This document shows positions 1-64,000 of a stretch of DNA of 64,000 nucleotides, one piece after another. The first letter of the stretch is position 1; every line of letters starts with the position of its first letter. The translations under genes and the position numbers were made by a program. The notes under the pieces are model-generated. The model had not been told where the DNA came from, made no database searches, and saw only the letters and a program-made list of their open reading frames with translations. The DNA is from Acidobacteriota bacterium (GTDB lineage Bacteria > Acidobacteriota > Thermoanaerobaculia > Gp7-AA8 > JAHWKK01). The stretch lies in the NCBI GenBank assembly GCA_019347945.1, contig JAHWKK010000008.1, positions 82,643 through 146,642 of the forward strand, in the 5' to 3' direction.

Positions 1-1
1 G

Positions 2-715
2 GTGATTCACTTCTACCATGTGTCGAAGCGGTTCGATCGGTACCGGACGGCGCTGAGCGACGTCAGCTTCCAGCTCGACAAGGGAGAGTTCGCGTTTCTG
101 ACGGGACCGAGCGGCGCGGGAAAATCGACACTTCTGAAGCTCATTCTGAAGCAGTTCGATCCGACCGAGGGGCAGATCATCGTCAACGGTCGCAATCTGG
201 CGACGGTCAAAGGACGCTCGCTGCCGTTCTTTCGACGAGGAATCGGCATGGTGTTCCAGGACTTCAAGCTGATCGACAGGATGAGCGTGTTCGAGAATCT
301 TGCGTTCGTCATGACGGTGATCGGTGTTCCGCGGAAGGAACAACGGGAACGGGCATACCGGGTGCTGCGGCAGGTAGGGCTGCAGCATCGGCTGAACGCG
401 CTTCCGCAGCAGCTCTCGGGCGGCGAGCAGCAGCGCGTCGCGCTCGCGAGAGCCCTCGTCAATGACCCGGAAGTTCTCATCGCGGACGAGCCGACGGGAA
501 ACCTCGATCCGGAGCTCTCGCGCGAGATCATCGAGATTTTCGTCGAGGCGAATCTGCGAGGTTCCACGATACTCGTGGCGACGCACGACCCTTCCCTGAT
601 CCGTCACACGGGACGAAGACAGTTGCGGCTCGACGACGGGCATCTGGTCGAGCAACGGACGACGAGAAGAGAGCCCGCGCAGGAGCAGCAGAGCCCGTTC
701 ATGGCGGATCGTTGA
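2..715 (+). CDS. ftsE: Cell-division ABC transporter ATPase FtsE
   Basis: This is the cytoplasmic ATPase of the FtsEX complex, which controls peptidoglycan hydrolases at the division septum. The protein has 237 residues. It carries a Walker A motif GPSGAGKST near residues 36-44, the ABC signature LSGGEQQRVALARAL, and Walker B with LIADEPTGNLD. The D-loop and switch histidine (ATHDP) follow. The start is GTG at position 2, which gives the usual FtsE N-terminus (IxFxxVSKRF). The promoter and any ribosome binding site lie outside the window. The stop is 3 nt before ftsX, so the two genes are cotranscribed. The C-terminal tail after residue 215 is longer and more charged than in E. coli FtsE. Confidence 0.93.
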   Translation: MIHFYHVSKRFDRYRTALSDVSFQLDKGEFAFLTGPSGAGKSTLLKLILKQFDPTEGQIIVNGRNLATVKGRSLPFFRRGIGMVFQDFKLIDRMSVFENLAFVMTVIGVPRKEQRERAYRVLRQVGLQHRLNALPQQLSGGEQQRVALARALVNDPEVLIADEPTGNLDPELSREIIEIFVEANLRGSTILVATHDPSLIRHTGRRQLRLDDGHLVEQRTTRREPAQEQQSPFMADR

Positions 716-718
716 ATC

Positions 719-1642
719 ATGCCGTTGGAACGGGAGAAAAGCTCGGGCGCGCTCGGATCGTTGCGCTGGATGATCGCCGAGGCGATGAGGCGGCTGTGGC
801 TGTCGAAACGAAATACGATCGCTGCAACGGGGATGATCGCCGTGGCGCTGACGCTTCTGGGCCTCTTCCTTCTCGTGGCGGAAAATCTCGGCCGGGCAGT
901 CGAGCGGCAGACGGGCGCGACCCAGATCACGGTGTACCTCGAGCCCCAGGCCTCGGCCGCCGAGCAGGCTGCCGTGCGCGCGCTGCTGAGCTCGACTCGT
1001 GAGACTTCCCGGTTCACCTTCGTGTCACCGGAGCAGGCGAGTGAGCGGTTCCGCGAATCCTTTCCGCAGCTCGCCGCGCTGAGCGCGGAGCTCGATGAGA
1101 ATCCGTTTCCCGGATCCTTCGAAGTGGTGATTCCGGAGGAATGGATCGATTCACGCGGCTACTACGAGCAGATGGCGGCGCTCCAGCAGCAACCGGGGGT
1201 GGATGAGGTGCAGCTCAACTGGGAGTGGATCGCGCGGCTCCGCAGCCTTGTGCGGACGATCCGAGTGGTCGGGCTCGTATTCGGCCTCGCGCTGAGTATC
1301 GCCGCAGCGTTCATGATCGCCAACGTGATCCGGCTGACGATCGTTCTCTATCGTCAGGAGATCGGGATCATGCGACTGGTCGGTGCGACCGAGACGATGG
1401 TTCGCGTTCCTTTTCTCATCGAGGGTCTGATTCAGGGGTTGCTCGGCGGTGCTCTGGCCGTGGCGATCCTGGCGTTGCTGTTTCATTTCGGCCCGGCGTG
1501 GCTCGATCCGGAGGGCGCTCTGCTGCTGGCTCCGCTGTTCTCGACCTTCCTGCCGCCACTCGTGATCGGCGCGATGCTCGCCGCCGGAAGCGCCGCCGGG
1601 CTGGCCGGGAGCTGGGCCGCCGTGAGCAAGAGAGAAGAGTGA
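719..1642 (+). CDS. ftsX: Cell-division permease-like protein FtsX
   Basis: FtsX is the integral membrane partner of FtsE and passes ATPase activity to periplasmic cell-wall hydrolases. The 307-residue protein has the family layout: a short cytoplasmic N-terminus, TM1 at about residues 35-55, a periplasmic loop of about 110 residues, then three TM segments with the conserved IVLYRQEIGIMRLVGAT block before the second loop. It begins 3 nt after the ftsE stop. The last codons (AVSKREE, then TGA) already lie inside the GAGTGAA repeat array that starts at 1632, so the C-terminal end of the protein has been set by that element. Confidence 0.93.
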   Translation: MPLEREKSSGALGSLRWMIAEAMRRLWLSKRNTIAATGMIAVALTLLGLFLLVAENLGRAVERQTGATQITVYLEPQASAAEQAAVRALLSSTRETSRFTFVSPEQASERFRESFPQLAALSAELDENPFPGSFEVVIPEEWIDSRGYYEQMAALQQQPGVDEVQLNWEWIARLRSLVRTIRVVGLVFGLALSIAAAFMIANVIRLTIVLYRQEIGIMRLVGATETMVRVPFLIEGLIQGLLGGALAVAILALLFHFGPAWLDPEGALLLAPLFSTFLPPLVIGAMLAAGSAAGLAGSWAAVSKREE

Positions 1643-1814
1643 AGAGAGAAGAGTGAAGAGTGAAAGGGGGTCGCCGGGAGGCGAGTCCCGGTGATGAGGG
1701 ACATCGCGCAAGTTCGCAAAGGTGCGGCTCGGCTGGCGCCTCGCCCCGCCACCGAGTCTGGTCTTTCTTTCACTCTTCACTCTTCTTTCACTCTTCACTC
1801 TTCACCCTTCACTC
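1632..1814. repeat. Intergenic element with inverted heptamer arrays (copy 1)
   Basis: A left array of GAGTGAA-type heptamers occupies 1632-1665, and an inverted array of TTCACTC-type heptamers occupies 1766-1814. About 100 nt of unrelated sequence separate them. The left array overlaps the ftsX stop codon and the right array ends 23 nt before the hemL start. Two to five units per array are clear, some degenerate (GAGAGAA, GGGTGAA). The arrays could pair into a long hairpin and so end transcription from both sides. Other copies lie at 37420-37604, 59051-59290 and 63685-63835. Confidence 0.85.
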
Positions 1815-1837
1815 CTCCTCCCCGTATACTCGACGGG

Positions 1838-3151
1838 ATGGCGAAAAAGTCGGATCAACTGTTCGAACGCGCGCAGAAGGTGATTCCCGGAGGGGTGAAC
1901 TCACCGATTCGCGCCTTCAAAGCTCTCAACGGCACCCCTCATTTCATCGAAACGGGGCAGGGCTCGAGATTCTTCGATGCAGACAAGCTCCAGCTGATCG
2001 ACTGTATCGGCGCCTGGGGGGCGATGATCCTCGGGCATGCCCACCGATACGTCGTCGAAGCGGTGAAGAAAGCCGCGGTTCGCGGATTCGCTTATGGCGC
2101 TCCGACCGAATCGGAGATCGAGCTCGCGGAGATGATCGTCGGTGCGGTCCCTTCGGTCGAGATGGTCCGGCTCGTAAACTCCGGCACCGAGGCGACCATG
2201 AGCGCGATTCGTCTCGCGCGCGGGATTACGGGGCGGTCGAAGATCCTCAAGTTCGACGGGTGCTACTACGGTCATCTCGATTCGCTCCTTCTGAAGTCGA
2301 GCGAAGGTGATGACATGCGAGGTTTGCCGGACTCGGCGGGGATTCCGCCGGAATTCGCGGAGCTCGCAGTGTCGGTTCCCTTCAACGATCCCGAGCAGGT
2401 GGGCCGCGCGTTCGATCGATTCGGAGATCAGCTGGCCGCGGTCATCGTAGAGCCGGTCGCCGGGAACATGGGTTGTGTTCCTCCACAGCCGGGGTTCCTC
2501 GAGAAGCTTCGCTCGGTCTGCGATGGGAAAAATACTCTCCTGATCTTCGACGAGAGCACCACGGGATTCCGTGTTTCGTGGGGAGGTGCCCAGGAGCTGT
2601 ATGGGGTCCAACCGGATCTCACAATACTCGGGAAGATCATCGGCGGCGGGCTGCCGATCGGAGCCTATGGCGGCCGAAACGATCTGATGAACCATGTTGC
2701 TCCGGTGGGGGACGTCTATCAGGCCGGGACCCTCTCCGGGAACGGACTCTCGGTTGCCGCCGGCATCTCGACCTTGAGCATCCTGAAAAACGGGCCGGTC
2801 TACCGGGATCTCGAGCAGCGTTCGAAGGAGTTCGAGGAAACCGTCCTCAAGCTCGCCGAAAACTACGGGATTCCGATCCGCCTGAACCGCGTCGGCTCGA
2901 TGTGGACGATGTTCTTCGCCGAAGAGCCGGTGACCGACCTCGTGAGCGCGAGAAAGTCCAATCTCAAGTTCTTCGACCGCTTTTTCCAGCTGATGCTCGG
3001 CGAGGGAGTTCATCTGCCGTCGTCCCAGTTCGAGAGCGCATTCTTCTCGTCGGCGCATGCTCGGAAGGACATTCAGCAGATCTGCGAACGGATCAATCTC
3101 GTCTTCAAGCGAATGTCGAAGGAGTTCGAAGACGACCTGATGCGCTGGTGA
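1838..3151 (+). CDS. hemL: Glutamate-1-semialdehyde 2,1-aminomutase
   Basis: This PLP enzyme converts glutamate-1-semialdehyde to 5-aminolevulinate in the C5 tetrapyrrole pathway. The protein has 437 residues, the normal family length. It has the N-terminal FERAQKVIPGGVNSPIRAF block, the substrate and PLP regions NSGTEATMSA and YYGHLDS, the Schiff-base lysine in LGKIIGGGLPIGAYGG, and the QAGTLSGN loop. One departure from the textbook sequence is FDESTTGFR where most HemL proteins have DEVMTGFR. The Asp and the TGFR part are kept. The start at ATG 1838 matches the N-terminus of the family. An upstream in-frame extension would run through the repeat array and is not real. Confidence 0.88.
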   Translation: MAKKSDQLFERAQKVIPGGVNSPIRAFKALNGTPHFIETGQGSRFFDADKLQLIDCIGAWGAMILGHAHRYVVEAVKKAAVRGFAYGAPTESEIELAEMIVGAVPSVEMVRLVNSGTEATMSAIRLARGITGRSKILKFDGCYYGHLDSLLLKSSEGDDMRGLPDSAGIPPEFAELAVSVPFNDPEQVGRAFDRFGDQLAAVIVEPVAGNMGCVPPQPGFLEKLRSVCDGKNTLLIFDESTTGFRVSWGGAQELYGVQPDLTILGKIIGGGLPIGAYGGRNDLMNHVAPVGDVYQAGTLSGNGLSVAAGISTLSILKNGPVYRDLEQRSKEFEETVLKLAENYGIPIRLNRVGSMWTMFFAEEPVTDLVSARKSNLKFFDRFFQLMLGEGVHLPSSQFESAFFSSAHARKDIQQICERINLVFKRMSKEFEDDLMRW

Positions 3152-3197
3152 AGCCTGTTGGAATCTCCTGGGGCCTCTCCTAGTTTGCCAATTCGAG

Positions 3198-3539
3198 ATG
3201 CGAGTCAAAGCCTTCCTTACAGCTTTGCTGATGCTGATCGCCCTCCCGGGCCTCGGTCTGGGCGAGATGTGCGGCGAGCAGAGTTGCTGCGAGGCACCGA
3301 TGGTGGGCTCGCCGATGGACTGCTGCACGATTGGACAGGCTCCCGAGCCAGTCGCTTCCAGTAGCGTCACGACGTTGTCTGCAAAGACACCGGCGAGCAA
3401 GATGCTCATCTCCCGATCAGAAGCAAGCCCGGCAGAGTCAGGACCGCGGGTCGTTCAAGCCGCCGTACTACCTGGTGAATCTGCCTCTCCCCCCTCCTGT
3501 CGCGAGCGTCTCGCGGTACTCTCGATTCTCCTGATCTGA
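3198..3539 (+). CDS. Small Cys-rich periplasmic protein heading the copper operon
   Basis: This 113-residue protein has an N-terminal signal peptide (MRVKAFLTALLMLIALPGLGLG) followed by a Cys cluster: MCGEQSCCEAP and MDCCTIG within about 30 residues. The remainder is low complexity and Ser/Pro/Ala rich, with one further Cys. It lies directly upstream of the CusCBA genes on the same strand, so a role in periplasmic Cu/Ag binding is a reasonable inference. I do not recognise a named family. Only the first 45 residues look constrained. Confidence 0.6.
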   Translation: MRVKAFLTALLMLIALPGLGLGEMCGEQSCCEAPMVGSPMDCCTIGQAPEPVASSSVTTLSAKTPASKMLISRSEASPAESGPRVVQAAVLPGESASPPSCRERLAVLSILLI

Positions 3540-3641
3540 TCGCCCCTGCGGTCCCGGCCCCATTAAACGGGATCGGTGTATTTCTTCCACGGAGAGAAGG
3601 GAACAGTCGATGCGACTGCCCTAAAAGACAGCAGGGGAATC

Positions 3642-4949
3642 ATGAAAAGATCAGTTATGGCAGCGGCCCTCGTGGCCCTGATTGCCATCTTCACAACGGC
3701 GGAGGCCCAGCAGGCGGTCTTCGATCCGGACATGCTGGCGACGCGGGACATTCTCGAGCGAAATGAGCTCGTGCTTTCCGTGCTGCAACGGAATCCGGAT
3801 ATCGAAGCCGCGCGGCAGGCGCTCCGTGCCGCCGAGCAAAGGATCATTCAGGCCGGGGCCCTCGATGACCCAATGCTGATGAGCTCCATCGCTCCTCTCA
3901 GTATCGGGGGCAGTGATCGGTTCGGTGCGAGGATCGAGGGACGACAGCGTCTTCCTTTTCCAGGAAAACGAAAACTTCGTACCGACATCGCACGCGCCAA
4001 GTCAGCCGTCGCACAGAATGATCTGGAATCCCTCCGTCTCCAGCTCGCGCTGATCACCTCGACGCTCTACGACGAGTACTACCTGGTCGAGCGGTCGCTG
4101 GAGATCACCAGGGAGCACATCGCGCTCCTGGGGGAGCTGAAAGAGAGTGCGGAAGCACAGTATGTCGTCGGCCGGGCATCGCAGCAGGACCCGCTTCAGG
4201 CCGAAGTCGAGCTGACTCATCTCGTGCACCAGGAGATCATCCTCGCCACCGATCGTAGAGAGATCATTGCGCGGCTCAATGAGCTTCTTCATCGCGCACC
4301 CGCCGCCGATCTTCCTTCTCCGCCTCGACAGCTCCTCGCTTCCGAGATTGAAATTCCGGACAGAGAGATGCTGCAGGCGTTGGCGCTGGAGCGGCAGCCG
4401 GTGCTCGAAGCCGCGTCTGCGCGCCTGGAGGCGGAACGGGCCGGTATCGAGCTGGCGCGGCTCGACTTCTATCCCGACTTCGATCTGATGGGCTCCTACA
4501 ACTCGATGTGGATGAGCACCGAACACCAGTACATGGTGGGAGTGGGCATCAACCTCCCGGTGTGGCGCGAGAAGCGGCGCGCTGCCGTGCGCGAAGCCGA
4601 GGCGGAGGCCGAGAGCGTCGAGAATGAGATCGCGAGCATCAAGGACGAGATCATGAGTGAAGTGGAACGGGCCTGGCTGGAAATCGCTGAGGCCCGCCAC
4701 GTCATAGAGCTCTACTCAGATCGGCTGCTGCCTGCTGCTCGCGATCAGGTCGCAGCGGCCCATGCCGGATTCATTGCGGACCGAAACAGCTTCGTCGCCG
4801 TCGTCGAAGCGGAAAAAAACCTGCGGAGCGTCGAGCTCCGATACGAAGAGGCGATCGCAGCGTTGATGACAGCCACCTCGCGCCTCGAGAGAGCCGTCGG
4901 CCTCCAACCTACGGAGCTGACGAGGGAGATCACCCATGAAACTGAATGA
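3642..4949 (+). CDS. CusC/TolC-family outer-membrane efflux protein
   Basis: This is the outer-membrane channel of a tripartite heavy-metal efflux pump. The protein has 435 residues and begins with a signal peptide ending near AEAQ. It has the two OEP repeats: NPDIEAARQALRAAEQ in the first, and QPVLEAASARLEAERAGIELARLDFYPD in the second. Long alpha-helical stretches typical of TolC hairpins separate them. ATG 3642 was chosen because it places the signal peptide correctly; an earlier in-frame ATG at 3576 adds a non-signal extension. Its end overlaps the cusB-like start (4936) by 14 nt, so the two are translationally coupled. Confidence 0.88.
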   Translation: MKRSVMAAALVALIAIFTTAEAQQAVFDPDMLATRDILERNELVLSVLQRNPDIEAARQALRAAEQRIIQAGALDDPMLMSSIAPLSIGGSDRFGARIEGRQRLPFPGKRKLRTDIARAKSAVAQNDLESLRLQLALITSTLYDEYYLVERSLEITREHIALLGELKESAEAQYVVGRASQQDPLQAEVELTHLVHQEIILATDRREIIARLNELLHRAPAADLPSPPRQLLASEIEIPDREMLQALALERQPVLEAASARLEAERAGIELARLDFYPDFDLMGSYNSMWMSTEHQYMVGVGINLPVWREKRRAAVREAEAEAESVENEIASIKDEIMSEVERAWLEIAEARHVIELYSDRLLPAARDQVAAAHAGFIADRNSFVAVVEAEKNLRSVELRYEEAIAALMTATSRLERAVGLQPTELTREITHETE

Positions 4950-7080
4950 AAAATATCAGGAGCTCTCGCCGCACGCGAGAAGAGTCACGATCGCGATCGT
5001 TTCGGTCCTGGCTCTGGCCATCGCTCTCGTGTTGTTCGCAAAACCACTCGTCTCGTGGTTCAGCCTCGAGCCGATGGGAGATGAGGCATCGGAAGCGACC
5101 GAAGTCCGTGCGGGAGATTTCTCCGTCGACGCCGCATTGCGGCCTGATCCACCTCGCCAGAAGGGAAACACAATGCTTCTGACGATCCTCGATCCGGAAC
5201 AGAAGCCGGTGGAGGATGCCGAGGTCGAGGTCACGTATCTGATGCCGGCGATGGGCGCGATGGCTGAAATGCGTGGCGAGGCCGATGTCCGGGAGAAGGG
5301 CGACGGCCGGTACGAAGCGGCGTTCGATCTGCCGATGGGTGGCTCCTGGACGCTGACGGTCGATATCCGCTCTGAAGCGGGGGCGGGTCAGGCCCGTTAT
5401 AACCTAACGGTAGGCACCGCCGGCCTCGTCGCGCTTGATGGAGCCGGGGGAGCGTCGAACGGTCCCACGTTCACCTTCCCTGCGGAAACACTCGAGGAGT
5501 TGCGACGAGCGTTTGCGTCGTATGAGAAGGCGCGGGCACTCCTGGCGGCCGACCGCATTGGCGGAGTCGCCCTCCATGCCGACTCGATTGCACGAGCTCT
5601 CGAGCGGGCCGGTCAGACCACCCCGGGATCAGCTTCCGAGGTGAGCCAGTGCCTCGCGGACGGAGCGATTGCCGCGAACCGTCTGGCCGCGGCCTCGACG
5701 ATCGATGAGGCGCGAGCGCAGTTCGCTGAGCTGAGTCGATTTCTGATGTCTCTCGGTGCGTCCGACAGAAGGCTTCAGGAGGGGTGGCACGTGTTCGCCT
5801 GCCCCATGATCAGTGGATTCAACAAGTGGATGCAGACAGCCGAGTCGACGTCGAACCCCTACATGGGAACCGCGATGGAATCGTGTGGCTCGGAGTCCGA
5901 GTGGGGCGACGCGCTCACCGGTGCTGTGGCGGATCGGCATGCGCACGGAGGGGACGCGGCTTACTACACGTGCTCGATGCATCCGAGTGTCAAGCAGGAT
6001 CAACCAGGTACTTGCCCCATCTGCAGCATGGATCTGACTCCGGTCACACACGAGGAGCTCGAGAGCGGCATCATCAGGGTCGATCCCGTCCGCACACAAA
6101 AGATCGGGGTGCGTATCGTGGAGGTCAGTCGAAGGCCGCTCACTGATACCGTCCGTGCCGTCGGGCGCACGACGTACGACGAAAGCAACGTCCGCGATGT
6201 GACACTGAAGCTGAGCGGCTGGATCGAAAAGATGTACGTCAACGAGACCGGACAGGCGGTTCGGCGGGGACAGGCGCTTCTCGCGCTGTACAGCCCCGAG
6301 CTCTATGCGGCGCAGCAGGAGTATCTTCTCGCGCTGCAGAGTCAGCGGACGGCTCGAGAAACAGGAGCTCCGGATCGGGCGGACTACCTCGTGCGAGCAT
6401 CCCGGCAGCGGCTGAAGCTGTGGGATTTCTCCGACCGCCAGATCGACCAGCTCGCCAGCAAAGGCCAACCGCTCGAAAGGGTTCCGATCTACTCACCCTA
6501 TAGCGGCTATGTGGTGTCGAAAGAAGTGAACGAAGGAGCTGCCGTTCAGGCGGGCCAGCGAATCCTCCGGATTGCGTCGCTCGACAACATCTGGGTCGAG
6601 GCAGACGTGTATGAATCAGATCTGGGCAAGGTCCGCACGGGTCAGCCTGTGACGGTGAAGCTGCCGTATGTTCCCGGCAAAACGTACCAGGGCGAAATCT
6701 CCTACATCTACCCCTGGCTCGATCCGGCCACACGCACCGGTCGCATCCGGATCGAGCTTCCGAACCGGAATCTCGAGCTCCGGCCGGAGATGTACGCCGA
6801 TGTCGAGGTTCAGATCGGCGGAGGCGAATCGACTCTCGCCATCCCGGCATCAGCAGTACTCGACACGGGCAGACGACAGATCGTGTTCGTCGATCTCGGT
6901 GAGGGACGGTTCAAGCCGAAGAGCATCCAGGTCGGCGATAAGAGGGGCAACTGGTATCAGGTGCTGAGCGGGCTGAACGAAGGAGACCGTATCGTCTCTT
7001 CCGCGAACTTCCTGATCTCGTCCGAGAGCCGGATCCGATCGGCCGAGCAGTTCTGGGGGAGTGACGATGAAGCCGAGTGA
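4936..7080 (+). CDS. CusB-family periplasmic adaptor with extra N-terminal domains
   Basis: This is the membrane-fusion subunit of the Cu/Ag RND pump. At 714 residues it is much longer than E. coli CusB. The order is: a TM anchor (about residues 18-40), a YtkA/FixH-like beta domain (about 60-150), a helical segment of about 120 residues (200-330, DUF3347-like), a heavy-metal-binding finger YTCSMHPxxxxxxPGTCPICSMDL (about 343-368), then the adaptor core with lipoyl/barrel halves (IEKMYVNETGQAVRRGQAL and YSPYSGYVVSKEVNEGAAVQAGQ). The finger has CSMH...CPIC, the motif that hands copper to CusA. The gene overlaps both neighbours and belongs to one operon with them. Confidence 0.88.
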   Translation: MKLNEKYQELSPHARRVTIAIVSVLALAIALVLFAKPLVSWFSLEPMGDEASEATEVRAGDFSVDAALRPDPPRQKGNTMLLTILDPEQKPVEDAEVEVTYLMPAMGAMAEMRGEADVREKGDGRYEAAFDLPMGGSWTLTVDIRSEAGAGQARYNLTVGTAGLVALDGAGGASNGPTFTFPAETLEELRRAFASYEKARALLAADRIGGVALHADSIARALERAGQTTPGSASEVSQCLADGAIAANRLAAASTIDEARAQFAELSRFLMSLGASDRRLQEGWHVFACPMISGFNKWMQTAESTSNPYMGTAMESCGSESEWGDALTGAVADRHAHGGDAAYYTCSMHPSVKQDQPGTCPICSMDLTPVTHEELESGIIRVDPVRTQKIGVRIVEVSRRPLTDTVRAVGRTTYDESNVRDVTLKLSGWIEKMYVNETGQAVRRGQALLALYSPELYAAQQEYLLALQSQRTARETGAPDRADYLVRASRQRLKLWDFSDRQIDQLASKGQPLERVPIYSPYSGYVVSKEVNEGAAVQAGQRILRIASLDNIWVEADVYESDLGKVRTGQPVTVKLPYVPGKTYQGEISYIYPWLDPATRTGRIRIELPNRNLELRPEMYADVEVQIGGGESTLAIPASAVLDTGRRQIVFVDLGEGRFKPKSIQVGDKRGNWYQVLSGLNEGDRIVSSANFLISSESRIRSAEQFWGSDDEAE

Positions 7081-10000
7081 TCACCAGGACGGTCTGATCC
7101 AGCGTGTGATCGCGGGCTCTGCCCGTAATCCTCTTCTGACCATTCTCCTCGTCGTCGGATTTGCGGTATGGGGACTTGTTGCACTGAAACGAGCTCCTCT
7201 GGATGCGATTCCAGACCTCTCCGACGTCCAGGTGATTGTTTTCACCGAATGGGCGGGGAGGAGTCCTGATCTGGTCGAGGATCAGATCACCTATCCGATC
7301 TCGTCGTCGCTTCTCGCGGCGCCGGAGGTCAAATTCGTACGAGGGCAGTCGTTTTTCGGGCTTTCGTTCGTCTACGTCATCTTCGAGGACGGAACCGATA
7401 TGTATTGGGCGCGGAGCCGCGTCCTCGAGTATCTCAACACGGTGCAGTCGAAGCTTCCCGAGGACGTGAATCCGACGCTCGGTCCCGACGCGACCGGCGT
7501 GGGCTGGGTCTTCGAGTACGCTCTGGTCGACCGCAGCGGCGAACACGATCTGCAGCAGCTTCGCTCGATGCAGGACTGGAACGTCCGTTATGCACTCGAG
7601 AGCGTCCCCGGCGTCGCGGAAGTGGCCTCCATCGGCGGCTTCGTGAAGCAGTACCAGGTGAACGTCGACCCGAACAAGCTGCTGTCGTACGGAATCCCGA
7701 TCGGTCGTGTCGTAGAGGCAATCCGTCGCTCGAATGAGGACGTCGGTGGAAGAACCCTCGAGATGGCAGGTCACGAGTTCATGATCCGTGGCCGAGGGTA
7801 CGTGAAGGAGACCGCCGATCTCGAGAATATTCCGCTCAGGTCGGATCACGGCGTCCCGGTGTACGTCAAAGATGTGGCTTCGGTAACCATAGGCCCCGAT
7901 GTCCGCCGCGGAATTGCGGAACTGAACGGTGAGGGTGAGGTGGTCGGAGGCATCGTGGTCATGCGTTATGGGGAGAATGCCCTGCGTGTGATCGACGCCG
8001 TAAAAGAGCGGATAGAGGAAGTCGAACGAAGCCTTCCCGACGGGGTCGAGGTTGTCGTGACCTACGATCGGTCCGGACTGATCAAGGACTCGATCGAGAC
8101 GCTCTCGCACACGCTGATCGAGGAGATGATCGTCGTCTCCCTGGTCATCTTCCTCTTCCTGCTCCACGCACGCAGTGCGCTGGTAGCGATCATCACGATC
8201 CCGATCGGAGTCATCCTGGCGTTCATACCGATGTACTACCAGGGATTGACGGCGAACATCATGTCGCTGGGAGGTATCGCCGTCGCGATCGGCGCGATGG
8301 TCGATGCCGCGATCATCATCATCGAGAACGTGCACCAGAAGCTGGCCATGTGGGGTTCCGGCGGGAAGCAGGGGGAGCGCCGGGACGTGATCATCCGGGC
8401 GATGCAGGAGGTCGGTCCTTCGATCTTCTTCGCGCTGGTCGTGATCACCGTCTCGTTCATGCCGGTTTTCACCCTCACCGGGACGGAGGGGCGGCTCTTC
8501 AAGCCCCTCGCCTACACGAAGACGTATTCGATGGGCTTTTCCGCGATCCTGGCGATCACGCTGGTACCCGCTCTGGCGGTTCTGGTGATCCGGGGCCGGA
8601 TCAAAGGTGAGGAGCACAACCCGTTGAACCGTTGGCTGATCAGGCTCTACGCACCGGTCGTGAGGTTCGTAGTGAAGCACCGGTGGGGGGTGATCGTCTT
8701 CGCTGTCATCCTGATGATCTTCACCGTGCCGGCCTTCTTCCGCGTCGGCAATGAGTTCATGCCGCCACTCAACGAAGGTGCGATCCTCTACATGCCGACG
8801 GCACCTCCGGGAATGTCGCTGACGGAGGCGTCGAACGTTCTTCAGCAGATGGATCGGGAGCTGATGCAGTTTCCCGAGGTCGTCAGCGTCTTCGGCAAGA
8901 TCGGGCGGGCGCGTTCTGCCACCGATCCGGCACCGATCGGCATGGTCGAGACGACAGTCGTTCTCAAGCCGCGCGAGCAGTGGCGGGAGGGAATGACGTG
9001 GGACAAGCTGATCCGCGAGATGGATCAGGAGCTCCAGTATCCGGGGATGCCGAACATCTGGTGGATGCCGATTCAGACGCGTACCGAGATGCTTTCGACC
9101 GGCGTACGCAGTCCTCTCGGCATTCAGGTGTTCGCCGATGACATCGCGGAGATCGAGCGAACCGCGGTCGCGATCGAAAAGGCGGTGTCCGAAGTTCCCG
9201 GGACGCGCAGTGCATTTGCGGAGCGATCGACCGGCGGTTTCTTCGTCGACATCGTGGTCGATCGTGAAGAAGCGGCGCGGCACGGGCTGACTGTGGCCGA
9301 TGTCAACCAGGTCGTGATGTCGGGCATCGGTGGGATGAACATCGACGAAACGGTCGAGGGCCGCGAGCGTTATCCGATCAACGTGCGGTACGGACGCGAG
9401 TATCGTGACGATCCGGAGCTACTGAAACAGGTTCTGATCGCGACGCCATCGGGTGCCCAGGTCCCTCTGGACCAGGTGGCCGACATCCGGATGATGACCG
9501 GGCCGCCGATGATTCGCAGCGAGGACGGAAAGCTCGTCGGCTTCGTCTTCGTCGACACTGACAGGCCAATTGCCGACTACGTTGAAGAAGCCCGCGCCGC
9601 GGTCGAGGAGAATGTCGACCTCCCGGCGGGGGTCCGGCTCGCCTGGGTCGGCCAGTACAAGTACTTCGAAAGGGCGAAGGCGCAGCTCAAGGTCGTCGTC
9701 CCGATCACACTTCTGATCGTCGTTCTCCTGCTGTACATGAACACGAAGTCTATGATCGAGACAGGCATCGTACTTCTCGCGGTCCCATTTTCGCTGATCG
9801 GTGCGATATGGCTGATCTACCTGCTCGATTACAACATGAGCGTGGCGGTCTGGGTCGGCATCATCGCCCTCGCGGGACTCGATGCCGAGACCGGTGTCGT
9901 GATGCTTCTGTATCTCACTCTGGCGCACGGCCGCTGGCGTGACAGCGGAAGGCTCCGGAGCTTTGCGGATCTGCGCGAGGCGATCGTCGAGGGAGCGGCG

Positions 10001-10255
10001 AAGCGTGTCCGGCCGAAGCTGATGACCGTGATGGCGATGATGATCGGACTGATTCCGATTCTCTGGAGCACCGGGTCGGGAGCGGACGTGATGAAGCGGA
10101 TCGCGGCTCCGATGGTCGGGGGTCTGGTGACCTCATTCCTTCTGGAGCTGACTGTCTATCCCGCGATCTTCGCCATATGGAAAAGTCGGAGACTTCCAGC
10201 CGAGGAAACTGAAAAGGAAGCCCTGGTATCAGAGGAATCTGAAGCCCCCGCGTGA
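7067..10255 (+). CDS. cusA: CusA-family heavy-metal RND efflux transporter
   Basis: This is the inner-membrane proton/metal antiporter of the CusCBA pump. It has about 1062 residues with 12 predicted TM segments and two large periplasmic loops. Recognisable blocks are ARNPLLTILLVVGFAVWG at TM1, FTEWAGRSPDLVEDQITYPI, the TM4 region GGIAVAIGAMVDAAIIIIENVHQKL, and the C-terminal GLDAETGVVMLLYL with its proton-relay acidic residue. The loops are rich in Met, as expected for Cu(I)/Ag(I) transport. I place the start at ATG 7067; a GTG at 7061 is in frame but less likely. The gene overlaps the end of the adaptor gene by 14 nt. Confidence 0.93.
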   Translation: MKPSDHQDGLIQRVIAGSARNPLLTILLVVGFAVWGLVALKRAPLDAIPDLSDVQVIVFTEWAGRSPDLVEDQITYPISSSLLAAPEVKFVRGQSFFGLSFVYVIFEDGTDMYWARSRVLEYLNTVQSKLPEDVNPTLGPDATGVGWVFEYALVDRSGEHDLQQLRSMQDWNVRYALESVPGVAEVASIGGFVKQYQVNVDPNKLLSYGIPIGRVVEAIRRSNEDVGGRTLEMAGHEFMIRGRGYVKETADLENIPLRSDHGVPVYVKDVASVTIGPDVRRGIAELNGEGEVVGGIVVMRYGENALRVIDAVKERIEEVERSLPDGVEVVVTYDRSGLIKDSIETLSHTLIEEMIVVSLVIFLFLLHARSALVAIITIPIGVILAFIPMYYQGLTANIMSLGGIAVAIGAMVDAAIIIIENVHQKLAMWGSGGKQGERRDVIIRAMQEVGPSIFFALVVITVSFMPVFTLTGTEGRLFKPLAYTKTYSMGFSAILAITLVPALAVLVIRGRIKGEEHNPLNRWLIRLYAPVVRFVVKHRWGVIVFAVILMIFTVPAFFRVGNEFMPPLNEGAILYMPTAPPGMSLTEASNVLQQMDRELMQFPEVVSVFGKIGRARSATDPAPIGMVETTVVLKPREQWREGMTWDKLIREMDQELQYPGMPNIWWMPIQTRTEMLSTGVRSPLGIQVFADDIAEIERTAVAIEKAVSEVPGTRSAFAERSTGGFFVDIVVDREEAARHGLTVADVNQVVMSGIGGMNIDETVEGRERYPINVRYGREYRDDPELLKQVLIATPSGAQVPLDQVADIRMMTGPPMIRSEDGKLVGFVFVDTDRPIADYVEEARAAVEENVDLPAGVRLAWVGQYKYFERAKAQLKVVVPITLLIVVLLLYMNTKSMIETGIVLLAVPFSLIGAIWLIYLLDYNMSVAVWVGIIALAGLDAETGVVMLLYLTLAHGRWRDSGRLRSFADLREAIVEGAAKRVRPKLMTVMAMMIGLIPILWSTGSGADVMKRIAAPMVGGLVTSFLLELTVYPAIFAIWKSRRLPAEETEKEALVSEESEAPA

Positions 10256-10298
10256 ACGGGAAGAGTGGTTGACTGAACACAATCGAAAAGGAGACCCA

Positions 10299-10643
10299 AT
10301 GATGAAGACGAAAATTCTTGTTTTGACTGCAGCAGTCGTGATGGCGTTCGCCGGAGCGGTCGTGGCGGCGGAGACACAGACGGTGACCGTGAATGTCTCG
10401 GGCATGAGCTACTCGCCGGCCGAGGTGACCGTCACTGAAGGAGTTCCGGTGCGGATGGAGCTCGTCCGCGATGAAAAGCCGACCTGTGGCGGAAAGGTGC
10501 TCTTTCCGGAGCTCGAGATCGCACGGGACCTGCCAGCCGGAGAAACGACGATCGTGGAATTCACACCAAAGAAGAGCGGAGAGCTCACCTTCACGTGCGG
10601 AATGAAGATGATGAAGGGGACCATCGTAGTCCAGAGCAACTGA
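10299..10643 (+). CDS. Periplasmic cupredoxin-like protein
   Basis: This 114-residue secreted protein has a signal peptide ending around VVAAET, then a single cupredoxin-fold domain (MSYSPAEVTVTEGVPVRMELVRD...CGMKMMKGTIVVQ). Possible copper ligands are the Cys and Met of PTCGGK and FTCGMKMM. The start has tandem ATG codons at 10299 and 10302, with an AAAGGAG ribosome binding site 7 nt upstream. It follows cusA by 43 nt on the same strand. A role in periplasmic copper binding or delivery to the pump is inferred from fold and context. Confidence 0.8.
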   Translation: MMKTKILVLTAAVVMAFAGAVVAAETQTVTVNVSGMSYSPAEVTVTEGVPVRMELVRDEKPTCGGKVLFPELEIARDLPAGETTIVEFTPKKSGELTFTCGMKMMKGTIVVQSN

Positions 10644-10696
10644 GAGTAATGGCCTGAGCCAAGCTGTCGGATTCGGCGAAACGGGAGGGCGAGGCT

Positions 10697-10737
10697 CCCG
10701 CCGAGCCGCAACCCGGCGCGAAGTTCGGCTCGGCGGG
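10697..10737 (+). terminator. Strong GC hairpin after the cupredoxin gene
   Basis: An 11-bp perfect inverted repeat (CCCGCCGAGCC at 10697-10707, GGCTCGGCGGG at 10727-10737) flanks a 19-nt loop. No T-tract follows, so it may be a Rho-assisted terminator, a pause site or an mRNA-stabilising hairpin that separates cusCBA expression from the YHS gene. Confidence 0.5.
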
Positions 10738-10747
10738 CCATTGAACC

Positions 10748-10763
10748 GGGGGTCAACACCCCC
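10748..10763. promoter_or_regulatory. G-tract/C-tract dyad upstream of the YHS gene
   Basis: GGGGGT and ACCCCC form a 6-bp dyad around CAAC, 33 nt before the start at 10797. G/C-tract dyads are typical of CsoR-family operators, although those usually read C-tract then G-tract, as at 18392 and 19836. It could instead be a hairpin in the leader. No decisive evidence is visible. Confidence 0.35.
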
Positions 10764-10796
10764 TATGAAGCAGATGAAAGTGAAAGGAGTAACAAA

Positions 10797-11387
10797 ATGA
10801 AAAAGCGAACTATGAATCTGATCTTAACCGCCCTGCTGGCGGTCTCAGTTCCAGTCACTGTGATGGCGCACGGGGAAAAGAAGAGTGACCAGAAAAATGA
10901 CGGAATGATGTCCGGAATGCACGAGATGATGAGCGAGTGTCGTGAGCACTGCGAGAAGACCGCAGCTTCGATGGGTGAGGTTCGGAAGTCTCTCGCGGAC
11001 GCTCGTGAGTCCAATGATCCGGCGCAGATGCGTGAGGCGATCGAACAGGCCGACGCGCCCCTCGGCATGATGCAGGAGCGGATGTCGATGTGCATGAAGA
11101 TGATGGACATGATGGACATGATGCACGGCGAGGGCATGAGCGGGATGCACGGCGAGGGCATGAGCGGCATGCATGGCGGTGAAGGGATGATGGGCCACGG
11201 CATGATGCACTCCGGCGAAGACGCGGCGGCAGCCGCGGTCGATCCTGTCTGTGGCATGAAGGTCGACCCGGAGACGGCGCCGAGTGCGACGTACGAGGGA
11301 AAGACGTATTACTTCTGCTCCGCTGAGGAGAAGGCGCAGTTCGAGAAGGACCCGCAGAAGTACCTCCGCAGGAGTGCCAAGTCGTAG
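10797..11387 (+). CDS. Periplasmic Met/His-rich protein with YHS domain
   Basis: This 196-residue protein has a signal peptide (to about residue 24, MAHGEKK). A helical segment with Cys residues (MMSECREHCEKTAASMGEVRK) follows, then a run rich in Met, His and Gly (about 100-140) that includes tandem GEGMSGMH repeats. A C-terminal YHS domain (VDPVCGMKVDPETAPSATYEGKTYYFCS) closes the protein. YHS domains and Met-rich runs bind Cu(I). A similar YHS domain starts the CopA-like ATPase at 14321, so this protein may buffer or present copper in the periplasm. The start has an AAAGGAG ribosome binding site. A terminator follows at 11401. Confidence 0.8.
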   Translation: MKKRTMNLILTALLAVSVPVTVMAHGEKKSDQKNDGMMSGMHEMMSECREHCEKTAASMGEVRKSLADARESNDPAQMREAIEQADAPLGMMQERMSMCMKMMDMMDMMHGEGMSGMHGEGMSGMHGGEGMMGHGMMHSGEDAAAAAVDPVCGMKVDPETAPSATYEGKTYYFCSAEEKAQFEKDPQKYLRRSAKS

Positions 11388-11400
11388 AGCAGCTTGATCT

Positions 11401-11434
11401 CGGCGGCGGGCACGACCGCCGCCGGATTATTTTT
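11401..11434 (+). terminator. Rho-independent terminator
   Basis: A 9-bp perfect stem (CGGCGGCGG / CCGCCGCCG) with a 6-nt loop is followed by GATTATTTTT. It lies 13 nt after the YHS gene stop and is the clearest intrinsic terminator in the copper block. Confidence 0.85.
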
Positions 11435-11486
11435 GCCAGCCTGACCCGGCAGGACCGGGTGAAACGCAGGACAGGGAGGAGCCTCC

Positions 11487-11702
11487 ATGCGCAACAGTAG
11501 AACAGTTCTCGTCATCGAAAGCGACGAGCCCCTGTCGTCTCTACTCAGAAGACTCATCGAGCGCGAAGGTCTTGGTGTGGAGCTCCTGCCGCACGGCAGC
11601 TCGACTGTGCAGCTCGTGAGTCCCCCGGCATCGAAAAGGAGAGAACGACGGACTGGTTCTATCTGCTGCTACTGGCAATTCCTGTCATTGGATGTCTGCT
11701 GA
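11487..11702 (+). pseudogene. Truncated response-regulator-like fragment
   Basis: The first 45 or so residues (RTVLVIESDEPLSSLLRRLIEREGL) look like the beginning of a receiver domain: beta strand, acidic loop and helix 1. The sequence then degenerates into an Arg-rich, non-homologous tail that overlaps a small membrane ORF in another frame. The phospho-acceptor Asp and the rest of the fold are missing. I read this as a remnant left by a deletion. Confidence 0.45.
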
Positions 11703-11848
11703 TGATGCGGACGATGATCCGACATGGCATGCATGGCCGTCACGAGACGGAACTTCGCCGAGCCGAGGACGGCGCGTGGTTTGCTGACGTCCCGTCGACC
11801 GAAACGGTTCGGCAGACCGCGAGTGACGCCGCCTGCGCACGGTCGTAG
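11648..11848 (+). CDS. Small membrane protein with possible ACG start
   Basis: This frame reads DWFYLLLLAIPVIGCLLMMRTMIRHG, one TM helix with a basic, Met/His-containing tail, which resembles short DUF2933-like proteins found in metal-resistance operons. An AAAGGAGAG ribosome binding site is placed correctly for initiation at the ACG codon at 11648. Homologues I can picture start MDWF, so an ATG-to-ACG change is likely. The gene ends 4 nt before the next gene. It is either weakly expressed or decaying. Confidence 0.4.
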   Translation, partial: TDWFYLLLLAIPVIGCLLMMRTMIRHGMHGRHETELRRAEDGAWFADVPSTETVRQTASDAACARS

Positions 11849-11852
11849 CCCC

Positions 11853-14303
11853 ATGGAATCGGCAGTCACAGCAACCGACGTCATCATCGTCACAGGGAGC
11901 AGCGGCCTGATCGGCTATCCGCTCGCTGCCCGCCTGTCACAGGAGTTCGCGGTCGTCGGTTTCGATCGGGCAGGACCGCCGCACCCTCCTCCTTCGGCGC
12001 ATTGCATAACGATGGACATCACATCGGAGGAGCAGACCGCGGCCGCGTTCGACGAGGTGCGGCGAACCTACGGCGAGCGCATCGCATCGGTGATTCACCT
12101 GGCCGCTTACTACGATTTTTCGGGAGAGCCGAGTCCGAAGTATGACGAGATCACGGTCGGCGGTACCGAGCGTCTCCTCCGTCACCTTCAGCAGTTCGAG
12201 GTCGAGCAGTTTCTCTTCTCGAGCACGATGCTCGTGCACGCGCCATCCAGCGCTGGCGAGCGGATTTCCGAGACGAGCTCTTTGGCGCCCTCCTGGCCCT
12301 ATCCGAAGTCGAAGGTAAGGACGGAGGCGCTGATCCGCCGGAAGCGTGAAAACATTCCAGTGCTCTTGATGCGCATCGCCGGCGTCTATGACGGCATGAC
12401 GCACTCGATCCCGCTCGCACACCAGATGCAGCGGATCGAGGAGCGCGATCCGCTCAGTCATTTCTTTCCGGGCAATCCATCACACGGGCAGTCGTTTGTT
12501 CATCTCGAGGACGTGATCGAGGCGATCCTTCTCGCCGTGGAGCGCCGGAAGACGTTGCCGCCCGAGCTGGCGCTGCTCATCGGAGAGCCAGATCCGGTCA
12601 GCTACGAGAAACTACAGCGGCTGTTCGGCCTTCATCTTCACGGCAAGCCATGGCGAGTGATGCGTCTGCCGAAAACGGTCGCCAAAGCCGGGGCATGGCT
12701 GCAGCAGCAGTTGCCCGTGGTCAAAGAAACGTTCATCAAGCCGTGGATGATCGATCGCGCGGATGATCACTATCCGCTCGACATATCGCTCGCACAGAAA
12801 ACCCTCGGCTGGACACCGCGACATTCGCTGCGAGAGACCATTCCCGAGATGATCATTTCATTGCGCGATGATCCCGGAAAGTGGTATCGGGAGAACAACC
12901 TCCCGCCGCCGGGTTCTCTTCGCGAAGATCGCGATGATTCGGGAGCAGAGATGAACATGAAGACACACCATGACCTGATGGAAAACTCCGAAGGCCACCA
13001 CGACATGATGCGGAAACATCATGAGAAGTATCTCTGGTGCCATTTCGCGATCGCTATCCTGGGACTGTGGCTCCTCAGCAGTCCGGTCGCTTTCGGGCAG
13101 CCGCTCGACATCTACGCAGGAAGCCAAATGCTCGCGGGCCTGCTCCTCGTGGTGTTTGGAGTTCTCTCCGTGAATGGCCGGAGACTATGGGCGCCATGGG
13201 GGAGCTGTTTCGTCGGCATCGCTCTTCTTATGGCGCCACTCGTCTTCTGGGCTCGCAGCGCCGCGAGCTACGCGAACGACACACTCGTCGGTGCGCTGGT
13301 GATCGCTCTTTCGGTACTCATTCCGGGCATGCCGGGCATGATGAAGATGCCGGGCGCGGAGATCCCGCCGGGGTGGACCTACAACCCCTCGAGCTGGCAG
13401 CAGCGATTTCCGATGATCGCGCTGGCCTTTTTCGGGTTCTTCCTTGCGCGATACCTGACGGCCTACCAACTCGGTCACACCGGCTGGGCCTGGGACCCGT
13501 TCTTCGGCAACGGCACGGTACGGGTGCTCGATTCGGACGTGTCGAAGGCGTGGCCGGTCTCCGACGCCGGTCTCGGCGCTGCGACGTACATGCTCGAAGC
13601 GCTGTCCGGGTTCATGGGCGGGCGGGACCGATGGAGAACCATGCCCTGGATGGTGCTGATGTTCTTTCTGCTCGTCGTGCCACTCGGCGTCACCAGTATC
13701 GTGCTCGTCATGATGCAGCCGGTGATGGTTGGCGCCTGGTGCACTCTCTGTCTGGTCACCGCCGTGGCGATGCTCATCATGATCCCTCTGGCGCTCGACG
13801 AAGTGATCGCAATGGGACAGTTCATGATGCAGGCGCGCCGCGAAAAGAAGCCGCTCTGGTCGATCTTCTGGATGGGCGGGAGCATCGAAGGCGAGCGCGA
13901 CGAGCGCACGGTCCCGTTTACTGCATCCTTGCGCGATCAGTGGCGAGCGATGACGTGGGGAGTCACGCTCCCGTGGAACATCATGGCAGCGGCGCTCCTC
14001 GGTGTCTGGCTACTCGCCGCTCCGGCGGTTCTGGGCAGTAGCGGCGCAATGGCGAACAGCAACTACATCACCGGAGCGATGGTGACGACCTTCTCCGTCC
14101 TCGCACTGGCTGAGGCCGGACGCGCGGCGAGGTTCTTCAATGTCGCGTTTGGCGCCTGGATCGTCATCGCGCCATTTGTACTGGACCCTTCGGGTGCGGC
14201 CGATCGGTGGAACGGGGCCGTTGCTGGTGTGCTTCTCATCTCGCTCTCGATCCGGCGTGGTCTCGTTCGTGAACAGTACGGGTCCTGGCAGCGGTGGATC
14301 TGA
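11853..14303 (+). CDS. NAD-dependent epimerase fused to a polytopic membrane module
   Basis: The N-terminal half (about residues 1-330) is an extended SDR: nucleotide-binding [13 protein letters not shown], then [11 protein letters not shown], and a YPKSK catalytic pair. A His/Met-rich linker ([21 protein letters not shown]) leads to a C-terminal membrane part of about 400 residues. That part has SPW-like repeats ([19 protein letters not shown] and [19 protein letters not shown]) flanking a region with WCTLCLVTA, a CxxC as in vitamin K epoxide reductase-like proteins. ATG 11853 starts the Rossmann fold correctly. The gene stands between copper genes, so a redox or metal role for the membrane half is plausible. 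Its substrate is unknown. Confidence 0.75.
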
Positions 14304-14320
14304 CAGGAAGGAAGAATGAG

Positions 14321-16777
14321 ATGAGTACAACGACACCATCACCCGACTCCGATCCAGAACCACGTCACGTCGACCCCGTCTGCGGAATGACAGTCGATCC
14401 GTCCCGTGCTGCGGGAGATTCCAGGTACCGCGACCAGACGTACTACTTCTGCTCAGTAAACTGTAAGGAGAGGTTCGACGCCGATCCCGAGAAGTATCTG
14501 GCAGCTGCAGGAGAGGAAGAGGATGCAGATGCGTCATCGGCGAGCAGCGCGAGCTCCTACATCTGCCCGATGGACCCGGAGGTGCGTTCGGAGAAGCCGG
14601 GCCCCTGTCCGAAGTGCGGGATGGCCCTCGAGCCGGAGCGCCCGCAGCTCACGCCGGAGAGAACCGAATGGACCTGTCCGATGCACCCGGAGATCATCCG
14701 CGACGCACCCGGCAGCTGTCCGATCTGCGGGATGGCGCTCGAGCCGCGCGTCGTCTCGCTCGAGGACGAAGAGAGCCACGAGCTTCGCGACATGCGGAGG
14801 AAGTTCATCGTCAGTGCGATTCTGAGCGTTCCACTCGTTCTCTTCGTGATGGGGCCCCACGTGGGGCTCGAGTTTTTCGGCGCGATGACGGAGTCGCGAC
14901 TGGGCCAGTGGCTCGAGCTCGCGCTCGCGACACCGGTCGTCATCTGGGGAGGGTGGCCATTTTTCCAGCGCGGCTGGTACTCGCTCGTCAACCGCAGTCT
15001 CAACATGTTCACGCTGATTGCCCTCGGTGTCGGCGTCGCGTACATCTACAGTGTCGTGGCCACTCTGTTTCCGGACCTCTTTCCCGCGTCGTTCCGTGAC
15101 GGGCACGGGCGCGTCGGCGTCTACTTCGAAGTGGCCGCGGTGATCGTAACGCTCGTTCTCCTCGGGCAGGTCATGGAGCTGCGAGCGCGCAGTCAGACCG
15201 GCGCGGCGATCAAGGCCCTCCTCGGGCTGGCACCGAAGACGGCGCGAAGAATCGAGCCGGACGGAAGCGAGCACGACATTCCGCTGGATCAGGTTCAGCC
15301 TGGAGATATGTTGCGCGTGCGGCCGGGCGAGAAGATCCCCGTCGACGGCACCGTCACCGAGGGGACGAGCAGTGTTGACGAGTCGATGGTGTCGGGTGAA
15401 CCGTTGCCCGTGGAAAAGGAAGCTGACGACCCATTGATCGGAGCAACGGTGAATCGGACCGGCTCGCTGATCATGCGCGCGGACAGAGTGGGTGCCGACA
15501 CGCTGCTCTCGCAGATCGTCCAGATGGTGGCGAAGGCGCAACGCAGCCGGGCGCCGATTCAGCGACTAGCCGACGTCGTCTCTGCATGGTTCGTCCCGGC
15601 CGTGATCGTGATCGCGATCCTCTCGTTCGTGATCTGGTGGATGTTCGGACCAGCTCCTTCGCTCGCGTTCGCGATCGTCAACGCGGTCGCCGTCCTGATC
15701 ATCGCCTGCCCCTGCGCACTCGGACTCGCGACGCCGATGTCGATCATGGTCGCCGCCGGGAAAGCGGCAACCGGGGGAGTTCTCTTCAAAGACGCCGAGG
15801 CGATCGAAACGCTCCGCACCGTCGATACATTGGTCGTCGACAAGACCGGAACCCTCACCCTCGGAGAGCCGAAGCTCGTCAGCGTCGTCGCCTCCGGTGC
15901 CGTGGAGGAGGATGAGCTCCTGCGTCTCGCCGCGTCACTCGAACGCGCGAGCGAGCATCCTCTGGCCGAAGCGATCGTCGAGGGAGTGCAGGAGCGTGGT
16001 ATCAAACTGTCGGGCGTCGAGGACTTCTCGTCCGTGACGGGCAAGGGAGTACGAGGGAGCGTCGAAGGACGTGATGTCGCACTCGGGAACCGCGCGCTCC
16101 TGACGGAGCTCGGGATTGATCCTGCCGACCTCGAGGGCCGCGCGGAAGCGCTGCGTGGCGAGGGACAGACGGCGATGTTCGTCGTCATCGACGGTCGCGC
16201 GGCCGGCGTGATCGCCGTCGCGGACCCGATCAAAGATTCGACACCCGAGGCGATCCAACAACTCCATGAAGAGGGGATGCGGATCGTGATGCTGACCGGC
16301 GACAGCAGAACGACGGCAGAGGCCGTGGCGAAAAAGCTCGGGATCGACGAAGTCATGGCCGAGGTGCTGCCGGAACAGAAGGCAGCGGCGATCGAGAAGC
16401 TGCAGGGGGAAGGGCGGATCGTGGCGATGGCCGGGGACGGGATCAACGACGCCCCGGCGCTCGCGCAGGCGCAGGTCGGAATCGCGATGGGCACCGGAAC
16501 GGATGTCGCGATGGAAAGCGCCGGGGTGACGCTCGTGAAAGGCGACCTGCGCGGTATCGTCCGGGCACGAAGGATCAGCCGCGCCACCATGCGCAACATC
16601 CGCCAGAATCTCTTCTGGGCGTTTGCCTACAATGCACTCGGAGTACCAGTGGCGGCGGGCGTTCTGTATCCGTTCTTCGGGATTCTTCTGACCCCGATCA
16701 TCGCCGCCGCTGCCATGAGCTTCAGCTCCGTCTCGGTGATTCTGAATTCCCTGCGGCTGCGCGCCATGCGGGTGTGA
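14321..16777 (+). CDS. copA: Copper-type P1B ATPase with YHS and two metal-binding fingers
   Basis: This inner-membrane ATPase exports Cu(I)/Ag(I) from the cytoplasm. The 818-residue order is: a YHS domain (about 15-65, [10 protein letters not shown]...YYFCS), two heavy-metal-binding fingers (YICPMDP...CPKCGM and WTCPMHP...CPICGM, about 80-145), eight TM helices, the TGE-type actuator loop ([10 protein letters not shown]), the ion-path motif CPC (about residues 462-464), the phosphorylation loop DKTGTLT (about 507), HP in SEHPLAEA, and GDGINDAP. There is no N-terminal GMxCxxC HMA domain; the YHS and finger domains take that place. An AGGAAG ribosome binding site precedes ATG 14321. The gene closes the copper block. 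Confidence 0.92.
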
Positions 16778-16879
16778 TTCGGCTGGTTCGCGGCCGTCCC
16801 CGTGGCGATGCGGTCCCGCGTCATGTCGTGTTTGGATCGTAAGTTGTCGTGTTCGGACGGGTGTCTCTAAGAGGTCAGG

Positions 16880-17191
16880 TCACTTCGAGTTCAGTATTGC
16901 GCCGAGAGCTCTCGTGATCCTGTCGAGCCGCTCTTCTTCACTCCCCGGCATGCAGGAGGTGACGCATGAGCGCATCTCTTCCTCCACGAGAATCGCGGCG
17001 ACGCGATTGATCGCTGCTTTCACGGCCGAAATCTGCAGAAGAATCTCGTCCGCGCAGCGATGATCGATCACCATCTGCCTCACGCTCCGCAGGTGCCCCT
17101 CCGCGCGCGCCAGCCGGTCCGCCAGCGCCTTCTGCGATTCCGCCGTCAGATAGTGATCAGACTCGGCAACAGGTCTCCGCTTCTTCGGCAT
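16880..17191 (-). CDS. CsoR/RcnR-family metal-sensing repressor
   Basis: This is a 103-residue all-helical DUF156 regulator. Ligand positions seen are Cys46 (DHRCADEI) and Cys76 (EEEMRSCV), with an extra Cys80. The His of the copper-sensor C-H-C set (normally in EEHLxHC) is Glu72 here, so this is not a standard CsoR. Cys-only family members sense sulfane sulfur or other soft ligands, so mercury, selenium or persulfide are possible inducers. It is the last gene of the minus-strand operon and overlaps the preceding gene by 35 nt. Candidate operators lie at 18392 and 19836. Confidence 0.85.
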   Translation of the reverse strand: MPKKRRPVAESDHYLTAESQKALADRLARAEGHLRSVRQMVIDHRCADEILLQISAVKAAINRVAAILVEEEMRSCVTSCMPGSEEERLDRITRALGAILNSK

Positions 17192-17651
17192 TGCTTCCTC
17201 CCTGAGCCGTTTCGAACGCGGCTCGTTCCAGATTCATCACGTCGCCCAGACAGCAGCTCCCTTTTGGGTTTCGAAGCTCGCAGGCACATCGCCCGACCCG
17301 AACCAACTCGCGGATTTCATCCGAAACGATCTGCTCTCCTCCGGCACGCTGCCGGATCGCGCCGACGGAGTGACCGAAGCAATAGCATACGGGAGTACTG
17401 CCACTGTCGGGAGCTTTCGAGAAGACGGGCACGCGAACTGAACCGGTGGATACGATCTCCTCGCCGCTGCCGTCGAAGTAGACGACGGAACAATCTGTCG
17501 TCCGGCAGAAGAGCGGATCTCCGGGCATGCCTTCTGCCAGGGCTTCGGGGGTTGCCATGATCCTGACGATCGTGTCGGATACCGCCGTCCCTGGCTGACC
17601 ACATCGAGGGCAGGAGCCAGGAGCAGTCCGATCGCTTCCGGACTCAGTCAC
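17157..17651 (-). CDS. CopZ-like zinc-ribbon/[2Fe-2S] protein
   Basis: This 164-residue cytoplasmic protein has an N-terminal zinc ribbon (SCPRCGQPG), a middle part with FCRTTDCSVVYF, and a BFD-like [2Fe-2S] cluster region (VCYCFGHSVGAI...GRCACELRNPKGSCCLGDV). This matches the N-terminal domain of Archaeoglobus-type CopZ, which is often found free-standing in mer and cop operons and is proposed to reduce or relay metal. A C-terminal ETCCRV gives one more vicinal Cys pair. It overlaps merP upstream by 8 nt and csoR downstream by 35 nt. Confidence 0.78.
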   Translation of the reverse strand: MTESGSDRTAPGSCPRCGQPGTAVSDTIVRIMATPEALAEGMPGDPLFCRTTDCSVVYFDGSGEEIVSTGSVRVPVFSKAPDSGSTPVCYCFGHSVGAIRQRAGGEQIVSDEIRELVRVGRCACELRNPKGSCCLGDVMNLERAAFETAQGGSNAEEAETCCRV

Positions 17652-17967
17652 TGTCGTTTCCCTCGTCGAGGACTTCAGTCTCGTAGGTGAGCTTTTCCTG
17701 AATCGTCCTGGCGATCTGTTCAGCAGTCACCCGCTCCGGATCGAACGTGACGATCGCGCGACCTTTCTTCCAGTCGACCTTCGCATCGTGAACGCCATCG
17801 ATCTTCTTCACGACCGCCTTGACCGAGACGGCACATCCGCCGCACGTCATCCCTTCGATCTTCAGAACGGTCTGCTCCTCATGCACCCCTGCCGCCTCGG
17901 GTCCGAAGAGCCCGGCCAGCACGGCCGTGACTGCGAGCAGAACTGTCACTACTGCGATTCGCTTCAT
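17644..17967 (-). CDS. merP: MerP-like periplasmic metal-binding protein
   Basis: The 107-residue protein has a signal peptide (to about residue 25) and one HMA domain with the canonical GMTCGGC motif near residue 40, followed by VSVKAVVKKIDGV. It should bind Hg(II) or Cu(I) in the periplasm and pass it to the adjacent MerT. Its two ligand residues are both cysteine, in contrast to the Sec/Cys pair in the paralogues at 22555 and 26064. It lies between merT and the CopZ-like gene on the same strand. Confidence 0.85.
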   Translation of the reverse strand: MKRIAVVTVLLAVTAVLAGLFGPEAAGVHEEQTVLKIEGMTCGGCAVSVKAVVKKIDGVHDAKVDWKKGRAIVTFDPERVTAEQIARTIQEKLTYETEVLDEGNDSD

Positions 17968-18004
17968 GTCATTCCTTTCATTTCACGTTCGTTAGTATTC
18001 GGCT

Positions 18005-18373
18005 TCACAGAATCAGAACCGACCATTCGGGAAACGTCAGCACCAGCGCAATGATGATCGTTGCGGTCCACAACACGACCCGATTCCAGCGCTGGATACG
18101 ATCCGTGCCGTGTGTCTCGCAGACCGATCCGGTTCTGCACTCCTTCGGTTTGCGATAGGCGAGGTAGAACGAGATTCCCAGCAGCACCACAGTCAGCACC
18201 GCCAGCCATGGCCGAAGAAACCCATATTTCGAAAGAGCGGCGAGACTCGACACGCCGAACGTTGCAGCGAGAATAGGCCCTATACAGCAGAGCGACGCTC
18301 CGACTGCCGTAATGATTGCCAGACCCACACTTCGCGAGGAGGCCGATGCCGGTGCCGCTGAATGTTCGGTCAT
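18005..18373 (-). CDS. merT: MerT-like mercuric transport membrane protein
   Basis: The 122-residue protein has three TM segments. The first contains the vicinal pair in GASLCCIGPIL that accepts Hg(II) from MerP, and a second Cys pair (KECRTGSVCE) sits in the loop after TM2, as in MerT. It imports mercuric ion for reduction or transfer in the cytoplasm. ATG 18373 has a GGAGGAG ribosome binding site 8 nt upstream, so the in-frame GTG at 18391 is rejected. No classical merA with an N-terminal HMA domain is visible; the reductase next door is a different subfamily. Confidence 0.88.
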   Translation of the reverse strand: MTEHSAAPASASSRSVGLAIITAVGASLCCIGPILAATFGVSSLAALSKYGFLRPWLAVLTVVLLGISFYLAYRKPKECRTGSVCETHGTDRIQRWNRVVLWTATIIIALVLTFPEWSVLIL

Positions 18374-18391
18374 GTGAAGTCTCTCCTCCAC

Positions 18392-18408
18392 ATCCCCCCA
18401 CGGGGGAT
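18392..18408. promoter_or_regulatory. CsoR-type operator upstream of merT
   Basis: A near-perfect dyad, ATCCCCC-CAC-GGGGGAT, lies 18 nt upstream of the merT start. C-tract then G-tract palindromes of this size are the known operator type of CsoR/RcnR repressors, and a CsoR-family gene ends this operon. A very similar dyad lies at 19836-19851. Confidence 0.6.
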
Positions 18409-18456
18409 CATGCTGTACAACGGCGATCCTGGCTGTCTGATTTCATTCGAGTGGGG

Positions 18457-19806
18457 TTACACCATGTAGGGCAGATCCGAGCCCTTCGTGGGATACGCCC
18501 ACATGACCTGCTTCAGCTCCCCCGCTGGAATCCCGCTCTGCATCGCCAGCGCAAACAGGTTGATCAGCTCTTCGGAGCCGTGACCGAGGAGGTGCGCCCC
18601 CACGATGCGTCCGGTAGCGCGCTCGACGAGCACCTTGTGCATCGCCGCGTCTTCACCGATGCGGCGCGAGCTGAACCAGCCGGAGGTCTGCTGCATCTGA
18701 ACCTCGATCTCGACACCGCTGTCACGTGCGTCCTTCTCGCTCAGGCCGACGCGGGCGAGGGGGGGTATCGTGAAGACGACACTGGGAATCACCTCATGCG
18801 TGGCTTCCCGCGCTCCCTCCTTCACGATGTTCGACCCGATGATGTGCCCGTGAGCGACGGCAACGGGTGTGAGTGGAATGCCGGCGTCGGCGGCGTCCCC
18901 ACCAGCCCATACTGCACTGTTCGAGACGCTTCGCAGGGTGCGATCGACCGTGATGCCTCGAGGAGTGGCCTCGACTCCTCCTGCTTCGAGATCGAGAGGA
19001 TCGATTCGCGCAACACGACCTCCGCCATGAACCACGAGCTCGGTCGGTACCGTCGCAGAACCTTCCGGACCTTCGATCGCTACATCGAATCCGTCCCCGC
19101 GCGAGCTCACCCCGACCACCTTTGTTTCCGTCAGGATTTCGATTCCGAGGCTTCGGGTCGCCTCGACCAGCGTCTCGACCAGCTCTGGTTCGAAGGGTCC
19201 GAGCGGCCTTTGCGCCATCTCCAGGATTCTCACCCGTGATCCAGCGCGGGCGGCGACGTGCGCAAATTCGAAGCTGATGAATCCACCACCGACGAAGGTG
19301 ACGTCTCGCGGTAGCGACTCGACATCGAGAAAGTCGGTGCTGGTCATCAGATGGCTGGCTCCCTCGAACGGAAACGGGAACGGCTCGGCCCCTGTCGCGA
19401 TCACGATCTGGTCGGCGCGTACCTCGATGCCCTCGAGATCGAGTGTGCCCGGTCCTTTGAAACGCGCCCGTGCATGCCGTGTCTCCACGCCAGCCTTCTG
19501 CAGCCGTCGCTCACTCTTCTCAGGTACCGGATCAGTGAAGCTCCGCTTGAAGCGCTGAAGCTCCGCCCAATCGATCTCCACGGATTCGCTGCGCACTCCC
19601 GATCCTCGCATCCGCCGGGTCCAGTCGATCGCTTCGGCTGCCGCGACGAGGATCTTCTTCGGATCACACCCGCGCAGTGCACAGGTCCCGCCGTAGGGAA
19701 GCTCGTCCGTGATCAGTACCTTCCGTCCAGCTGCGGCACAGCGCACCGCAGCGGTCTGTCCTGTCGCCCCGGTACCGATCACCACGACCTCGAATCTCGC
19801 GTTCAT
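18457..19806 (-). CDS. FAD-dependent pyridine nucleotide-disulfide oxidoreductase
   Basis: This 449-residue flavoenzyme belongs to the glutathione reductase/mercuric reductase superfamily. It shows GTGATGQTAA (FAD), the redox-active CxxxxC in YGGTCALRGCDPKK, the NAD(P) site VGGGFISFEFAHVA, and GGDAAD. The C-terminus ends WAYPTKGSDLPYMV and lacks the vicinal Cys pair of MerA, so Hg(II) reduction as in MerA is not assured. In this operon it could supply electrons to the DsbD/CcdA-type selenoproteins or to a small-molecule thiol. A CsoR-type dyad lies 30 nt upstream. Confidence 0.85.
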   Translation of the reverse strand: MNARFEVVVIGTGATGQTAAVRCAAAGRKVLITDELPYGGTCALRGCDPKKILVAAAEAIDWTRRMRGSGVRSESVEIDWAELQRFKRSFTDPVPEKSERRLQKAGVETRHARARFKGPGTLDLEGIEVRADQIVIATGAEPFPFPFEGASHLMTSTDFLDVESLPRDVTFVGGGFISFEFAHVAARAGSRVRILEMAQRPLGPFEPELVETLVEATRSLGIEILTETKVVGVSSRGDGFDVAIEGPEGSATVPTELVVHGGGRVARIDPLDLEAGGVEATPRGITVDRTLRSVSNSAVWAGGDAADAGIPLTPVAVAHGHIIGSNIVKEGAREATHEVIPSVVFTIPPLARVGLSEKDARDSGVEIEVQMQQTSGWFSSRRIGEDAAMHKVLVERATGRIVGAHLLGHGSEELINLFALAMQSGIPAGELKQVMWAYPTKGSDLPYMV

Positions 19807-19835
19807 AGCTGGCGGGGGTGCACGTTTGGTACCGG

Positions 19836-19851
19836 ACCCCCCAGGGGGGAT
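19836..19851. promoter_or_regulatory. CsoR-type operator upstream of the reductase gene
   Basis: ACCCCCC-A-GGGGGGAT forms a C-tract/G-tract dyad 30 nt before the reductase start. It nearly matches the dyad at 18392-18408, which suggests that one CsoR-family repressor controls two internal promoters of the operon. Confidence 0.6.
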
Positions 19852-19878
19852 ACAACCGTGACGAACGGCATTCTTTCC

Positions 19879-20583
19879 TCAGCCGGACGCGCGCATCATG
19901 ACCAGCCCCGACCATGCGAACCAGATGGCGACGGCGAAGAGAATGATGGCGCTGGCGAGCTCGATCGGTCGCTGAGAACGGCGGATGCGGAAGATGGCTC
20001 GTGATGCCGCACCGGCGAACCAGCCGACGAGGAGGAAGGGAAGGCCTCGTCCGATCGCATACGCGAGCGAGAGAAATGCTCCCCAGGCTGGCTTCCCGAC
20101 CGCCGCGGAGAGAGTCAACAGGAGCATCAGCGGGCCGGCCGAGGTTGTCACGGCCGCAATGCTGTAGACGGCCCCGTATGCGAATGCACCCGCGACTCCC
20201 CATTGCGGCGGACGGATCGTACGGGACCGCCGCGGAATGACGGCGATCAGTCCAGCAAGGAAAGAGATCGCCGCGATGGTGAAGGTGAATAGGACGTCGT
20301 ACTGCCTGAGGACCTGTCCGGCATACGCGGCGACCGTCCCGAGGATCACGAGAACACTGATCACCGCGGCGAAGAACGAGGCCGACAGGACAAGGCTGCG
20401 ATTGCGGCTGTGGGCTCCGGAGCTGTCTGCACCCACGTACCCCGCGATTCCCGCACCTGCGGGAATGGTGAATGGTCACGTCGCGGTCGAGAGTAATCCA
20501 GCGACGAGCCCTATCAGAATCGCGAGTCCCGGGGCTCCCGCGATCGCATCGGAAAAACGCGCGATCAGCTCAACCGGCGACAT
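19879..20583 (-). CDS. CcdA/DsbD-family membrane protein, predicted selenoprotein (Sec36)
   Basis: Translation from ATG 20583 reads MSPVELIARFSDAI...GLLSTAT, meets TGA at 20478-20476, and continues in the same frame as PFTIPAGAGIAGYVG for 198 more codons with six hydrophobic helices. In CcdA/DsbD proteins a conserved Cys sits at the end of TM1 before a proline, and the TGA falls in that place (T-U-P). The second Cys position, before GP in TM4, is Ser (TTSAGPL). A perfect 8-bp stem with loop AGGT follows (20447-20466). Without selenocysteine only a truncated GTG-start ORF (20436) would be called. The start overlaps the upstream membrane gene by 14 nt. The likely job is moving reducing equivalents across the inner membrane. 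Confidence 0.82.
20447..20466 (-). promoter_or_regulatory. SECIS-like hairpin of the CcdA-type selenoprotein
   Basis: On the minus strand an 8-bp perfect stem, ATTCCCGC/GCGGGAAT, holds the loop AGGU. The loop starts 17 nt after the TGA. In E. coli fdhF the SelB-binding loop AGGUCU also starts 17 nt after the UGA. The match in distance and loop sequence is strong support for selenocysteine insertion. Confidence 0.8.
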
Positions 20584-20997
20584 GGATCAGAATCCTTCCG
20601 GCAGTCCAGAAGATCAGGGATGGTAGGACGAGCATCTGCAGAATCGGAATCCATCCGACACGAAGCCCGGGGATCCGGGGCATTCGATCGCCGTACTCCC
20701 ATCGACGGAGACGGTGCACGGCGATAAGCTCGACCAGGAACGCGAGCACGAGCCCGGTGACGAGGATAAGCGCCAGTCTCATCCAGTCCATGACGACGAA
20801 CCACGCGACCGTTCCGAAGGCGATCCAGCCGGCGATCAGAATCAAAACGATCATGAGACCGTCTCCCAGAGATGCAATGAGACACCGGCGCAGCCGGCGC
20901 GACCCGTCTCGCTGCATCCATAAAGCGGAAACTGCAGCATCTCCCACGCGAGATTCACCGCGACGGCGATAACGAACACTAGAAGGATGCCGGCCAT
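20570..20997 (-). pseudogene. Frameshifted small membrane protein (paralogue of 30375-30818)
   Basis: ATG 20997 begins AGILLVFVIAVAVNLAWEMLQFPLYGCSETGRAG. The frame then stops early. The homologous remainder, SLGDGLMIVLILIAGWIAFGTVAWFVVMDW...WEYGDRMPRIPGLRVGWIPILQM, is in another frame and ends at 20570. The two parts together match the layout of the intact 147-residue protein at 30375-30818 (HFAWEMAQ; GDVVITLVAFF; WSYADDMPTIVG). A single indel around 20880-20910 would join them. Either the gene is inactivated, or there is a base-call error or programmed shift. Its stop overlaps the selenoprotein start at 20583, so it belongs to the operon. Confidence 0.6.
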
Positions 20998-21050
20998 GGT
21001 GACTTCCACGAATCAGGTTTCTCTCTTCCCGCTGTCGCTCCACAGTGGAG

Positions 21051-21427
21051 TCACGTAGAGTTCTCCTCATCTTCGAGAGCTTCGAGGATCGGACATTCAA
21101 CATCGTCGGTGGCGCAGGCGCAGGAAACGACCAGAGCATCCAGCGCTCTTCGGATCGACTGGAGCTGCCGGATCTTATCCTTGACGCTGTCGATCTTCTG
21201 TTGCGCCATCAGACGGATCTGATCGCGATCGATTCCGCGTGCGGATCGCATTTCCAGAAGATCGTGAACTTCCTCGAGAGTAAAGCCGAGATCCTGGGCA
21301 GTACGAGCCTGCACCGTTGTGCCTGCGGGTCCGGACCGGCATCGGCCGCTGGCTTCTCGCATGCCGCGGCGACCAGCGCGGCCGCACTGATGATCAGAAG
21401 GCGAGATGCCATGTTCATACGATTCAT
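21051..21427 (-). pseudogene. Chimera: lipoprotein signal peptide joined to a MerR C-terminal half
   Basis: ATG 21427 with an AGGAG site starts a lipoprotein leader (MASRLLIISAAALVAAACEKPAADAG), whose mature domain is missing after about 37 residues. From about 21325 another frame encodes the C-terminal part of a mercury-type MerR regulator: RTAQDLGFTLEEVHDLLEMRSARG, a dimerisation helix, and the Hg-ligand region VVSCACATDDVECPILEAL. The MerR DNA-binding domain is absent. A deletion seems to have joined a periplasmic protein gene to a merR gene. The MerR half alone could act as a dominant dimer partner only if some internal start is used. Confidence 0.6.
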
Positions 21428-21449
21428 CGATTTCTCCTTTTTTCCTGCA

Positions 21450-22511
21450 TCAAACGGTGAAGACGCGAGAGAACTCCTGCGCGAAGATCGCGAGAATGAG
21501 GAGCCACGTGCCCACTGTGACGAGAATCCAGCCTCCGATCCGCTTGACGTCCTTCGCCCGGGCCTGCATCCGCTCGAGAACCTGTTCCTGTGCGCTTGCA
21601 ATGGAGAAGGAAAGTGAAAACATCAGAATGACGATCGCCAGTGCGGCGACGGCGAAGGCTCCCAGCGCCGAGGCGGCACTGCCGATTGTGAGGGCATGTC
21701 CGGCCAGACCGGTCAGAATAGGCCCCGTTCAGCCAAACCCCGCAAGAAGATAGCCGAATCCGAAAAGCCCGAACGACAGCACCGGATGATCCCGGCGTCT
21801 ACGCGCCTGGGCCCGCATGAACGGACGACCCATCACGCCGAGCCGGTGGAGAGGGTTCGGCAAGATCCCCATCTGGACGAGACCGAGCACGATCAGAAAG
21901 ATACCGACAGTCGTCCTGATCGTCCGGCCGGCAGTGCTGGTGAATGTAACGCCGGCGAACAGCGTTCCCGCGCCGAAAGCAATCGCCGCTCCGGCGAGGA
22001 TCAGGAAGAGTGCCGCTCCGATCGAAAGCGACGTGGCAAAAAGGACAGCGCGGCGGGCCGTCCCCGGACCGCGGCCGGATTCACGAGCCAGGAGCGTCAC
22101 CAGCAGCGGGAACACGCACGGAGAAAAAAACGATGCGACCCCCGCACCGATCGAAAGAACGATCAGACCCGAAAAATCGACGGCGGGAAGATCAAAGCGG
22201 GGGTAGAGCTCATAGCCGGCATAGCCGACGAGGGCAAGGAGTATCAGCGCTCCGATGATGAAGAGGTAGGGCCGCGAACGGGCGACCGGTCCCGGAGAGG
22301 GTTCGCTCCTCGGTGGAAAACCCGCGTCGCTCAGTCGCCGCGCGAGCTCCTCCTGCGAGACGACCGATTTATCATGCTCGATCGTCACGCTGCGGCCGAC
22401 CGTGTCGACCTCGAGCATCTCGATCCCCTCAACCTCCTCCATTTCGTTCCGGATCATCTCCGAGCACCCGTCGCAGGTGATTGGTAAATTGTCGAACGTG
22501 GTTTTGCTCAC
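21450..22511 (-). CDS. HMA-DsbD/CcdA fusion, predicted selenoprotein (Sec261)
   Basis: The 353-codon frame starts at ATG 22511. Residues 1-65 are an HMA domain with the CDGC motif (LPITCDGCSEMIRNEMEEVEGI). A CcdA/DsbD-type domain follows with FFSPCVFPLL at the first redox Cys. At the second redox site the sequence is AGFG-TGA-TGPILTGLAG (21731-21729), where relatives have Cys before the GP. The frame continues through further TM helices to the TGA stop at 21450, ending FAQEFSRVFTV. So the redox pair would be Cys/Sec. Conventional annotation would truncate it at residue 260. It follows the Sec-HMA gene by 43 nt. Function inferred: transmembrane electron or metal transfer coupled to a cytosolic metal-binding domain. 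Confidence 0.82.
21700..21728 (-). promoter_or_regulatory. Candidate SECIS region of the HMA-DsbD selenoprotein
   Basis: The apical-loop-like sequence CGGTCT begins 17 nt after the TGA, as in the other cases and in E. coli. The stem is weak: a 4-bp CCGG/CCGG hairpin (21712-21709 with 21703-21700), or mismatched pairing around CGGTCT. This is the least convincing of the four hairpins. Confidence 0.4.
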
Positions 22512-22554
22512 CGGACGAGCCTCGGCATCGAGCCTTTTCCGTTGTCAGCGTTCA

Positions 22555-23079
22555 TCAGTCCCGCGTCCCTTTCGCCTCCGAGCGCAGAGCGAACTCCCTC
22601 ACATGAAGCATCCGCGGGAGCTCGTCGCCTCGGTCTTCACGGATGATCCCCGTCACGACGATTTGTTTGCCGGAAAAGCCATCATGAATCTCCTTTGCGA
22701 TGCCTTTCGAAGAAGGGTGGTCTTCGAGTAGATAAACGATGCCGGAGCCGGTCACCTCAAGCGCCGGCAGTTCGCGATGAATCGCCGTGCCCGCGATGCG
22801 GACGGTCGCATGCTTCGGAGTGAAGCCGCTGTCGATCGCCACCTGGCGGATCTCGTCGACAGTGACCTCATTCTCCGGCTTGAATTGAATTGTGGCAATT
22901 CCCTCGTTCAGGGAAACTTCCACCGATTCGACGCCATCAATCTTCTCTAGTGCCACGCGCACGGCGTGAGCGCAGACGGCTCAGTCCATGCCGAAGATCG
23001 TCTGACGCATCTCCAGCAGCTCTGCATCGACCGTAACCAGGATCAAGATCAGCAATACCATCAGTGCAGCACGTCTCAT
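22555..23079 (-). CDS. Periplasmic HMA protein, predicted selenoprotein (Sec33)
   Basis: ATG 23079 has a GGAGGAG ribosome binding site and a short signal peptide (MRRAALMVLLILILVTVDA). It then reads RQTIFGMD-TGA-AVCAHAVRVALEKIDGVESVEVSLNEG, so the TGA (22983-22981) replaces the first Cys of the GMxCxxC metal site. The HMA domain (about residues 25-95) is followed by an 80-residue C-terminal domain that may be an OB fold (VRIAGTAIHRELPALEVTGSGIVYLL). A paralogue with the same TGA lies at 26064-26609. This is the first gene of the minus-strand operon and has its own MerR-type promoter at 23107-23138. The predicted role is binding a soft metal with a Sec/Cys pair. Confidence 0.85.
22953..22969 (-). 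promoter_or_regulatory. SECIS-like hairpin of Sec-HMA protein 1
   Basis: On the minus strand the stem TCACGC/GCGTGG (one U-G pair) holds the loop CGTGC, starting 17 nt after the TGA. The paralogue at 26189 has CCACGC/GCGTGG with the same loop, so the one stem difference (C to U) keeps pairing. Confidence 0.75.
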
Positions 23080-23106
23080 CGCTCCTCCATTCAAAATGTT
23101 CGACCA

Positions 23107-23138
23107 ACCGTAGCACTTCCATCCGACTGGAAGGTCAA
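23107..23138 (-). promoter_or_regulatory. MerR-type promoter/operator of the minus-strand selenoprotein operon
   Basis: Reading the minus strand, TTGACC (-35) is followed by the perfect dyad CTTCCA-GTCGGA-TGGAAG and a -10-like TACGGT, with a 19-20 bp spacer. The long spacer with a central dyad is the hallmark of promoters activated by MerR-family metal sensors. The site lies 28 nt upstream of the ATG at 23079 and shares its core with the sites at 23584 and 23629. Confidence 0.75.
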
Positions 23139-23170
23139 GCAAGCGGCGGAGGGAGTGTACGGGGAGTCAA

Positions 23171-23536
23171 TCACGTCCCCGCTCTTCCTGATTTCACCTG
23201 GTAGTGTATTGTCTGCTGTTGGATCTTTCCGCCACGGATGACGAAGGAATCGACGCCCTCGTGAACGAATGACGCATCCGATTCTCCGTCCCATACCAGC
23301 AGCGCGACCTCTCCCGCCGTTCTCTTCACTTTGTAACGGAAACGAGCATCTGGAAGCTGACGGTTCAGCAGAGCGGCCGCCTTGCGCACGCCGTCGTGCC
23401 CGTGAAATGTTCCGAAGCTCGTCAGCAGGACCGCATCACTCGCATAGTTTCGACCCAGATCGTCGTCTACGCTGCCCGTTTGCGACTCTCGCAGATGGTC
23501 CTCGAAAACTTCTTCGGTGCTCCGGGTGCTATTCAT
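23171..23536 (-). CDS. SnoaL/NTF2-like protein
   Basis: This 121-residue cytoplasmic protein has the cone-shaped NTF2-like fold signature: VFEDHLRESQTGSVDDDLGRNYASDAVLLTSFGTFHGHDGV and a C-terminal VIRGGKIQQQTIHYQV. The ligand is unknown. It starts at ATG 23536, just downstream of a MerR-type promoter (23584-23615), so it is probably metal-induced with its neighbours. A secreted relative lies at 32451-32900. Confidence 0.7.
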   Translation of the reverse strand: MNSTRSTEEVFEDHLRESQTGSVDDDLGRNYASDAVLLTSFGTFHGHDGVRKAAALLNRQLPDARFRYKVKRTAGEVALLVWDGESDASFVHEGVDSFVIRGGKIQQQTIHYQVKSGRAGT

Positions 23537-23583
23537 CCGCCGATCCTCCTTTCAACATCTTTCGCTCGAATCAGGATCTGCAC

Positions 23584-23615
23584 CTTATACACCTTCGAGT
23601 CGACTGAAAGGTCAA
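23584..23615 (-). promoter_or_regulatory. MerR-type promoter/operator of the SnoaL-like gene
   Basis: On the minus strand TTGACC is followed by a long dyad (CCTTTCAGT CGA CTCGAAGG, imperfect) and TATAAG, with a 19-20 bp spacer. The layout equals the other two MerR-type sites, although the dyad is less perfect. Confidence 0.65.
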
Positions 23616-23628
23616 AGTTCATCGCCGC

Positions 23629-23659
23629 TTGACCTTCCACTCGAATGGAAGCATTAAAT
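23629..23659 (+). promoter_or_regulatory. MerR-type promoter/operator of the plus-strand metal operon
   Basis: TTGACC at 23629-23634, a perfect dyad CTTCCA-CTCGAA-TGGAAG at 23634-23651, and TTAAAT at 23654-23659 give the 19-bp spacer typical of MerR-activated promoters. It lies 50 nt before the copper-storage protein start, back-to-back with the minus-strand site at 23584-23615. Confidence 0.78.
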
Positions 23660-23709
23660 TGCATTTTTCACTCAGCAAACGTAGCCACCAACCGACAGAA
23701 GGAGGAGTC

Positions 23710-24054
23710 ATGAGTCCAGCTACGGCCACGAAGCAATCGAATCGACAGGAATGTATCGACCGATGTGTAGAGATGGTTCAGGTGGTTTCGCGGTGCATCG
23801 ACGAATGTCTGCGGGCGGATGCGAAGCGCGCGTCGGAGTGCATCCGCGCCTGCCTCGACTGTCTCGACCTCTGCATCGCCTGCGCAAAAATGCTCAGTCG
23901 CGGTTCCGAAAGCGCCCCATGCCCGGAGTGCGCTGAGGTGTGTGAGAGGTGTGCCGATCTTTGCGATGAGTTGCAGGATCTTGGCGACGCGCTGCGGGAG
24001 TGCGCCGAAGCGTCTCGGCGATGCGCCGAGGCATGCCGCGCGATGGTCGGGTAG
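23710..24054 (+). CDS. Csp-like copper storage four-helix protein
   Basis: The 114-residue protein is made of amphipathic helices with Cys at helical spacing: ECIDRCVEMVQVVSRCIDECLRA, ECIRACLDCLDLCIACAKML, CPECAEVCERCADLCDELQ and ECAEASRRCAEACRAMV. This is the DUF326/Csp pattern, in which many Cu(I) ions are held inside the bundle. No signal peptide is present, so it should be cytosolic (Csp3-like). ATG 23710 has a GGAGGAG ribosome binding site. It is the first gene after the MerR-type promoter at 23629. Confidence 0.87.
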   Translation: MSPATATKQSNRQECIDRCVEMVQVVSRCIDECLRADAKRASECIRACLDCLDLCIACAKMLSRGSESAPCPECAEVCERCADLCDELQDLGDALRECAEASRRCAEACRAMVG

Positions 24055-24137
24055 AACTTTTAGCGGCCCCTGCTCGAATGCCCGGTGCTCGTGCGCCCTT
24101 CCCGGGGCGGTGATGGCTCTCCAGCTCGATGGGAATA

Positions 24138-24151
24138 TGTACCGCGGTACA
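24138..24151. promoter_or_regulatory. Perfect 14-bp palindrome before the HMA gene
   Basis: TGTACCGCGGTACA is a perfect palindrome 53 nt upstream of the start at 24204. It may be an operator, and GTAC half-sites also occur in classical mer operators. The -35/-10 context is not clear. Confidence 0.35.
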
Positions 24152-24203
24152 GGGATCGTTACCCTCACTGTCGTACAAAAAATCAGGAGCAGAGGAGCTG
24201 AGC

Positions 24204-24551
24204 ATGTTGAATGGGAAACGTATCGCCGCGGGAGTTCTGGTTCTCTTCAGCGCCATCGGTTTGTCGGCGTTGACCGTCACGCAGGAGCCGCAGAAGAAGC
24301 GACCGAATGAAGAGGCGAAAGCCATTCCGGTTGAGCTGGTGCTGCACGTCGAGGGCATGCACTGCGGGAATTGTGCGAAATCGCTGATGACGGTCCTGAA
24401 CAATACTGACGGAGTACTGGCGGCTGACGTGGTCTTCGAATCGAAGGAAGCTCGCATTCGCTTCGACGAGACGAGGATCAGCAAAGCGGATCTGATCGCG
24501 CTCGTCGAGGAGCTCGGATTCGAGGGTCGTGTAAAAACTCCGAAGGAGTGA
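24204..24551 (+). CDS. Secreted HMA-domain metal-binding protein
   Basis: This 115-residue protein has an N-terminal signal or anchor segment (AAGVLVLFSAIGLSALTVT), a charged linker, and one HMA domain with canonical GMHCGNCAKSL (Cys/Cys). It continues VLNNTDGVLAADVVFESKEARIRFDE. It probably binds Cu(I) or Hg(II) in the periplasm. It follows the copper-storage gene and precedes a MerT-like gene, an arrangement parallel to merT-merP on the minus strand but with the gene order reversed. Confidence 0.8.
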   Translation: MLNGKRIAAGVLVLFSAIGLSALTVTQEPQKKRPNEEAKAIPVELVLHVEGMHCGNCAKSLMTVLNNTDGVLAADVVFESKEARIRFDETRISKADLIALVEELGFEGRVKTPKE

Positions 24552-24555
24552 CATC

Positions 24556-24768
24556 GTGCAGACGCTGAAATCGCGAAAGCTCAGTCCCACGGACCTGCTC
24601 AGCAGTTCTCTCGTGGTGGCAATCGACCGCGCGCCGACCGGCCTCAGCGCCCGGTCATTCCAGCTCGGACAGCGCCTCCAGGTCACCGGCTCGATCGGCA
24701 AGACCCGAGATGGTGGCGTCGGCTTCGTCGCTTCGACAATCCAGGCCAGTGATGGAGGCCGAACGTGA
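24556..24768 (+). CDS. Small hypothetical protein, possible OB fold
   Basis: This 70-codon frame starts at GTG 24556, 5 nt after the HMA stop, and overlaps the next start by 4 nt, so spacing supports translation. The middle, FQLGQRLQVTGSIGKTRDGGVGFVAST, looks like part of a small beta barrel. There is no signal peptide and no Cys. I do not recognise a family. Confidence 0.45.
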   Translation: MQTLKSRKLSPTDLLSSSLVVAIDRAPTGLSARSFQLGQRLQVTGSIGKTRDGGVGFVASTIQASDGGRT

Positions 24769-25193
24769 ATATGGTTCGAAACGCGAGTCTCACCCGTTCG
24801 AGAACCACCAGCAGCGTGGGCAGTTTCTTTTCTCTTTTTACATCGGTCGGCACGCTCCTCTGTTGTGCTCTCCCTTCGCTTCTGGTTCTCATCGGTCTCG
24901 GTGCGACGGTTGCCTCGACACTCTCGGCAGCCCCGTGGCTCGTGACCCTGTCGCGCAATAAGGAGTGGATGTTCCTTGGCTCGGGGCTGATGATCGGTGC
25001 AAATTTCTTCTACGTCTATTCAGTGGGGCCGCGTCTTCGGGCTCATCAGCTCTCCTGCGATCCCTCCGCTCCGGAGGCATGTGACGTCGCCACTCGTTTC
25101 AGCCGCGTCACGCTCTGGATCTCCGCGGCTGTGTGGGCGGCTGGATTTTTCGTGGCCTTCATTCTCGGACCATTACTGATGAGGTTTGGATGA
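24765..25193 (+). CDS. MerT-like membrane metal transporter
   Basis: The 142-residue protein has three to four TM segments. TM1 has SVGTLLCCALPSLLV, the vicinal pair of MerT-type transporters. A loop with SCDPSAPEACD gives the second Cys pair. It is longer and more divergent than the merT at 18005 and ends with an extra TM helix. It overlaps the preceding gene by 4 nt and the next gene by 4 nt (ATGA), so it is tightly coupled in the operon. The substrate is not determined; Hg(II) or Cu(I) are candidates. Confidence 0.7.
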   Translation: MNMVRNASLTRSRTTSSVGSFFSLFTSVGTLLCCALPSLLVLIGLGATVASTLSAAPWLVTLSRNKEWMFLGSGLMIGANFFYVYSVGPRLRAHQLSCDPSAPEACDVATRFSRVTLWISAAVWAAGFFVAFILGPLLMRFG

Positions 25194-26050
25194 TGAAACA
25201 GGTTATTTCTCTTCTCGCTCTCGCACTCGCATTGATAGCCGTCGGCCCCGATCTGATGGCATCAGGACACGGCCCCGTTTACGGACTCGCAACGCCAACC
25301 CTGGGAAAAGGAGGATGGAGCCTCGACACCGCAATCATGGTGCGCTCGGAGGAGGTGGATCGGGAGAGCGTGATGGCGCGACCGATGGTAGGGTACGGGA
25401 TCACCGAGGACCTTCAGCTGTCGTTCTCGGTTCCCGTTGCGATTTACCGTGAGGAGGGTTTGCAACCGGAGCGGGCGATGGCGATGATGCCTGGAACTCC
25501 CGACGTGGAGTTCATGGTCAACTGGCGATTCCACCGAGAGGGAACGGACGTCGGCGCACGGTTCGAGAGTACCGCCTTCTTCGGCCTCGAGTATCCGACC
25601 GACTCGGTACGTGCCGGGGTGCGAACGTCACCAGGAGTTCTCGGCGGCGTGGTCACGGGATATGCATCCCGCAGCATCTACGCATGGGCTGGCGGACTCT
25701 ACCAGAGATCGATGAGCCCGCGCAGCGCTACCGCCGATCACATCGGCGATCTCGGGATGGTCAGTCTGGTCTTGGGGTACAGGCCTCAGGTCTTTCGCCA
25801 GGAACTGCCACATCCCGACTGGCGTCTGTTCGTGGAAGCGATCGGAGAGTGGCGTCAGCCGGACATCCGGAATGGAATTGAATTGGCGAACCGGGGGGGC
25901 GAGCAGGTGTTCATTGGTCCTACGGTGCTCGGTCTCTATGGACCCTGGGGGATCTCCGGGGGACCGGTCTTCCCGGTCTACAGCGATTTGAATGGCGACC
26001 AGCCGGAGGAGAACTACCGGTTCGTCGTGAACTTTACCTACTGGTTCTGA
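25190..26050 (+). CDS. Outer-membrane beta-barrel protein of the metal operon
   Basis: The 286-residue protein has a signal peptide (LLALALALIAVGPDLMASGH) and alternating beta strands ending in aromatic residues, with a C-terminal FVVNFTYWF typical of outer-membrane barrels. Strand motifs such as GYGITEDLQLSFSVPV and DVEFMVNWRFHREG resemble the transporter-like barrels found in metal and hydrocarbon operons. The substrate is unknown. Fragments of its 5' end recur in the chimeric duplicate at 29650. The start overlaps the MerT-like stop (ATGA). Confidence 0.7.
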   Translation: MMKQVISLLALALALIAVGPDLMASGHGPVYGLATPTLGKGGWSLDTAIMVRSEEVDRESVMARPMVGYGITEDLQLSFSVPVAIYREEGLQPERAMAMMPGTPDVEFMVNWRFHREGTDVGARFESTAFFGLEYPTDSVRAGVRTSPGVLGGVVTGYASRSIYAWAGGLYQRSMSPRSATADHIGDLGMVSLVLGYRPQVFRQELPHPDWRLFVEAIGEWRQPDIRNGIELANRGGEQVFIGPTVLGLYGPWGISGGPVFPVYSDLNGDQPEENYRFVVNFTYWF

Positions 26051-26063
26051 GGAGAGTGTTCCC

Positions 26064-26609
26064 ATGAAGCGAATCATACGAGTCATTGTTGCTGCGGCAC
26101 TCGTGCTCATCCTGACGCCGCTGAGCGCCAGCGCCGAGATTCTCTCGATCCGGCAGACCATCTTCGGCATGGACTGAGCGGTCTGCGCCCACGCCGTGCG
26201 CGTGGCCCTGCAGAAGATCGAAGGAGTCGACTCGGTACGAGTCTCACTCAACGAAGGAATCGCCGACGTCCGGCTGAAGGAAGGCAACGAGGTGACCATT
26301 GAACAGGTCCGGCAAATTGCCACCGACAGCGGATTCACGCCCAGGGGGGCGGAGGTCGAGGTCGCCGGAACCATCGTCTCTCACAGGGAAGCCGGTCAGG
26401 TCGCCTTTCGAGTGACGGGTCAGGACTTGATCTACATTCTCGTCGACGATCCGAAATCGGAAGGCGCGGTGCGACGGCTGCGGAAGCGTCCGCCCGAGCA
26501 CGAGATCGTCGTGAGCGGGTTCGTCCCCGAAGAGCGGAAGGTGAACGAGCCGAGGGCGCTTTATCTGAGAGAGTTCGAGCGGAGAGAGCAGAGAAAGGCT
26601 GCTCAGTAG
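26064..26609 (+). CDS. Periplasmic HMA protein, predicted selenoprotein (Sec38)
   Basis: ATG 26064 starts a signal peptide (VIVAAALVLILTPLSASA). The frame then reads RQTIFGMD-TGA-AVCAHAVRVALQKIEGVDSVRVSLNEG. The TGA (26175-26177) takes the place of the first Cys of the GMxCxxC site. The frame stays open for 143 codons after the TGA, giving 181 residues with an HMA domain and a C-terminal domain (VEVAGTIVSHREAGQVAFRVTGQDLIYIL) like that of the paralogue at 22555. Amino-acid identity on both sides of the TGA shows the read-through product is under selection. A SECIS-like hairpin follows. It is the last structural gene before the merR at 26697. Confidence 0.86.
26189..26205 (+). promoter_or_regulatory. 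SECIS-like hairpin of Sec-HMA protein 2
   Basis: The stem CCACGC (26189-26194) / GCGTGG (26200-26205) holds a CGTGC loop that starts 17 nt after the TGA and contains the GU dinucleotide typical of SelB-binding loops. The paralogue at 22953 has the same loop with a U-G pair in the stem. Confidence 0.78.
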
Positions 26610-26696
26610 CCGGGATAGTGGCTGGCGGTTCCGTCGATCTACGACTTAAGGAGGAGTGGCACCCTGCACGCATATCGAACGCAGAAGGACGCGCAT

Positions 26697-27134
26697 ATGC
26701 TTCGGATCGGTGAACTGGCAGAAGTGTGCGCAGTGGGAACGAAGACGATACGGTACTACGAGAGTATCGGGCTGCTTCCTCCACCACCGCGCAGCGAAAA
26801 TGGATACCGACGTTACGACGGCGCGGCAGTCCTGCGTCTGCGGTTCATCACGAAGGCGAAGGGCCTGGGACTCAGGCTCGCCGAGATTCGGGAGATCCTG
26901 AGCCTGCACGACCGAGGCGAGTCGCCATGCGATCGCGTTCTGAATCTCACTAAGGAGAAAATCAATTGGGTCGATGAGCAGATCCGGGCTCTCCAGTTAT
27001 TCCGTACAGACCTGCAGCAGTTGTGGCACGAAGCACAGGAGAGCCGGGCTCAGACCCGCGATTGCGTCTGTAGTCTCATAGAAGATCACTCGATTGCGCA
27101 GGAAGCCGCGTACCCGCGTCAAAAACTCAACTAG
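26697..27134 (+). CDS. MerR-family heavy-metal regulator
   Basis: The 145-residue regulator has an N-terminal MerR helix-turn-helix (LRIGELAEVCAVGTKTIRYYESIGLLPPPPRSENGYRRYD), a dimerisation helix, and metal-ligand cysteines: one in ESPCDRVLNLTKEKI at the start of the helix and two in TRDCVCSLIEDH at the C-terminus. This spacing fits the Cd/Pb/Zn/Hg sensor branch (CadR/PbrR type). It is the obvious candidate to act at the three MerR-type promoters at 23107, 23584 and 23629. A damaged copy of its sequence lies at 29758-30167. Confidence 0.87.
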   Translation: MLRIGELAEVCAVGTKTIRYYESIGLLPPPPRSENGYRRYDGAAVLRLRFITKAKGLGLRLAEIREILSLHDRGESPCDRVLNLTKEKINWVDEQIRALQLFRTDLQQLWHEAQESRAQTRDCVCSLIEDHSIAQEAAYPRQKLN

Positions 27135-27170
27135 TAGTCCTTCCCGCACACAGCTGCACTGACCAGTGCG

Positions 27171-27794
27171 TCAGCCGCGTCGCCGAAGCAGATGCTCGCG
27201 CGCTCGCGCGTCTCCCTCGCCTCCTCGCTCGAGAAGCCGCGCCGCGATTGCATCCGCATACTCGTCGCTCTTGTTCCCGCCGAACTTGAACTTCGAGCGA
27301 ACATGCTCGATGTCGAGCCGCACTCCTCGAATCGCGGCCAGCATCCGGCCGTAAGGTGAGCTTCCGGTCGCGATCATGCCGTACCCACCCTCCGGCTGCA
27401 TCTGCGCAATCTGCCGCTGAAGAATCTGCGCGATCCCATCAGGATCGCCGATCACCTCGACCTTTCCAGTTATCTGTACGGATGCGTAGTAACTCGTTGG
27501 TGCCCGCCATTCGCTGGGGAGCCCCGCTTCTCCGTTCCATGTCGACGGAATGTAGACATGCGCGTCGAGCGTCGTGAACATCGCCTTCGGCTCCTCCATG
27601 AGCAGCGGAAGGATCGGATTGTCACGTCGCAGATGAAGCTCGATGAAACCCGCGTCGTCATAGCGGAAGTGCGCTGGCACGACCATCGGAAGCCGATCCG
27701 GACCGACGGCGATGAGCTGCCCGAATGGCTGCTGCCGCAGGGTCTGTTGCCATTCGTCGTCGGCCAGCGCGTCGTCGAATCGTGTCATCAACAA
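27171..27794 (-). CDS. PaiB-like FMN-binding split-barrel protein
   Basis: The 207-residue protein matches the PaiB/transcriptional-regulator family of FMN-binding split barrels: LRQQPFGQLIAVGPDRLPMVVPAHF, HLRRDNPI, VYIPSTWNG and a C-terminal KFKFGGNKS. PaiB-like proteins probably act as flavin-dependent enzymes or stress regulators. The start overlaps the end of the DUF1203 gene by 7 nt, so the two are cotranscribed. No metal link is visible. Confidence 0.82.
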   Translation of the reverse strand: MLMTRFDDALADDEWQQTLRQQPFGQLIAVGPDRLPMVVPAHFRYDDAGFIELHLRRDNPILPLLMEEPKAMFTTLDAHVYIPSTWNGEAGLPSEWRAPTSYYASVQITGKVEVIGDPDGIAQILQRQIAQMQPEGGYGMIATGSSPYGRMLAAIRGVRLDIEHVRSKFKFGGNKSDEYADAIAARLLERGGEGDARAREHLLRRRG

Positions 27795-28291
27795 GAGAAC
27801 TCCTCGACCGATCCAGCGCCTTCGGAATCCTCACGTTCAATGCGGAAATCAAAGCATCCCGCTTCCGTGTCGTACACTTGAACATATGCGACGTCATTTC
27901 GGGAAAGAAGACGCTTCACCGCCAGGTCAGGCATTGTTCCGTCGATCGCGATCTGCTCTCTATGCTCACGTGGCGCGCCATAGGCGACCAGCGTGAGCGG
28001 ATGTGCGAGCAGATGATTCGGGAAGCCGGCGTCTTCCTCGTAACGCGGACACGGTTCCGCATGGATGTACACAGGGCCGGGCTGCGGCAGCGCCTTCAAA
28101 TCGCTGAAGGCGTCGTAGGTGAAGAGGATGCGCTCCTCGTTTCCGACATCGAAGTAGCGGAGACAGTGACGGCAGGGCCCGTAGCCTTTCGCCACCTCGG
28201 TGTGCGCGGGATGCCCATATTTCGGAGAGCGAAGCGTGCTGCGCACGCTCTCGGCAACTGCGGTTGGAATCGGTACGATACGCATATTCAC
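27788..28291 (-). CDS. DUF1203 family protein
   Basis: The protein contains the family signature YGPCRHCLRYF with a CxxC, then FTYDAF, GPVYIHAEPCPRY and HLLAHPLTLVAYG. The function of DUF1203 is unknown. I start it at GTG 28291 because an AAGGAG site lies 8 nt upstream; ATG 28285 is also possible. Longer in-frame versions (to 28402) begin with atypical residues and would overlap less usefully with upstream DNA. Confidence 0.75.
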   Translation of the reverse strand: MNMRIVPIPTAVAESVRSTLRSPKYGHPAHTEVAKGYGPCRHCLRYFDVGNEERILFTYDAFSDLKALPQPGPVYIHAEPCPRYEEDAGFPNHLLAHPLTLVAYGAPREHREQIAIDGTMPDLAVKRLLSRNDVAYVQVYDTEAGCFDFRIEREDSEGAGSVEEFSC

Positions 28292-28406
28292 AGGCTGTCT
28301 CCTTGTTGAACTCATCTTGAGAGCTCGAAAAAGTTGTCGCCATCCGCTTCTTGCGGTCGAATTCATCAGCGCCTGTCTCATTCGCGAATTGCGCCGCAAC
28401 AATCGG

Positions 28407-29507
28407 ATGGACCAGACGCGCCGGCATCCCTATGATCGTAGTGTGATTACCCATGACCTCGCATGGAAGGCTGTAGCAGAGCGCGACAGACGCTTCGACG
28501 GCGAGTTCGTTTACGCCGTGACGACGACCTCGATCTATTGCCGGCCGTCGTGCGCCTCGCGGCGCCCGCGACGAGAGAATGTGCGCTTCTTCGAGACTCC
28601 CGCTGCGGCCGAAAGCGAGGCCTTCCGGCCGTGCCTTCGCTGCGACCCGAGGGACGAGTCAGTTTCGCTGAGCGAACGTGCTCGGCAGATGCTCGAGGCG
28701 AGCCTCGACGACCCACCGTCGCTCGAGCAGCTCGCGAGAAGATTGAGCGTGAGCCGATTTCACCTCCAGCGCACGTTCAAGAAAACTTTCGGTCTGTCGC
28801 CCAAGCAGTATCTGGCAGCGCGACAGATCGAGAGTATGCGGCAGCACCTCAAGGCCGGGGCCGATGTGCTGACGGCGACGTACGCGGCGGGCTACGGATC
28901 AACCAGCAGAATTTACGAGCGCGGCAGCGAAGCGCTGGGAATGACTCCCGGAGTCTACCGTCGGGGCGGCACCGACCTGAGTATTCGATACGTCATCGCT
29001 GCGTCATCGCTCGGACGCCTTCTCGTTGCCGGCACCGTTCGAGGCATCTGCGCTGTCTGGTTCGGTGATACAGACGCCGAGCTCGAAGAAATGATCCGCG
29101 GTGAGTTTCCTAACGCGGATGTGCAGCCGGCAGCCGGCGACGAAATGCGGCAGCTCGTGCTCGACGTCATTGGCGCGATCGAGTTTGATTCGGGCACCGA
29201 GCGGATTCCCCTGGAAGTCGCCGCGACGACGTTTCAGATGCGCGTCTGGAACGCGCTGCGCGCTATTCCGGCTGGCTCGACGCGTTCCTACCGCGAGATC
29301 GCCAGTGAGATCGGCGAGCCGGGCGCCGCTAGGGCCGTCGGAAACGCGTGCGCGAGCAACCGCGTTGCCTATCTCATCCCGTGCCATCGCGCTGTCCCCT
29401 CTGGCGGCGGCATCGGAAGATATCGCTGGGGAACGTCGCGCAAGCAGGAGTTGCTGCGCCGCGAGCGTGCCGCTCAGCCTGGGGCGATGCCAGATGAAGA
29501 AGTATGA
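28407..29507 (+). CDS. ada: Ada-type DNA alkylation repair protein and regulator
   Basis: This 366-residue trifunctional protein removes methyl groups from DNA and activates alkylation-repair genes. Residues 1-80 are the Ada zinc domain with the four Cys ligands and acceptor (YCRPSCASRR and RPCLRCDPRD). Next is an AraC helix-turn-helix (PSLEQLARRLSVSRFHLQRTFKKTFG). The C-terminal O6-methylguanine methyltransferase domain contains the active-site PCHR in VAYLIPCHRAV. Start ATG 28407 aligns with the family. Confidence 0.92.
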   Translation: MDQTRRHPYDRSVITHDLAWKAVAERDRRFDGEFVYAVTTTSIYCRPSCASRRPRRENVRFFETPAAAESEAFRPCLRCDPRDESVSLSERARQMLEASLDDPPSLEQLARRLSVSRFHLQRTFKKTFGLSPKQYLAARQIESMRQHLKAGADVLTATYAAGYGSTSRIYERGSEALGMTPGVYRRGGTDLSIRYVIAASSLGRLLVAGTVRGICAVWFGDTDAELEEMIRGEFPNADVQPAAGDEMRQLVLDVIGAIEFDSGTERIPLEVAATTFQMRVWNALRAIPAGSTRSYREIASEIGEPGAARAVGNACASNRVAYLIPCHRAVPSGGGIGRYRWGTSRKQELLRRERAAQPGAMPDEEV

Positions 29508-29602
29508 TCGTTGATCCGCGATGGACCGTTTATGACGCGCTGAACCTCGTCTTCGCGACCGGTGATTTCGCGCATGGCCTGGGTGAATGGTGGCGCTCGT
29601 AA
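29504..29602 (+). pseudogene. Short gene fragment after ada
   Basis: A 32-codon frame starts at ATG 29504, overlapping the ada stop by 4 nt, which suggests it was once the next gene of the operon. It reads IVDPRWTVYDALNLVFATGDFAHGLGEWWRS and stops. I do not recognise it. The DNA after it belongs to the chimeric duplicate, so the rest of the gene has been lost. Confidence 0.35.
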
Positions 29603-29649
29603 CGCGGCAGAAATCTAGGTCTGACGTTCCATCCAGTCTTTGCCCACCA

Positions 29650-30175
29650 CTCAGGGGTCTTGCTCGTCGTTTCCAGCTTCTTTCTCTTCTCGCTCTCGCA
29701 CTCGTACCGATACTCGTCAGCCCCGAGCTCGTGGCATCAGGGCACCGCCCTGAGCTTGCAGAAGCGTGCGCAGTGGTGACGATACGATACTACGAGAGTA
29801 GTGGTCTGCTTCCTCCACCCCCGCGCAGCGAAAACGGTTACCGACTTACGACGGCGCGGCAGTCCTGCGTCTGCGGTTCATCACGAAGGCGAAGGGCCTG
29901 GGACTCAGGCTCGCCGAGATTCGGGAGATCCTGAGCCTGCACGACCGAGGCGAGTCGCCATGCGATCGCGTTCTGAATCTCACTAAGGAGAAAATCAATT
30001 GGGTCGATGAGCAGATCCGGGCTCTCCAGTTATTCCGTGCAGACCTGCAGCAGTTGTGGCACGAAGCACAGGAGAGCCGGGCTCAGACCCGCGATTGCGT
30101 CTGTAGTCTCATAGAAGATCACTCGATTGCGCAGGAAGCCGCGTACCCGCGTCAAAAACTCAACTAGTAGTCCTT
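29650..30175 (+). pseudogene. Chimeric duplicate of barrel-gene 5' end and merR
   Basis: About 29680-29755 matches the signal-peptide region of the barrel gene at 25190 (SLLALALVPILVSPELVASGH, diverged). At about 29758 the sequence switches to the merR gene, matching 26719-27134 nearly base for base from about 26815 onward, including the stop and about 40 nt beyond it. The 5' part of the merR copy lost codons and contains a frameshift (GYRLTTARQ instead of GYRRYDGAA), so no functional MerR is made. The copy therefore derives from the 25.2-27.2 kb region with an internal deletion of about 1.5 kb. From 30176 to 30374 I see no gene. Confidence 0.8.
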
Positions 30176-30374
30176 CCCGCGCGCCACTGCCCTGACCAGT
30201 GTGTCAGTCGGAAATTGGCTGAGTTGATCCAACGCACGCTCTCCGTAAGGTCCGGGACATTCACAACAGAACGACCACTGCCGCTCTGTGATGAGATTCA
30301 GTTCCGTCTCGGCGGTCCAGATTCAAAATTACTGTCGGCTGTCTGGGGTGCGGGCGTGGCGAACCGTACGCCAT

Positions 30375-30818
30375 TCAGCGGCCACTGAGCAGCTGCTCAT
30401 GGCCTCGGGTCCAGATGAGACGAAATAGCGCCAGACCGATGACCGGGAGGATGATCCACTGCGCGAGCGGAAGGGCGCCGATGCCGACAATGGTCGGCAT
30501 GTCATCGGCGTACGACCAGCGGCCGGCACGCAAGGCGATGATCTCGATCACGATCGTAATGACGAGACCCGTGGTGAGGTAGACCGTCACGGGACTGGCG
30601 GCGAGATGTGTTACCGGCCACTTCGAGGTTCCGACAATTGCGGCCGCGGCGAAGAAAGCCACCAGGGTGATCACCACATCCCCGGCGCTGGCCTGAAGGC
30701 ATACCAGCGTAGCTGTCCAGAACGGCAGCTCCGTCATGTTCGCAAACCACTTCGCCTGCGCCATCTCCCACGCGAAGTGCATCGCGAAGACAGCGATCAT
30801 CCAGGCGGCCCATCGCAT
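30375..30818 (-). CDS. Small four-TM membrane protein
   Basis: The 147-residue protein has about four TM helices and the motifs HFAWEMAQAKWF, ASAGDVVITLVAFF, IEIIALRAGRWSYADDMPTIVGIGALPLAQW. I do not recognise a named function. A frameshifted relative is inside the selenoprotein operon (20570-20997), so the family probably travels with this metal system. It is 9 nt from the Met/His-rich gene at 30828 on the same strand. Confidence 0.65.
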   Translation of the reverse strand: MRWAAWMIAVFAMHFAWEMAQAKWFANMTELPFWTATLVCLQASAGDVVITLVAFFAAAAIVGTSKWPVTHLAASPVTVYLTTGLVITIVIEIIALRAGRWSYADDMPTIVGIGALPLAQWIILPVIGLALFRLIWTRGHEQLLSGR

Positions 30819-30827
30819 CCGTCAGCT

Positions 30828-31136
30828 CTATGGAGTCGGCGGTTGTGTGAGCTGCCGGCTCTTGCGCACCAGAAAGACGGTGAGGGCAATGAGCGCGGCG
30901 ATTGCGGCGATCCAGAATGCGATCATCAGCAGCATCATCACCATCATCATCCCCATCCCCATGCCGCCCTGCATCATCGGACAGGTACCCATCATTCCGC
31001 CTGTCCCATCACTACCGTGCATCATCCCATGCATGCCCGCCATTCCGGCGCTATCGTTCGCCGGGGTGTTCGCAAATCCTGCGGCGGCAAAGAGCAGAAC
31101 GAGAATGAATCCTGTAAAAGGCGCGAATCGTTTCAT
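30828..31136 (-). CDS. Met/His-rich small membrane protein
   Basis: The 102-residue protein has a signal or TM segment (FTGFILVLLFAAAGFA) and then a Met/Gly/His-rich stretch (AGMAGMHGMMHGSDGTGGMMGTCPMMQGG) with one Cys. A second TM helix and a short basic tail follow. Met-rich periplasmic stretches bind Cu(I). The ATG at 31136 was chosen because the longer frame to 31169 adds a non-signal leader. It sits directly upstream of the 30375 membrane gene. Confidence 0.65.
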   Translation of the reverse strand: MKRFAPFTGFILVLLFAAAGFANTPANDSAGMAGMHGMMHGSDGTGGMMGTCPMMQGGMGMGMMMVMMLLMIAFWIAAIAALIALTVFLVRKSRQLTQPPTP

Positions 31137-31310
31137 GCTGTATGTTCCCTCCGACCCAGTTCGGTGCAACGTGCATTCCCTGACCCGCGTCCCTGAATCT
31201 GTCGAGTGACGCGTGTTCCGCTGTCAGCATTGGCTCCTTCAACTTGTAGGCACAGTCGTCGCAACTTGCACGTCGTGGTCGCTCCGCATGCAATCGAGAG
31301 TGATAGCCGC

Positions 31311-32087
31311 ATGAGAGTGCTCGCCGCGATGGCGCATCCTGACGACGCGGAGTTCCTCTGCGCGGGAACTCTCCGTCTTCTCGCCGAGTGCGGCTGGGAG
31401 CTTCGCTCCATCACGCTCAGCGGCGGCGACATGGGGGCGCCGTCGGGACGTCGCGAGGAGGTCCGCGTGACGCGCACCGAAGAAGCGCGACGCGCGGCGG
31501 AGACGATCGGTGGCAGCTATCGGTGGGCTGGTCTCAGCGACCTGGCGATCTACTACTGTCCCGAACAGCTCGAGAAAGTCACCGACGCGCTCCGCGAATT
31601 CGCTCCCGACATCGTCATCACCCACTCGCCGGACTGCTACATGATCGACCACGAGGAGACCGCGAAACTCGTCCGGATGGCGTGCTTCGGCGCCTGCATT
31701 CCGCTTTTTCCCAGTGCCGAGCCTCCGACACGCAATGGCGTTCCCGCGCTCTACTACGCCGACGCGTTCGAGGGGAAGGACAAATACGGCAATCCCGTCG
31801 TCGCTTCGTTCTGGATCGACGTGACCTCGACGTTCGATGTCCGGCAGCGCGCGCTCGCCTGCCACGCCAGTCAACGCGAGTGGCTGCGCGCACAACACGC
31901 CATCGATGACTATTTGGCCACGAACGAGAGTTTCGCGCGCGAGCACGGTTCTCGATGCGGCGTGCAATACGCCGAAGGGTTCCGCCAGCACCTCGGCCAC
32001 GGTTACCCGCAGCACAATCTGCTGCGCGAGGCGCTCACCGATTTCGCGCTCGATCCGTCTCGTCCTCTCCCCGGAGACGTCCGATGA
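31311..32087 (+). CDS. LmbE/PIG-L family zinc deacetylase
   Basis: The 258-residue protein is a zinc-dependent N-acetylglucosaminyl deacetylase-like enzyme. It has the AHPDDAE zinc motif near residue 8, GGDMG, a RTEEARRAAETIG helix, and the distal His in DCYMIDHEET. Its substrate may be a GlcNAc-linked small molecule. The 3' end overlaps the start of a truncated glucosamine-6-phosphate isomerase-like gene by 4 nt, the usual neighbour of this subtype. Confidence 0.82.
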   Translation: MRVLAAMAHPDDAEFLCAGTLRLLAECGWELRSITLSGGDMGAPSGRREEVRVTRTEEARRAAETIGGSYRWAGLSDLAIYYCPEQLEKVTDALREFAPDIVITHSPDCYMIDHEETAKLVRMACFGACIPLFPSAEPPTRNGVPALYYADAFEGKDKYGNPVVASFWIDVTSTFDVRQRALACHASQREWLRAQHAIDDYLATNESFAREHGSRCGVQYAEGFRQHLGHGYPQHNLLREALTDFALDPSRPLPGDVR

Positions 32088-32422
32088 CGCGGCGGGTGAG
32101 CAAGATCACTCCCGAGTGGTGGGACTACACCACGCTCGATCCAAGCATCATCGATGATGCCGCGCGGCGCGTACTGGTAGACCTGTGCCTCACCTGAGTC
32201 TTCGATACGGATGACCTTTGCCTTCGGTGTGAAGAACGGTTGCTCGACCTCTCCGGCTGGTTCGACGCCCAACCCCGAGTCACGGAGATGCGTAATCAGC
32301 GACTGGTAATCGACGCTCGCTTCCGAGGATGAAGTGCCCGCCGCGCCGTCGTTCGCCGACTGTACGGGTGCGCATCCGATCGACACGACAACGAGCAGTG
32401 CAAGCGCGCTCTGGAAGTTCAT
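32003..32422 (-). pseudogene. 3'-truncated secreted lipoprotein gene
   Basis: The first 75 or so codons look genuine: a lipoprotein signal peptide with lipobox Cys (LLVVVSIGC) and a folded part (DYQSLITHLRDSGLGVEPAGEVEQPFFTPKAKVIRIEDSGEAQVYQY). From about 32185 downward the frame enters the antisense of the NagB-like fragment and the LmbE gene, so the native C-terminus is lost. The domain with VEPAGEVEQPFF looks like a periplasmic sensor or chaperone domain that I cannot name. Confidence 0.6.
32084..32197 (+). pseudogene. Truncated glucosamine-6-phosphate isomerase-like gene
   Basis: Only the N-terminal 28 or so recognisable residues remain (TRRVSKITPEWWDYTTLDPSIIDDAAR), a start typical of NagB-like isomerases that follow LmbE genes. 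The homology ends near 32170, and the frame stops at 32197 in DNA belonging to the oppositely oriented truncated gene. This marks a recombination junction. Confidence 0.65.
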
Positions 32423-32450
32423 GATGCAGCTCCTTTTGAGATGGTACTCG

Positions 32451-32900
32451 TCAGTGATCCGCGCTCCTCGAGCGTGACGACCAATGGATGTGGATGATCT
32501 TCCACCCCTCCGGCGACTTCCTCAGGAGCATCGTCTCGGTTCCCGTGAGATCAATGGTCTTTTTACCGAAGGTCCCGCTCGTCTCGGTTCTCGTCAGGAT
32601 CCAGGCATGTTCACCGTCAATTCCGCTCGTCTGGTCGACAATCGTAGTTTCGACCGAGCGGAGAAATTTCATATCGGAGTGCAGATGGTGCGAAGCGTAC
32701 TCGTCGCGCGACGCCTCGACACCTCCGGTCTCGTAAATGACGACGTCCGGTGCGAGATGACCGAGCGCTGCTTCCGCGTTCCCCGACTCGAGCGCCCGGT
32801 GAAAAGAGGCCACGACCTCGGCCGGTCCATCCGTGCGCTCAACGGCCTCGGCTCCAAAGGTGATCAGCAGGGCAAGCAGCAGGATCGTCTTGCTCTTCAT
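32451..32900 (-). CDS. Secreted SnoaL/NTF2-like protein
   Basis: The 149-residue protein has a signal peptide (KTILLLALLITFGAEA) and an NTF2-like domain: VVASFHRALESGNAEAALGHLAPDVVIYETGGVEASRDEYASHHL, ending WKIIHIHWSSR. The His-rich sites (ASHHLHSD, HIHW) suggest metal or small-ligand binding. The start overlaps the stop of the upstream gene at 32897 by 4 nt. Confidence 0.75.
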   Translation of the reverse strand: MKSKTILLLALLITFGAEAVERTDGPAEVVASFHRALESGNAEAALGHLAPDVVIYETGGVEASRDEYASHHLHSDMKFLRSVETTIVDQTSGIDGEHAWILTRTETSGTFGKKTIDLTGTETMLLRKSPEGWKIIHIHWSSRSRSADH

Positions 32901-33193
32901 GACCTGTCCCCGGCTGGCAGATGGATCTCGGCCGCCGTCTTGTCTTTGGCGTAATGAACGACCACGCGGCTACCGGCCTGGATGTCCTCACGGCTTCCAG
33001 GATTCTTTCCTTTTAAGATCACGGTGTCGCCTGTCAGGCGGACCGAGACGACGTCGCCGTCGGTAGACGTCACTGTTAGAGTATCGTCCTCGAACTTCTC
33101 GATCGTTCCCATGACATGGCCGCTTCCGTGTGCGAAAGCGATGACCGGAACAACCAGTATGAGGGCGATGGCGACTGCATGAAGTGTTCTCAA
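32897..33193 (-). CDS. Small periplasmic beta protein, DUF5666-like
   Basis: The 98-residue protein has a signal peptide ending at FAHG, then a compact beta domain (GTIEKFEDDTLTVTSTDGDVVSVRLTGDTVILKGK) and a second half with AGSRVVVHYAKDKTAAEIHL. This resembles DUF5666-type OB-like domains found in metal operons. The precise function is unknown. It is coupled to the NTF2-like gene and 24 nt from the cytochrome gene. Confidence 0.65.
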   Translation of the reverse strand: MRTLHAVAIALILVVPVIAFAHGSGHVMGTIEKFEDDTLTVTSTDGDVVSVRLTGDTVILKGKNPGSREDIQAGSRVVVHYAKDKTAAEIHLPAGDRS

Positions 33194-33217
33194 TGCTCTC
33201 TCCCTGGTTTCTGGATC

Positions 33218-33856
33218 TCAGTGATGGTGGCCCCGCTCCCCGTGGAGTGGCGGAGCTTCGTTATTGGTCTCGACGTCTTCACCCGCGAGGAACGCTTCCA
33301 TCGCCCGCTGCTCTTCCAGTTCGTGAAGGCTGACGGGGTTCATCGCTTCCATCTGCTCGAGCTCCTCGGATGTGATTTCTGGAAGGTGCCGGATGAAGTG
33401 GACGAGCTCCCAGTCCGCCTCGCTCGGCGGCGTTCCGGGCTCTCCCCAGGCCGGCATCCCGGTGAGTCGGATGCCGTTGCGGATGATGTAGGCGAGCTCG
33501 CCGTCGCTGAGCGACTGGGTGTCCGGGTGGGTCATGTCAGGAGCCTTCGGGTACAGCCCCTGTCCCATTTCCGTCTGTCCCTTGCCGTCATTCCCGTGAC
33601 ATGAGGCACAGTGGTCTGCCCAGTGGGCGCGAGCGGACACAAGCACCGTGTCTGACGGCTCGAGCGGATTCTCCAGCTCTTTCGCATCGGCGGGAATGGC
33701 CAGGGTGCGCATCGCTCGGGCGAGAGCCGCTTCGAGCGCAGATGGTTCCTCACGGGCGCTGATTCCTGCCCGTGTCTGCGTCCACGCGAGAGCCCCGAGT
33801 GCGATGAGAACGAGCGCGATCAATCCCAGCGCGAAGAGTCCGACCGATCGCTTCAT
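33218..33856 (-). CDS. Membrane-anchored c-type cytochrome
   Basis: The 212-residue protein has an N-terminal signal anchor and one heme c site CASCH (about residue 86), with an axial-Met candidate in LTGMPAWGE. The spacing matches class I cytochrome c / cbb3 CcoP-like domains. The tail is acidic and ends in a His-rich GERGHHH, a possible metal-binding tag. As the upstream gene of a three-gene set with periplasmic products, it may pass electrons in the periplasm. Between 33857 and 34046 I see no gene. Confidence 0.83.
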   Translation of the reverse strand: MKRSVGLFALGLIALVLIALGALAWTQTRAGISAREEPSALEAALARAMRTLAIPADAKELENPLEPSDTVLVSARAHWADHCASCHGNDGKGQTEMGQGLYPKAPDMTHPDTQSLSDGELAYIIRNGIRLTGMPAWGEPGTPPSEADWELVHFIRHLPEITSEELEQMEAMNPVSLHELEEQRAMEAFLAGEDVETNNEAPPLHGERGHHH

Positions 33857-34046
33857 GGTCCCCCGTAAGAGTGAAAGGCTTCGGTGGATTCCCGGGGCGG
33901 AGGGAGTTTCTGTTGAGAGCCAGGCCCTGCTCGGTGATTGCGGCGGCGCGGGCTACGACTCGGACTCGGTACCGTCCCAGGAGACGACCGATGAAAGGAT
34001 CTGCCCGGGTGATCGAGGTTGTCTCTAACGGCGCATTCCAGGAGCC

Positions 34047-34994
34047 TCATTGTGCTGCTGGCGTACCGTCACTTCCTGCAGCGTGCATCGCCGCATGAAC
34101 CGGCTCTATTCCTTCCCGGAAGTAGCTCTGATGATCGCCCGGCACCTCAATGAGCTGGGCTCCCGTCTGCTCGGCAACGCGACGGGCATCTTCGACTGGA
34201 GTGACTGCATCTGCCCGGCCGTGGATGAGCACCGCCCTGCCACCGATCTCCTGCAGCGCCTCTTGAACCGGCACCCGAAGCAGAATTCGGTTGACTGCAC
34301 CATCGACGGCCGGCAGGTGGTGGAGCACGGAGTCGGAGACGACACCCGCATCGAGGTGCGGGCGAAGAGATGGCAGGAGACGCCGAAGCAGAGGGCGGAA
34401 GGCACACATCGCCGTGCAGGAGATGCGTGCCAGCGTGTCATTGAACATCAGCAGCGCGCCTAGCTTCGTCAGCCTACGAATCCCGCGCCGTGCCTGCTCT
34501 CCGTCCGCAAACACCGGCGTTCCCATGAGGACGACTCGGGAGACCTCCCCCAGGAACCGGGCCGCGTAATTGGCGGCCAGGATCGTACCGAACGAGTGGG
34601 CTACGAGCGTGAGCTGTCTGGTTGCATCGTTGGCGATGAGTGTGCGGCGGAGAGCCTCGATGTGATCGTCGAGCGAGTAGTCGATCCCGGCAGGCCATGG
34701 CGAGCGGCCAAAGCCGAGCGCATCGACAAAGATCAGCCGGTGCTCACCGGCCAGAGAGTCGAAGCTCTGGCCCCAGTACCTGGTGGAGCCCTGAAGGCCC
34801 GCGATGAAAACGACCGGGCTCCCCGAGCCCCGAACTTCGGTATAGAGAAGGTCGCCGAGATAGTCCCGTGCTGCGCGCTCCCGGGCGAGGTCCATTTCCG
34901 CCGCAATGTAGACACCTGCAGCCGAACCTGCAGCCAACCCGGCGACGATGAGCAGCCGTCGACGTCTTCGACTTCGTTTCGAGGTTTTCCGCAT
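34047..34994 (-). CDS. Alpha/beta hydrolase with N-terminal membrane anchor
   Basis: The protein (about 315 residues) starts with a basic segment and a TM helix (LLIVAGLAAGSAAGVYIAAE), then an alpha/beta hydrolase fold: VVFIAGLQGSTRYWGQSFDSL, nucleophile in VAHSFGTILA, acid in HGRADAVTP, His in PGDHQSYF. The ATG at 34994 follows a purine-rich region; a longer frame to 35081 runs into the octamer repeat element and is rejected. The substrate is unknown. Confidence 0.78.
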   Translation of the reverse strand: MRKTSKRSRRRRRLLIVAGLAAGSAAGVYIAAEMDLARERAARDYLGDLLYTEVRGSGSPVVFIAGLQGSTRYWGQSFDSLAGEHRLIFVDALGFGRSPWPAGIDYSLDDHIEALRRTLIANDATRQLTLVAHSFGTILAANYAARFLGEVSRVVLMGTPVFADGEQARRGIRRLTKLGALLMFNDTLARISCTAMCAFRPLLRRLLPSLRPHLDAGVVSDSVLHHLPAVDGAVNRILLRVPVQEALQEIGGRAVLIHGRADAVTPVEDARRVAEQTGAQLIEVPGDHQSYFREGIEPVHAAMHAAGSDGTPAAQ

Positions 34995-35015
34995 CTTTGG
35001 GGAGGGGAATGGAGA

Positions 35016-35118
35016 AGGATATGAGGATGTGAGGATATGAGAGCGAAGGATGTTCAGGAGTGTCGGCTGTAACTGCCTCAAACCCTCATATCCCCAAATC
35101 CTTACATCCTCGTATCCT
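35016..35118. repeat. Intergenic element with inverted octamer arrays
   Basis: GGATATGA/GGATGTGA octamers occupy 35016-35042, and inverted copies (TCATATCC, TTACATCC, TCGTATCC) occupy 35083-35118. About 40 nt separate them. The architecture equals that of the heptamer elements but the unit differs. It lies between the glpX stop and the hydrolase start. Confidence 0.75.
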
Positions 35119-35125
35119 GTCTCTC

Positions 35126-36112
35126 TCAGCTGAAGGAGACCGTGAGCTCGCCGCCCTCCTCCTGGTAGATCGTGTCGACGAACCGGATCGTCTGGGTCTT
35201 GAGCGACAGAAAGATTGAAGAGACGCGGATGCCGTGGGCGAAGAAGCGGACTCCCCGAAGGAGGTCGCCGTCGGTCACCCCGCTCGCAGAGAAGATGATG
35301 TCGTCGCCGGAGGCGAGATCCTTCGTGTCGTAAACTTTCCCGTAATCATCGAATCCCATCTCCGCGAGACGATTTTCCTGCCATTTCTCGAGAGGGTGAA
35401 GACGGCCGATCATCACGCCATTGAGACATCGCATCGCCGCCGCCGTGAGCACTCCCTCGGGAGCGCCGCCGATTCCCATCATCGCGTGAATGCCGGTTCC
35501 CCGTACCGCTGCGGCGATTCCACCGGAGAGGTCGCCGTCGGTGATCAGCTTGATGCGAGCCCCTGCTTCGCGCACCTCTGAGATGAGTCCTGCATGGCGT
35601 TCCCGGTCGAGAATGACGATGGTCAGCTCATTGATGTCGCGGCCGAAGGACTCGGCGATTGCCTGGAGGTTATCGCGCACGGACGCCTCGAGATCGACTT
35701 TTCCGGCTGCCGTATGACCGACGCAGATCTTGTCCATGTAGACGTCGGGCGCGTTGAGCAGGCCGCCTCGCTCGGAAGCGGCGAGGACGGCGATCGAGTT
35801 TGGCGTGCCGGTGGCGCAGAGGTTGGTTCCTTCCAGCGGATCGACCGCAATGTCGATCTCGGGGCATTCCCGGCGGTCATCGGTGTCGTTGCGGCCCAGC
35901 TCCTCGCCGACGTAAAGCATTGGAGCCTTGTCCCGTTCTCCTTCGCCGATGACGATCCGGCCGTTCATCCGGAGCTTGTTCAACTCGGTCCGCATCGCCT
36001 CGACCGCGACGTGATCGGAACGCTTCCGGTCTCCGCGACCCATTGTTCGCGCGGCGGCGATCGCGGCTTTCTCGGAGGCGCGCAGAAAGCCGATCTCGAG
36101 GCTCGGTTCCAT
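35126..36112 (-). CDS. glpX: Class II fructose-1,6-bisphosphatase
   Basis: GlpX hydrolyses fructose-1,6-bisphosphate in gluconeogenesis. The 328-residue protein has the expected blocks: AAIAAARTMGRGDRKRSDHVAVEAMR, the metal-binding VIGEGERDKAPML, DIAVDPLEGTNLCATG, and the GIGGAPEGVLTAAAMRCLNG region. Length and residues are normal. The stop is at the edge of the octamer element, and the gene starts 5 nt after the acyl-CoA dehydrogenase stop on the same strand. Confidence 0.92.
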   Translation of the reverse strand: MEPSLEIGFLRASEKAAIAAARTMGRGDRKRSDHVAVEAMRTELNKLRMNGRIVIGEGERDKAPMLYVGEELGRNDTDDRRECPEIDIAVDPLEGTNLCATGTPNSIAVLAASERGGLLNAPDVYMDKICVGHTAAGKVDLEASVRDNLQAIAESFGRDINELTIVILDRERHAGLISEVREAGARIKLITDGDLSGGIAAAVRGTGIHAMMGIGGAPEGVLTAAAMRCLNGVMIGRLHPLEKWQENRLAEMGFDDYGKVYDTKDLASGDDIIFSASGVTDGDLLRGVRFFAHGIRVSSIFLSLKTQTIRFVDTIYQEEGGELTVSFS

Positions 36113-36117
36113 CGGCC

Positions 36118-37344
36118 TTACCTCGATTCCGCCATCTCGGCTTCGCGGGCCTGCGCCTGATCCTCGTTCATCGGAGGGTTGAATGCCGCGATGCCCGTGA
36201 CCGCCTGGCCGATGACGAGATTATGGATGTCGTGAGTTCCCTCGTAGGTCTTGACCGATTCGAGATTCAGCATGTGTCGGATGACGGGATACTCGTCGGA
36301 GATTCCGTTCGCACCGAGAATGTCACGAGCGGTGCGCGCGCACTCGAGTGCGATGTGGACATTGTTCATCTTGCCCATCGAGACGTGCTGCGGCCGGAGC
36401 TTACCGTCATCCTTGAGGCGTCCCAGCTGCAAGGCCAGAAGCTGTCCCTTGGTGATCTCGGTGATCATCCAGGCGAGCTTGTTCTGAACGAGCTGATGCG
36501 ATGCTATCGGTTGCCCGGCGAACTGGATCCGGGACTTCGAGTACTCGACGGCGGTCTGGTAAACGGCCATCGCGGCTCCGAGAGCGCCCCAGGCGATGCC
36601 GTACCGGGCCTGGTTCAGGCAGCCGAGAGGATGTTTGAGCGTCGAGGTCTCCGGCAGAACGTTGGCGTCGGGAATCCTGCAGTTGTCGAAGAACAGTTGC
36701 GAGGTCACCGACGCGCGGAGCGAGAACTTGCCCATGTGGTAGGCAGTGCTGAAGCCGGGTGTGTCCTTTTCGACGAGGAAGCCTCGTATCCCCCCTTCGG
36801 CCTTCGCCCAGACGACCGCGACATCGGCGATCGAACCATTGGTGATCCACGACTTCGCGCCGTTCAGAATCCATGAATCTCCGTCGCGCTTCGCATGGGT
36901 ACGCATCCCTCCGGGGTTCGACCCGAAGTCCGGCTCGGTGAGACCGAAACAGCCGATCGCTTCGCCCGAGGCGAGCTTCGGGATCCATTTGTCTTTCTGT
37001 TCCTTCGAGCCATATGTGTAGATCGGATACATCACGAGCGCGGACTGCACCGACACGAACGAGCGAAGGCCGGAATCGCCTCGCTCGAGCTCCTGCATGA
37101 TCAGGCCGTAGGCGACGTTGTTCAGTCCGGGAAGACCATATTCGTCGATCGTCGAGCCGAACAGCCCCATCTCGGCCATCTGGCTGATCAGATGGCGGGG
37201 AAACTTCTCCTCACGATGGGCTTCCTCGATGATGGGAAGGACCTCTTCGTCGACGAAATCGCGAACGGTCTGGCGAATCATCAGCTCCTCTTCCGAAAAG
37301 AGCGAGTCGATGAGCATGTAGTCAACACCTGGAAATTGCGTCAC
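36118..37344 (-). CDS. gcdH: Glutaryl-CoA dehydrogenase-like acyl-CoA dehydrogenase
   Basis: The 408-residue flavoenzyme has acyl-CoA dehydrogenase signatures: CFGLTEPDFGSNPGGM, NGAKSWITNGSIADVAVVWAK, and the catalytic-base region SVKTYEGTHDIHNLVIGQAVTGI. The Glu in TYEGT is the base in the glutaryl-CoA dehydrogenase branch. It should oxidise and decarboxylate glutaryl-CoA to crotonyl-CoA in lysine/tryptophan or aromatic breakdown. Confidence 0.87.
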   Translation of the reverse strand: MTQFPGVDYMLIDSLFSEEELMIRQTVRDFVDEEVLPIIEEAHREEKFPRHLISQMAEMGLFGSTIDEYGLPGLNNVAYGLIMQELERGDSGLRSFVSVQSALVMYPIYTYGSKEQKDKWIPKLASGEAIGCFGLTEPDFGSNPGGMRTHAKRDGDSWILNGAKSWITNGSIADVAVVWAKAEGGIRGFLVEKDTPGFSTAYHMGKFSLRASVTSQLFFDNCRIPDANVLPETSTLKHPLGCLNQARYGIAWGALGAAMAVYQTAVEYSKSRIQFAGQPIASHQLVQNKLAWMITEITKGQLLALQLGRLKDDGKLRPQHVSMGKMNNVHIALECARTARDILGANGISDEYPVIRHMLNLESVKTYEGTHDIHNLVIGQAVTGIAAFNPPMNEDQAQAREAEMAESR

Positions 37345-37419
37345 GAAAGATGCTCCTGATCAGAGAAAAATACCGGCGCCGGTGCGCGGGGCCTGAATGA
37401 TAGCAGAGGATGGAGAGGC

Positions 37420-37604
37420 GAAGAGTGAAGAGTGAAGGGTGAAGAGTGAAAGAAGACCTCATGCAGCGGGGTCCGATCACTACGGCTCGCGAGCGGGGTT
37501 GGCAGGCGCGTGAGTCCGTGTTGAGCGGTGCGTTGCTTCACGAGCCCACCACGGCTCGTCCTGCTTTCACTCTTCACTCTTCACCCTTCACCCTTCACTC
37601 TTCT
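37420..37604. repeat. Intergenic element with inverted heptamer arrays (copy 2)
   Basis: The left array (GAGTGAA type) is at 37420-37453 and the inverted right array at 37565-37604. The 110-nt core is unlike that of the other copies and contains short inverted pieces (CACGGCTCG, CGGCTCGCGAG). The right array contains the stop codon of the minus-strand gene at 37588 (ending EEKSEG). Confidence 0.85.
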
Positions 37605-38049
37605 CCTCGATTTCCCGGGCATGCTGTTCGGCGACGACCGTCCTGATCATCCGGGTCGCGGCTCCTCCGGTTCCCGCGCGGCGTGCCATGAACCAGACGC
37701 AGATCGCGATCACACCTCCGGTCCACGAGAGAGGGACGAGTGCTCCCATGAAGGGCCACATCAGCCACAGGAGCGCTCCGAATGCGCCGAGGGCGAGTAG
37801 TGCGACCCGTCCTCTCCCGGGACGCTCGAGAACCGGATCCGCCCGGAGCTCCACCGATCCGTGCCCGGAACCCGACCATGACACCGTCCCGCCCGGCGCG
37901 TGATCCTCGGGTCCGAGACGGAAAGTCATCGACCCGGGCGCGGTCTCGACGACTTCGCCGCCCCACTCCTCGACCACCTCGGCGACCGTAGTTGCGAGTC
38001 CGTCGAGGTAGACGTCGTCTTCGACGATCCGGACACGAGGACTACTCAC
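37588..38049 (-). CDS. Two-TM hypothetical membrane protein
   Basis: The 153-residue protein has a soluble N-terminal part (VRIVEDDVYLDGLATTVAEVVEEWGGEVVETAPGSMTFRLG) and two adjacent TM helices (VALLALGAFGALLWLMWPFMGALVPLSWTGGVIAICVWF). The cytoplasmic tail ends in residues encoded by the repeat element. The start overlaps the SDR stop by 8 nt. I do not recognise a family. Confidence 0.65.
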   Translation of the reverse strand: MSSPRVRIVEDDVYLDGLATTVAEVVEEWGGEVVETAPGSMTFRLGPEDHAPGGTVSWSGSGHGSVELRADPVLERPGRGRVALLALGAFGALLWLMWPFMGALVPLSWTGGVIAICVWFMARRAGTGGAATRMIRTVVAEQHAREIEEKSEG

Positions 38050-38839
38050 GAGAACGGCTCCGTCGTGCAGCGAAGGGTCGCGTGAGCCGGTCGAAGAGGG
38101 GGATGGGCATCAACCGGATCAGACGCATCATCAGTACCGTCGGGAGGGGAAAGCTCAGCTCGGCCCGGCGTCGCTCGATCGCCCCCGCGATGATTCCCGA
38201 CGCTTTCTCGGCCGACATGATGAATGGCATTCGGAATCGCGCTCCGTCGGTCATTTCGGTCCGGACGAATCCCGGGTTGATGATCGTCACGTCGACCCCG
38301 GTGCCGATGAGCTCGACGCGCGCGGCCTCGAGAAACGCCCTGACCGCGGCCTTCGTCGCCGAATAGACCGCCATCCCCGGCACTCCTCGAAATGACGACA
38401 CAGAGGAGATGCCGACGAAATGTCCATCTTCGTCCTCGACCATACGAGGGACCGTCGCGGCGTAGAGATTGAGCAGGCCCTCGAAGTTCGTTCTGGAGAT
38501 GATCCGCGCGTCGTGCCCTTCCATTTTCCGCACCGTCATCGGGACGCTCACGCCGGCGTTGGCCACGACCAGATCGATCTTTCCGAGGCGTTCACGGGTC
38601 TCGGCCACTCCACGCTCGACCGATTCGGGATCGGTGACGTCCATTTCGATCGCGATTGCCTCGCCATTTCGGACCCCGATCTCGTCGACGAGACGCTCGA
38701 GCAGTCCGGTCCTCCGCGAGGCTGCCGCCACGCGGAACCCCCGTCTGGCGAGCTCCATGGCGAGCGCGCGCCCAATCCCGCTCGACGCGCCCGTGATCAG
38801 GCAGACCTGGCTCCCGGAGCCGGAAATGTCGGACGTCAC
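38042..38839 (-). CDS. Short-chain dehydrogenase/reductase
   Basis: The 265-residue SDR has the cofactor motif TGASSGIGRA, NAG in VVANAGVSV, the catalytic Ser (GISSVSS) and YxxxK (YSATKAA). It is of classical SDR length with a basic C-terminal extension. It is cotranscribed with the membrane protein gene downstream. The substrate is unknown. The 38840-38985 gap holds nothing I can name. Confidence 0.87.
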   Translation of the reverse strand: MTSDISGSGSQVCLITGASSGIGRALAMELARRGFRVAAASRRTGLLERLVDEIGVRNGEAIAIEMDVTDPESVERGVAETRERLGKIDLVVANAGVSVPMTVRKMEGHDARIISRTNFEGLLNLYAATVPRMVEDEDGHFVGISSVSSFRGVPGMAVYSATKAAVRAFLEAARVELIGTGVDVTIINPGFVRTEMTDGARFRMPFIMSAEKASGIIAGAIERRRAELSFPLPTVLMMRLIRLMPIPLFDRLTRPFAARRSRSRE

Positions 38840-38985
38840 GCGAAAAGAATACAGGAGAAAGCGACCAAAACAGTGGGGAGCCGAACCGAACGCGGCGGAG
38901 AGCGTCGCTTGCGCAGGCTGATCGGCTCGCCTTCCTGACCTCCGCTGATGAAACGGGCAATTCCAGCAGGATAGACTGCGCCTTC

Positions 38986-40545
38986 GTGATCGACTCCGCT
39001 CACAGATCAGGAAGAGGCATCCGGCTCATAGGCGCAGCAGTCCTGACGCTGCTCGTCGGGGCCAGTACGCTCGAAGCAGTGGAACCGCAGCGCGTCCCGG
39101 AGCGGCCGGTTCTGATTCAGCAGATCGAGGCTCATCAGTCGGCCGGGCGATGGGAGGAAGCGATCTCGCTGCTTCGTCGTGCTCTCGAGCGAGCTCCGAA
39201 CGATCGCGAGTTGCGAATCATGCTCGCGGAAACGCTCTCGTGGGGCGGACGGTTCGAAGAGGCGGAGGCGCTTTTCATCGAGCTCGCCGAACGCGAACCG
39301 AGCAGGCGCGTCCGAATCGGGCTCGCTCGGACGCTTCAATGGCAAGGGGACTACGGAGCGGCCATCGAACAGTATCGACTGTTGCTCGCCGAAGATCCGG
39401 GGGATATCGATGCGCTCGAAGGTCTGGCGAGGACCGAGTACTGGGCGGGAGATTTCAGATCTGCGGAGCGTCTCTTCGAGAGGGTGATCGCGGCCGATCC
39501 CGCGAGGGATCAGGCGCGGGTTGATCTCGCAGCGATCCGGGTAGCGGCGAGGTCTTTACTGACGACAACCGCTTTCTTCCGCTCGGACGATCAACCCTAC
39601 GATGCCACTCATGCGGAGATCAGCGCAATTTTTTTCTCGGATCCGCTGACCAAATGGACCGTGACTGCGGAGGGAAGCCGATTGGAGGGGGAGGGGCGCG
39701 GGCTGCCGGCGTCCGGACTGCTCGAGGGCGAAACGGCGAGTATCGAGATCGCCTCCGAGATCGGTATCCCGGCTCTCGGACTGTCGCTCGAGGGAGCGGT
39801 GAGGCCCTTCCGCTTCGCCGACGGCGAGACGGTCTGGCTGGGAAGGGCCGCGGTCACGAGAAGGATCACCCCTGCTTCGACGCTCCAGGCCTTCCATCGG
39901 AGAGATGAGCTGATCCGGACGGTGACCTCGCTCGACGATCATCCCTGGGTTGCCTCGACGGGACTTCGCTGGTCGCTCGACCGGAAGGGGTGGTTTGCAG
40001 AGGTTCAGGCGCGAGCTCTCGACTTCAGCGACGGAAATGAAGGTGCGTCCGCGAGCGGTTACGTGCTCGCTCCGATTTTCGACGAGCCGGTTCGTTTCTC
40101 CGCCGGCGTGTCGGCGCTCTACGCGGATACGGATGTAAACCGCTTCCGGCTGGATTCGATCGAGTCGGTGCCGCTCCGGGGGGGTGGCTTCGCCTACAGC
40201 TACGAGGGAAGATACGATCCATACTGGACTCCGATCGATCTTCGCGAAGCGAGGTTGCTGCTGTCGATGAATGGAAAGATCGGCCCGGTGACGGGTTGGA
40301 GGGTGGATGGGACGTATGGAACGGCTCGGGACGAAGCGCTTACCTTCGGGCCCGATCGCGGATTTTTCCCCTTCCCTTCGAATCCGTTTTCCGTGAACTT
40401 CAACCGCAGCTTCGAGCCCTGGTCTCTGCGTGCGGCGATCGAGAGGGAGTGGCCCAGGTTCAGTCTTCAGCTCAGGTACGATCGCTGGCTGAGCGCCGAA
40501 TACGAGTTCGAGGAGATTGGTGCAACCCTGGTCAGACGATTCTGA
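38986..40545 (+). CDS. Secreted TPR plus beta-barrel protein (exopolysaccharide export type)
   Basis: The 519-residue protein has a signal segment (LIGAAVLTLLVGASTLEA), TPR repeats over about residues 45-190 (WEEAISLLRRALERAPNDRELRIMLAETLSWGGRFEEAEALF...), then about 300 residues of alternating beta strands ending with the outer-membrane signature EIGATLVRRF. This is a small version of the BcsC/PgaA plan: periplasmic TPR followed by an export barrel. The start is GTG 38986. It overlaps the GT2 gene that follows, so export and synthesis are coupled. Confidence 0.72.
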   Translation: MIDSAHRSGRGIRLIGAAVLTLLVGASTLEAVEPQRVPERPVLIQQIEAHQSAGRWEEAISLLRRALERAPNDRELRIMLAETLSWGGRFEEAEALFIELAEREPSRRVRIGLARTLQWQGDYGAAIEQYRLLLAEDPGDIDALEGLARTEYWAGDFRSAERLFERVIAADPARDQARVDLAAIRVAARSLLTTTAFFRSDDQPYDATHAEISAIFFSDPLTKWTVTAEGSRLEGEGRGLPASGLLEGETASIEIASEIGIPALGLSLEGAVRPFRFADGETVWLGRAAVTRRITPASTLQAFHRRDELIRTVTSLDDHPWVASTGLRWSLDRKGWFAEVQARALDFSDGNEGASASGYVLAPIFDEPVRFSAGVSALYADTDVNRFRLDSIESVPLRGGGFAYSYEGRYDPYWTPIDLREARLLLSMNGKIGPVTGWRVDGTYGTARDEALTFGPDRGFFPFPSNPFSVNFNRSFEPWSLRAAIEREWPRFSLQLRYDRWLSAEYEFEEIGATLVRRF

Positions 40546-42082
40546 GATCTTTCGCCACCGAAGAGCGGCGCCGATTCGAGGATGGCACCGCTGGGCGCTG
40601 ATGACGCTGATCTTTCTCGGCCTGCAGAGCGTCGTTGTGTTTGCTCTGTGGTGGTTTCAGCCTCGCCACATCAATCAGCCGGTCCTTTTTGCACTCCTGT
40701 CGCTCGCCACCTGGTACGGAGTGTTCCGGATCATCGTCGGGTGGTACAACGCGTTTCACATCGAGCACCCCCCCTATATCGAGCCGCCCGAAGGAATGAG
40801 TGTGGCGATCTTCATTACTTCGAGCCCGGGGGAGCCTTACGAGATGTTCGTCCGGACCCTCGAAGCTGCCCGGCAGATCCGTTACCCTCATCAGACGTAT
40901 CTGCTGGACGACACACGGGACCCGCGATTCGCCGAGCTGGCCGCCGAAAAGGGGGCGGTTCACCTCGAGATCGTCGGCGTCCCGGGTGCGAAAGCCGGAA
41001 AGATCAATGAGGCGCTGCGGCGGACCGATGAGGATTTCATTCTCGTTCTCGATCCCGACCACATCCCGTTTCCCGAGTTTCTCGATCGTGTACTCGGCCA
41101 GTTCGAGAATCCGGAGGTGGGATTCGTACAGGTTTCACAGGCGTATCACAATCCCGGGGAGTCGTTCGTGGCGCGAGCGGCAGCGGAGCAGACTTTCGCC
41201 TTTTACGGTCCGATCATGCAGGGAATGCACGGTACGGGCACGACGGTCGCGATCGGTGCGAATTGCACCTTCCGGCGGGAGGCGCTCGAGTCGATCGGTG
41301 GCCATGGAATCGGGCTCGCCGAGGATCTGGTCACTTCGATCCGATTGCATGCGGCCGGCTGGAAATCGGTCTACGTACCGGAGATCGTTTCCCGTGGTCT
41401 CGTGCCAGCGGATCTGAGCTCGTTTGCGAAGCAGCAGCTGAAGTGGTCGCGAGGCGTCCACGAAGTCCTCTTTCGGGAGTACCCGCGCCTTTTCACCAGG
41501 CTCACGCCGCATCAGCGGATCTCGTATCTGATGATCGGCAGCTATTACTTCGTCGGAGTCACCAGCCTGATCTACTTCACGATTCCTCTGCTGTATCTGT
41601 GGCTCGGCCAGAATCCCGCGGCGATGCTGATCATGGACTACCTCCGGCATGCAGTTCCCGTAGGTCTCTTCGGTCTGTTGATCTACCGATTTGTTCACGA
41701 GTGGCTCTGCGACCCGGCGAGGGAGCGCGGCTGGCACTGGCGGGGTACGCTTCTAAAGATAGGATTATGGAACATCCACCTTCATGGCTTGGTTCTGGCG
41801 TTGGCTCGTGTGGATGTCCCCTACATACCGACTGAGAAGAGGCGCCGGACCGGGAGGTTCCTGGTGATGGCGCGAGTTCCCCTGACGGTCATCGCCTTGT
41901 CTGCGGCTACCATCGTCTGGACGATCTACTCCAGGTTGTACCTGCTACCCGAGGCGGAGGTGCGCATCACGACCGAGGTCACTTTCGGCATGATGGCCTT
42001 CCTCACGGCCAATGTGATCATGATGAGCGGGCGTCTCTACGCCGCGTGGCAGGACAGGACCCTTGTTCGGAGCGAGTCATGA
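40517..42082 (+). CDS. Membrane glycosyltransferase family 2 (processive synthase type)
   Basis: The roughly 520-residue protein has two N-terminal TM helices, a GT2 catalytic domain and about four C-terminal TM helices. The motifs are: the nucleotide-sugar Asp (LLDDTRDPR), DxD-like (VLDPDHIPF), the acceptor acidic residue (GLAEDLVTS) and the processive-synthase motif in place of QxxRW, as QQLKWSRG. No PilZ domain is present. The start codon is TTG 40517 or GTG 40520, both after an AGGAG site. The upstream stop is inside this gene and the GH26 gene overlaps its end (ATGA). Confidence 0.85.
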   Translation: MVQPWSDDSEIFRHRRAAPIRGWHRWALMTLIFLGLQSVVVFALWWFQPRHINQPVLFALLSLATWYGVFRIIVGWYNAFHIEHPPYIEPPEGMSVAIFITSSPGEPYEMFVRTLEAARQIRYPHQTYLLDDTRDPRFAELAAEKGAVHLEIVGVPGAKAGKINEALRRTDEDFILVLDPDHIPFPEFLDRVLGQFENPEVGFVQVSQAYHNPGESFVARAAAEQTFAFYGPIMQGMHGTGTTVAIGANCTFRREALESIGGHGIGLAEDLVTSIRLHAAGWKSVYVPEIVSRGLVPADLSSFAKQQLKWSRGVHEVLFREYPRLFTRLTPHQRISYLMIGSYYFVGVTSLIYFTIPLLYLWLGQNPAAMLIMDYLRHAVPVGLFGLLIYRFVHEWLCDPARERGWHWRGTLLKIGLWNIHLHGLVLALARVDVPYIPTEKRRRTGRFLVMARVPLTVIALSAATIVWTIYSRLYLLPEAEVRITTEVTFGMMAFLTANVIMMSGRLYAAWQDRTLVRSES

Positions 42083-43248
42083 CGGACCGCGGACGATATC
42101 AGCTCTTCGCGTTCGCTCTCGGATGGTTCGCCCTGATCGGCGTGGCATTCCACCTCGGTCTCGACCGGCTCTACCAGGCGGGGGTCGACAGGCTTGGAGT
42201 CAGCGTGGCCCGAGTCGGTCAGTTCTTCTCGGATGCGGAGGGGGACGCCGTACGGAGAGTGCGGCATTCGTCGCGGCTGGATTATCTCGAGCCGCTGCGT
42301 CCGGTGCTCGATTCGGTCGATCAGCTGAAAGATCCCCCGAGAACACTGTTCGGGGCCTACGACGGCGGGTTTCCGGGAACGTTCGCCGGCTTCAACCGGC
42401 TCGAGGACGAGCTCGACTTCAAGTTTCCGATCATCTCCTTCTACAACGCCTGGGGCGACCGGCCGGACCAGCAGTTTCCGAGACGGATGGTCGAAACGAT
42501 CGCGAGCATGGGCTCGGTTCCGCTGATCACATGGGAGCCGTGGACCGTCGACTTCGACGATTCGGTCCGTACGAACCTTCCGAGCCGGGAAGAGCGAGAG
42601 TATGCCTCGATGCAGGCGATCGCAAGAGGCGATTACGATTTTTACGTCGTCCGTTGGGCCCGCGAGGCCGCGGCGTATGGCAAGCCGATATTCGTCCGCT
42701 TCGCACACGAAATGAACGATCCGTACCGTTACCCGTGGGGACCCCAGAACGGCAACCGGCCAACGGATTTCGTCGCCGCATGGATCCGCGTCCATCAGAT
42801 CTTCCAGAAGATGGAGGCCACGAATGTTCTCTGGATCTGGTCGCCTCACGTTTCGATGCCCTGGCTCGAGTACTACTATCCGGGGGACGAATATGTCGAC
42901 TGGATCGGGGTGGGAGTTCTCAATTACGGCAATGTAGCGTCCTGGTCGCGATGGTGGAGTTTTCATCAGATACTCGAAAAGGCGTACCCGACGCTGATAT
43001 CGCTCGACAAACCGATCATGATCAGCGAATTCGGCACTCTCGACGAAGGGGGCAATATGGCCGCGTGGTACCAGCAGGCGTTCTATCAATTGAATCATCA
43101 CTACGGGCGTGTGCGAGCGGTGGTGTTCTTCAATGCGGCGGCGGACCGTTCAATCTCCACGGAATGGCCGCTCGACTGGAGCCTGACTCAGAGCGAGCGC
43201 GCGACGGAGATCGTCTCGAGGGAGGTTGCAAAAGCATCGAGATGGTGA
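42079..43248 (+). CDS. Secreted/anchored GH26-like glycoside hydrolase
   Basis: The 389-residue protein has an N-terminal TM anchor and a GH26-type TIM barrel. The acid/base Glu lies in FVRFAHEMNDPYRYPWG and the nucleophile Glu in KPIMISEFGT. GH26 enzymes cut beta-mannans or related beta-glycans. In a synthase operon it may trim or release the exported polymer, like BcsZ or PelA in other systems. It overlaps both neighbours by 4-7 nt. Confidence 0.82.
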   Translation: MTDRGRYQLFAFALGWFALIGVAFHLGLDRLYQAGVDRLGVSVARVGQFFSDAEGDAVRRVRHSSRLDYLEPLRPVLDSVDQLKDPPRTLFGAYDGGFPGTFAGFNRLEDELDFKFPIISFYNAWGDRPDQQFPRRMVETIASMGSVPLITWEPWTVDFDDSVRTNLPSREEREYASMQAIARGDYDFYVVRWAREAAAYGKPIFVRFAHEMNDPYRYPWGPQNGNRPTDFVAAWIRVHQIFQKMEATNVLWIWSPHVSMPWLEYYYPGDEYVDWIGVGVLNYGNVASWSRWWSFHQILEKAYPTLISLDKPIMISEFGTLDEGGNMAAWYQQAFYQLNHHYGRVRAVVFFNAAADRSISTEWPLDWSLTQSERATEIVSREVAKASRW

Positions 43249-44906
43249 GATCGATTCGACATTGGGCTCTGGTCCCGGGAACTTTGCTTCTGGCTCTGGC
43301 GGCCGCACTGCCCGCGGCGGCGCAAACGAGCTTCGTCACTGGTCATGTCAGGACCAGCACCGGCGTCGGGATACAGGGGATGGTGGTAAGCGCGTACAGC
43401 CTCAGCGGCGCGGAGATCGCCAGCGAGGTCACGAGTAGCGACGGAAGTTACACCCTTGCGCTTTCGAGCGCGACCTACAAGCTGCTCGCATACGATCGGG
43501 ACGGGGCGTTCGCGACGAGCTTCTATCGGGACGCTTCGTCATTCGAGACCTCGGCCGAGGTCGGCGTGCCGCCGGGGAGTACGATTCAGAACATCGATTT
43601 CCGGCTCGAGAAGGGATACTTCGTATCAGGGACCGTCCGTGTGCCCGCGGGAATCAGCCTCTCGGATGTCGTGGTCGCGGCCTACAATCTCAACGGAAGC
43701 CGGCGCGGCTATCAAAAGGTCTCACCGACGGGTACGTATTCGCTGGTCCTGCCCGCGGGTACGTACAAGTTCGCGGCGTACGACGAGCGCCAGATTCTCG
43801 CGACGCAGTTTTTCGACGACGCCCTCTCGTTCGGAGGTGCCCTGACCGTGCAGGTGACGAGCAACCTGCCGCTCGATTTCAGTCTTCAGCTCGGCGGGCG
43901 CATCTCCGGAACGATCACGAACCGGAAGACCGGGGGTCCTCTCGAAAATGTATGGGTGTTCGTCTATGACCTCGCCGGAACAGTCGTGGTTTCGGCGGTG
44001 ACGGACTCGAGCGGCCGATATTCGGTGGCAGTGCCGGCCGGTACGTACAAGCTCGGTGGAGTCGATCCGGAAAAACGGTTCGTCCCGGGCTTTCTCGGCA
44101 ACGTCTCGACTTTCGAGAGCAGTCCGACGGTCACGGCGGTCGCTGGCCAGCAGTTGAATGGACTGTCGTTTTCGCTGGAGGAGAACACGCCCGAACCGGT
44201 GATCACGACGTTATTCATCCCCGTCGCAGCCAGCAACGCGGGTTCGGGTGGAACGTTCTTTCGTACTGATGTCTGGATTCAGAATCCACATTCTTCCCTG
44301 CTCGAGGTCGAGGCGACCCATCTTCCGCCTCCCTCTTCCGGGCAGTCGCCTCTCGCAAAAGTGTTTCTGGTACAGGCGAGATCGCAGAGGCATCTGCGCG
44401 ACATCGTTGCGACGGAGTTCGGACGAAGTGGCGGAGGGGCTTTGAAGCTGACCGCCACCTCGGGCTTTGTGGCGACGAGCAGAACCTACAACGATCCTGC
44501 CGATCCTTCGGTCGGAACCTCGGGTCTCTCCATTGCCGCTCAACCGGCAACGGAGACGCTCGCGAAGGCGATCATTCCGGGACTGTCGAACAGTCCGAAG
44601 TACCGCTCCAACGTCGGCGCTTTCAACCCGGGGCCGAATCCGATCGAGATTCGTTTCTCTCTTTACGACGAGAATGGTTTGCTCATCGGTGAGGGGAGCC
44701 GCCTGTTCGCACCGCTCGAGTGGTTTCAGGCGAACACGATCTTCGCTTTCCTGGGCGTGTCCACGAACGGCTCGGAGAATGCCTACCTCATCCTGAGCTC
44801 GAAGGAGGGATCGTTCTTTTCGTACGGGACGGTCGTGGACGGGAAGAGTGGCGACTCGACCCTGATCCTCCCGTCACCGAGCGAAGACGGAGAGACGGAC
44901 GGCTGA
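43242..44906 (+). CDS. Secreted protein with three carboxypeptidase-regulatory-like repeats
   Basis: The 554-residue protein has a signal peptide (LLLALAAALPAAAQ) and three Ig-like repeats of about 95 residues, each with GTYKLxxxD at the same place (GHVRTSTGVGIQGMVVSAY; GTVRVPAGISLSDVVVAAY; GTITNRKTGGPLENVWVFVY). A C-terminal beta domain of about 220 residues follows (VAASNAGSGGTFFRTDVWIQNP...SNVGAFNPGPNPIEIRFSLYD), a type I associate with Thermoanaerobaculia-like proteins. It ends the exopolysaccharide operon and may bind the polymer at the surface. Confidence 0.75.
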   Translation: MVRSIRHWALVPGTLLLALAAALPAAAQTSFVTGHVRTSTGVGIQGMVVSAYSLSGAEIASEVTSSDGSYTLALSSATYKLLAYDRDGAFATSFYRDASSFETSAEVGVPPGSTIQNIDFRLEKGYFVSGTVRVPAGISLSDVVVAAYNLNGSRRGYQKVSPTGTYSLVLPAGTYKFAAYDERQILATQFFDDALSFGGALTVQVTSNLPLDFSLQLGGRISGTITNRKTGGPLENVWVFVYDLAGTVVVSAVTDSSGRYSVAVPAGTYKLGGVDPEKRFVPGFLGNVSTFESSPTVTAVAGQQLNGLSFSLEENTPEPVITTLFIPVAASNAGSGGTFFRTDVWIQNPHSSLLEVEATHLPPPSSGQSPLAKVFLVQARSQRHLRDIVATEFGRSGGGALKLTATSGFVATSRTYNDPADPSVGTSGLSIAAQPATETLAKAIIPGLSNSPKYRSNVGAFNPGPNPIEIRFSLYDENGLLIGEGSRLFAPLEWFQANTIFAFLGVSTNGSENAYLILSSKEGSFFSYGTVVDGKSGDSTLILPSPSEDGETDG

Positions 44907-44929
44907 AAGCTGTCGTACGCGGAACCCGG

Positions 44930-47443
44930 TCACGCGGTGCCGCGATCTGCCGTCATCGTCATCAGAAGCTCTTCGATCGTCGCCGCCGGAACCGCCGGAG
45001 AGAAGAGGAACCCCTGCCCCTGGGAACATCCGCTGGCTCTGAGGTGCTCACATTGCTCTTCGAGCTCGATCCCCTCGGCGATCGTCCGCAGACCGAGATT
45101 TTCGCTGAGCAACAGGATGGCGGTGACGATTGAATGATCGTGTGAATTGATCATCATGCCGCGAATGAACTCCTGATCGATTTTGACGGTGTCGATCGGA
45201 AACTTCTTGAGGTACATCAGCGACGACCTTCCGGTACCGAAGTCGTCGACCGCGATTCGTATGCCGGTGGCTCTGATCTCTTCGAGAAGCCCGACCGTCC
45301 ATCCCGATCGCTGCAGCGCGATCGATTCGGTAATTTCGAGCTCGATCATGCTCGAATCGACATCCGCCTCTCGAATCGCGGCCTTCACGACACCGAGAAA
45401 ATCCTTCTGATGAAACTGCCGGGCGGATACGTTGATGGCCATCTGCATGCGCGGGTTCAGAGCCTGCCAGGCTTTCAGGTCCATGCAGGCGCGTCGCAGA
45501 ATGTGCTCGCCGAGCGGGACGATCAGCCCTGTCTGCTCGGCGAGCGCGATGAAACCGGATGGCTCCACGACAACGCCCTCCGGATGGTGCCAGCGGACGA
45601 GCGCCTCCACACCGGTGAGCTCGCGTGTTTCGAGGTCGTATTGGGGCTGATAGTAGGGGACGATCTGCCCGAGGTCCATCGCGGTTCTGAGCTCCTCCTC
45701 GACCGACATCCTGCGGATTCCCCTTGCGCTGTCTCCCTCGGGATAGCTGAGCACGCCGTCGCCGCCTCGAATCTTGACGCGGTACATCATGCTGTCCGCG
45801 TTCTGCAGAAGCGCTTCTGCGTCGTCGCCGTCCCGGGGGAAGAGGGAAGCTCCGATACTCGCAGTCACGAAAATCACTTCGTCATCGATCGAAATTGGAC
45901 TTTCCAGCGATAGCCGGAGTGTCTCGGCTACATCCTGGATGGACTCTTCTTTGCGGAGATCGGGAAGGATGATCACGAACTCGTCGCCGCCGAAACGCGC
46001 GACGGTATCGCTCGCGCGTACGACCCCCGACAGGCGCTGGCCGACCTGCTGGAGCACTTCGTCGCCGATCTGATGACCGAGGACGTCGTTGACGCCCTTG
46101 AGGTCATCGATGTCGAGGAAGATGACGGCGACCTGAAGATCGAGGCGTCGCGCGCTCTCGATGGCCATGTGAAGACGATCCTGAAGAAGGCTCCTGTTCG
46201 GAAGGCCGGTGAGAGGGTCGTGGTGAGCGCGATACTCGATCTCGAGCTCCGACAACTTTCGTTCAGTGATGTCGAGAACGATGCCTTCGATCAGCCCTTC
46301 CTCTTTAGTGAACCGCGCGTTTTCCAGCGCCCAGAAGACTTCCCCGTCGCGGCGAACCAGCTCGACTTCCAGATTCGACAGGACGCCATCCTGAATCAAT
46401 TGTTTGATGACACGCGCCCTTTTTTCGGGATCGCGATAGGTTATCTGGCCCGATTCGATGAACTCTTCGATAGACTCGAAGCCGAACATGCGAGCACACG
46501 CCGGATTGGCGCTCACGATTCGCCCCCGGGTCGTAGCCACGTACACGCCGGCCAGGTTTCTGTCGAAGAGACTTGCATACCTCGCCTCCGAGGAGATCAG
46601 AGCGACCTGTGCGCCGAGGCGACGCTCGAACTCCTCTCGGAACTGAGCGGTTCGGTTCGTAACGCGCTGCTCGAGCTTCTGGTTGAGATCCTCGAGGTCG
46701 TTCTGGGTTGCCTCGAGGCGCGAGACCATGTCGTTGAAGGCCGTGGCGAGCGTTCCCACCTCGCTTCCGTCCGGTACCTCGGCCCGCTCTCCCCGTGCGC
46801 CGTGAGCAATCCGTTTGGTCGTCTGAACGATCTTCTCGAGAGGTCCCGTCAGCAGCCCCGCGAGAAACCATGACCCCGCCACACCGAGTGCGAGAAAGAG
46901 CAGCGCCGAGCTCGCAACCGCTCGCCGGCCCGCGGCGACATTTGCGTTGTGCCGGTCCATCGAAAACCCGAGATAAAGCTGGCCGATCGCTCGAGGGCCA
47001 TCCCGGATCGGTGCGACTGCCTGGTAGACCCGCTCGTCCTCGGTGAAGCCCCCCCGTACCTCGGAAGAGAGTGCCGGCTGTGGTGCCGGCGGTGGACCGG
47101 TGGGAAGGGTTGCATAGCCCGACTGGTCCGCCAGCGTTTCGTTGAACGCAGAGAGAACCGTTCCCTCCATGTCGGTAGCGACGATATAGACCAGATCGGT
47201 ACTCTGGCGAAGGGCCCTGAGGATCGGAGCGCCGGAGACGGGGCGGCCCGCCGAGACGCTTTCACTGAGCCCGTGAGCTCCCATCGTGGCGATGCTCGTC
47301 GCGGTATCGCTCATCGACAGTCGGGCGCCATCGCGGATTCGCAAAGGGAGGTACCAGATGAGGAAGATGGAGATCATGCCGATGAGCGCGCTGATCAGAA
47401 GCGCGAGCTTCGTCCGAAGACTGAAGGAACGCTCTCTCGGCAT
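44930..47443 (-). CDS. Membrane GGDEF-EAL protein with HAMP and PAS domains
   Basis: The 837-residue protein makes and/or degrades c-di-GMP. It has TM1, a periplasmic sensor region (about 35-170), TM2, a HAMP (about 190-245), a coiled coil, a PAS domain (about 290-400), GGDEF with intact FGGDEF (about residue 484), and EAL with EALVRW and the NVSARQF / DDFGTG / GIELEEQ metal and catalytic blocks. It converges on the exopolysaccharide operon, whose polymerase lacks a PilZ domain, so control of that operon is possible but only inferred. Confidence 0.92.
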   Translation of the reverse strand: MPRERSFSLRTKLALLISALIGMISIFLIWYLPLRIRDGARLSMSDTATSIATMGAHGLSESVSAGRPVSGAPILRALRQSTDLVYIVATDMEGTVLSAFNETLADQSGYATLPTGPPPAPQPALSSEVRGGFTEDERVYQAVAPIRDGPRAIGQLYLGFSMDRHNANVAAGRRAVASSALLFLALGVAGSWFLAGLLTGPLEKIVQTTKRIAHGARGERAEVPDGSEVGTLATAFNDMVSRLEATQNDLEDLNQKLEQRVTNRTAQFREEFERRLGAQVALISSEARYASLFDRNLAGVYVATTRGRIVSANPACARMFGFESIEEFIESGQITYRDPEKRARVIKQLIQDGVLSNLEVELVRRDGEVFWALENARFTKEEGLIEGIVLDITERKLSELEIEYRAHHDPLTGLPNRSLLQDRLHMAIESARRLDLQVAVIFLDIDDLKGVNDVLGHQIGDEVLQQVGQRLSGVVRASDTVARFGGDEFVIILPDLRKEESIQDVAETLRLSLESPISIDDEVIFVTASIGASLFPRDGDDAEALLQNADSMMYRVKIRGGDGVLSYPEGDSARGIRRMSVEEELRTAMDLGQIVPYYQPQYDLETRELTGVEALVRWHHPEGVVVEPSGFIALAEQTGLIVPLGEHILRRACMDLKAWQALNPRMQMAINVSARQFHQKDFLGVVKAAIREADVDSSMIELEITESIALQRSGWTVGLLEEIRATGIRIAVDDFGTGRSSLMYLKKFPIDTVKIDQEFIRGMMINSHDHSIVTAILLLSENLGLRTIAEGIELEEQCEHLRASGCSQGQGFLFSPAVPAATIEELLMTMTADRGTA

Positions 47444-47501
47444 GTCTAATATTTACCATTGTTCGCCACACGGCTGATAGCAGCCGACGAAAACTCATCA
47501 G

Positions 47502-49949
47502 TCAGACTGGGGACCTGGCGCACAGCAAACGCTGCATTCCGATGGCGTCGTCCCTCACGGCTTCGAGCTCCTCGCGAACGGGTACGAGAAGCTGCTGAAA
47601 GTCCTGGCGCTGCTGAAGTTGTGCAAGCCACGGGTGGTGCTCGAGTGTGTGGAGGCCGTTGTTTCCGAGCCGGATCGTATCGCGAACGCGGGCAACCGCA
47701 CCGTCATCGTCGCCGACACGGGCGAGCGCGAGCGCCGCCCGAAGGGCTGCGTAATGATTCGATTCGGCGGCCGGGGCGATCGCTTCCAGCTCCTTGATAA
47801 CCGTCTCCCGTTCGCCGCGATCAGCCGCGATCATCGCCCGCAGACCGGTTCCGGCGAAGTGACCGGGAGCGAGCTCGTCAACTCTCCGTCCATGCCGGGT
47901 AGCGACGACGACATTGCCGAGCTGAAGATGAGCGAGAGCAAGGATGTCGTGTCCCGAAAGCTCGGTCTCCGGAACGCGCAGGGCATCACTGGCGGTGGCG
48001 ATCGCCAGTTCCGGCTCGAGCCCATTGATGTACCAGTAGCCTCGTATCCGGGTGTCGTTCGAGGAAGGATCGATCGATGTGAAGCGATCGATCAGGCACT
48101 GGGCGCGCTCCATGTCACCCAGTGAAACGAAGTAGGAGATCACAGGGGCGAGCGCCTGCGGCTCGTTCGGATCGAGCCGCAGCGCCGCCAGATGCTCGCG
48201 GACCGATTCGGTGAATCGATTGTCCTGGCGGACGAGAGTCCTTCCGAGGGCCACGTGGGCCGTCGGAAGCGTCGGATCGAGTCTCACGGCCTGGCGCGCG
48301 TACCACTCCGGCGACGCGAGGTCTTCGGGAACCTGGACGCCGCGGACCCGACCGAGCGAAAGAGCGATTGCGAGCTCGGCGTATGCCGCTGCGAACTCCG
48401 GGTCGAGCTCGGTCGCCGCCACCAGTGATTGAATCTGTTGGAGCTGCTCTTCCGGAATGCTGGACCCGGTGAGCGCGCGAGCGCGAAGGTAGTGTTCGTA
48501 TGCCTTTGTATTCTCGGTGAAGGGACGTGAGGTTCGGTTCACATTCGTCCCGCGAAGGTTCCGGCGGAGCGCAGTGACTGTTTCGTCAGAGACGCGGTCG
48601 ATGAGACCGATCAGATCCTCCCGGTTTCCCTCGATCGTATCGGACCAGACGCCAAAGTTGCTTCTCGTGTCGACCAGTTGAAGACTGACGCGGATCCGGC
48701 CGCCGCTGCTGAGAAAATTGCCCGTCAGGATCGCATCCACTTCGAGAGCATCGGCCGCGTCGGCGAGCGTGTAGTCGGCCCCGCCGTACCTCAGGGCCGA
48801 GGCCGTCGGCCGGACGCGAAGGAACTCCACCTGCTGTAGTTTCGTGATCAACGCGTCGGCAAAACCGACCGAAAGAAATTCATCACCCTCGGTGACGGCA
48901 AGGTTCGTCAGCGGAAGCACCGCGACCGACTCGATCGGTCCGCCGGCCACCGGGGTTTCCCGGAAGAAATCGCCGAACCACACTCCGAAAACCAGCAGTA
49001 CGATCGCGAGAATCGCGGTCGCCCCCGGAACGAGCCATACACTTCGCCGGCGGGTCGCGAGAAGCCGGTAACTGCGTCGCGAGGTCTGGGCGCGGGTTCG
49101 GTCGAGCTCCTCGTCGAGCGCCGCGAGATCCTCGACGAGAGCATCCGCGCTCTGATATCGGTCGGCGGGGTGCTTCTGAAGCAGTCGAGCGATGACCCGG
49201 GCGAGCTCGGGACCGATCGGAAAATTCGCGGACTCGAGAGGAGCGGGTTCTTCCTCCCGGATCATTTCGAGAAGCATGAGAGGGTTCTCCGCCGAAAAGG
49301 GGAGCTTCCCCGAGGCCATTTCGTAGAGAACTACGCCCGTGGAGAAGAGGTCGCTCCGAATATCGGGCTCCATCCCGGCGGCTTGCTCGGGGGAGATGTA
49401 GGGAACGGTGCCGAAGAAACTCGACGCGGTCGAGGCATCCGGGCTCGTCGGAGCGTTGGCGCCGGCCGTGACGACCCGTGCAAGGCCGAAATCGAGAATT
49501 TTGACGGCGTCGTCGTCGCTGACGAGGACGTTCGAACTTTTGATGTCGCGATGAATGATTCCGCTCCTGTGAGCCGCAGCCAGACCCGCGGCTATCTGCC
49601 GGGCGATTCGCAGAAAGCGGTCGAGCGTGATCTCTCTCCTTCGGATGAGCGTCGACAGCGTCACCCCCTCGCAGTACTCCATCACGATGTAGGGACGACC
49701 CTGATCATCCGTGCCGACTTCGTGGATCGTGGAGATGCTTGGATGCCGGATCGCCGCGGCCGCCCTGGCCTCGCGAAGTGAGCGGTCCGCGGACGAATAG
49801 TGCGGACCGCCGGCATTCAGCAGCTTGAGAGCGACGTCCCGGTCCAGATCCGGGTCGTGCGCGAGGTACACCGTTCCCATCCCACCGTGGCCGAGAAGCC
49901 GGCGGATCTCGTACTTTCCGATTCGAACGGGGATCTCTTCCGAGCTCAA
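47502..49949 (-). CDS. Transmembrane Ser/Thr protein kinase with TolB-like and TPR regions
   Basis: The 815-residue protein has a PknB-type kinase domain at 1-275: LLGHGGMGTVYLAHD, VALKLL lysine, HRDIKSSNVLV catalytic loop, DFGLA. A TM helix (VPGATAILAIVLLVFGVWFGDFF, about 305-330) and an extracytoplasmic region follow. That region starts with a TolB-N-like domain (SVAVLPLTNLAVTEGDEFLSVGFADALITKL), then TPR-like repeats to the C-terminus. This architecture is common in Acidobacteriota. Substrates are not evident. Confidence 0.9.
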   Translation of the reverse strand: MSSEEIPVRIGKYEIRRLLGHGGMGTVYLAHDPDLDRDVALKLLNAGGPHYSSADRSLREARAAAAIRHPSISTIHEVGTDDQGRPYIVMEYCEGVTLSTLIRRREITLDRFLRIARQIAAGLAAAHRSGIIHRDIKSSNVLVSDDDAVKILDFGLARVVTAGANAPTSPDASTASSFFGTVPYISPEQAAGMEPDIRSDLFSTGVVLYEMASGKLPFSAENPLMLLEMIREEEPAPLESANFPIGPELARVIARLLQKHPADRYQSADALVEDLAALDEELDRTRAQTSRRSYRLLATRRRSVWLVPGATAILAIVLLVFGVWFGDFFRETPVAGGPIESVAVLPLTNLAVTEGDEFLSVGFADALITKLQQVEFLRVRPTASALRYGGADYTLADAADALEVDAILTGNFLSSGGRIRVSLQLVDTRSNFGVWSDTIEGNREDLIGLIDRVSDETVTALRRNLRGTNVNRTSRPFTENTKAYEHYLRARALTGSSIPEEQLQQIQSLVAATELDPEFAAAYAELAIALSLGRVRGVQVPEDLASPEWYARQAVRLDPTLPTAHVALGRTLVRQDNRFTESVREHLAALRLDPNEPQALAPVISYFVSLGDMERAQCLIDRFTSIDPSSNDTRIRGYWYINGLEPELAIATASDALRVPETELSGHDILALAHLQLGNVVVATRHGRRVDELAPGHFAGTGLRAMIAADRGERETVIKELEAIAPAAESNHYAALRAALALARVGDDDGAVARVRDTIRLGNNGLHTLEHHPWLAQLQQRQDFQQLLVPVREELEAVRDDAIGMQRLLCARSPV

Positions 49950-50162
49950 TGCTTTTTTCGCCCTTCGGGCAGCCCGGACGGCGCCGGCGCCACGCCTGCC
50001 GTGGGGCCAGCTCGTTGCCCGCAGTGGATCCCTTCCGGCAATTCCGCTCCCGGTCGATCTGCTGCCTGATCGAGTGAAGATACTCCCTCGTTCAGTCCGG
50101 AGTCCAGACGGATTCCGCTATTGAAGGCCGGACCGATCCGGCGATGTCGCTAGCTCTGCGCG

Positions 50163-51197
50163 TCAGCGAGAGGCCTGCGAGAGCAGGGCGTATCCGATCA
50201 TCTTGTAGAGGAGTCGCGCTCCGACGTTGGCGTCCCACTCGGTCTTTCCCGGGGAGACCTCGCACAGGTCGAGACCGACGATGCGACGGCCGGACCGGAC
50301 GACCGCGCTGAGCAGCCCGATCGCCTGGTGCCACGACAGCCCGCCCGGTACCGGAGTTCCGGTTCCAGGGCAGAGAGTCGGGTCGAGACCATCGATGTCC
50401 CATGAGAGATAGACGTGCTGCGGGAGCGCGTCGACGATCTCCGCCGCCATCTCGCTCCACAGCTCGCCCGCCTGGGCCCGGGATGCGAGGTCGCTGTCGT
50501 ACCAGGCGCGAATCCGATCTCCTGATTCGGCGATCATTCCCGCCTCGGCGCCCCCCACGTCCCGCAGACCGACCTGGACGATCTTCGACACGCCGGGAAT
50601 CTCCTGAAAGACATTGAAGAAGATGGAGGCATGAGACCACCTGAAGCCCTCATAGCTTTCGCGCAGGTCCGCGTGGGCGTCGAGGTGGAGCACTCCCAGG
50701 CCGGGGAACGCTTCCGCGTATGCGCGCATCGCTCCGAAGGGAACCGAGTGATCCCCACCGAGGACGACGGGCATCCGATTCCTACCGATCCAGAAGCGAG
50801 TCTGTTTGTAGACCCACTCGTTGACCTTTTCTCCGATTGAATCGACTTCGGCAAGATCCCTTTGAAGGTCCGGGTCGTCGTCGATCACCCCCCCTTTTTC
50901 GATGATCGGCTTGGCGAGCCGGCGAGCCTCCTCGTTCCAGGCGACGATTTCCCGGGGAAGGTCGAGCATCGCGATTCCCGCCTCGTACGGCTTACCGGTG
51001 TCGTGGTCGTAGAGGTCCACCTGGCGGGATGCCTCCAGCACCGCAGCGGGGCCGTCGGACGTTCCACCGCCGTAGGATGTCGTCGCTTCGAAGGGGACGG
51101 GAACGACGATGACTGCAGCGTCCTCGGGGTCGATGGAGAGCCCGTAGATGCCCGAGTCGGCCGGTGCAGCGGCATCTGGATCGAACCCGGCGGACAT
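50163..51197 (-). CDS. Agmatinase/arginase family ureohydrolase
   Basis: The 344-residue binuclear manganese enzyme has GGDHSVPFG, the metal ligands HLDAHADLRE, and SWDIDGLDPTLCPGTGTPVPGG. It should hydrolyse agmatine or a related guanidino compound to urea. The length is about 40 residues above typical SpeB because of an extension around residues 95-130. It overlaps the 51197 gene by 1 nt. Confidence 0.85.
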   Translation of the reverse strand: MSAGFDPDAAAPADSGIYGLSIDPEDAAVIVVPVPFEATTSYGGGTSDGPAAVLEASRQVDLYDHDTGKPYEAGIAMLDLPREIVAWNEEARRLAKPIIEKGGVIDDDPDLQRDLAEVDSIGEKVNEWVYKQTRFWIGRNRMPVVLGGDHSVPFGAMRAYAEAFPGLGVLHLDAHADLRESYEGFRWSHASIFFNVFQEIPGVSKIVQVGLRDVGGAEAGMIAESGDRIRAWYDSDLASRAQAGELWSEMAAEIVDALPQHVYLSWDIDGLDPTLCPGTGTPVPGGLSWHQAIGLLSAVVRSGRRIVGLDLCEVSPGKTEWDANVGARLLYKMIGYALLSQASR

Positions 51198-51490
51198 CAG
51201 TCGAGATCGAGAGGTCCCGGCATCGGGCTGCTGTCCTTATCCGCGCGGTCGAAGGCTTCGCGAAACTTTTCCTCGAGAATCCGTTGCCGTTCCTTTTGCG
51301 AGCTCATCTGGCGCTCGAAGGCTTTCTCGCGTTCACTTTTCTGGGAATCGAGATCGCTCATCATCGCGAGCAGATCCCGTTTCTTCGTCGCGGCCGGCTT
51401 CTCGTGGAGAAGGACTTCGCCCGAGGCCCGATCGACGATCAGTTTCGCTGAACAGCACGGACAGTCGATTTCGAATGGTTCGTTCTTCAT
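51197..51490 (-). CDS. Small zinc-ribbon/coiled-coil protein
   Basis: The 97-residue protein starts FEIDCPCCSAKLIVDRASGEVLLHE, half of a zinc ribbon with CxCC, and then forms a charged coiled coil (DLDSQKSEREKAFERQMSSQKERQRILEEKFREAF). ATG 51490 overlaps the stop of the methyltransferase gene by 4 nt. The function is unknown. Confidence 0.7.
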   Translation of the reverse strand: MKNEPFEIDCPCCSAKLIVDRASGEVLLHEKPAATKKRDLLAMMSDLDSQKSEREKAFERQMSSQKERQRILEEKFREAFDRADKDSSPMPGPLDLD

Positions 51491-52644
51491 TGGTTCCTCG
51501 CAAGAATGTACCAACCCGGCGTCGCGAGGTCTTCCCGTGACCAGGGAATGCCCGCCGCGTCCATTCGGCCGGTGAATTTATCGAACCCCGCCACGTCGTA
51601 CGGGGGGTGAGCGGTGGTGGAGATCAGATTCCATTGCGCCATATGGAGCGTATCCTCGATGGTCTTCCGGGTGTAGAAGCGGAGATGTCCGATGCAGATC
51701 GGCCCGGCGTAGATGTAATCGAAACGTCCGAGGAGAAGGTCCTGTACGACTGGCCAGAAGGCGACGTTGGGAATGCTGAGAAGCAGCACGCCCCCGGGCT
51801 CAACGACGCGCTTGAGCTCGCGAAGAAACTCCCAGGGATCTTCCAGGTGCTCGAGTATGTCGCCGCCAACCACGGCATCGAACTTTTCGTCGATGCGGCG
51901 GACGACATCCCGGACGTCGGCGACGAACACTTCGTCGAGAACGCCCTCGGCGACCCTGGCGGCGCGTTCGTCGATCTCTACTCCGGAGACGAACGACTTC
52001 TGGCGGGCTTTGATCGCTGCTCCGAGTCTGCCTTCTCCGCATCCGATCTCGAGGACTCTTTTGGCGTCGGTGGGAACGAGCGAGAGGATGTCCTCTCGGA
52101 CGAACGATCTCTGAGAGGCGTACCGGTAGAGAAACGCAGACTCGGCGATCGCTACGGTGTGTCCGCCGAGAGCCGAGGTGATTTCTTCGTCCGACGAGTT
52201 GAGCCTATCAGTCCGGCAGAGGAAGAGCCCGGGATCTGCGCCATTCCAGGTGACCGTTCTGACATTTCGCGGCGCCTCGCGGGCCGACCTGTCTTCGAAC
52301 TGGCGGAGTGTCTGCGCGCCACCGGGTACCGTGCCGAGCTGCTCGGGTTGGTTCGTGATGTTGGTCATCGGCACGACCGCGTCGGCATCAGGAGACGCTT
52401 CGAGGGCTTCGAGCATCCTTCCGACGCAGGAAGGCGAGGCGATCCCGAGAGCGTCGGTGAGCACCAGCGCGTATGGTGTCTCCACTCCGTTGAGCACCTG
52501 ACTCGCGGAGGAGTCGCGATCGAAATCAGCCATGGCGAACCAGTCGGTCTGGCGCTCCAGAGTCAGTCGGGCCTGCGTCAGCCCGTACCCCGTGTCGAGA
52601 GAAAGCTTACGCAGCCGGGCGAACAGGATCGTGATGTCGCTCAC
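51487..52644 (-). CDS. SAM-dependent methyltransferase with N-terminal GT-like domain
   Basis: The 385-residue protein has an N-terminal 190 residues that resemble a GT2-like nucleotide-diphospho-sugar domain (VETPYALVLTDALGIASPSCVGRMLEALEASPDADAVVPM). A C-terminal type 11/12 methyltransferase follows: motif I KRVLEIGCGEGRLG, acidic loop SGVEIDERAA, FDAVVGGDILEHLEDPW. The start is GTG 52644, whose GTGA overlaps the ubiD stop. A longer open frame upstream is antisense artefact within ubiD. Confidence 0.75.
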   Translation of the reverse strand: MSDITILFARLRKLSLDTGYGLTQARLTLERQTDWFAMADFDRDSSASQVLNGVETPYALVLTDALGIASPSCVGRMLEALEASPDADAVVPMTNITNQPEQLGTVPGGAQTLRQFEDRSAREAPRNVRTVTWNGADPGLFLCRTDRLNSSDEEITSALGGHTVAIAESAFLYRYASQRSFVREDILSLVPTDAKRVLEIGCGEGRLGAAIKARQKSFVSGVEIDERAARVAEGVLDEVFVADVRDVVRRIDEKFDAVVGGDILEHLEDPWEFLRELKRVVEPGGVLLLSIPNVAFWPVVQDLLLGRFDYIYAGPICIGHLRFYTRKTIEDTLHMAQWNLISTTAHPPYDVAGFDKFTGRMDAAGIPWSREDLATPGWYILARNQ

Positions 52645-54113
52645 GGCTGCCGCTCCGGGTAGGGGCCCAGCCCGAGCTCCGGCCAGATCTTCCTGATTCT
52701 CGCCACCACCTCGTCGGACATCTCGATCTCGTCGGGCCACACCCGATCGAAACCTTCTCCAGGCAGCTTTCTGGTTCCGTCGATTCCCATGTGACTTCCA
52801 TAACCAAAAGCGCGCGACGCATGATCGAGCACGTCGATGGGGCCCATCACCATCTCGACGTCGCGCTCCGGGTCGATATTGTTCAGCGCGTACCATGCCA
52901 CCTCTTCGAGCGAGTGGGGATCGATATGGTCGTCGACCACGAGAATGACCTTGGTGAACATCGCCTGACCGAGTCCCCAGATACCGTGCATGATTTTTCG
53001 CGCGTGCCCGGGATACCTTTTCCTGATCGAAAGGATCATCAGATTGTGGAAGACGCCCTCGGCCGGCATGTGCATGTCGACGATCTCGGGAAACTGCTTC
53101 TTCATGATCGGCAGGAACATGCGCTCGATGGCGAAGCCCATGTGTGCGTCTTCCTGCGGGGGCTTTCCGACGATCGTCGTCATGTAAACCGGATTCCTGC
53201 GCATCGTCATCGCTTCGACGTGAAAAACGGAGTACGGCTCGACCGGTGTGTAGAAGCCGGTGTGATCGCCGAATGGTCCCTCGGCTCGCCGCTCGGCGGG
53301 GTCGACCCATCCTTCCAGAACGATCTCCGCGTTCGCGGGGACCTCGAGATCGTTCGTGATGCATTTGACCATCCTGACGGGCTGATCCCGGGCGAAGCCC
53401 GCAAACATCATCTCGTCGATGTCGGGGGGAAGCGGGCAAACAGCCGAAAAGACGGTGATCGGATCCGAGCCGATCGCGACCGACACGGGAATCTTCTCGA
53501 TTCTTGCCGCCTCGGCATCCTGGTGATGTCGCGCCCCATCCTTGTGCAGCTGCCAGTGCATGCCGGTCGTCTTCGAGTCGTACACCTGCATGCGGTACAT
53601 TCCGCAGTTGCGTCTTCCGGAGGCCTGATCCTTCGTGAACACCAGCGGCATCGTGATGAACGGCCCGCCGTCCTGAGGCCAGCAGGTGAGGACCGGAAGG
53701 AGGCCGAGGTCGACCTCGTCTCCGCGAAGAACCACCTCCTGGCAATCGCCCGAGCCGACGACCTTCGGGAACGCCTTGGCGAGCTCTCCGAGGGCAGGCA
53801 GCATTTTGATCTTGTCGATCATTCCGGTGGGGATCCGCGGCTCGAGAAAGAAATCGAGCCGATCGGTCCAATCTTTCCAGTCCTCGACCCCGAGCGCGAG
53901 CTTCATCCGGCGCTCGGATCCGAGCAGATTGATCGCGACCGGCATCTTCGAGCCCTCGACATTCTCGAACAGGAGTGCGGGCCCATGGGCTTTGGAGACC
54001 CGATCGGCGATCTCGCTGATCTCCAGGTGAGCGGAGACCTTTTTCGAGATGCGAACGAGCTCGTCCTCACGCTCGAGCCGGCGCAGAAAGACAGAGAGAT
54101 TTTCGTAAGCCAT
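52641..54113 (-). CDS. ubiD: UbiD-family decarboxylase
   Basis: The 490-residue protein belongs to the prenyl-FMN-dependent UbiD family, which decarboxylates aromatic or alpha,beta-unsaturated acids. It has CWPQDGGPFITMPLVFTKD, RRNCGMYRMQVYDSKTTGMHWQLHKDGARH, the active-site E-rich region and EGPFGDHTGFYTPVEPYSVFHVEAMTMRRNPVY, with the proton-donor Glu in the GPFGDHTG neighbourhood. Menaquinone or ubiquinone biosynthesis is the usual role. No ubiX is in the window. ATG 54113 fits the family N-terminus. Confidence 0.88.
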   Translation of the reverse strand: MAYENLSVFLRRLEREDELVRISKKVSAHLEISEIADRVSKAHGPALLFENVEGSKMPVAINLLGSERRMKLALGVEDWKDWTDRLDFFLEPRIPTGMIDKIKMLPALGELAKAFPKVVGSGDCQEVVLRGDEVDLGLLPVLTCWPQDGGPFITMPLVFTKDQASGRRNCGMYRMQVYDSKTTGMHWQLHKDGARHHQDAEAARIEKIPVSVAIGSDPITVFSAVCPLPPDIDEMMFAGFARDQPVRMVKCITNDLEVPANAEIVLEGWVDPAERRAEGPFGDHTGFYTPVEPYSVFHVEAMTMRRNPVYMTTIVGKPPQEDAHMGFAIERMFLPIMKKQFPEIVDMHMPAEGVFHNLMILSIRKRYPGHARKIMHGIWGLGQAMFTKVILVVDDHIDPHSLEEVAWYALNNIDPERDVEMVMGPIDVLDHASRAFGYGSHMGIDGTRKLPGEGFDRVWPDEIEMSDEVVARIRKIWPELGLGPYPERQP

Positions 54114-54147
54114 CGCCGCGTCGTAGTATAGCGACTGGCGTTTGGCC

Positions 54148-54825
54148 ATGATGACCGAAGAGCCCATCGAATATCCGGAAGGGGAATTCACCCTTCCGAT
54201 TTTTCCTCTGCCCGACTTCGTATTTTTCGCGCACACCCGGGTTCCGCTTCATGTGTTCGAGCCCCGCTACCGCGCAATGGTGAGTGAAGCGCTGGAGAGC
54301 ACGCGGCGAATCGGCCTGGTCCTGCTGAAGGAGGGCTGGCAGACGGATTACTACGGATCGCCTCCAGTTCATGCCTACGGTACGGCCGGACTCATCGAAA
54401 GCTCCTATCACTACGAGGATGGCCGATACGACGTGATGCTTCGGGGCCTCGTACGCTACAGAATTCTCGGCGAGAGCCACGAAGGGGAGTATCGCGTAGC
54501 GAGGGTGATCGCCGAGCCCGAGTTTCATGGGCGACCCGAGAAGATCTCGGAGCTCCGGAGCGAGCTCGTCGCGTTGTCGAAGCGCTATCTGCGACACTTC
54601 CCCGACAAGCCGGAAGTGCCTGAGCTCGAGACGGCACCTTTCGATGCGATCGTCAACGCCCTGGTGATGGCGCTCGGTTTCGACTCCGACAGGAAGCAGA
54701 AGCTCCTCGGTCTCAGCGATCTGACCGAACGGGCCCGGGTGGTGAGCGAATCGATGAGCGAAAAGCTCGAGATCATCGACTTTCTGGCGCCCTTCCGGAA
54801 GCCGGGCAATCCCACAAACAACTAG
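54148..54825 (+). CDS. LON substrate-binding domain protein
   Basis: The 225-residue protein is a stand-alone LON N-terminal domain: LPIFPLPDFVFFAHTRVPLHVFEPRYRAMVSEALESTRRIGLVLLK, GTAGLIESSYHYEDGRYDVMLRGLVRYRI, and a C-terminal helical part (KLLGLSDLTERARVVSESMSEKLEI). Such proteins lack the AAA+ and protease domains and may act as adaptors or chaperone-like factors. It is divergent from ubiD across 34 nt. Confidence 0.85.
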   Translation: MMTEEPIEYPEGEFTLPIFPLPDFVFFAHTRVPLHVFEPRYRAMVSEALESTRRIGLVLLKEGWQTDYYGSPPVHAYGTAGLIESSYHYEDGRYDVMLRGLVRYRILGESHEGEYRVARVIAEPEFHGRPEKISELRSELVALSKRYLRHFPDKPEVPELETAPFDAIVNALVMALGFDSDRKQKLLGLSDLTERARVVSESMSEKLEIIDFLAPFRKPGNPTNN

Positions 54826-54842
54826 ACGAGGAGCAGAGCACG

Positions 54843-55289
54843 ATGGCGAAGGCGATACCCGAAGGATACCGAGCGCTCACCCCCTACATCGTGGTCGATG
54901 GTGCCAACGATGCGATCGAGTTCTACGTCCGCAACTTCGGCGGCAGGGTTTCGGTGAAACTCGACAGCGGTGACCTCGTCGGTCATGCCGAGATCATCAT
55001 CGGCGACTCGATGCTCATGATCGCCGATGCTCAACCCGACATGGGATGGCCGGCGCCGGCCGCGGGAGCGGCACTTCCGATGTCCCTGGTCCTCTATACG
55101 GAAGACGTCGACGCAGTGTTCGCGCGCTGCATCGAGGAGGGAGCCGAAGAAGTCAGACCTGTCGAGGATCAGTTCTACGGCGATCGATCGGGGACCATTC
55201 GGGATCCGTGGGGTCACTTCTGGACGATTGCAACCCACATCGAGGATGTCAGCGAAGCTGAGATGAAGGAGCGAATGAGCCGGATGTGA
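54843..55289 (+). CDS. VOC/PhnB-like family protein
   Basis: The 148-residue protein has the beta-alpha-beta-beta-beta folds of vicinal oxygen chelate proteins: LTPYIVVDGANDAIEFYVRNFGG, HAEIIIGDSMLMIADA, and DRSGTIRDPWGHFWTIATH. The PhnB-like group often lacks a known function. An AGGAG site precedes the ATG. The gene lies 17 nt after the LON-domain gene and is probably cotranscribed. The 148-nt gap before dnaE shows no gene. Confidence 0.82.
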   Translation: MAKAIPEGYRALTPYIVVDGANDAIEFYVRNFGGRVSVKLDSGDLVGHAEIIIGDSMLMIADAQPDMGWPAPAAGAALPMSLVLYTEDVDAVFARCIEEGAEEVRPVEDQFYGDRSGTIRDPWGHFWTIATHIEDVSEAEMKERMSRM

Positions 55290-55437
55290 GACCTGAGCTC
55301 GGGGATCGTTCGGTCGTCCAGTACGTGGATCCCCCTCAGATTCCACACACGCGCTGATCTCTGCCCCCACGGCCGGATCACTTGATAGAATTCGGGAAGC
55401 GGGCGGGGCGCTCCCCCCGAGACGTTCCCCTCAGACG

Positions 55438-58400
55438 ATGTCGTTCGTACACCTTCACCAGCACACGCAATACTCACTCCTCGATGGAGCCAGCAGGCCG
55501 GCTGCTCTCGCCGCGCGTGTGGCCGAGCTGGGAATGCCGGCCTGCGCGATCACCGATCACGGAAACCTCTTCGGCGCGGTCGAGTTTTACGAGGCGATGG
55601 TGGCGGTCGGGGTCAAGCCGATCATCGGTTGTGAGACCTACATGGCCTTCGGATCCCGCCTCGAACGGCTCGGCCAGGAGAATCAGCAGGCGGATGCAGG
55701 GTCGAACAATCACCTGATTCTCCTTGCCCGAAACGAGACCGGCTACAGAAATCTCGTCAAGCTCGTCAGCGCGGGCTTTCTCGAGGGCTTCTACTACAAG
55801 CCGCGCATCGACAAGGAACTGCTCGACCGCCATCGGGAGGGCCTGATCTGTCTCTCCTCATGCCTGAAAGGGGAGGTTTCCCAGGCGCTCGCATCGGACG
55901 ATTACGAACGGGCGAAGAAGGCGGCTCTCGAGTACAAGGAGATCCTCGGAGCCGACAACTTCTTCCTGGAGATCCAGGATCACGGGATTCCGGACCAGCA
56001 GAAGATCATCCCGATGATGGCTCGTCTCGGAAAGGAGACCGGCCTTCAGCTGGTTGCCACGAACGATTCCCACTATCTCCATCGGGATGACTCGTTCGCC
56101 CATGAAGTGCTTCTGGCGATCGGAACCGGGAAGTCGCTCGATGACGAACGCCGGATGCGCTTTCATTCCGACGACTTCTTCATCAAGGGTCCGGACGAGA
56201 TGAAGGAGGTCTTCTCGGCGTATCCGCAGGCGATCGAGAACACCCTGGCGATCGCCGACCGGATCGATCTCGAGCTCGAGGCGAGCGGACACCATCTTCC
56301 GGAGTTTCCGGTGCCCGAGGGTTACGACATCGATTCTTACTTCGTCGAGACGGTTCAGCGGGGACTCGATCGCCGATTGGAGCAAATGAGGCCGCCCGGC
56401 GCCGAATGGAGAAAGGCACATCCGGTCGAGCACTATCAGGATCGGATCGACAAGGAGATCGGCATCATCCGGAACATGGGGTTCCAGGGCTACTTTCTGA
56501 TCGTCTGGGATTTCATTCGTTTTGCGAAGGAAGCAAAGATTCCCGTCGGGCCGGGACGCGGCTCCGCGGCAGGATCGCTCGTCGCGTATGCGCTCGAGAT
56601 CACGAATGTCGATCCGCTCGATTTCGAATTACTGTTCGAGCGCTTTCTGAATCCCGAGCGGATCTCGATGCCCGACATCGACATCGATTTCTGTATGAAC
56701 CAGCGCGGGCGGGTGATCGAGTACGTGCGCGACAAGTATGGTGCCGAAAACGTAGCGCAGATCATCACCTTCGGAACGATGGCTGCGCGGAGCGTCGTCC
56801 GGGACGTCGGGCGCGTGCTCGGAGTGCCCTATGCCGTGGTCGACAAGATCGCGAAGATGATCCCGATGGGGGAGACGACTCTGTCAGAAGCGCGGGAGAG
56901 TGTCCCGATGCTCTCGGAGGCGATCCGGAACGATGACCAGATCGGCCAGTTGATCGACATCGCCGAAAGGCTGGAAGGGCTGACCCGCCACGCCGGAATG
57001 CATGCAGCGGGAGTCGTGATCACACCGAAGCCGGTGACTGATTACGTTCCACTCTATCGGACGAATCGCGACGAGATCGTCACCCAGTTCGACATGCGCG
57101 TCGTCGAAAAGATGGGTCTGCTCAAAATGGACTTCCTCGGTCTGCGGACGCTGACCGTCATCGATCAGGCGATCCGCACCGTCAAACTGCAGGACGGGAT
57201 CGAGATCGACATCGATGCGATTCCGCTCGACGACCCGGAGGTCTACCGCATTTTCCAGGAAGGCCGCACCAAGGGCGTCTTCCAGTTCGAGTCGGGCGGA
57301 ATGGTCGATCTTCTGAGGCGAGTGAGACCCGAGAAGTTCGAGGACCTCGCAGCCCTCAACGCTCTTTATCGTCCGGGCGCCCTCGATGCCGGAATGGTCG
57401 ACGAGTTCGTGAAACGGAAGACGGGTAAATCGAAAGCACGCTTCGTCGTCCCCGTGATGAAGGAGATCCTCGAGGAAACCTACGGCGTGATCGTCTATCA
57501 GGAGCAGGTGATGGAGATCGCGCGCGAAGTCGCCGGGTTTTCGCTCGGTGAGGCCGACCTTCTTCGGAAAGCGATGGGGAAGAAGAAGAAGGAGATCATG
57601 GAGGAGCAGCGGGAGAAGTTCGTCGCTGGCGCGAAGGCCAGGGGTTATCCCGAAGAGAAAGCGACCGAGATCTTCAACTTCATCGAACCATTCGCGCGCT
57701 ACGGATTCAACAAATCCCACTCGGTCGCCTATGCGCTGATCGCTTATCAGACGGCATGGTTGAAAGCTCATCATCCACGGCATTTCATGGCGGCTCTGAT
57801 GTCGAGCGAAATGGACAAGACCGACTCTGTCGTGAAGTTCATGGGGGAGGCGGCATCGCTCGGAATCAGCGTACTCCCGCCGGACGTCAACGAATCCAAC
57901 GAGGCATTCACCGTCGTCGGCGGCGACGTCCGGTTCGGGCTCGCCGCGGTCAAGGGAGTCGGGCTCGGAGCCGTCGAGTCGATTCTGCAGGCTCGACGCG
58001 AACAGGGGAGATTCGAATCCCTTCTCGAATTCTGCGAGGCGGTCGACCTCAGAGCCTGCAACAAGCGCGTCGTCGAGGCATTGATCAAATCGGGGTCGTT
58101 CGACGGATTCGGCGAGCCCCGTCGCTCGCTCTTCGAGAAACTGGAGCGTGTGACCGAGCAGGCGCTCCGTTCACGCGAGGAAAAAGCTATGGGACAGACC
58201 AGCCTGTTCGGCGGCGTGCCTGTGGCAACTCCGAGACGCTCGGTCGAGGATCAAACCCCGGAGTGGCCCGATGAAGAGAAGCTGCAGTTCGAAAAGGAGA
58301 CGCTCGGCTTCTACATCACCGGACATCCACTCGACAAATTCACCGCGGAGCTCGAGACGTTCGCGACGGCATCGACTGCCGATCTCCACACGCATCTCGA

Positions 58401-59052
58401 TGAAACAGTCAATCTCGGCGGTATGGTCAGCCAGCTCAAGAAGACGCGAATCAAGAAGGGGAGAAACGAAGGAAAGCTGATGGCGCGCATGGTGCTCGAT
58501 GATCAGCACGGAGAAGTCGACGTCGTCGTCTTTTCAGAGCTATTCGAGAAGGTCGAGCGATGGCTCGAGGACGGCGTCGCAGTGCTGATCACGGCGAACG
58601 TGAAAGACACCGGTGGCGCTCCGGCAGGAAGGAGCGTGGCGCTCGCGGACGCCGAAGCGCAGGCGAGGCGGATCGAGGACGAGTACGGCGGACACCCCGA
58701 TGTCGAGACCGAAGAGGAAGCCGGTACCCGGGTGACGCCGGAATTGAACGCGATCGACATCGTCCCGCTCGTCGGAGTCAGAGATGCAAAGGTCAAGTCG
58801 CTCTGCGTTCAGCTCGATTACTCGACAGTCGACGAACCACGCGTGGTGAAGCTACGGGAGATTTTCGAAAGGAACCGGGGGGAGACGCCCGTACAGGTCG
58901 CGCTGACCGAGCTGCCTGCCGAGCTCAGGAAGTCGCTCGGCAATGGTTCCGACCTCAGACTGCGGGTCAACCGTCACTTCATGGTGCAGCCGGGTCCGGA
59001 GCTGACCGCCGCGATCGAAGAGATCGAGGGACGGGTGATCTACACCTTTTGA
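55438..59052 (+). CDS. dnaE: DNA polymerase III alpha subunit
   Basis: This is the replicative polymerase. At 1204 residues it has a PHP domain (FVHLHQHTQYSLLDGA at the N-terminus), the catalytic Asp triad in MPDIDIDFC (about residues 411-416), GRGSAAGSLVAY, the fingers/thumb region, helix-hairpin-helix (NVDIRSLA-type), and an OB domain near 990-1060 (VNLGGMVSQLKKTRIKKGRNEGKLMARM). It is of DnaE1 length. The TGA stop directly abuts the first heptamer of the element at 59051. Confidence 0.94.
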   Translation: MSFVHLHQHTQYSLLDGASRPAALAARVAELGMPACAITDHGNLFGAVEFYEAMVAVGVKPIIGCETYMAFGSRLERLGQENQQADAGSNNHLILLARNETGYRNLVKLVSAGFLEGFYYKPRIDKELLDRHREGLICLSSCLKGEVSQALASDDYERAKKAALEYKEILGADNFFLEIQDHGIPDQQKIIPMMARLGKETGLQLVATNDSHYLHRDDSFAHEVLLAIGTGKSLDDERRMRFHSDDFFIKGPDEMKEVFSAYPQAIENTLAIADRIDLELEASGHHLPEFPVPEGYDIDSYFVETVQRGLDRRLEQMRPPGAEWRKAHPVEHYQDRIDKEIGIIRNMGFQGYFLIVWDFIRFAKEAKIPVGPGRGSAAGSLVAYALEITNVDPLDFELLFERFLNPERISMPDIDIDFCMNQRGRVIEYVRDKYGAENVAQIITFGTMAARSVVRDVGRVLGVPYAVVDKIAKMIPMGETTLSEARESVPMLSEAIRNDDQIGQLIDIAERLEGLTRHAGMHAAGVVITPKPVTDYVPLYRTNRDEIVTQFDMRVVEKMGLLKMDFLGLRTLTVIDQAIRTVKLQDGIEIDIDAIPLDDPEVYRIFQEGRTKGVFQFESGGMVDLLRRVRPEKFEDLAALNALYRPGALDAGMVDEFVKRKTGKSKARFVVPVMKEILEETYGVIVYQEQVMEIAREVAGFSLGEADLLRKAMGKKKKEIMEEQREKFVAGAKARGYPEEKATEIFNFIEPFARYGFNKSHSVAYALIAYQTAWLKAHHPRHFMAALMSSEMDKTDSVVKFMGEAASLGISVLPPDVNESNEAFTVVGGDVRFGLAAVKGVGLGAVESILQARREQGRFESLLEFCEAVDLRACNKRVVEALIKSGSFDGFGEPRRSLFEKLERVTEQALRSREEKAMGQTSLFGGVPVATPRRSVEDQTPEWPDEEKLQFEKETLGFYITGHPLDKFTAELETFATASTADLHTHLDETVNLGGMVSQLKKTRIKKGRNEGKLMARMVLDDQHGEVDVVVFSELFEKVERWLEDGVAVLITANVKDTGGAPAGRSVALADAEAQARRIEDEYGGHPDVETEEEAGTRVTPELNAIDIVPLVGVRDAKVKSLCVQLDYSTVDEPRVVKLREIFERNRGETPVQVALTELPAELRKSLGNGSDLRLRVNRHFMVQPGPELTAAIEEIEGRVIYTF

Positions 59053-59290
59053 AGAGTGAAGGGTGAAGAGTGAAGAGTGAAGGGTGAAGAGTGAAAAGAA
59101 GGCAGGCCCTCTTTTCGCGAAGCGACGATCGTTGACGAATGCTTAATCTCGCGAGATCCAAACACTCGTCATCCTGAGCCGCCGAAGGACGGCGAAGGAT
59201 CTGGCGGCCGGCTCGTGAGTACACGCTGAGATGTCCGAAGAAGTTACTTTCACGGCGTCTCTTCTTTCACTCTTCACTCTTCACTCTTCA
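59051..59290. repeat. Intergenic element with inverted heptamer arrays (copy 3)
   Basis: The left array is at 59051-59095 and the inverted right array at 59264-59290. The core contains a palindromic CATCCTGAG...CGAAGGATCT motif (59170-59200), a type of repeat I have seen in many genomes. The part from about 59165 to 59268 is the inverse of 63726-63830 with only a few mismatches. It separates dnaE from the convergent signalling operon. Confidence 0.88.
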
Positions 59291-59298
59291 TCGCGGTC

Positions 59299-61392
59299 TC
59301 AGTCGCGGAAATGATGATTCAACAATGCGCCGGCGACGGTCGCGGGAACCGGGGGAGAAAAGTAGTAGCCCTGGCCGAAATCGATGGCGATGGAGCGCAT
59401 CCGGGCGAGCTGTCCTGCGGTCTCCAGGCCCTCGACCGTCACCGCCATTCCCATCAGGCGCGCGAGTTTGCTGATGGTGCGAACGATCTCGTCATCGCGC
59501 CTGGCTCCGTCCGGCGAGATGAACGAACGATCGATCTTCAGCGTGTCGAATCGGTATTGCCGCAGGGAGCTGAGCGATGAATATCCTGTGCCGAAGTCGT
59601 CGAGACTCACCCGGACGTCGGCCTTACGCAGCCCCTCGATCACTTTGGCTGCGACATCGGCGTTCTCGATCAGCGCCGTTTCGGTAAGCTCGAGATGAAG
59701 ATGTTGCGGAGCCGCTCCGCTCCGGCGGATGGCGTTGATGATCATCGGCACGATGTCGGGCTGGAGAAGCTGGCGCGCGGAGAGATTCACATGCATCTCC
59801 AGGGGACCGGGACCCTGATGGAGCCGATTCCACTCGACGAGCTGTCGGAGCGCTTCGTTGAGTACCCACTGACCGATCGGTACGATCAGTGCGGCATCCT
59901 CCGCCACACGGACGATCTCGGCGGCTGGCACCAGCACGTCTCCCCGCTGCCAGCGAACCAGCGCCTCGAAACCGGCAATGATGCCCTGATCGAGGGAGAC
60001 GATAGGCTGATAGTGCACCCGGAGCTCGCCACGGTCCATCGCGCGCCGAAGATCGGTTTCGAAGCGCAACAGTTCCACCGCACTATCATGCATCGTACGG
60101 TCGAATACCTCGTGTCTCGCGCGCCCCTGCCCCTTGGCGCGGTACATCGCGATGTCCGCATCACGCAGCACGTCCTGGGGCCGGTCGTATCCGCTGGCGC
60201 TGAGCGCGATTCCGATGCTCGCGGTGAGAAAAATCTCCTGATCTCGTATTCGAACCGGGACCACGAGAGCTTCCTGAATGCGGTGCGAGGTCCGGACGGC
60301 ATCGGCAGCGTGCTCGATCGAATCGAGCAGGATGGTGAACTCGTCGCCGCCCAGCCGCGCCACGGTGTCGCCGGCTCGGACGGCCGTGGCGAAACGCTCC
60401 GACACCGCCACCAGCACTTCGTCGCCGAAGGCGTGTCCCAGGCTGTCATTGACCAGCTTGAACCGGTCGAGGTCGATGAACAGAACGGCAAAGCGATGTT
60501 CACGGTCGCGATGGGACTTCTGGAGCGATCTTTCGAGCCGGTCCATGAAGAGCGCGCGGTTCGGCATCTGGGTCAGACTGTCGTGAAACGCGTCGTGGGT
60601 CAGCCGTTCGAGCGCTTGCTTCCGCTCGGTCATATCGGTCATCGATCCGGCAAGCCGGGTCGCCTCGCCGGTCGCGTCACGCTGGGCCAGACCACGCGTC
60701 AGCATCCAGCGGTAAGTGCCGTCCCGACAGTACATCCGGTGCTCGACTTCGATGGCCGGCGTCTCTGCTCGCCGATGCATCTCGATGGCCATTCTCACCA
60801 CCTCCACTTCCCCCGGATGAATGCGACCGAACCATTCTTCGGGAGAATCGGCAATCTCGTCTTCGTTCCAGCCGAGCATCGCTTTCCAACGCGGCGAGTA
60901 GTAGACCGTGTGGCGCACCAGGTCCCAGACCCACAGTCCATCATTGGCGCCGCGCACTGAGAGCGCGTATCGCTGCTCGCTTTCGCGCAGCGCAGCGAGG
61001 GTGCGACTCTGCGCCAGCGAATATCGGATTGCCCGCTCGAGGGTTTCCGCATCCAGATTTCCCTTCACCAGATAGTCGGCGGCTCCCGCCTCCATCGCGG
61101 CCAGATCGACGTCGCGGTCGCCCGCTCCGGTGAGAAGAATGATCGGGGTGGTCAGCTCCCGCGCCTCCGCCTCCCGCAGAATCTCCAGCCCGTCATGCGC
61201 ACCGAGTCGATAGTCGGCGAGGATCACATCCCAGGGTTCGCGAGCCATGGCTTCGACAGCCCGATCGTAGTTGGCAGCCCATTCCAGCTGGAACGAGGCC
61301 CGGCGGCTCTCCGCCAGCAGGTCGCGGGTCAGGATGTAGTCATCCTCGTCGTCCTCCACCAGGAGAATCCGGATGGGCTCGGGAGCGTTCAT
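59299..61392 (-). CDS. Response regulator with PAS, GGDEF and EAL domains
   Basis: The 697-residue protein has a receiver domain (1-125, phospho-acceptor Asp in VILADYRLG), a PAS/PAC domain (about 140-260), GGDEF with intact LGGDEF (about residue 349), and EAL with FEALVRW and LDDFGTGYSSL (about 474 and later). Both enzyme motifs are complete. It is the last gene of the three-gene cluster and overlaps the single-domain regulator by 4 nt. The likely input is the histidine kinase at 61801. Confidence 0.92.
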   Translation of the reverse strand: MNAPEPIRILLVEDDEDDYILTRDLLAESRRASFQLEWAANYDRAVEAMAREPWDVILADYRLGAHDGLEILREAEARELTTPIILLTGAGDRDVDLAAMEAGAADYLVKGNLDAETLERAIRYSLAQSRTLAALRESEQRYALSVRGANDGLWVWDLVRHTVYYSPRWKAMLGWNEDEIADSPEEWFGRIHPGEVEVVRMAIEMHRRAETPAIEVEHRMYCRDGTYRWMLTRGLAQRDATGEATRLAGSMTDMTERKQALERLTHDAFHDSLTQMPNRALFMDRLERSLQKSHRDREHRFAVLFIDLDRFKLVNDSLGHAFGDEVLVAVSERFATAVRAGDTVARLGGDEFTILLDSIEHAADAVRTSHRIQEALVVPVRIRDQEIFLTASIGIALSASGYDRPQDVLRDADIAMYRAKGQGRARHEVFDRTMHDSAVELLRFETDLRRAMDRGELRVHYQPIVSLDQGIIAGFEALVRWQRGDVLVPAAEIVRVAEDAALIVPIGQWVLNEALRQLVEWNRLHQGPGPLEMHVNLSARQLLQPDIVPMIINAIRRSGAAPQHLHLELTETALIENADVAAKVIEGLRKADVRVSLDDFGTGYSSLSSLRQYRFDTLKIDRSFISPDGARRDDEIVRTISKLARLMGMAVTVEGLETAGQLARMRSIAIDFGQGYYFSPPVPATVAGALLNHHFRD

Positions 61393-61844
61393 GTCCCGTT
61401 GACAGGGAGCTCCACAATCTCGATCCAGTAGCGGCCGATCTCCCTCATGATCTCGACCAGCGACGCGAAGTGGACCGGTTTCGTGATGAACGAGTTGGCA
61501 CCGAGATCGTAGGTGCGATAAATATCCTCCTCCGCCTTCGACGTCGTGAGAATGATCACCGGAATTCTCCGCAGTTCGGCGTCGGCCTTGATCTCGCGGA
61601 GTGCCTCCCGTCCATCCTTTCGAGGCATGTTCAGGTCGAGCAGGATCAGGCCCGGCCTCGGCGATTGAGCCGGATCGAAATAGCGTCCGCGGCGATGCAG
61701 ATAGTCCATCAGATCGTCGCCGTCCTCTACGAAGCGGAGCTCGTTGATTACCCGGCTCTCGTCGAGTGCGTCGCGAGTGAGTATCCGGTCTTCCTCGTCG
61801 TCATCCGCCACCAGGATCGTGATCGGTTTCCCTGGATACTTCAT
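61389..61844 (-). CDS. Single-domain response regulator (Rcp1-like)
   Basis: The 151-residue protein is one receiver domain: DDDEEDRILTRDAL, the phospho-acceptor Asp in LILLDLNMPRKDGREAL, and the Lys and Thr switch residues in IILTTSKAEEDI. The extra loop (HRRGRYFDPAQSPRP) is typical of receivers paired with phytochrome-like kinases. It overlaps the histidine kinase end by 44 nt and should be its immediate partner. Confidence 0.9.
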   Translation of the reverse strand: MKYPGKPITILVADDDEEDRILTRDALDESRVINELRFVEDGDDLMDYLHRRGRYFDPAQSPRPGLILLDLNMPRKDGREALREIKADAELRRIPVIILTTSKAEEDIYRTYDLGANSFITKPVHFASLVEIMREIGRYWIEIVELPVNGT

Positions 61845-63621
61845 CGCTGTCCCCTCCTGACCAGTGAATCATCGGCAGACGAACGACGAACATCGCGCCG
61901 GCGCCCGGCATGCCTCGAGCCTCGATCGTCCCTCCATGCCGCTCGACAATTCTCTTGCAGATGGCGAGTCCGATTCCGGTCCCATCATAGACGTCCCGCC
62001 CGTGCAGCCGCTCGAAGATCGTGAAGACCCGTTCGGCGTATTTCGGATCGAATCCGATCCCGTTGTCGGCGACCGTGATCTCGACCTCCGCCGGACCGGT
62101 GCTTGCGGTGATGCTCACCCGGGGTGGAACGCCTTCCCGATGAAACTTCAAACCGTTCGCGATCAGGTTCTGAAAGAGCTGCCGCATCTGGATCGGATCC
62201 GCATCGATCGCGGGCAGATCCTCAGCGCTCACCGTGGCGTCGAGCTCCGCAATGGAAACCTCCAGATCGCGAATGACCTCCTCGACGATTGTTTGCAGCT
62301 CGACGCGCAGGAAAGGTTGTGCGCGTGTCGTGATCCGCGACAACAGCAGCAGGTCATTGATCAGCGTCTGCATTCGGTTCGCTGCATTCTGCATCCGCCG
62401 CAGATAATCCTTTCCTTCCGCCGTCAGCACGCTGCCGTATTTTCGGCCGAGACGATCACCGAACGCCTGGATCTTTCGCAGCGGTTCCTGCAGGTCGTGG
62501 GATGCCACATAGGCGAAGTCCTCCAACTCGCGATTGCTCTGCTGAAGCCGGAGCGCGAACTGTCGTAGCTCTTCTTCCCCTCGCTTCCGTTCCCGTATGT
62601 CGCGCGCGATCACCACGGCACCCCCGCCGACCCTCCGTTCCCGGAGAGGCGATACTGAGAGACTGACGTTGATCGGATGGCCGTCTCTGTCGCGGAAGAT
62701 TCGCTCTTTGTCACGCGCCGATGCACCCAGGAGGGTCTGCCGGAGATTCGGAGAGGGTGATTCGTCCGGATCGATGTAATCGAGGATGTCGATGGACTTC
62801 CCGAGAATTTCGGCCTCGCTGTACCCGAAGGTGGTCTGGACCGCCCTGTTGACCACTCGAATTCTCCCCTCCGAGTCGACCACGAACAGAGCGTCCCCCA
62901 TCGTGTCGAGAATCTCGCCGGCCGCTCGAGCCGCGGTGATCGGAATGAAGCGGTGGCGCTGGATCGAGCGCCAGGCGAACAGGACGAAGAGGACCACGGG
63001 TATGTAGCCGATCGGTCGGCGATCGATCCCGAAGAGGGGTATAAGATCAATCGTGGCAAAGTAGACGATCGCAAAGGTGATCGCCAGCTTGCGCAACCGG
63101 CCTCTCCGTGTGACATCGGCAGTACGGCGGTACTCTCCAGCATATTCGAAGAGATGGAGGAGGAGAATCGCCCCGAAGTACGCAACGAATGCCACGCCTC
63201 CTGTCGTCGTGAATTCCGGGTAGTAGCCCCAGTCGAATCGGCGAACTCCCGGTTCCAGAACCAGGTCTGTTATGGCGATCCCTGCCACGAAGAGAGCCCC
63301 CAAACCCCAGTTGAGCGCAATCGCCATCCGGCGGCGTTCGACGATTCGAAGCGCAGTCGTGGTGAACTCGTAAATCGCCGCGGGCATCAGCGCGACCGCG
63401 GAAAGTCCGATGCGTCCGAGCAGGGCCGCGATCGACGGACCCGGCGCGTGGAACATCAGCCCGAACGAGAGCAGCCAGACCGCCACCAGACTGATCATCA
63501 GGCAAAAGAGTTGGGCCACCCGCACGATCCGTTGCCTGACGAGGATCACCCCCGCAATGACCAGCAGACTGCCGCCTACAGCCAGCCATGGGATCAGCCC
63601 GACGATGTCACGCGGTTGCAC
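61801..63621 (-). CDS. Membrane sensor histidine kinase with PAS domain
   Basis: The 606-residue protein has seven hydrophobic N-terminal helices (a 7TM-like sensor region, about 1-225), a PAS/PAC domain (about 235-350), a HisKA dimerisation domain with the phospho-His in DFAYVASHDLQEPLRKIQAFG (about 372), and HATPase with NGLKFH, DNGIGFDPKYAERVF and GTGIGLAICKRIVERHGG. The ligand is not evident. It is the first gene of the signalling operon. Confidence 0.92.
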   Translation of the reverse strand: MQPRDIVGLIPWLAVGGSLLVIAGVILVRQRIVRVAQLFCLMISLVAVWLLSFGLMFHAPGPSIAALLGRIGLSAVALMPAAIYEFTTTALRIVERRRMAIALNWGLGALFVAGIAITDLVLEPGVRRFDWGYYPEFTTTGGVAFVAYFGAILLLHLFEYAGEYRRTADVTRRGRLRKLAITFAIVYFATIDLIPLFGIDRRPIGYIPVVLFVLFAWRSIQRHRFIPITAARAAGEILDTMGDALFVVDSEGRIRVVNRAVQTTFGYSEAEILGKSIDILDYIDPDESPSPNLRQTLLGASARDKERIFRDRDGHPINVSLSVSPLRERRVGGGAVVIARDIRERKRGEEELRQFALRLQQSNRELEDFAYVASHDLQEPLRKIQAFGDRLGRKYGSVLTAEGKDYLRRMQNAANRMQTLINDLLLLSRITTRAQPFLRVELQTIVEEVIRDLEVSIAELDATVSAEDLPAIDADPIQMRQLFQNLIANGLKFHREGVPPRVSITASTGPAEVEITVADNGIGFDPKYAERVFTIFERLHGRDVYDGTGIGLAICKRIVERHGGTIEARGMPGAGAMFVVRLPMIHWSGGDSDEVSRETDHDPGGG

Positions 63622-63684
63622 CGGGCGATTCTACTCGGCTGCTGACTGATCGACGAAGAGAGGTCCGGGTCCCGGAATCACGAG

Positions 63685-63835
63685 GGAAGAGTAAAGGGTG
63701 AAGAAGAGTGAAGAGTGCAGAGTGAAGAGTGAAAGAAGAGACGCCGTGAAAGTAACTTCTTCGAACATCTCACCTTGTACTCACGAGCCTGCCGCCAGAT
63801 CCTCCGTCGTCCTTCGGCGGCTCCTAATGAAACGA
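63685..63835. repeat. Intergenic element, heptamer array plus shared core (copy 4)
   Basis: The left array, degenerate, is at 63685-63737. The core 63738-63830 equals the inverse of 59165-59262. The inverted right array expected by analogy is not present before the window end, and the sequence diverges after 63830, so this may be a truncated copy. From 63836 to 64000 I see no gene. Confidence 0.8.
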
Positions 63836-64000
63836 CGACGAAATTGCGTGGACTTCGACCCACTTGCAGCGCTTCGCTTGGGCTGATGTCCCACCCTGCA
63901 AGGTCCCTCGCTTGCCCACCCGACCGCCCGCTCGGGACGACGTCGGTTTGAGTATGGGGTGCGGAGTTTTGCGGGCTCCGGTTTTCATTCCCGCTTCACC

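What the first reader, a model, noticed from the sequence alone, without database searches (positions are those of the whole stretch)
16880..27134. Selenocysteine-based metal/thiol handling island: four read-through TGA genes in one pair of divergent operons
Seen directly: two divergent operons carry four open frames interrupted once each by TGA, always at a conserved functional Cys, together with MerT, MerP, a CopZ-like Fe-S protein, a disulfide reductase, a Csp-like storage protein, CsoR and MerR. Known: HMA domains use CxxC to hold soft metals, DsbD/CcdA carry electrons across the inner membrane by Cys pairs, and selenolate binds Hg and Cu(I) more strongly than thiolate. Inference: the operons encode a selenium-dependent relay in which electrons from the reductase pass through Sec-CcdA and HMA-DsbD to periplasmic Sec-HMA proteins, which bind or release mercury or copper. 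I cannot say whether such a cluster has been described.
Basis: partly seen in the sequence, partly recalled or inferred. Interest (0 to 1): 0.95.

Follow-up and report, generated by a model that had tools for sequence, protein, structure and literature searches.

The report
Selenium-based metal-handling gene island
Four neighbouring bacterial genes carry a TGA codon exactly where relatives have a conserved cysteine, so they are predicted to make selenium-containing proteins that likely bind and move toxic soft metals such as mercury or copper; most database copies of two of them stop or start at that codon, so gene finders have probably been cutting these proteins short.

Summary
Confirmed. 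Four genes between 19879 and 26609 each hold one in-frame TGA, and the genome has SelA, SelB, SelD and tRNA-Sec. Two secreted HMA proteins read UxxC; relatives read UxxC, UxxU or CxxC. The six genes sharing the CAHAVRV stretch have an identical 15-nt hairpin core after the TGA, which the close CxxC genes lack. In the HMA-CcdA protein the TGA replaces the second CcdA cysteine. Of the 120 listed database relatives (own entry included), 117 end exactly there; the three that continue are 47-55% identical to the window over the next 92 residues. The small CcdA-like protein has no cysteine, so it cannot work as a normal CcdA; 108 of its 120 listed relatives begin downstream of the site. Neighbours (MerT, HMA proteins, CsoR, MerR, CopZ-like protein, CopA-type ATPase) point to soft-metal handling, and one relative of the HMA cassette sits in a mer operon whose MerP also carries a TGA. 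Its electron relay is plausible for HMA-CcdA, unlikely for the small CcdA, and untested. Neither CcdA-type family is in a 119-family catalogue of 2026 or reaches an NCBIfam cut-off, but two relevant papers could not be read.

The parts
22555..23079 (-). Sec-HMA-A: secreted HMA protein, UxxC; TGA at 22983-22981
   Evidence: HMA PF00403 47.1 bits, cut-off 24.8; TGA in relatives L022, L053, L054
22953..22969 (-). hairpin after the TGA of Sec-HMA-A (likely SECIS)
   Evidence: identical 15-nt core in six genes; codon conservation; passes bSECIS rules
21450..22511 (-). HMA-CcdA membrane protein; TGA at 21731-21729 at the second CcdA Cys; other Cys at 13, 16, 132
21699..21717 (-). candidate hairpin after the TGA of HMA-CcdA
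   Evidence: fold; fails the strict bSECIS test
19879..20583 (-). small CcdA-like protein, one TGA (20478-20476), no Cys
   Evidence: DsbD_TM PF02683 29.2 bits, cut-off 27.1
20447..20466 (-). hairpin after the TGA of the small CcdA (candidate SECIS)
   Evidence: passes bSECIS rules, loop AGGU; fold
26064..26609 (+). Sec-HMA-B: secreted HMA protein, UxxC; TGA at 26175-26177
   Evidence: HMA PF00403 40.8 bits; model pLDDT 89.3
26189..26205 (+). hairpin after the TGA of Sec-HMA-B (likely SECIS)
18457..19806 (-). FAD disulfide reductase (GGTCALRGCDPKK), not MerA
   Evidence: Pyr_redox_2; MerA model 264.7 of 454.45 bits; no C-terminal Cys pair
18005..18391 (-). MerT protein
   Evidence: PF02411 46 bits, cut-off 32.9
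17644..17967 (-). MerP/CopZ-like HMA protein, CxxC
   Evidence: PF00403 63.5 bits; MerP model 49.6 of 92.55
17157..17651 (-). CopZ-like Fe-S metallochaperone
   Evidence: zf_CopZ; NF047645 100.9 of 100 bits
16880..17191 (-). CsoR-type repressor
   Evidence: PF02583 66.1 bits, cut-off 22.8
14294..16777 (+). CopA-type P-type ATPase with YHS and HMBD domains
23692..24054 (+). cysteine-rich Csp-like protein
   Evidence: DUF326 19.8 of 20.4 bits; TIGR04401 26.5 of 100: below both cut-offs
24204..24551 (+). secreted HMA protein, CxxC
   Evidence: PF00403 56.4 bits
24765..25193 (+). MerT-like membrane protein (name by resemblance: vicinal CC)
   Evidence: no Pfam or NCBIfam match; beside the HMA gene in 9 of 10 loci
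25193..26050 (+). conserved outer-membrane-like protein (function guessed)
   Evidence: no family match; beside the HMA gene in 9 of 10 loci
26697..27134 (+). MerR-family regulator
   Evidence: PF13411 66.6 bits; metal specificity open

Best explanation
Four genes of this island carry an in-frame TGA at a conserved cysteine position and are predicted to encode selenoproteins that likely capture and move a soft metal (mercury or copper) through the cell envelope, with the HMA-CcdA membrane selenoprotein likely passing electrons outward to keep the selenol and thiol sites reduced. Shown: the TGA sites, their match to Cys or TGA in relatives, the Sec machinery, the conserved post-TGA hairpin of the HMA genes, and the neighbourhoods. 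Inferred: Sec insertion itself; that the secreted UxxC domains bind metal like MerP or CopZ; that MerT-type proteins carry it inward and the ATPase exports it; that Cys132 and Sec261 of HMA-CcdA form a reversible selenylsulfide fed from the cytosol through its HMA domain, perhaps by the FAD reductase. The small CcdA, with one Sec and no Cys, more likely binds or conducts metal than carries electrons.
For: Sec machinery. HMA site: UxxC, UxxU and CxxC forms in relatives; 15-nt hairpin core identical in six genes, identical codons in 53 of 60 comparisons there against 202 of 509 elsewhere, CxxC controls 21 of 48 and 405 of 919. SelB over cut-off in 8 of 11 genomes with TGA-bearing HMA genes and in 0 of 5 close CxxC genomes. 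HMA-CcdA: 117 of 120 listed relatives end at the site, C132 in 120 of 120, conserved sequence beyond the site in the 3 that continue. Small CcdA: 12 of 12 full-length relatives have Cys, 108 of 120 begin downstream. Metal context; copper chaperone and MerP folds for the HMA domain.
Against: No protein or selenium data. Hairpin rules alone are weak: 13 of 62 Cys codons and 47 of 275 random codons pass, and HMA-CcdA fails; folds are not exceptional against shuffles (z 1.00, -1.17, 0.28, -1.92); covariation is reached by 102 of 500 shuffles. G110 (95% complete) has a UxxU gene but no SelB over cut-off. Three HMA-CcdA relatives show Trp at the site. No Pfam match of its membrane part reached a cut-off. 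No DNA of close relatives was available for HMA-CcdA or small CcdA. A few distant CcdA matches contain TAG, TAA or TGA at unexamined places. Two neighbouring frames look disrupted. The electron-transfer step has no direct support.
Confidence: 0.55

Rival explanations
1. Selenoproteins, but both CcdA-like membrane proteins likely conduct metal or metalloid by a Sec/Cys path, and there is no electron relay.
For: The small CcdA has no Cys pair; its Cys relative lies between HMA and metal ATPase genes in G131; HMA-CcdA is fused to a metal-binding HMA domain; the weak best NCBIfam match of its membrane part is the ArsG permease family (14.6 of 200 bits).
Against: HMA-CcdA keeps both CcdA redox positions (C132, U261); the ArsG match is far below cut-off; a reductase gene lies in the same gene group.
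Confidence: 0.3
2. The Sec proteins are general envelope redox enzymes (repair of oxidised thiols or metal-damaged proteins) and the metal genes are neighbours under the same regulators.
For: UxxC is a usual redox motif (PMC13188914); CcdA family; disulfide reductase.
Against: HMA folds match copper chaperones and MerP; cassette in a mer operon in G511; a MerT-like partner in G107 has a TGA at one of its vicinal Cys.
Confidence: 0.1
3. The TGAs are real stops, errors or decay: truncated proteins or pseudogenes.
For: 117 of 120 listed HMA-CcdA relatives are annotated as ending there; two nearby frames look disrupted.
Against: Same codon in independent genomes with CxxC counterparts; sequence beyond the site conserved; codon-level hairpin conservation; SelB pattern.
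Confidence: 0.04
4. TGA is read as tryptophan by a changed genetic code.
For: Three database relatives of HMA-CcdA show Trp at the site.
Against: Three of the four genes end at TGA; the sites align with Cys; the TCA-anticodon tRNA is a tRNA-Sec; P0157 also shows Trp where the window gene has its final stop, as a code-4 translation would.
Confidence: 0.01

Closest known systems
Predicted Sec forms of MerP, MerT and an E1-E2 metal ATPase, and the UxxU metal-binding selenoprotein NF041115 (PMC2398784, PMC9312934, PMC13188914)
   Same: Sec at metal-ligand Cys of HMA or MerT proteins
   Different: Sec-HMA-A and -B are longer, with a second domain, and score 50.6 and 39.7 of 95 bits with NF041115
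CcdA/DsbD transmembrane electron carriers
   Same: HMA-CcdA keeps the two reactive positions, one as Sec
   Different: HMA fusion and Sec; membrane part reaches no Pfam cut-off; the small CcdA lacks the pair
TsoB, rhodanese/DsbD fusion-like selenoprotein NF045694
   Same: a DsbD-like membrane part with Sec (PMC13188914 Table 1)
   Different: scores 6.1 and 13.2 of 805 bits; no rhodanese domain found
mer operon (MerR, MerT, MerP, MerA)
   Same: MerT and HMA proteins in the island; a relative cassette adjoins a mer operon in G511
   Different: no MerA in the window other than the non-MerA reductase; CsoR, CopZ-like and CopA-type parts added

Membership tests
bacterial selenoprotein | in-frame UGA aligned with a Cys of homologues | tested here: met
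bacterial selenoprotein | Sec machinery in the genome | tested here: met
bacterial selenoprotein | SECIS hairpin by the published rules | tested here: inconclusive
   A, B and small CcdA pass, HMA-CcdA fails; about a fifth of control codons pass; conserved at codon level only shown for the HMA genes
bacterial selenoprotein | selenium in the protein | not testable with these tools
   needs labelling or mass spectrometry
CcdA/DsbD carrier (HMA-CcdA) | two reactive membrane Cys (or Sec) | tested here: met
   C132 in 120 of 120; site 261 aligned with Cys in 24 of 25 distant relatives
CcdA/DsbD carrier (HMA-CcdA) | Pfam DsbD_TM over cut-off | tested here: not met
   no match for the window protein, though some listed relatives such as P0156 carry PF02683
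CcdA/DsbD carrier (small CcdA) | two reactive membrane Cys (or Sec) | tested here: not met
   one Sec, no Cys
MerP (TIGR02052) | score over curated cut-off | tested here: not met
   37.7 and 31.5 of 92.55 bits for Sec-HMA-A and -B
UxxU metal-binding selenoprotein NF041115 | score over curated cut-off | tested here: not met
   50.6 and 39.7 of 95 bits
TsoB NF045694 | score over curated cut-off | tested here: not met
   6.1 and 13.2 of 805 bits
mercuric reductase MerA | score over cut-off and C-terminal Cys pair | tested here: not met
   264.7 of 454.45 bits; C-terminus SDLPYMV
Csp1 copper storage protein TIGR04401 | score over curated cut-off | tested here: not met
   26.5 of 100 bits

The most novel reading that the evidence does not exclude
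HMA-CcdA is a widespread, Sec-dependent membrane selenoprotein family missing from the catalogue: a transmembrane conduit whose redox pair is Cys plus Sec and which feeds cytosolic electrons to selenol-based periplasmic metal chaperones, so that selenium directly drives envelope metal detoxification. Gene finders cut it at the Sec codon in several phyla. A second family, a Cys-free CcdA with a lone membrane Sec, is hidden in the same way.
Probability: 0.42. Interest if true: 0.86.

Novelty: new variant of a known kind. Interest (0 to 1): 0.76.

Why it matters
Selenolate binds mercury and copper more tightly than thiolate (established chemistry, recalled), yet selenium-dependent metal handling rests almost wholly on predictions. 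This island puts Sec at metal-ligand and membrane redox positions in one gene set, with natural CxxC, UxxC and UxxU versions to compare. It also points to two membrane-protein families whose listed database entries mostly stop or start at the Sec codon, so their full forms have escaped annotation.

Tried and rejected
Considered and rejected: changed genetic code, pseudogenes, and a mer operon in the strict sense (see rivals and Membership tests). Led nowhere: Rfam gave no match in 14000-28500 at E up to 1; plasmids held no match to HMA-CcdA or Sec-HMA-B and four distant matches to the small CcdA; viral contigs gave none for HMA-CcdA and small CcdA; the fold search of the HMA-CcdA model (pLDDT 77.9) listed HMA domains and no CcdA structure among the 50 rows shown; the second domain of Sec-HMA-B stays unassigned, because the HMA domain filled the list. 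HR33's genome gave no HMA-CcdA match.

Papers. Searches (listings). PMC13188914: two of three parts of section 7, with all of Table 1, and passages. PMC9312934 and PMC2398784: passages. PMC12013277: a term search that found nothing. Haft and Tolstoy 2025 and Haft and Gwadz 2023 are not held, so I cannot say that they lack these families.
Full report
OBSERVATION. The island (window 14294-27134) holds two divergent gene groups. Four frames contain exactly one internal TGA each: two HMA proteins (A, 23079-22555 minus; B, 26064-26609 plus; 51% identical), an HMA-CcdA fusion (22511-21450 minus) and a small CcdA-like protein (20583-19879 minus). Genome G000 (3.72 Mb, 49 contigs, 99.65% complete) encodes SelA (372.3 bits), SelB (355.1 bits, over cut-off), SelD (352.8 bits, with one TGA in its own frame) and a tRNA-Sec (68.9 bits, cut-off 47; anticodon TCA).

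SEC-HMA FAMILY. The protein is a likely signal peptide, an HMA domain and a second beta-rich domain (model pLDDT 89.3). In 396 genomes of the phylum 132 rang, many with ordinary HMA domains. Loci that I extracted show UxxC in the window pair, HR33 (L022), G210 (L053), G107 (L054) and G377 (L060), UxxU with two TGAs in seven loci (L064, L065, L067-L071), and CxxC in five close loci of four genomes (L055-L059). Other TGA-bearing UxxC genes with different motifs lie in L065 and L072. Of 259 genomes of HR33's phylum five matched at E up to 1e-9, two of them with a TGA: HR33 itself and G511. Of 34 listed database relatives, four are full length and have Cys; the other 30, the window's own included, begin after the site. 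In the comparison the stops in the HMA matches are TGA; one search lists one weak match (G321) with a TGA and a TAA that I did not look at.

HAIRPIN. The six genes with the CAHAVRV stretch (window A and B, HR33, G210, G107, G511) share the 15 nt CACGCCGTGCGCGTG, starting at nucleotide 16 counted from the T of the TGA. The other UxxC genes seen (in L060, L065 and L072, and the MerP of G511) do not have it. For the first five, identical residues use identical codons in 53 of 60 comparisons in this region against 202 of 509 elsewhere; in the five CxxC genes 21 of 48 and 405 of 919. The outermost pair is C-G, U-G or A-U, but 102 of 500 shuffles reach that covariation. By the published bacterial SECIS rules (PMC13188914, figure legend), A, B and the small CcdA pass with the loop 17 nt after the TGA; HMA-CcdA fails, its stem being interrupted. 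These rules are weak evidence by themselves: 13 of 62 Cys codons and 47 of 275 random codons pass, and the folds are not exceptional against shuffles (z 1.00, -1.17, 0.28, -1.92).

CO-OCCURRENCE. SelB was sought in 20 genomes. Of 11 with a TGA-bearing HMA gene, 8 have SelB over cut-off (G000, G210, G107, G377, G074, G095, G131, G128); G290 and G266 (65% and 72% complete) have partial matches below it; G110 (95% complete) has no match beyond the part shared with other elongation factors, which counts against the reading there. Of five close CxxC genomes (G049, G382, G147, G094, G163) none is over cut-off, although G210, of the same family, has both SelB and the TGA form. Three genomes with more distant Cys forms (G201, G238, G247) do have SelB, so Cys forms also occur beside the machinery. 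The twentieth, G362, has SelB.

HMA-CcdA. The window protein has Cys only at 13, 16 and 132, plus the TGA at 261. Of 25 distant relatives in the phylum 24 have Cys aligned with 261 and one does not reach it. The database search scored 7998 candidates, 451 passed, and the best 120 are listed. Of these 120, own entry included, 117 end at residue 260, 115 of the 117 in AGFG. The other three (P0157, P0158, P0174) read Trp there and go on, with 55, 55 and 47% identity to the window over all 92 following residues against 52-59% before the site. P0157 also shows Trp where the window gene has its final TGA, as a code-4 translation would; whether the DNA there is TGA or TGG I could not see. Cys132 is present in 120 of 120; of the 88 that cover the HMA motif, 87 and 88 have its two Cys. 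Source names include Vicinamibacteraceae, Luteitalea, Gemmatimonadales, Euzebya, Actinobacteria and Armatimonadetes. No close relative turned up in 396 phylum, 375 HR33-phylum or 148 class genomes apart from the own one, so neighbourhoods elsewhere are unknown. P0156 (88% identical) and P0002 (Sec-HMA, 92%) both name a longest contig of 2466 bases, which fits the same adjacency but does not prove it. The membrane part reaches no Pfam cut-off; that it is CcdA-type rests on the alignments and on PF02683 marks of some relatives.

SMALL CcdA. It matches DsbD_TM just over cut-off (29.2, cut-off 27.1 bits) and has one Sec and no Cys. Of 138 database relatives the best 120 are listed: 12 are full length, all with Cys at the site (CPC in 11, CPF in P0143), and 108 begin at positions 42-91 of the query, beyond the site, 82 of them without any Cys. 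Such uniform truncation is what a hidden TGA would give, but I have no DNA of these entries. In the phylum the two best matches, in G131 and G362, have Cys (CPC); a few distant matches contain TAG, TAA or TGA at places that I did not examine. The G131 relative lies in the order CsoR, HMA, CcdA, metal ATPase.

NEIGHBOURHOOD AND METAL. Of 10 loci compared, the outer-membrane-like gene adjoins the HMA gene in nine (not L060) and the MerT-like gene in nine (not L170); a CopA-type ATPase lies within the stretch in three. In G511 the cassette runs into MerR, MerT, a MerP that also has a TGA (GMT-U-DGC), and a reductase with GGTCVNVGCIPSK and a C-terminal SCCAV, that is, a mer operon (the meaning of these motifs is recalled). 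In G107 the MerT-like partner has a TGA at the second of its vicinal cysteines. The window's own reductase is of another type (GGTCALRGCDPKK, no C-terminal Cys pair), shared with G377 beside MerR, MerT and HMA proteins. CsoR, the CopZ-like protein and the ATPase suggest copper. The plus-strand MerR scores alike with Zn, Cd/Pb, Hg and Cu models, below every cut-off. Mercury and copper both remain reasonable.

MECHANISM. Best reading: secreted UxxC proteins catch a soft metal ion with a selenolate ligand; MerT-type proteins move it inward; the ATPase or cysteine-rich partners dispose of it; HMA-CcdA, with its C132/U261 pair, keeps the envelope selenols and thiols reduced at the cost of cytosolic reductant. 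All of this is inferred from families and gene order. The small CcdA is better seen as a metal-binding membrane protein than as an electron carrier.

KNOWN OR NEW. Sec forms of MerP, MerT, a metal ATPase, CopZ-type proteins and a UxxU metal-binding protein are already listed. Neither HMA-CcdA nor the small CcdA appears in Table 1 of PMC13188914, which the review counts as 119 families or subfamilies, and none of the four proteins reaches an NCBIfam cut-off. Two papers by Haft and colleagues cited there could not be read.

Noticed in passing
window 20560-21010 (-): A membrane-protein gene upstream of the small CcdA seems split over two frames (NLAWEMLQFPLY in one, ASLGDGLMIV in the next): a frameshift or an assembly slip.
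   Followed up: partly
window 21051-21427 (-): The C-terminal part of a MerR regulator (PF09278, 44.9 bits) follows a lipoprotein-like start in another frame; a remnant or an odd fusion.
   Followed up: partly
L018 (G000:C24:388-1335): SelD of the same genome itself contains one in-frame TGA, as in known Sec-containing SelD.
   Followed up: no
L170 5721-9874 (-): A mer operon (MerR, MerT, MerP, MerA-like) in G511 with two TGA-bearing genes, MerP and the cassette HMA protein.
   Followed up: partly
L054 8068-8358 (+): The MerT-like partner in G107 has a TGA at the second of its vicinal cysteines.
   Followed up: no
L131 5989-6366 (-): A CopZ-like match in G362 contains one TGA; its place was not examined.
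   Followed up: no
L065 (G095): One stretch of about 20 kb holds a UxxU HMA gene, a UxxC HMA gene, MerT, HMA, CopZ-like and MerA-like genes.
   Followed up: no
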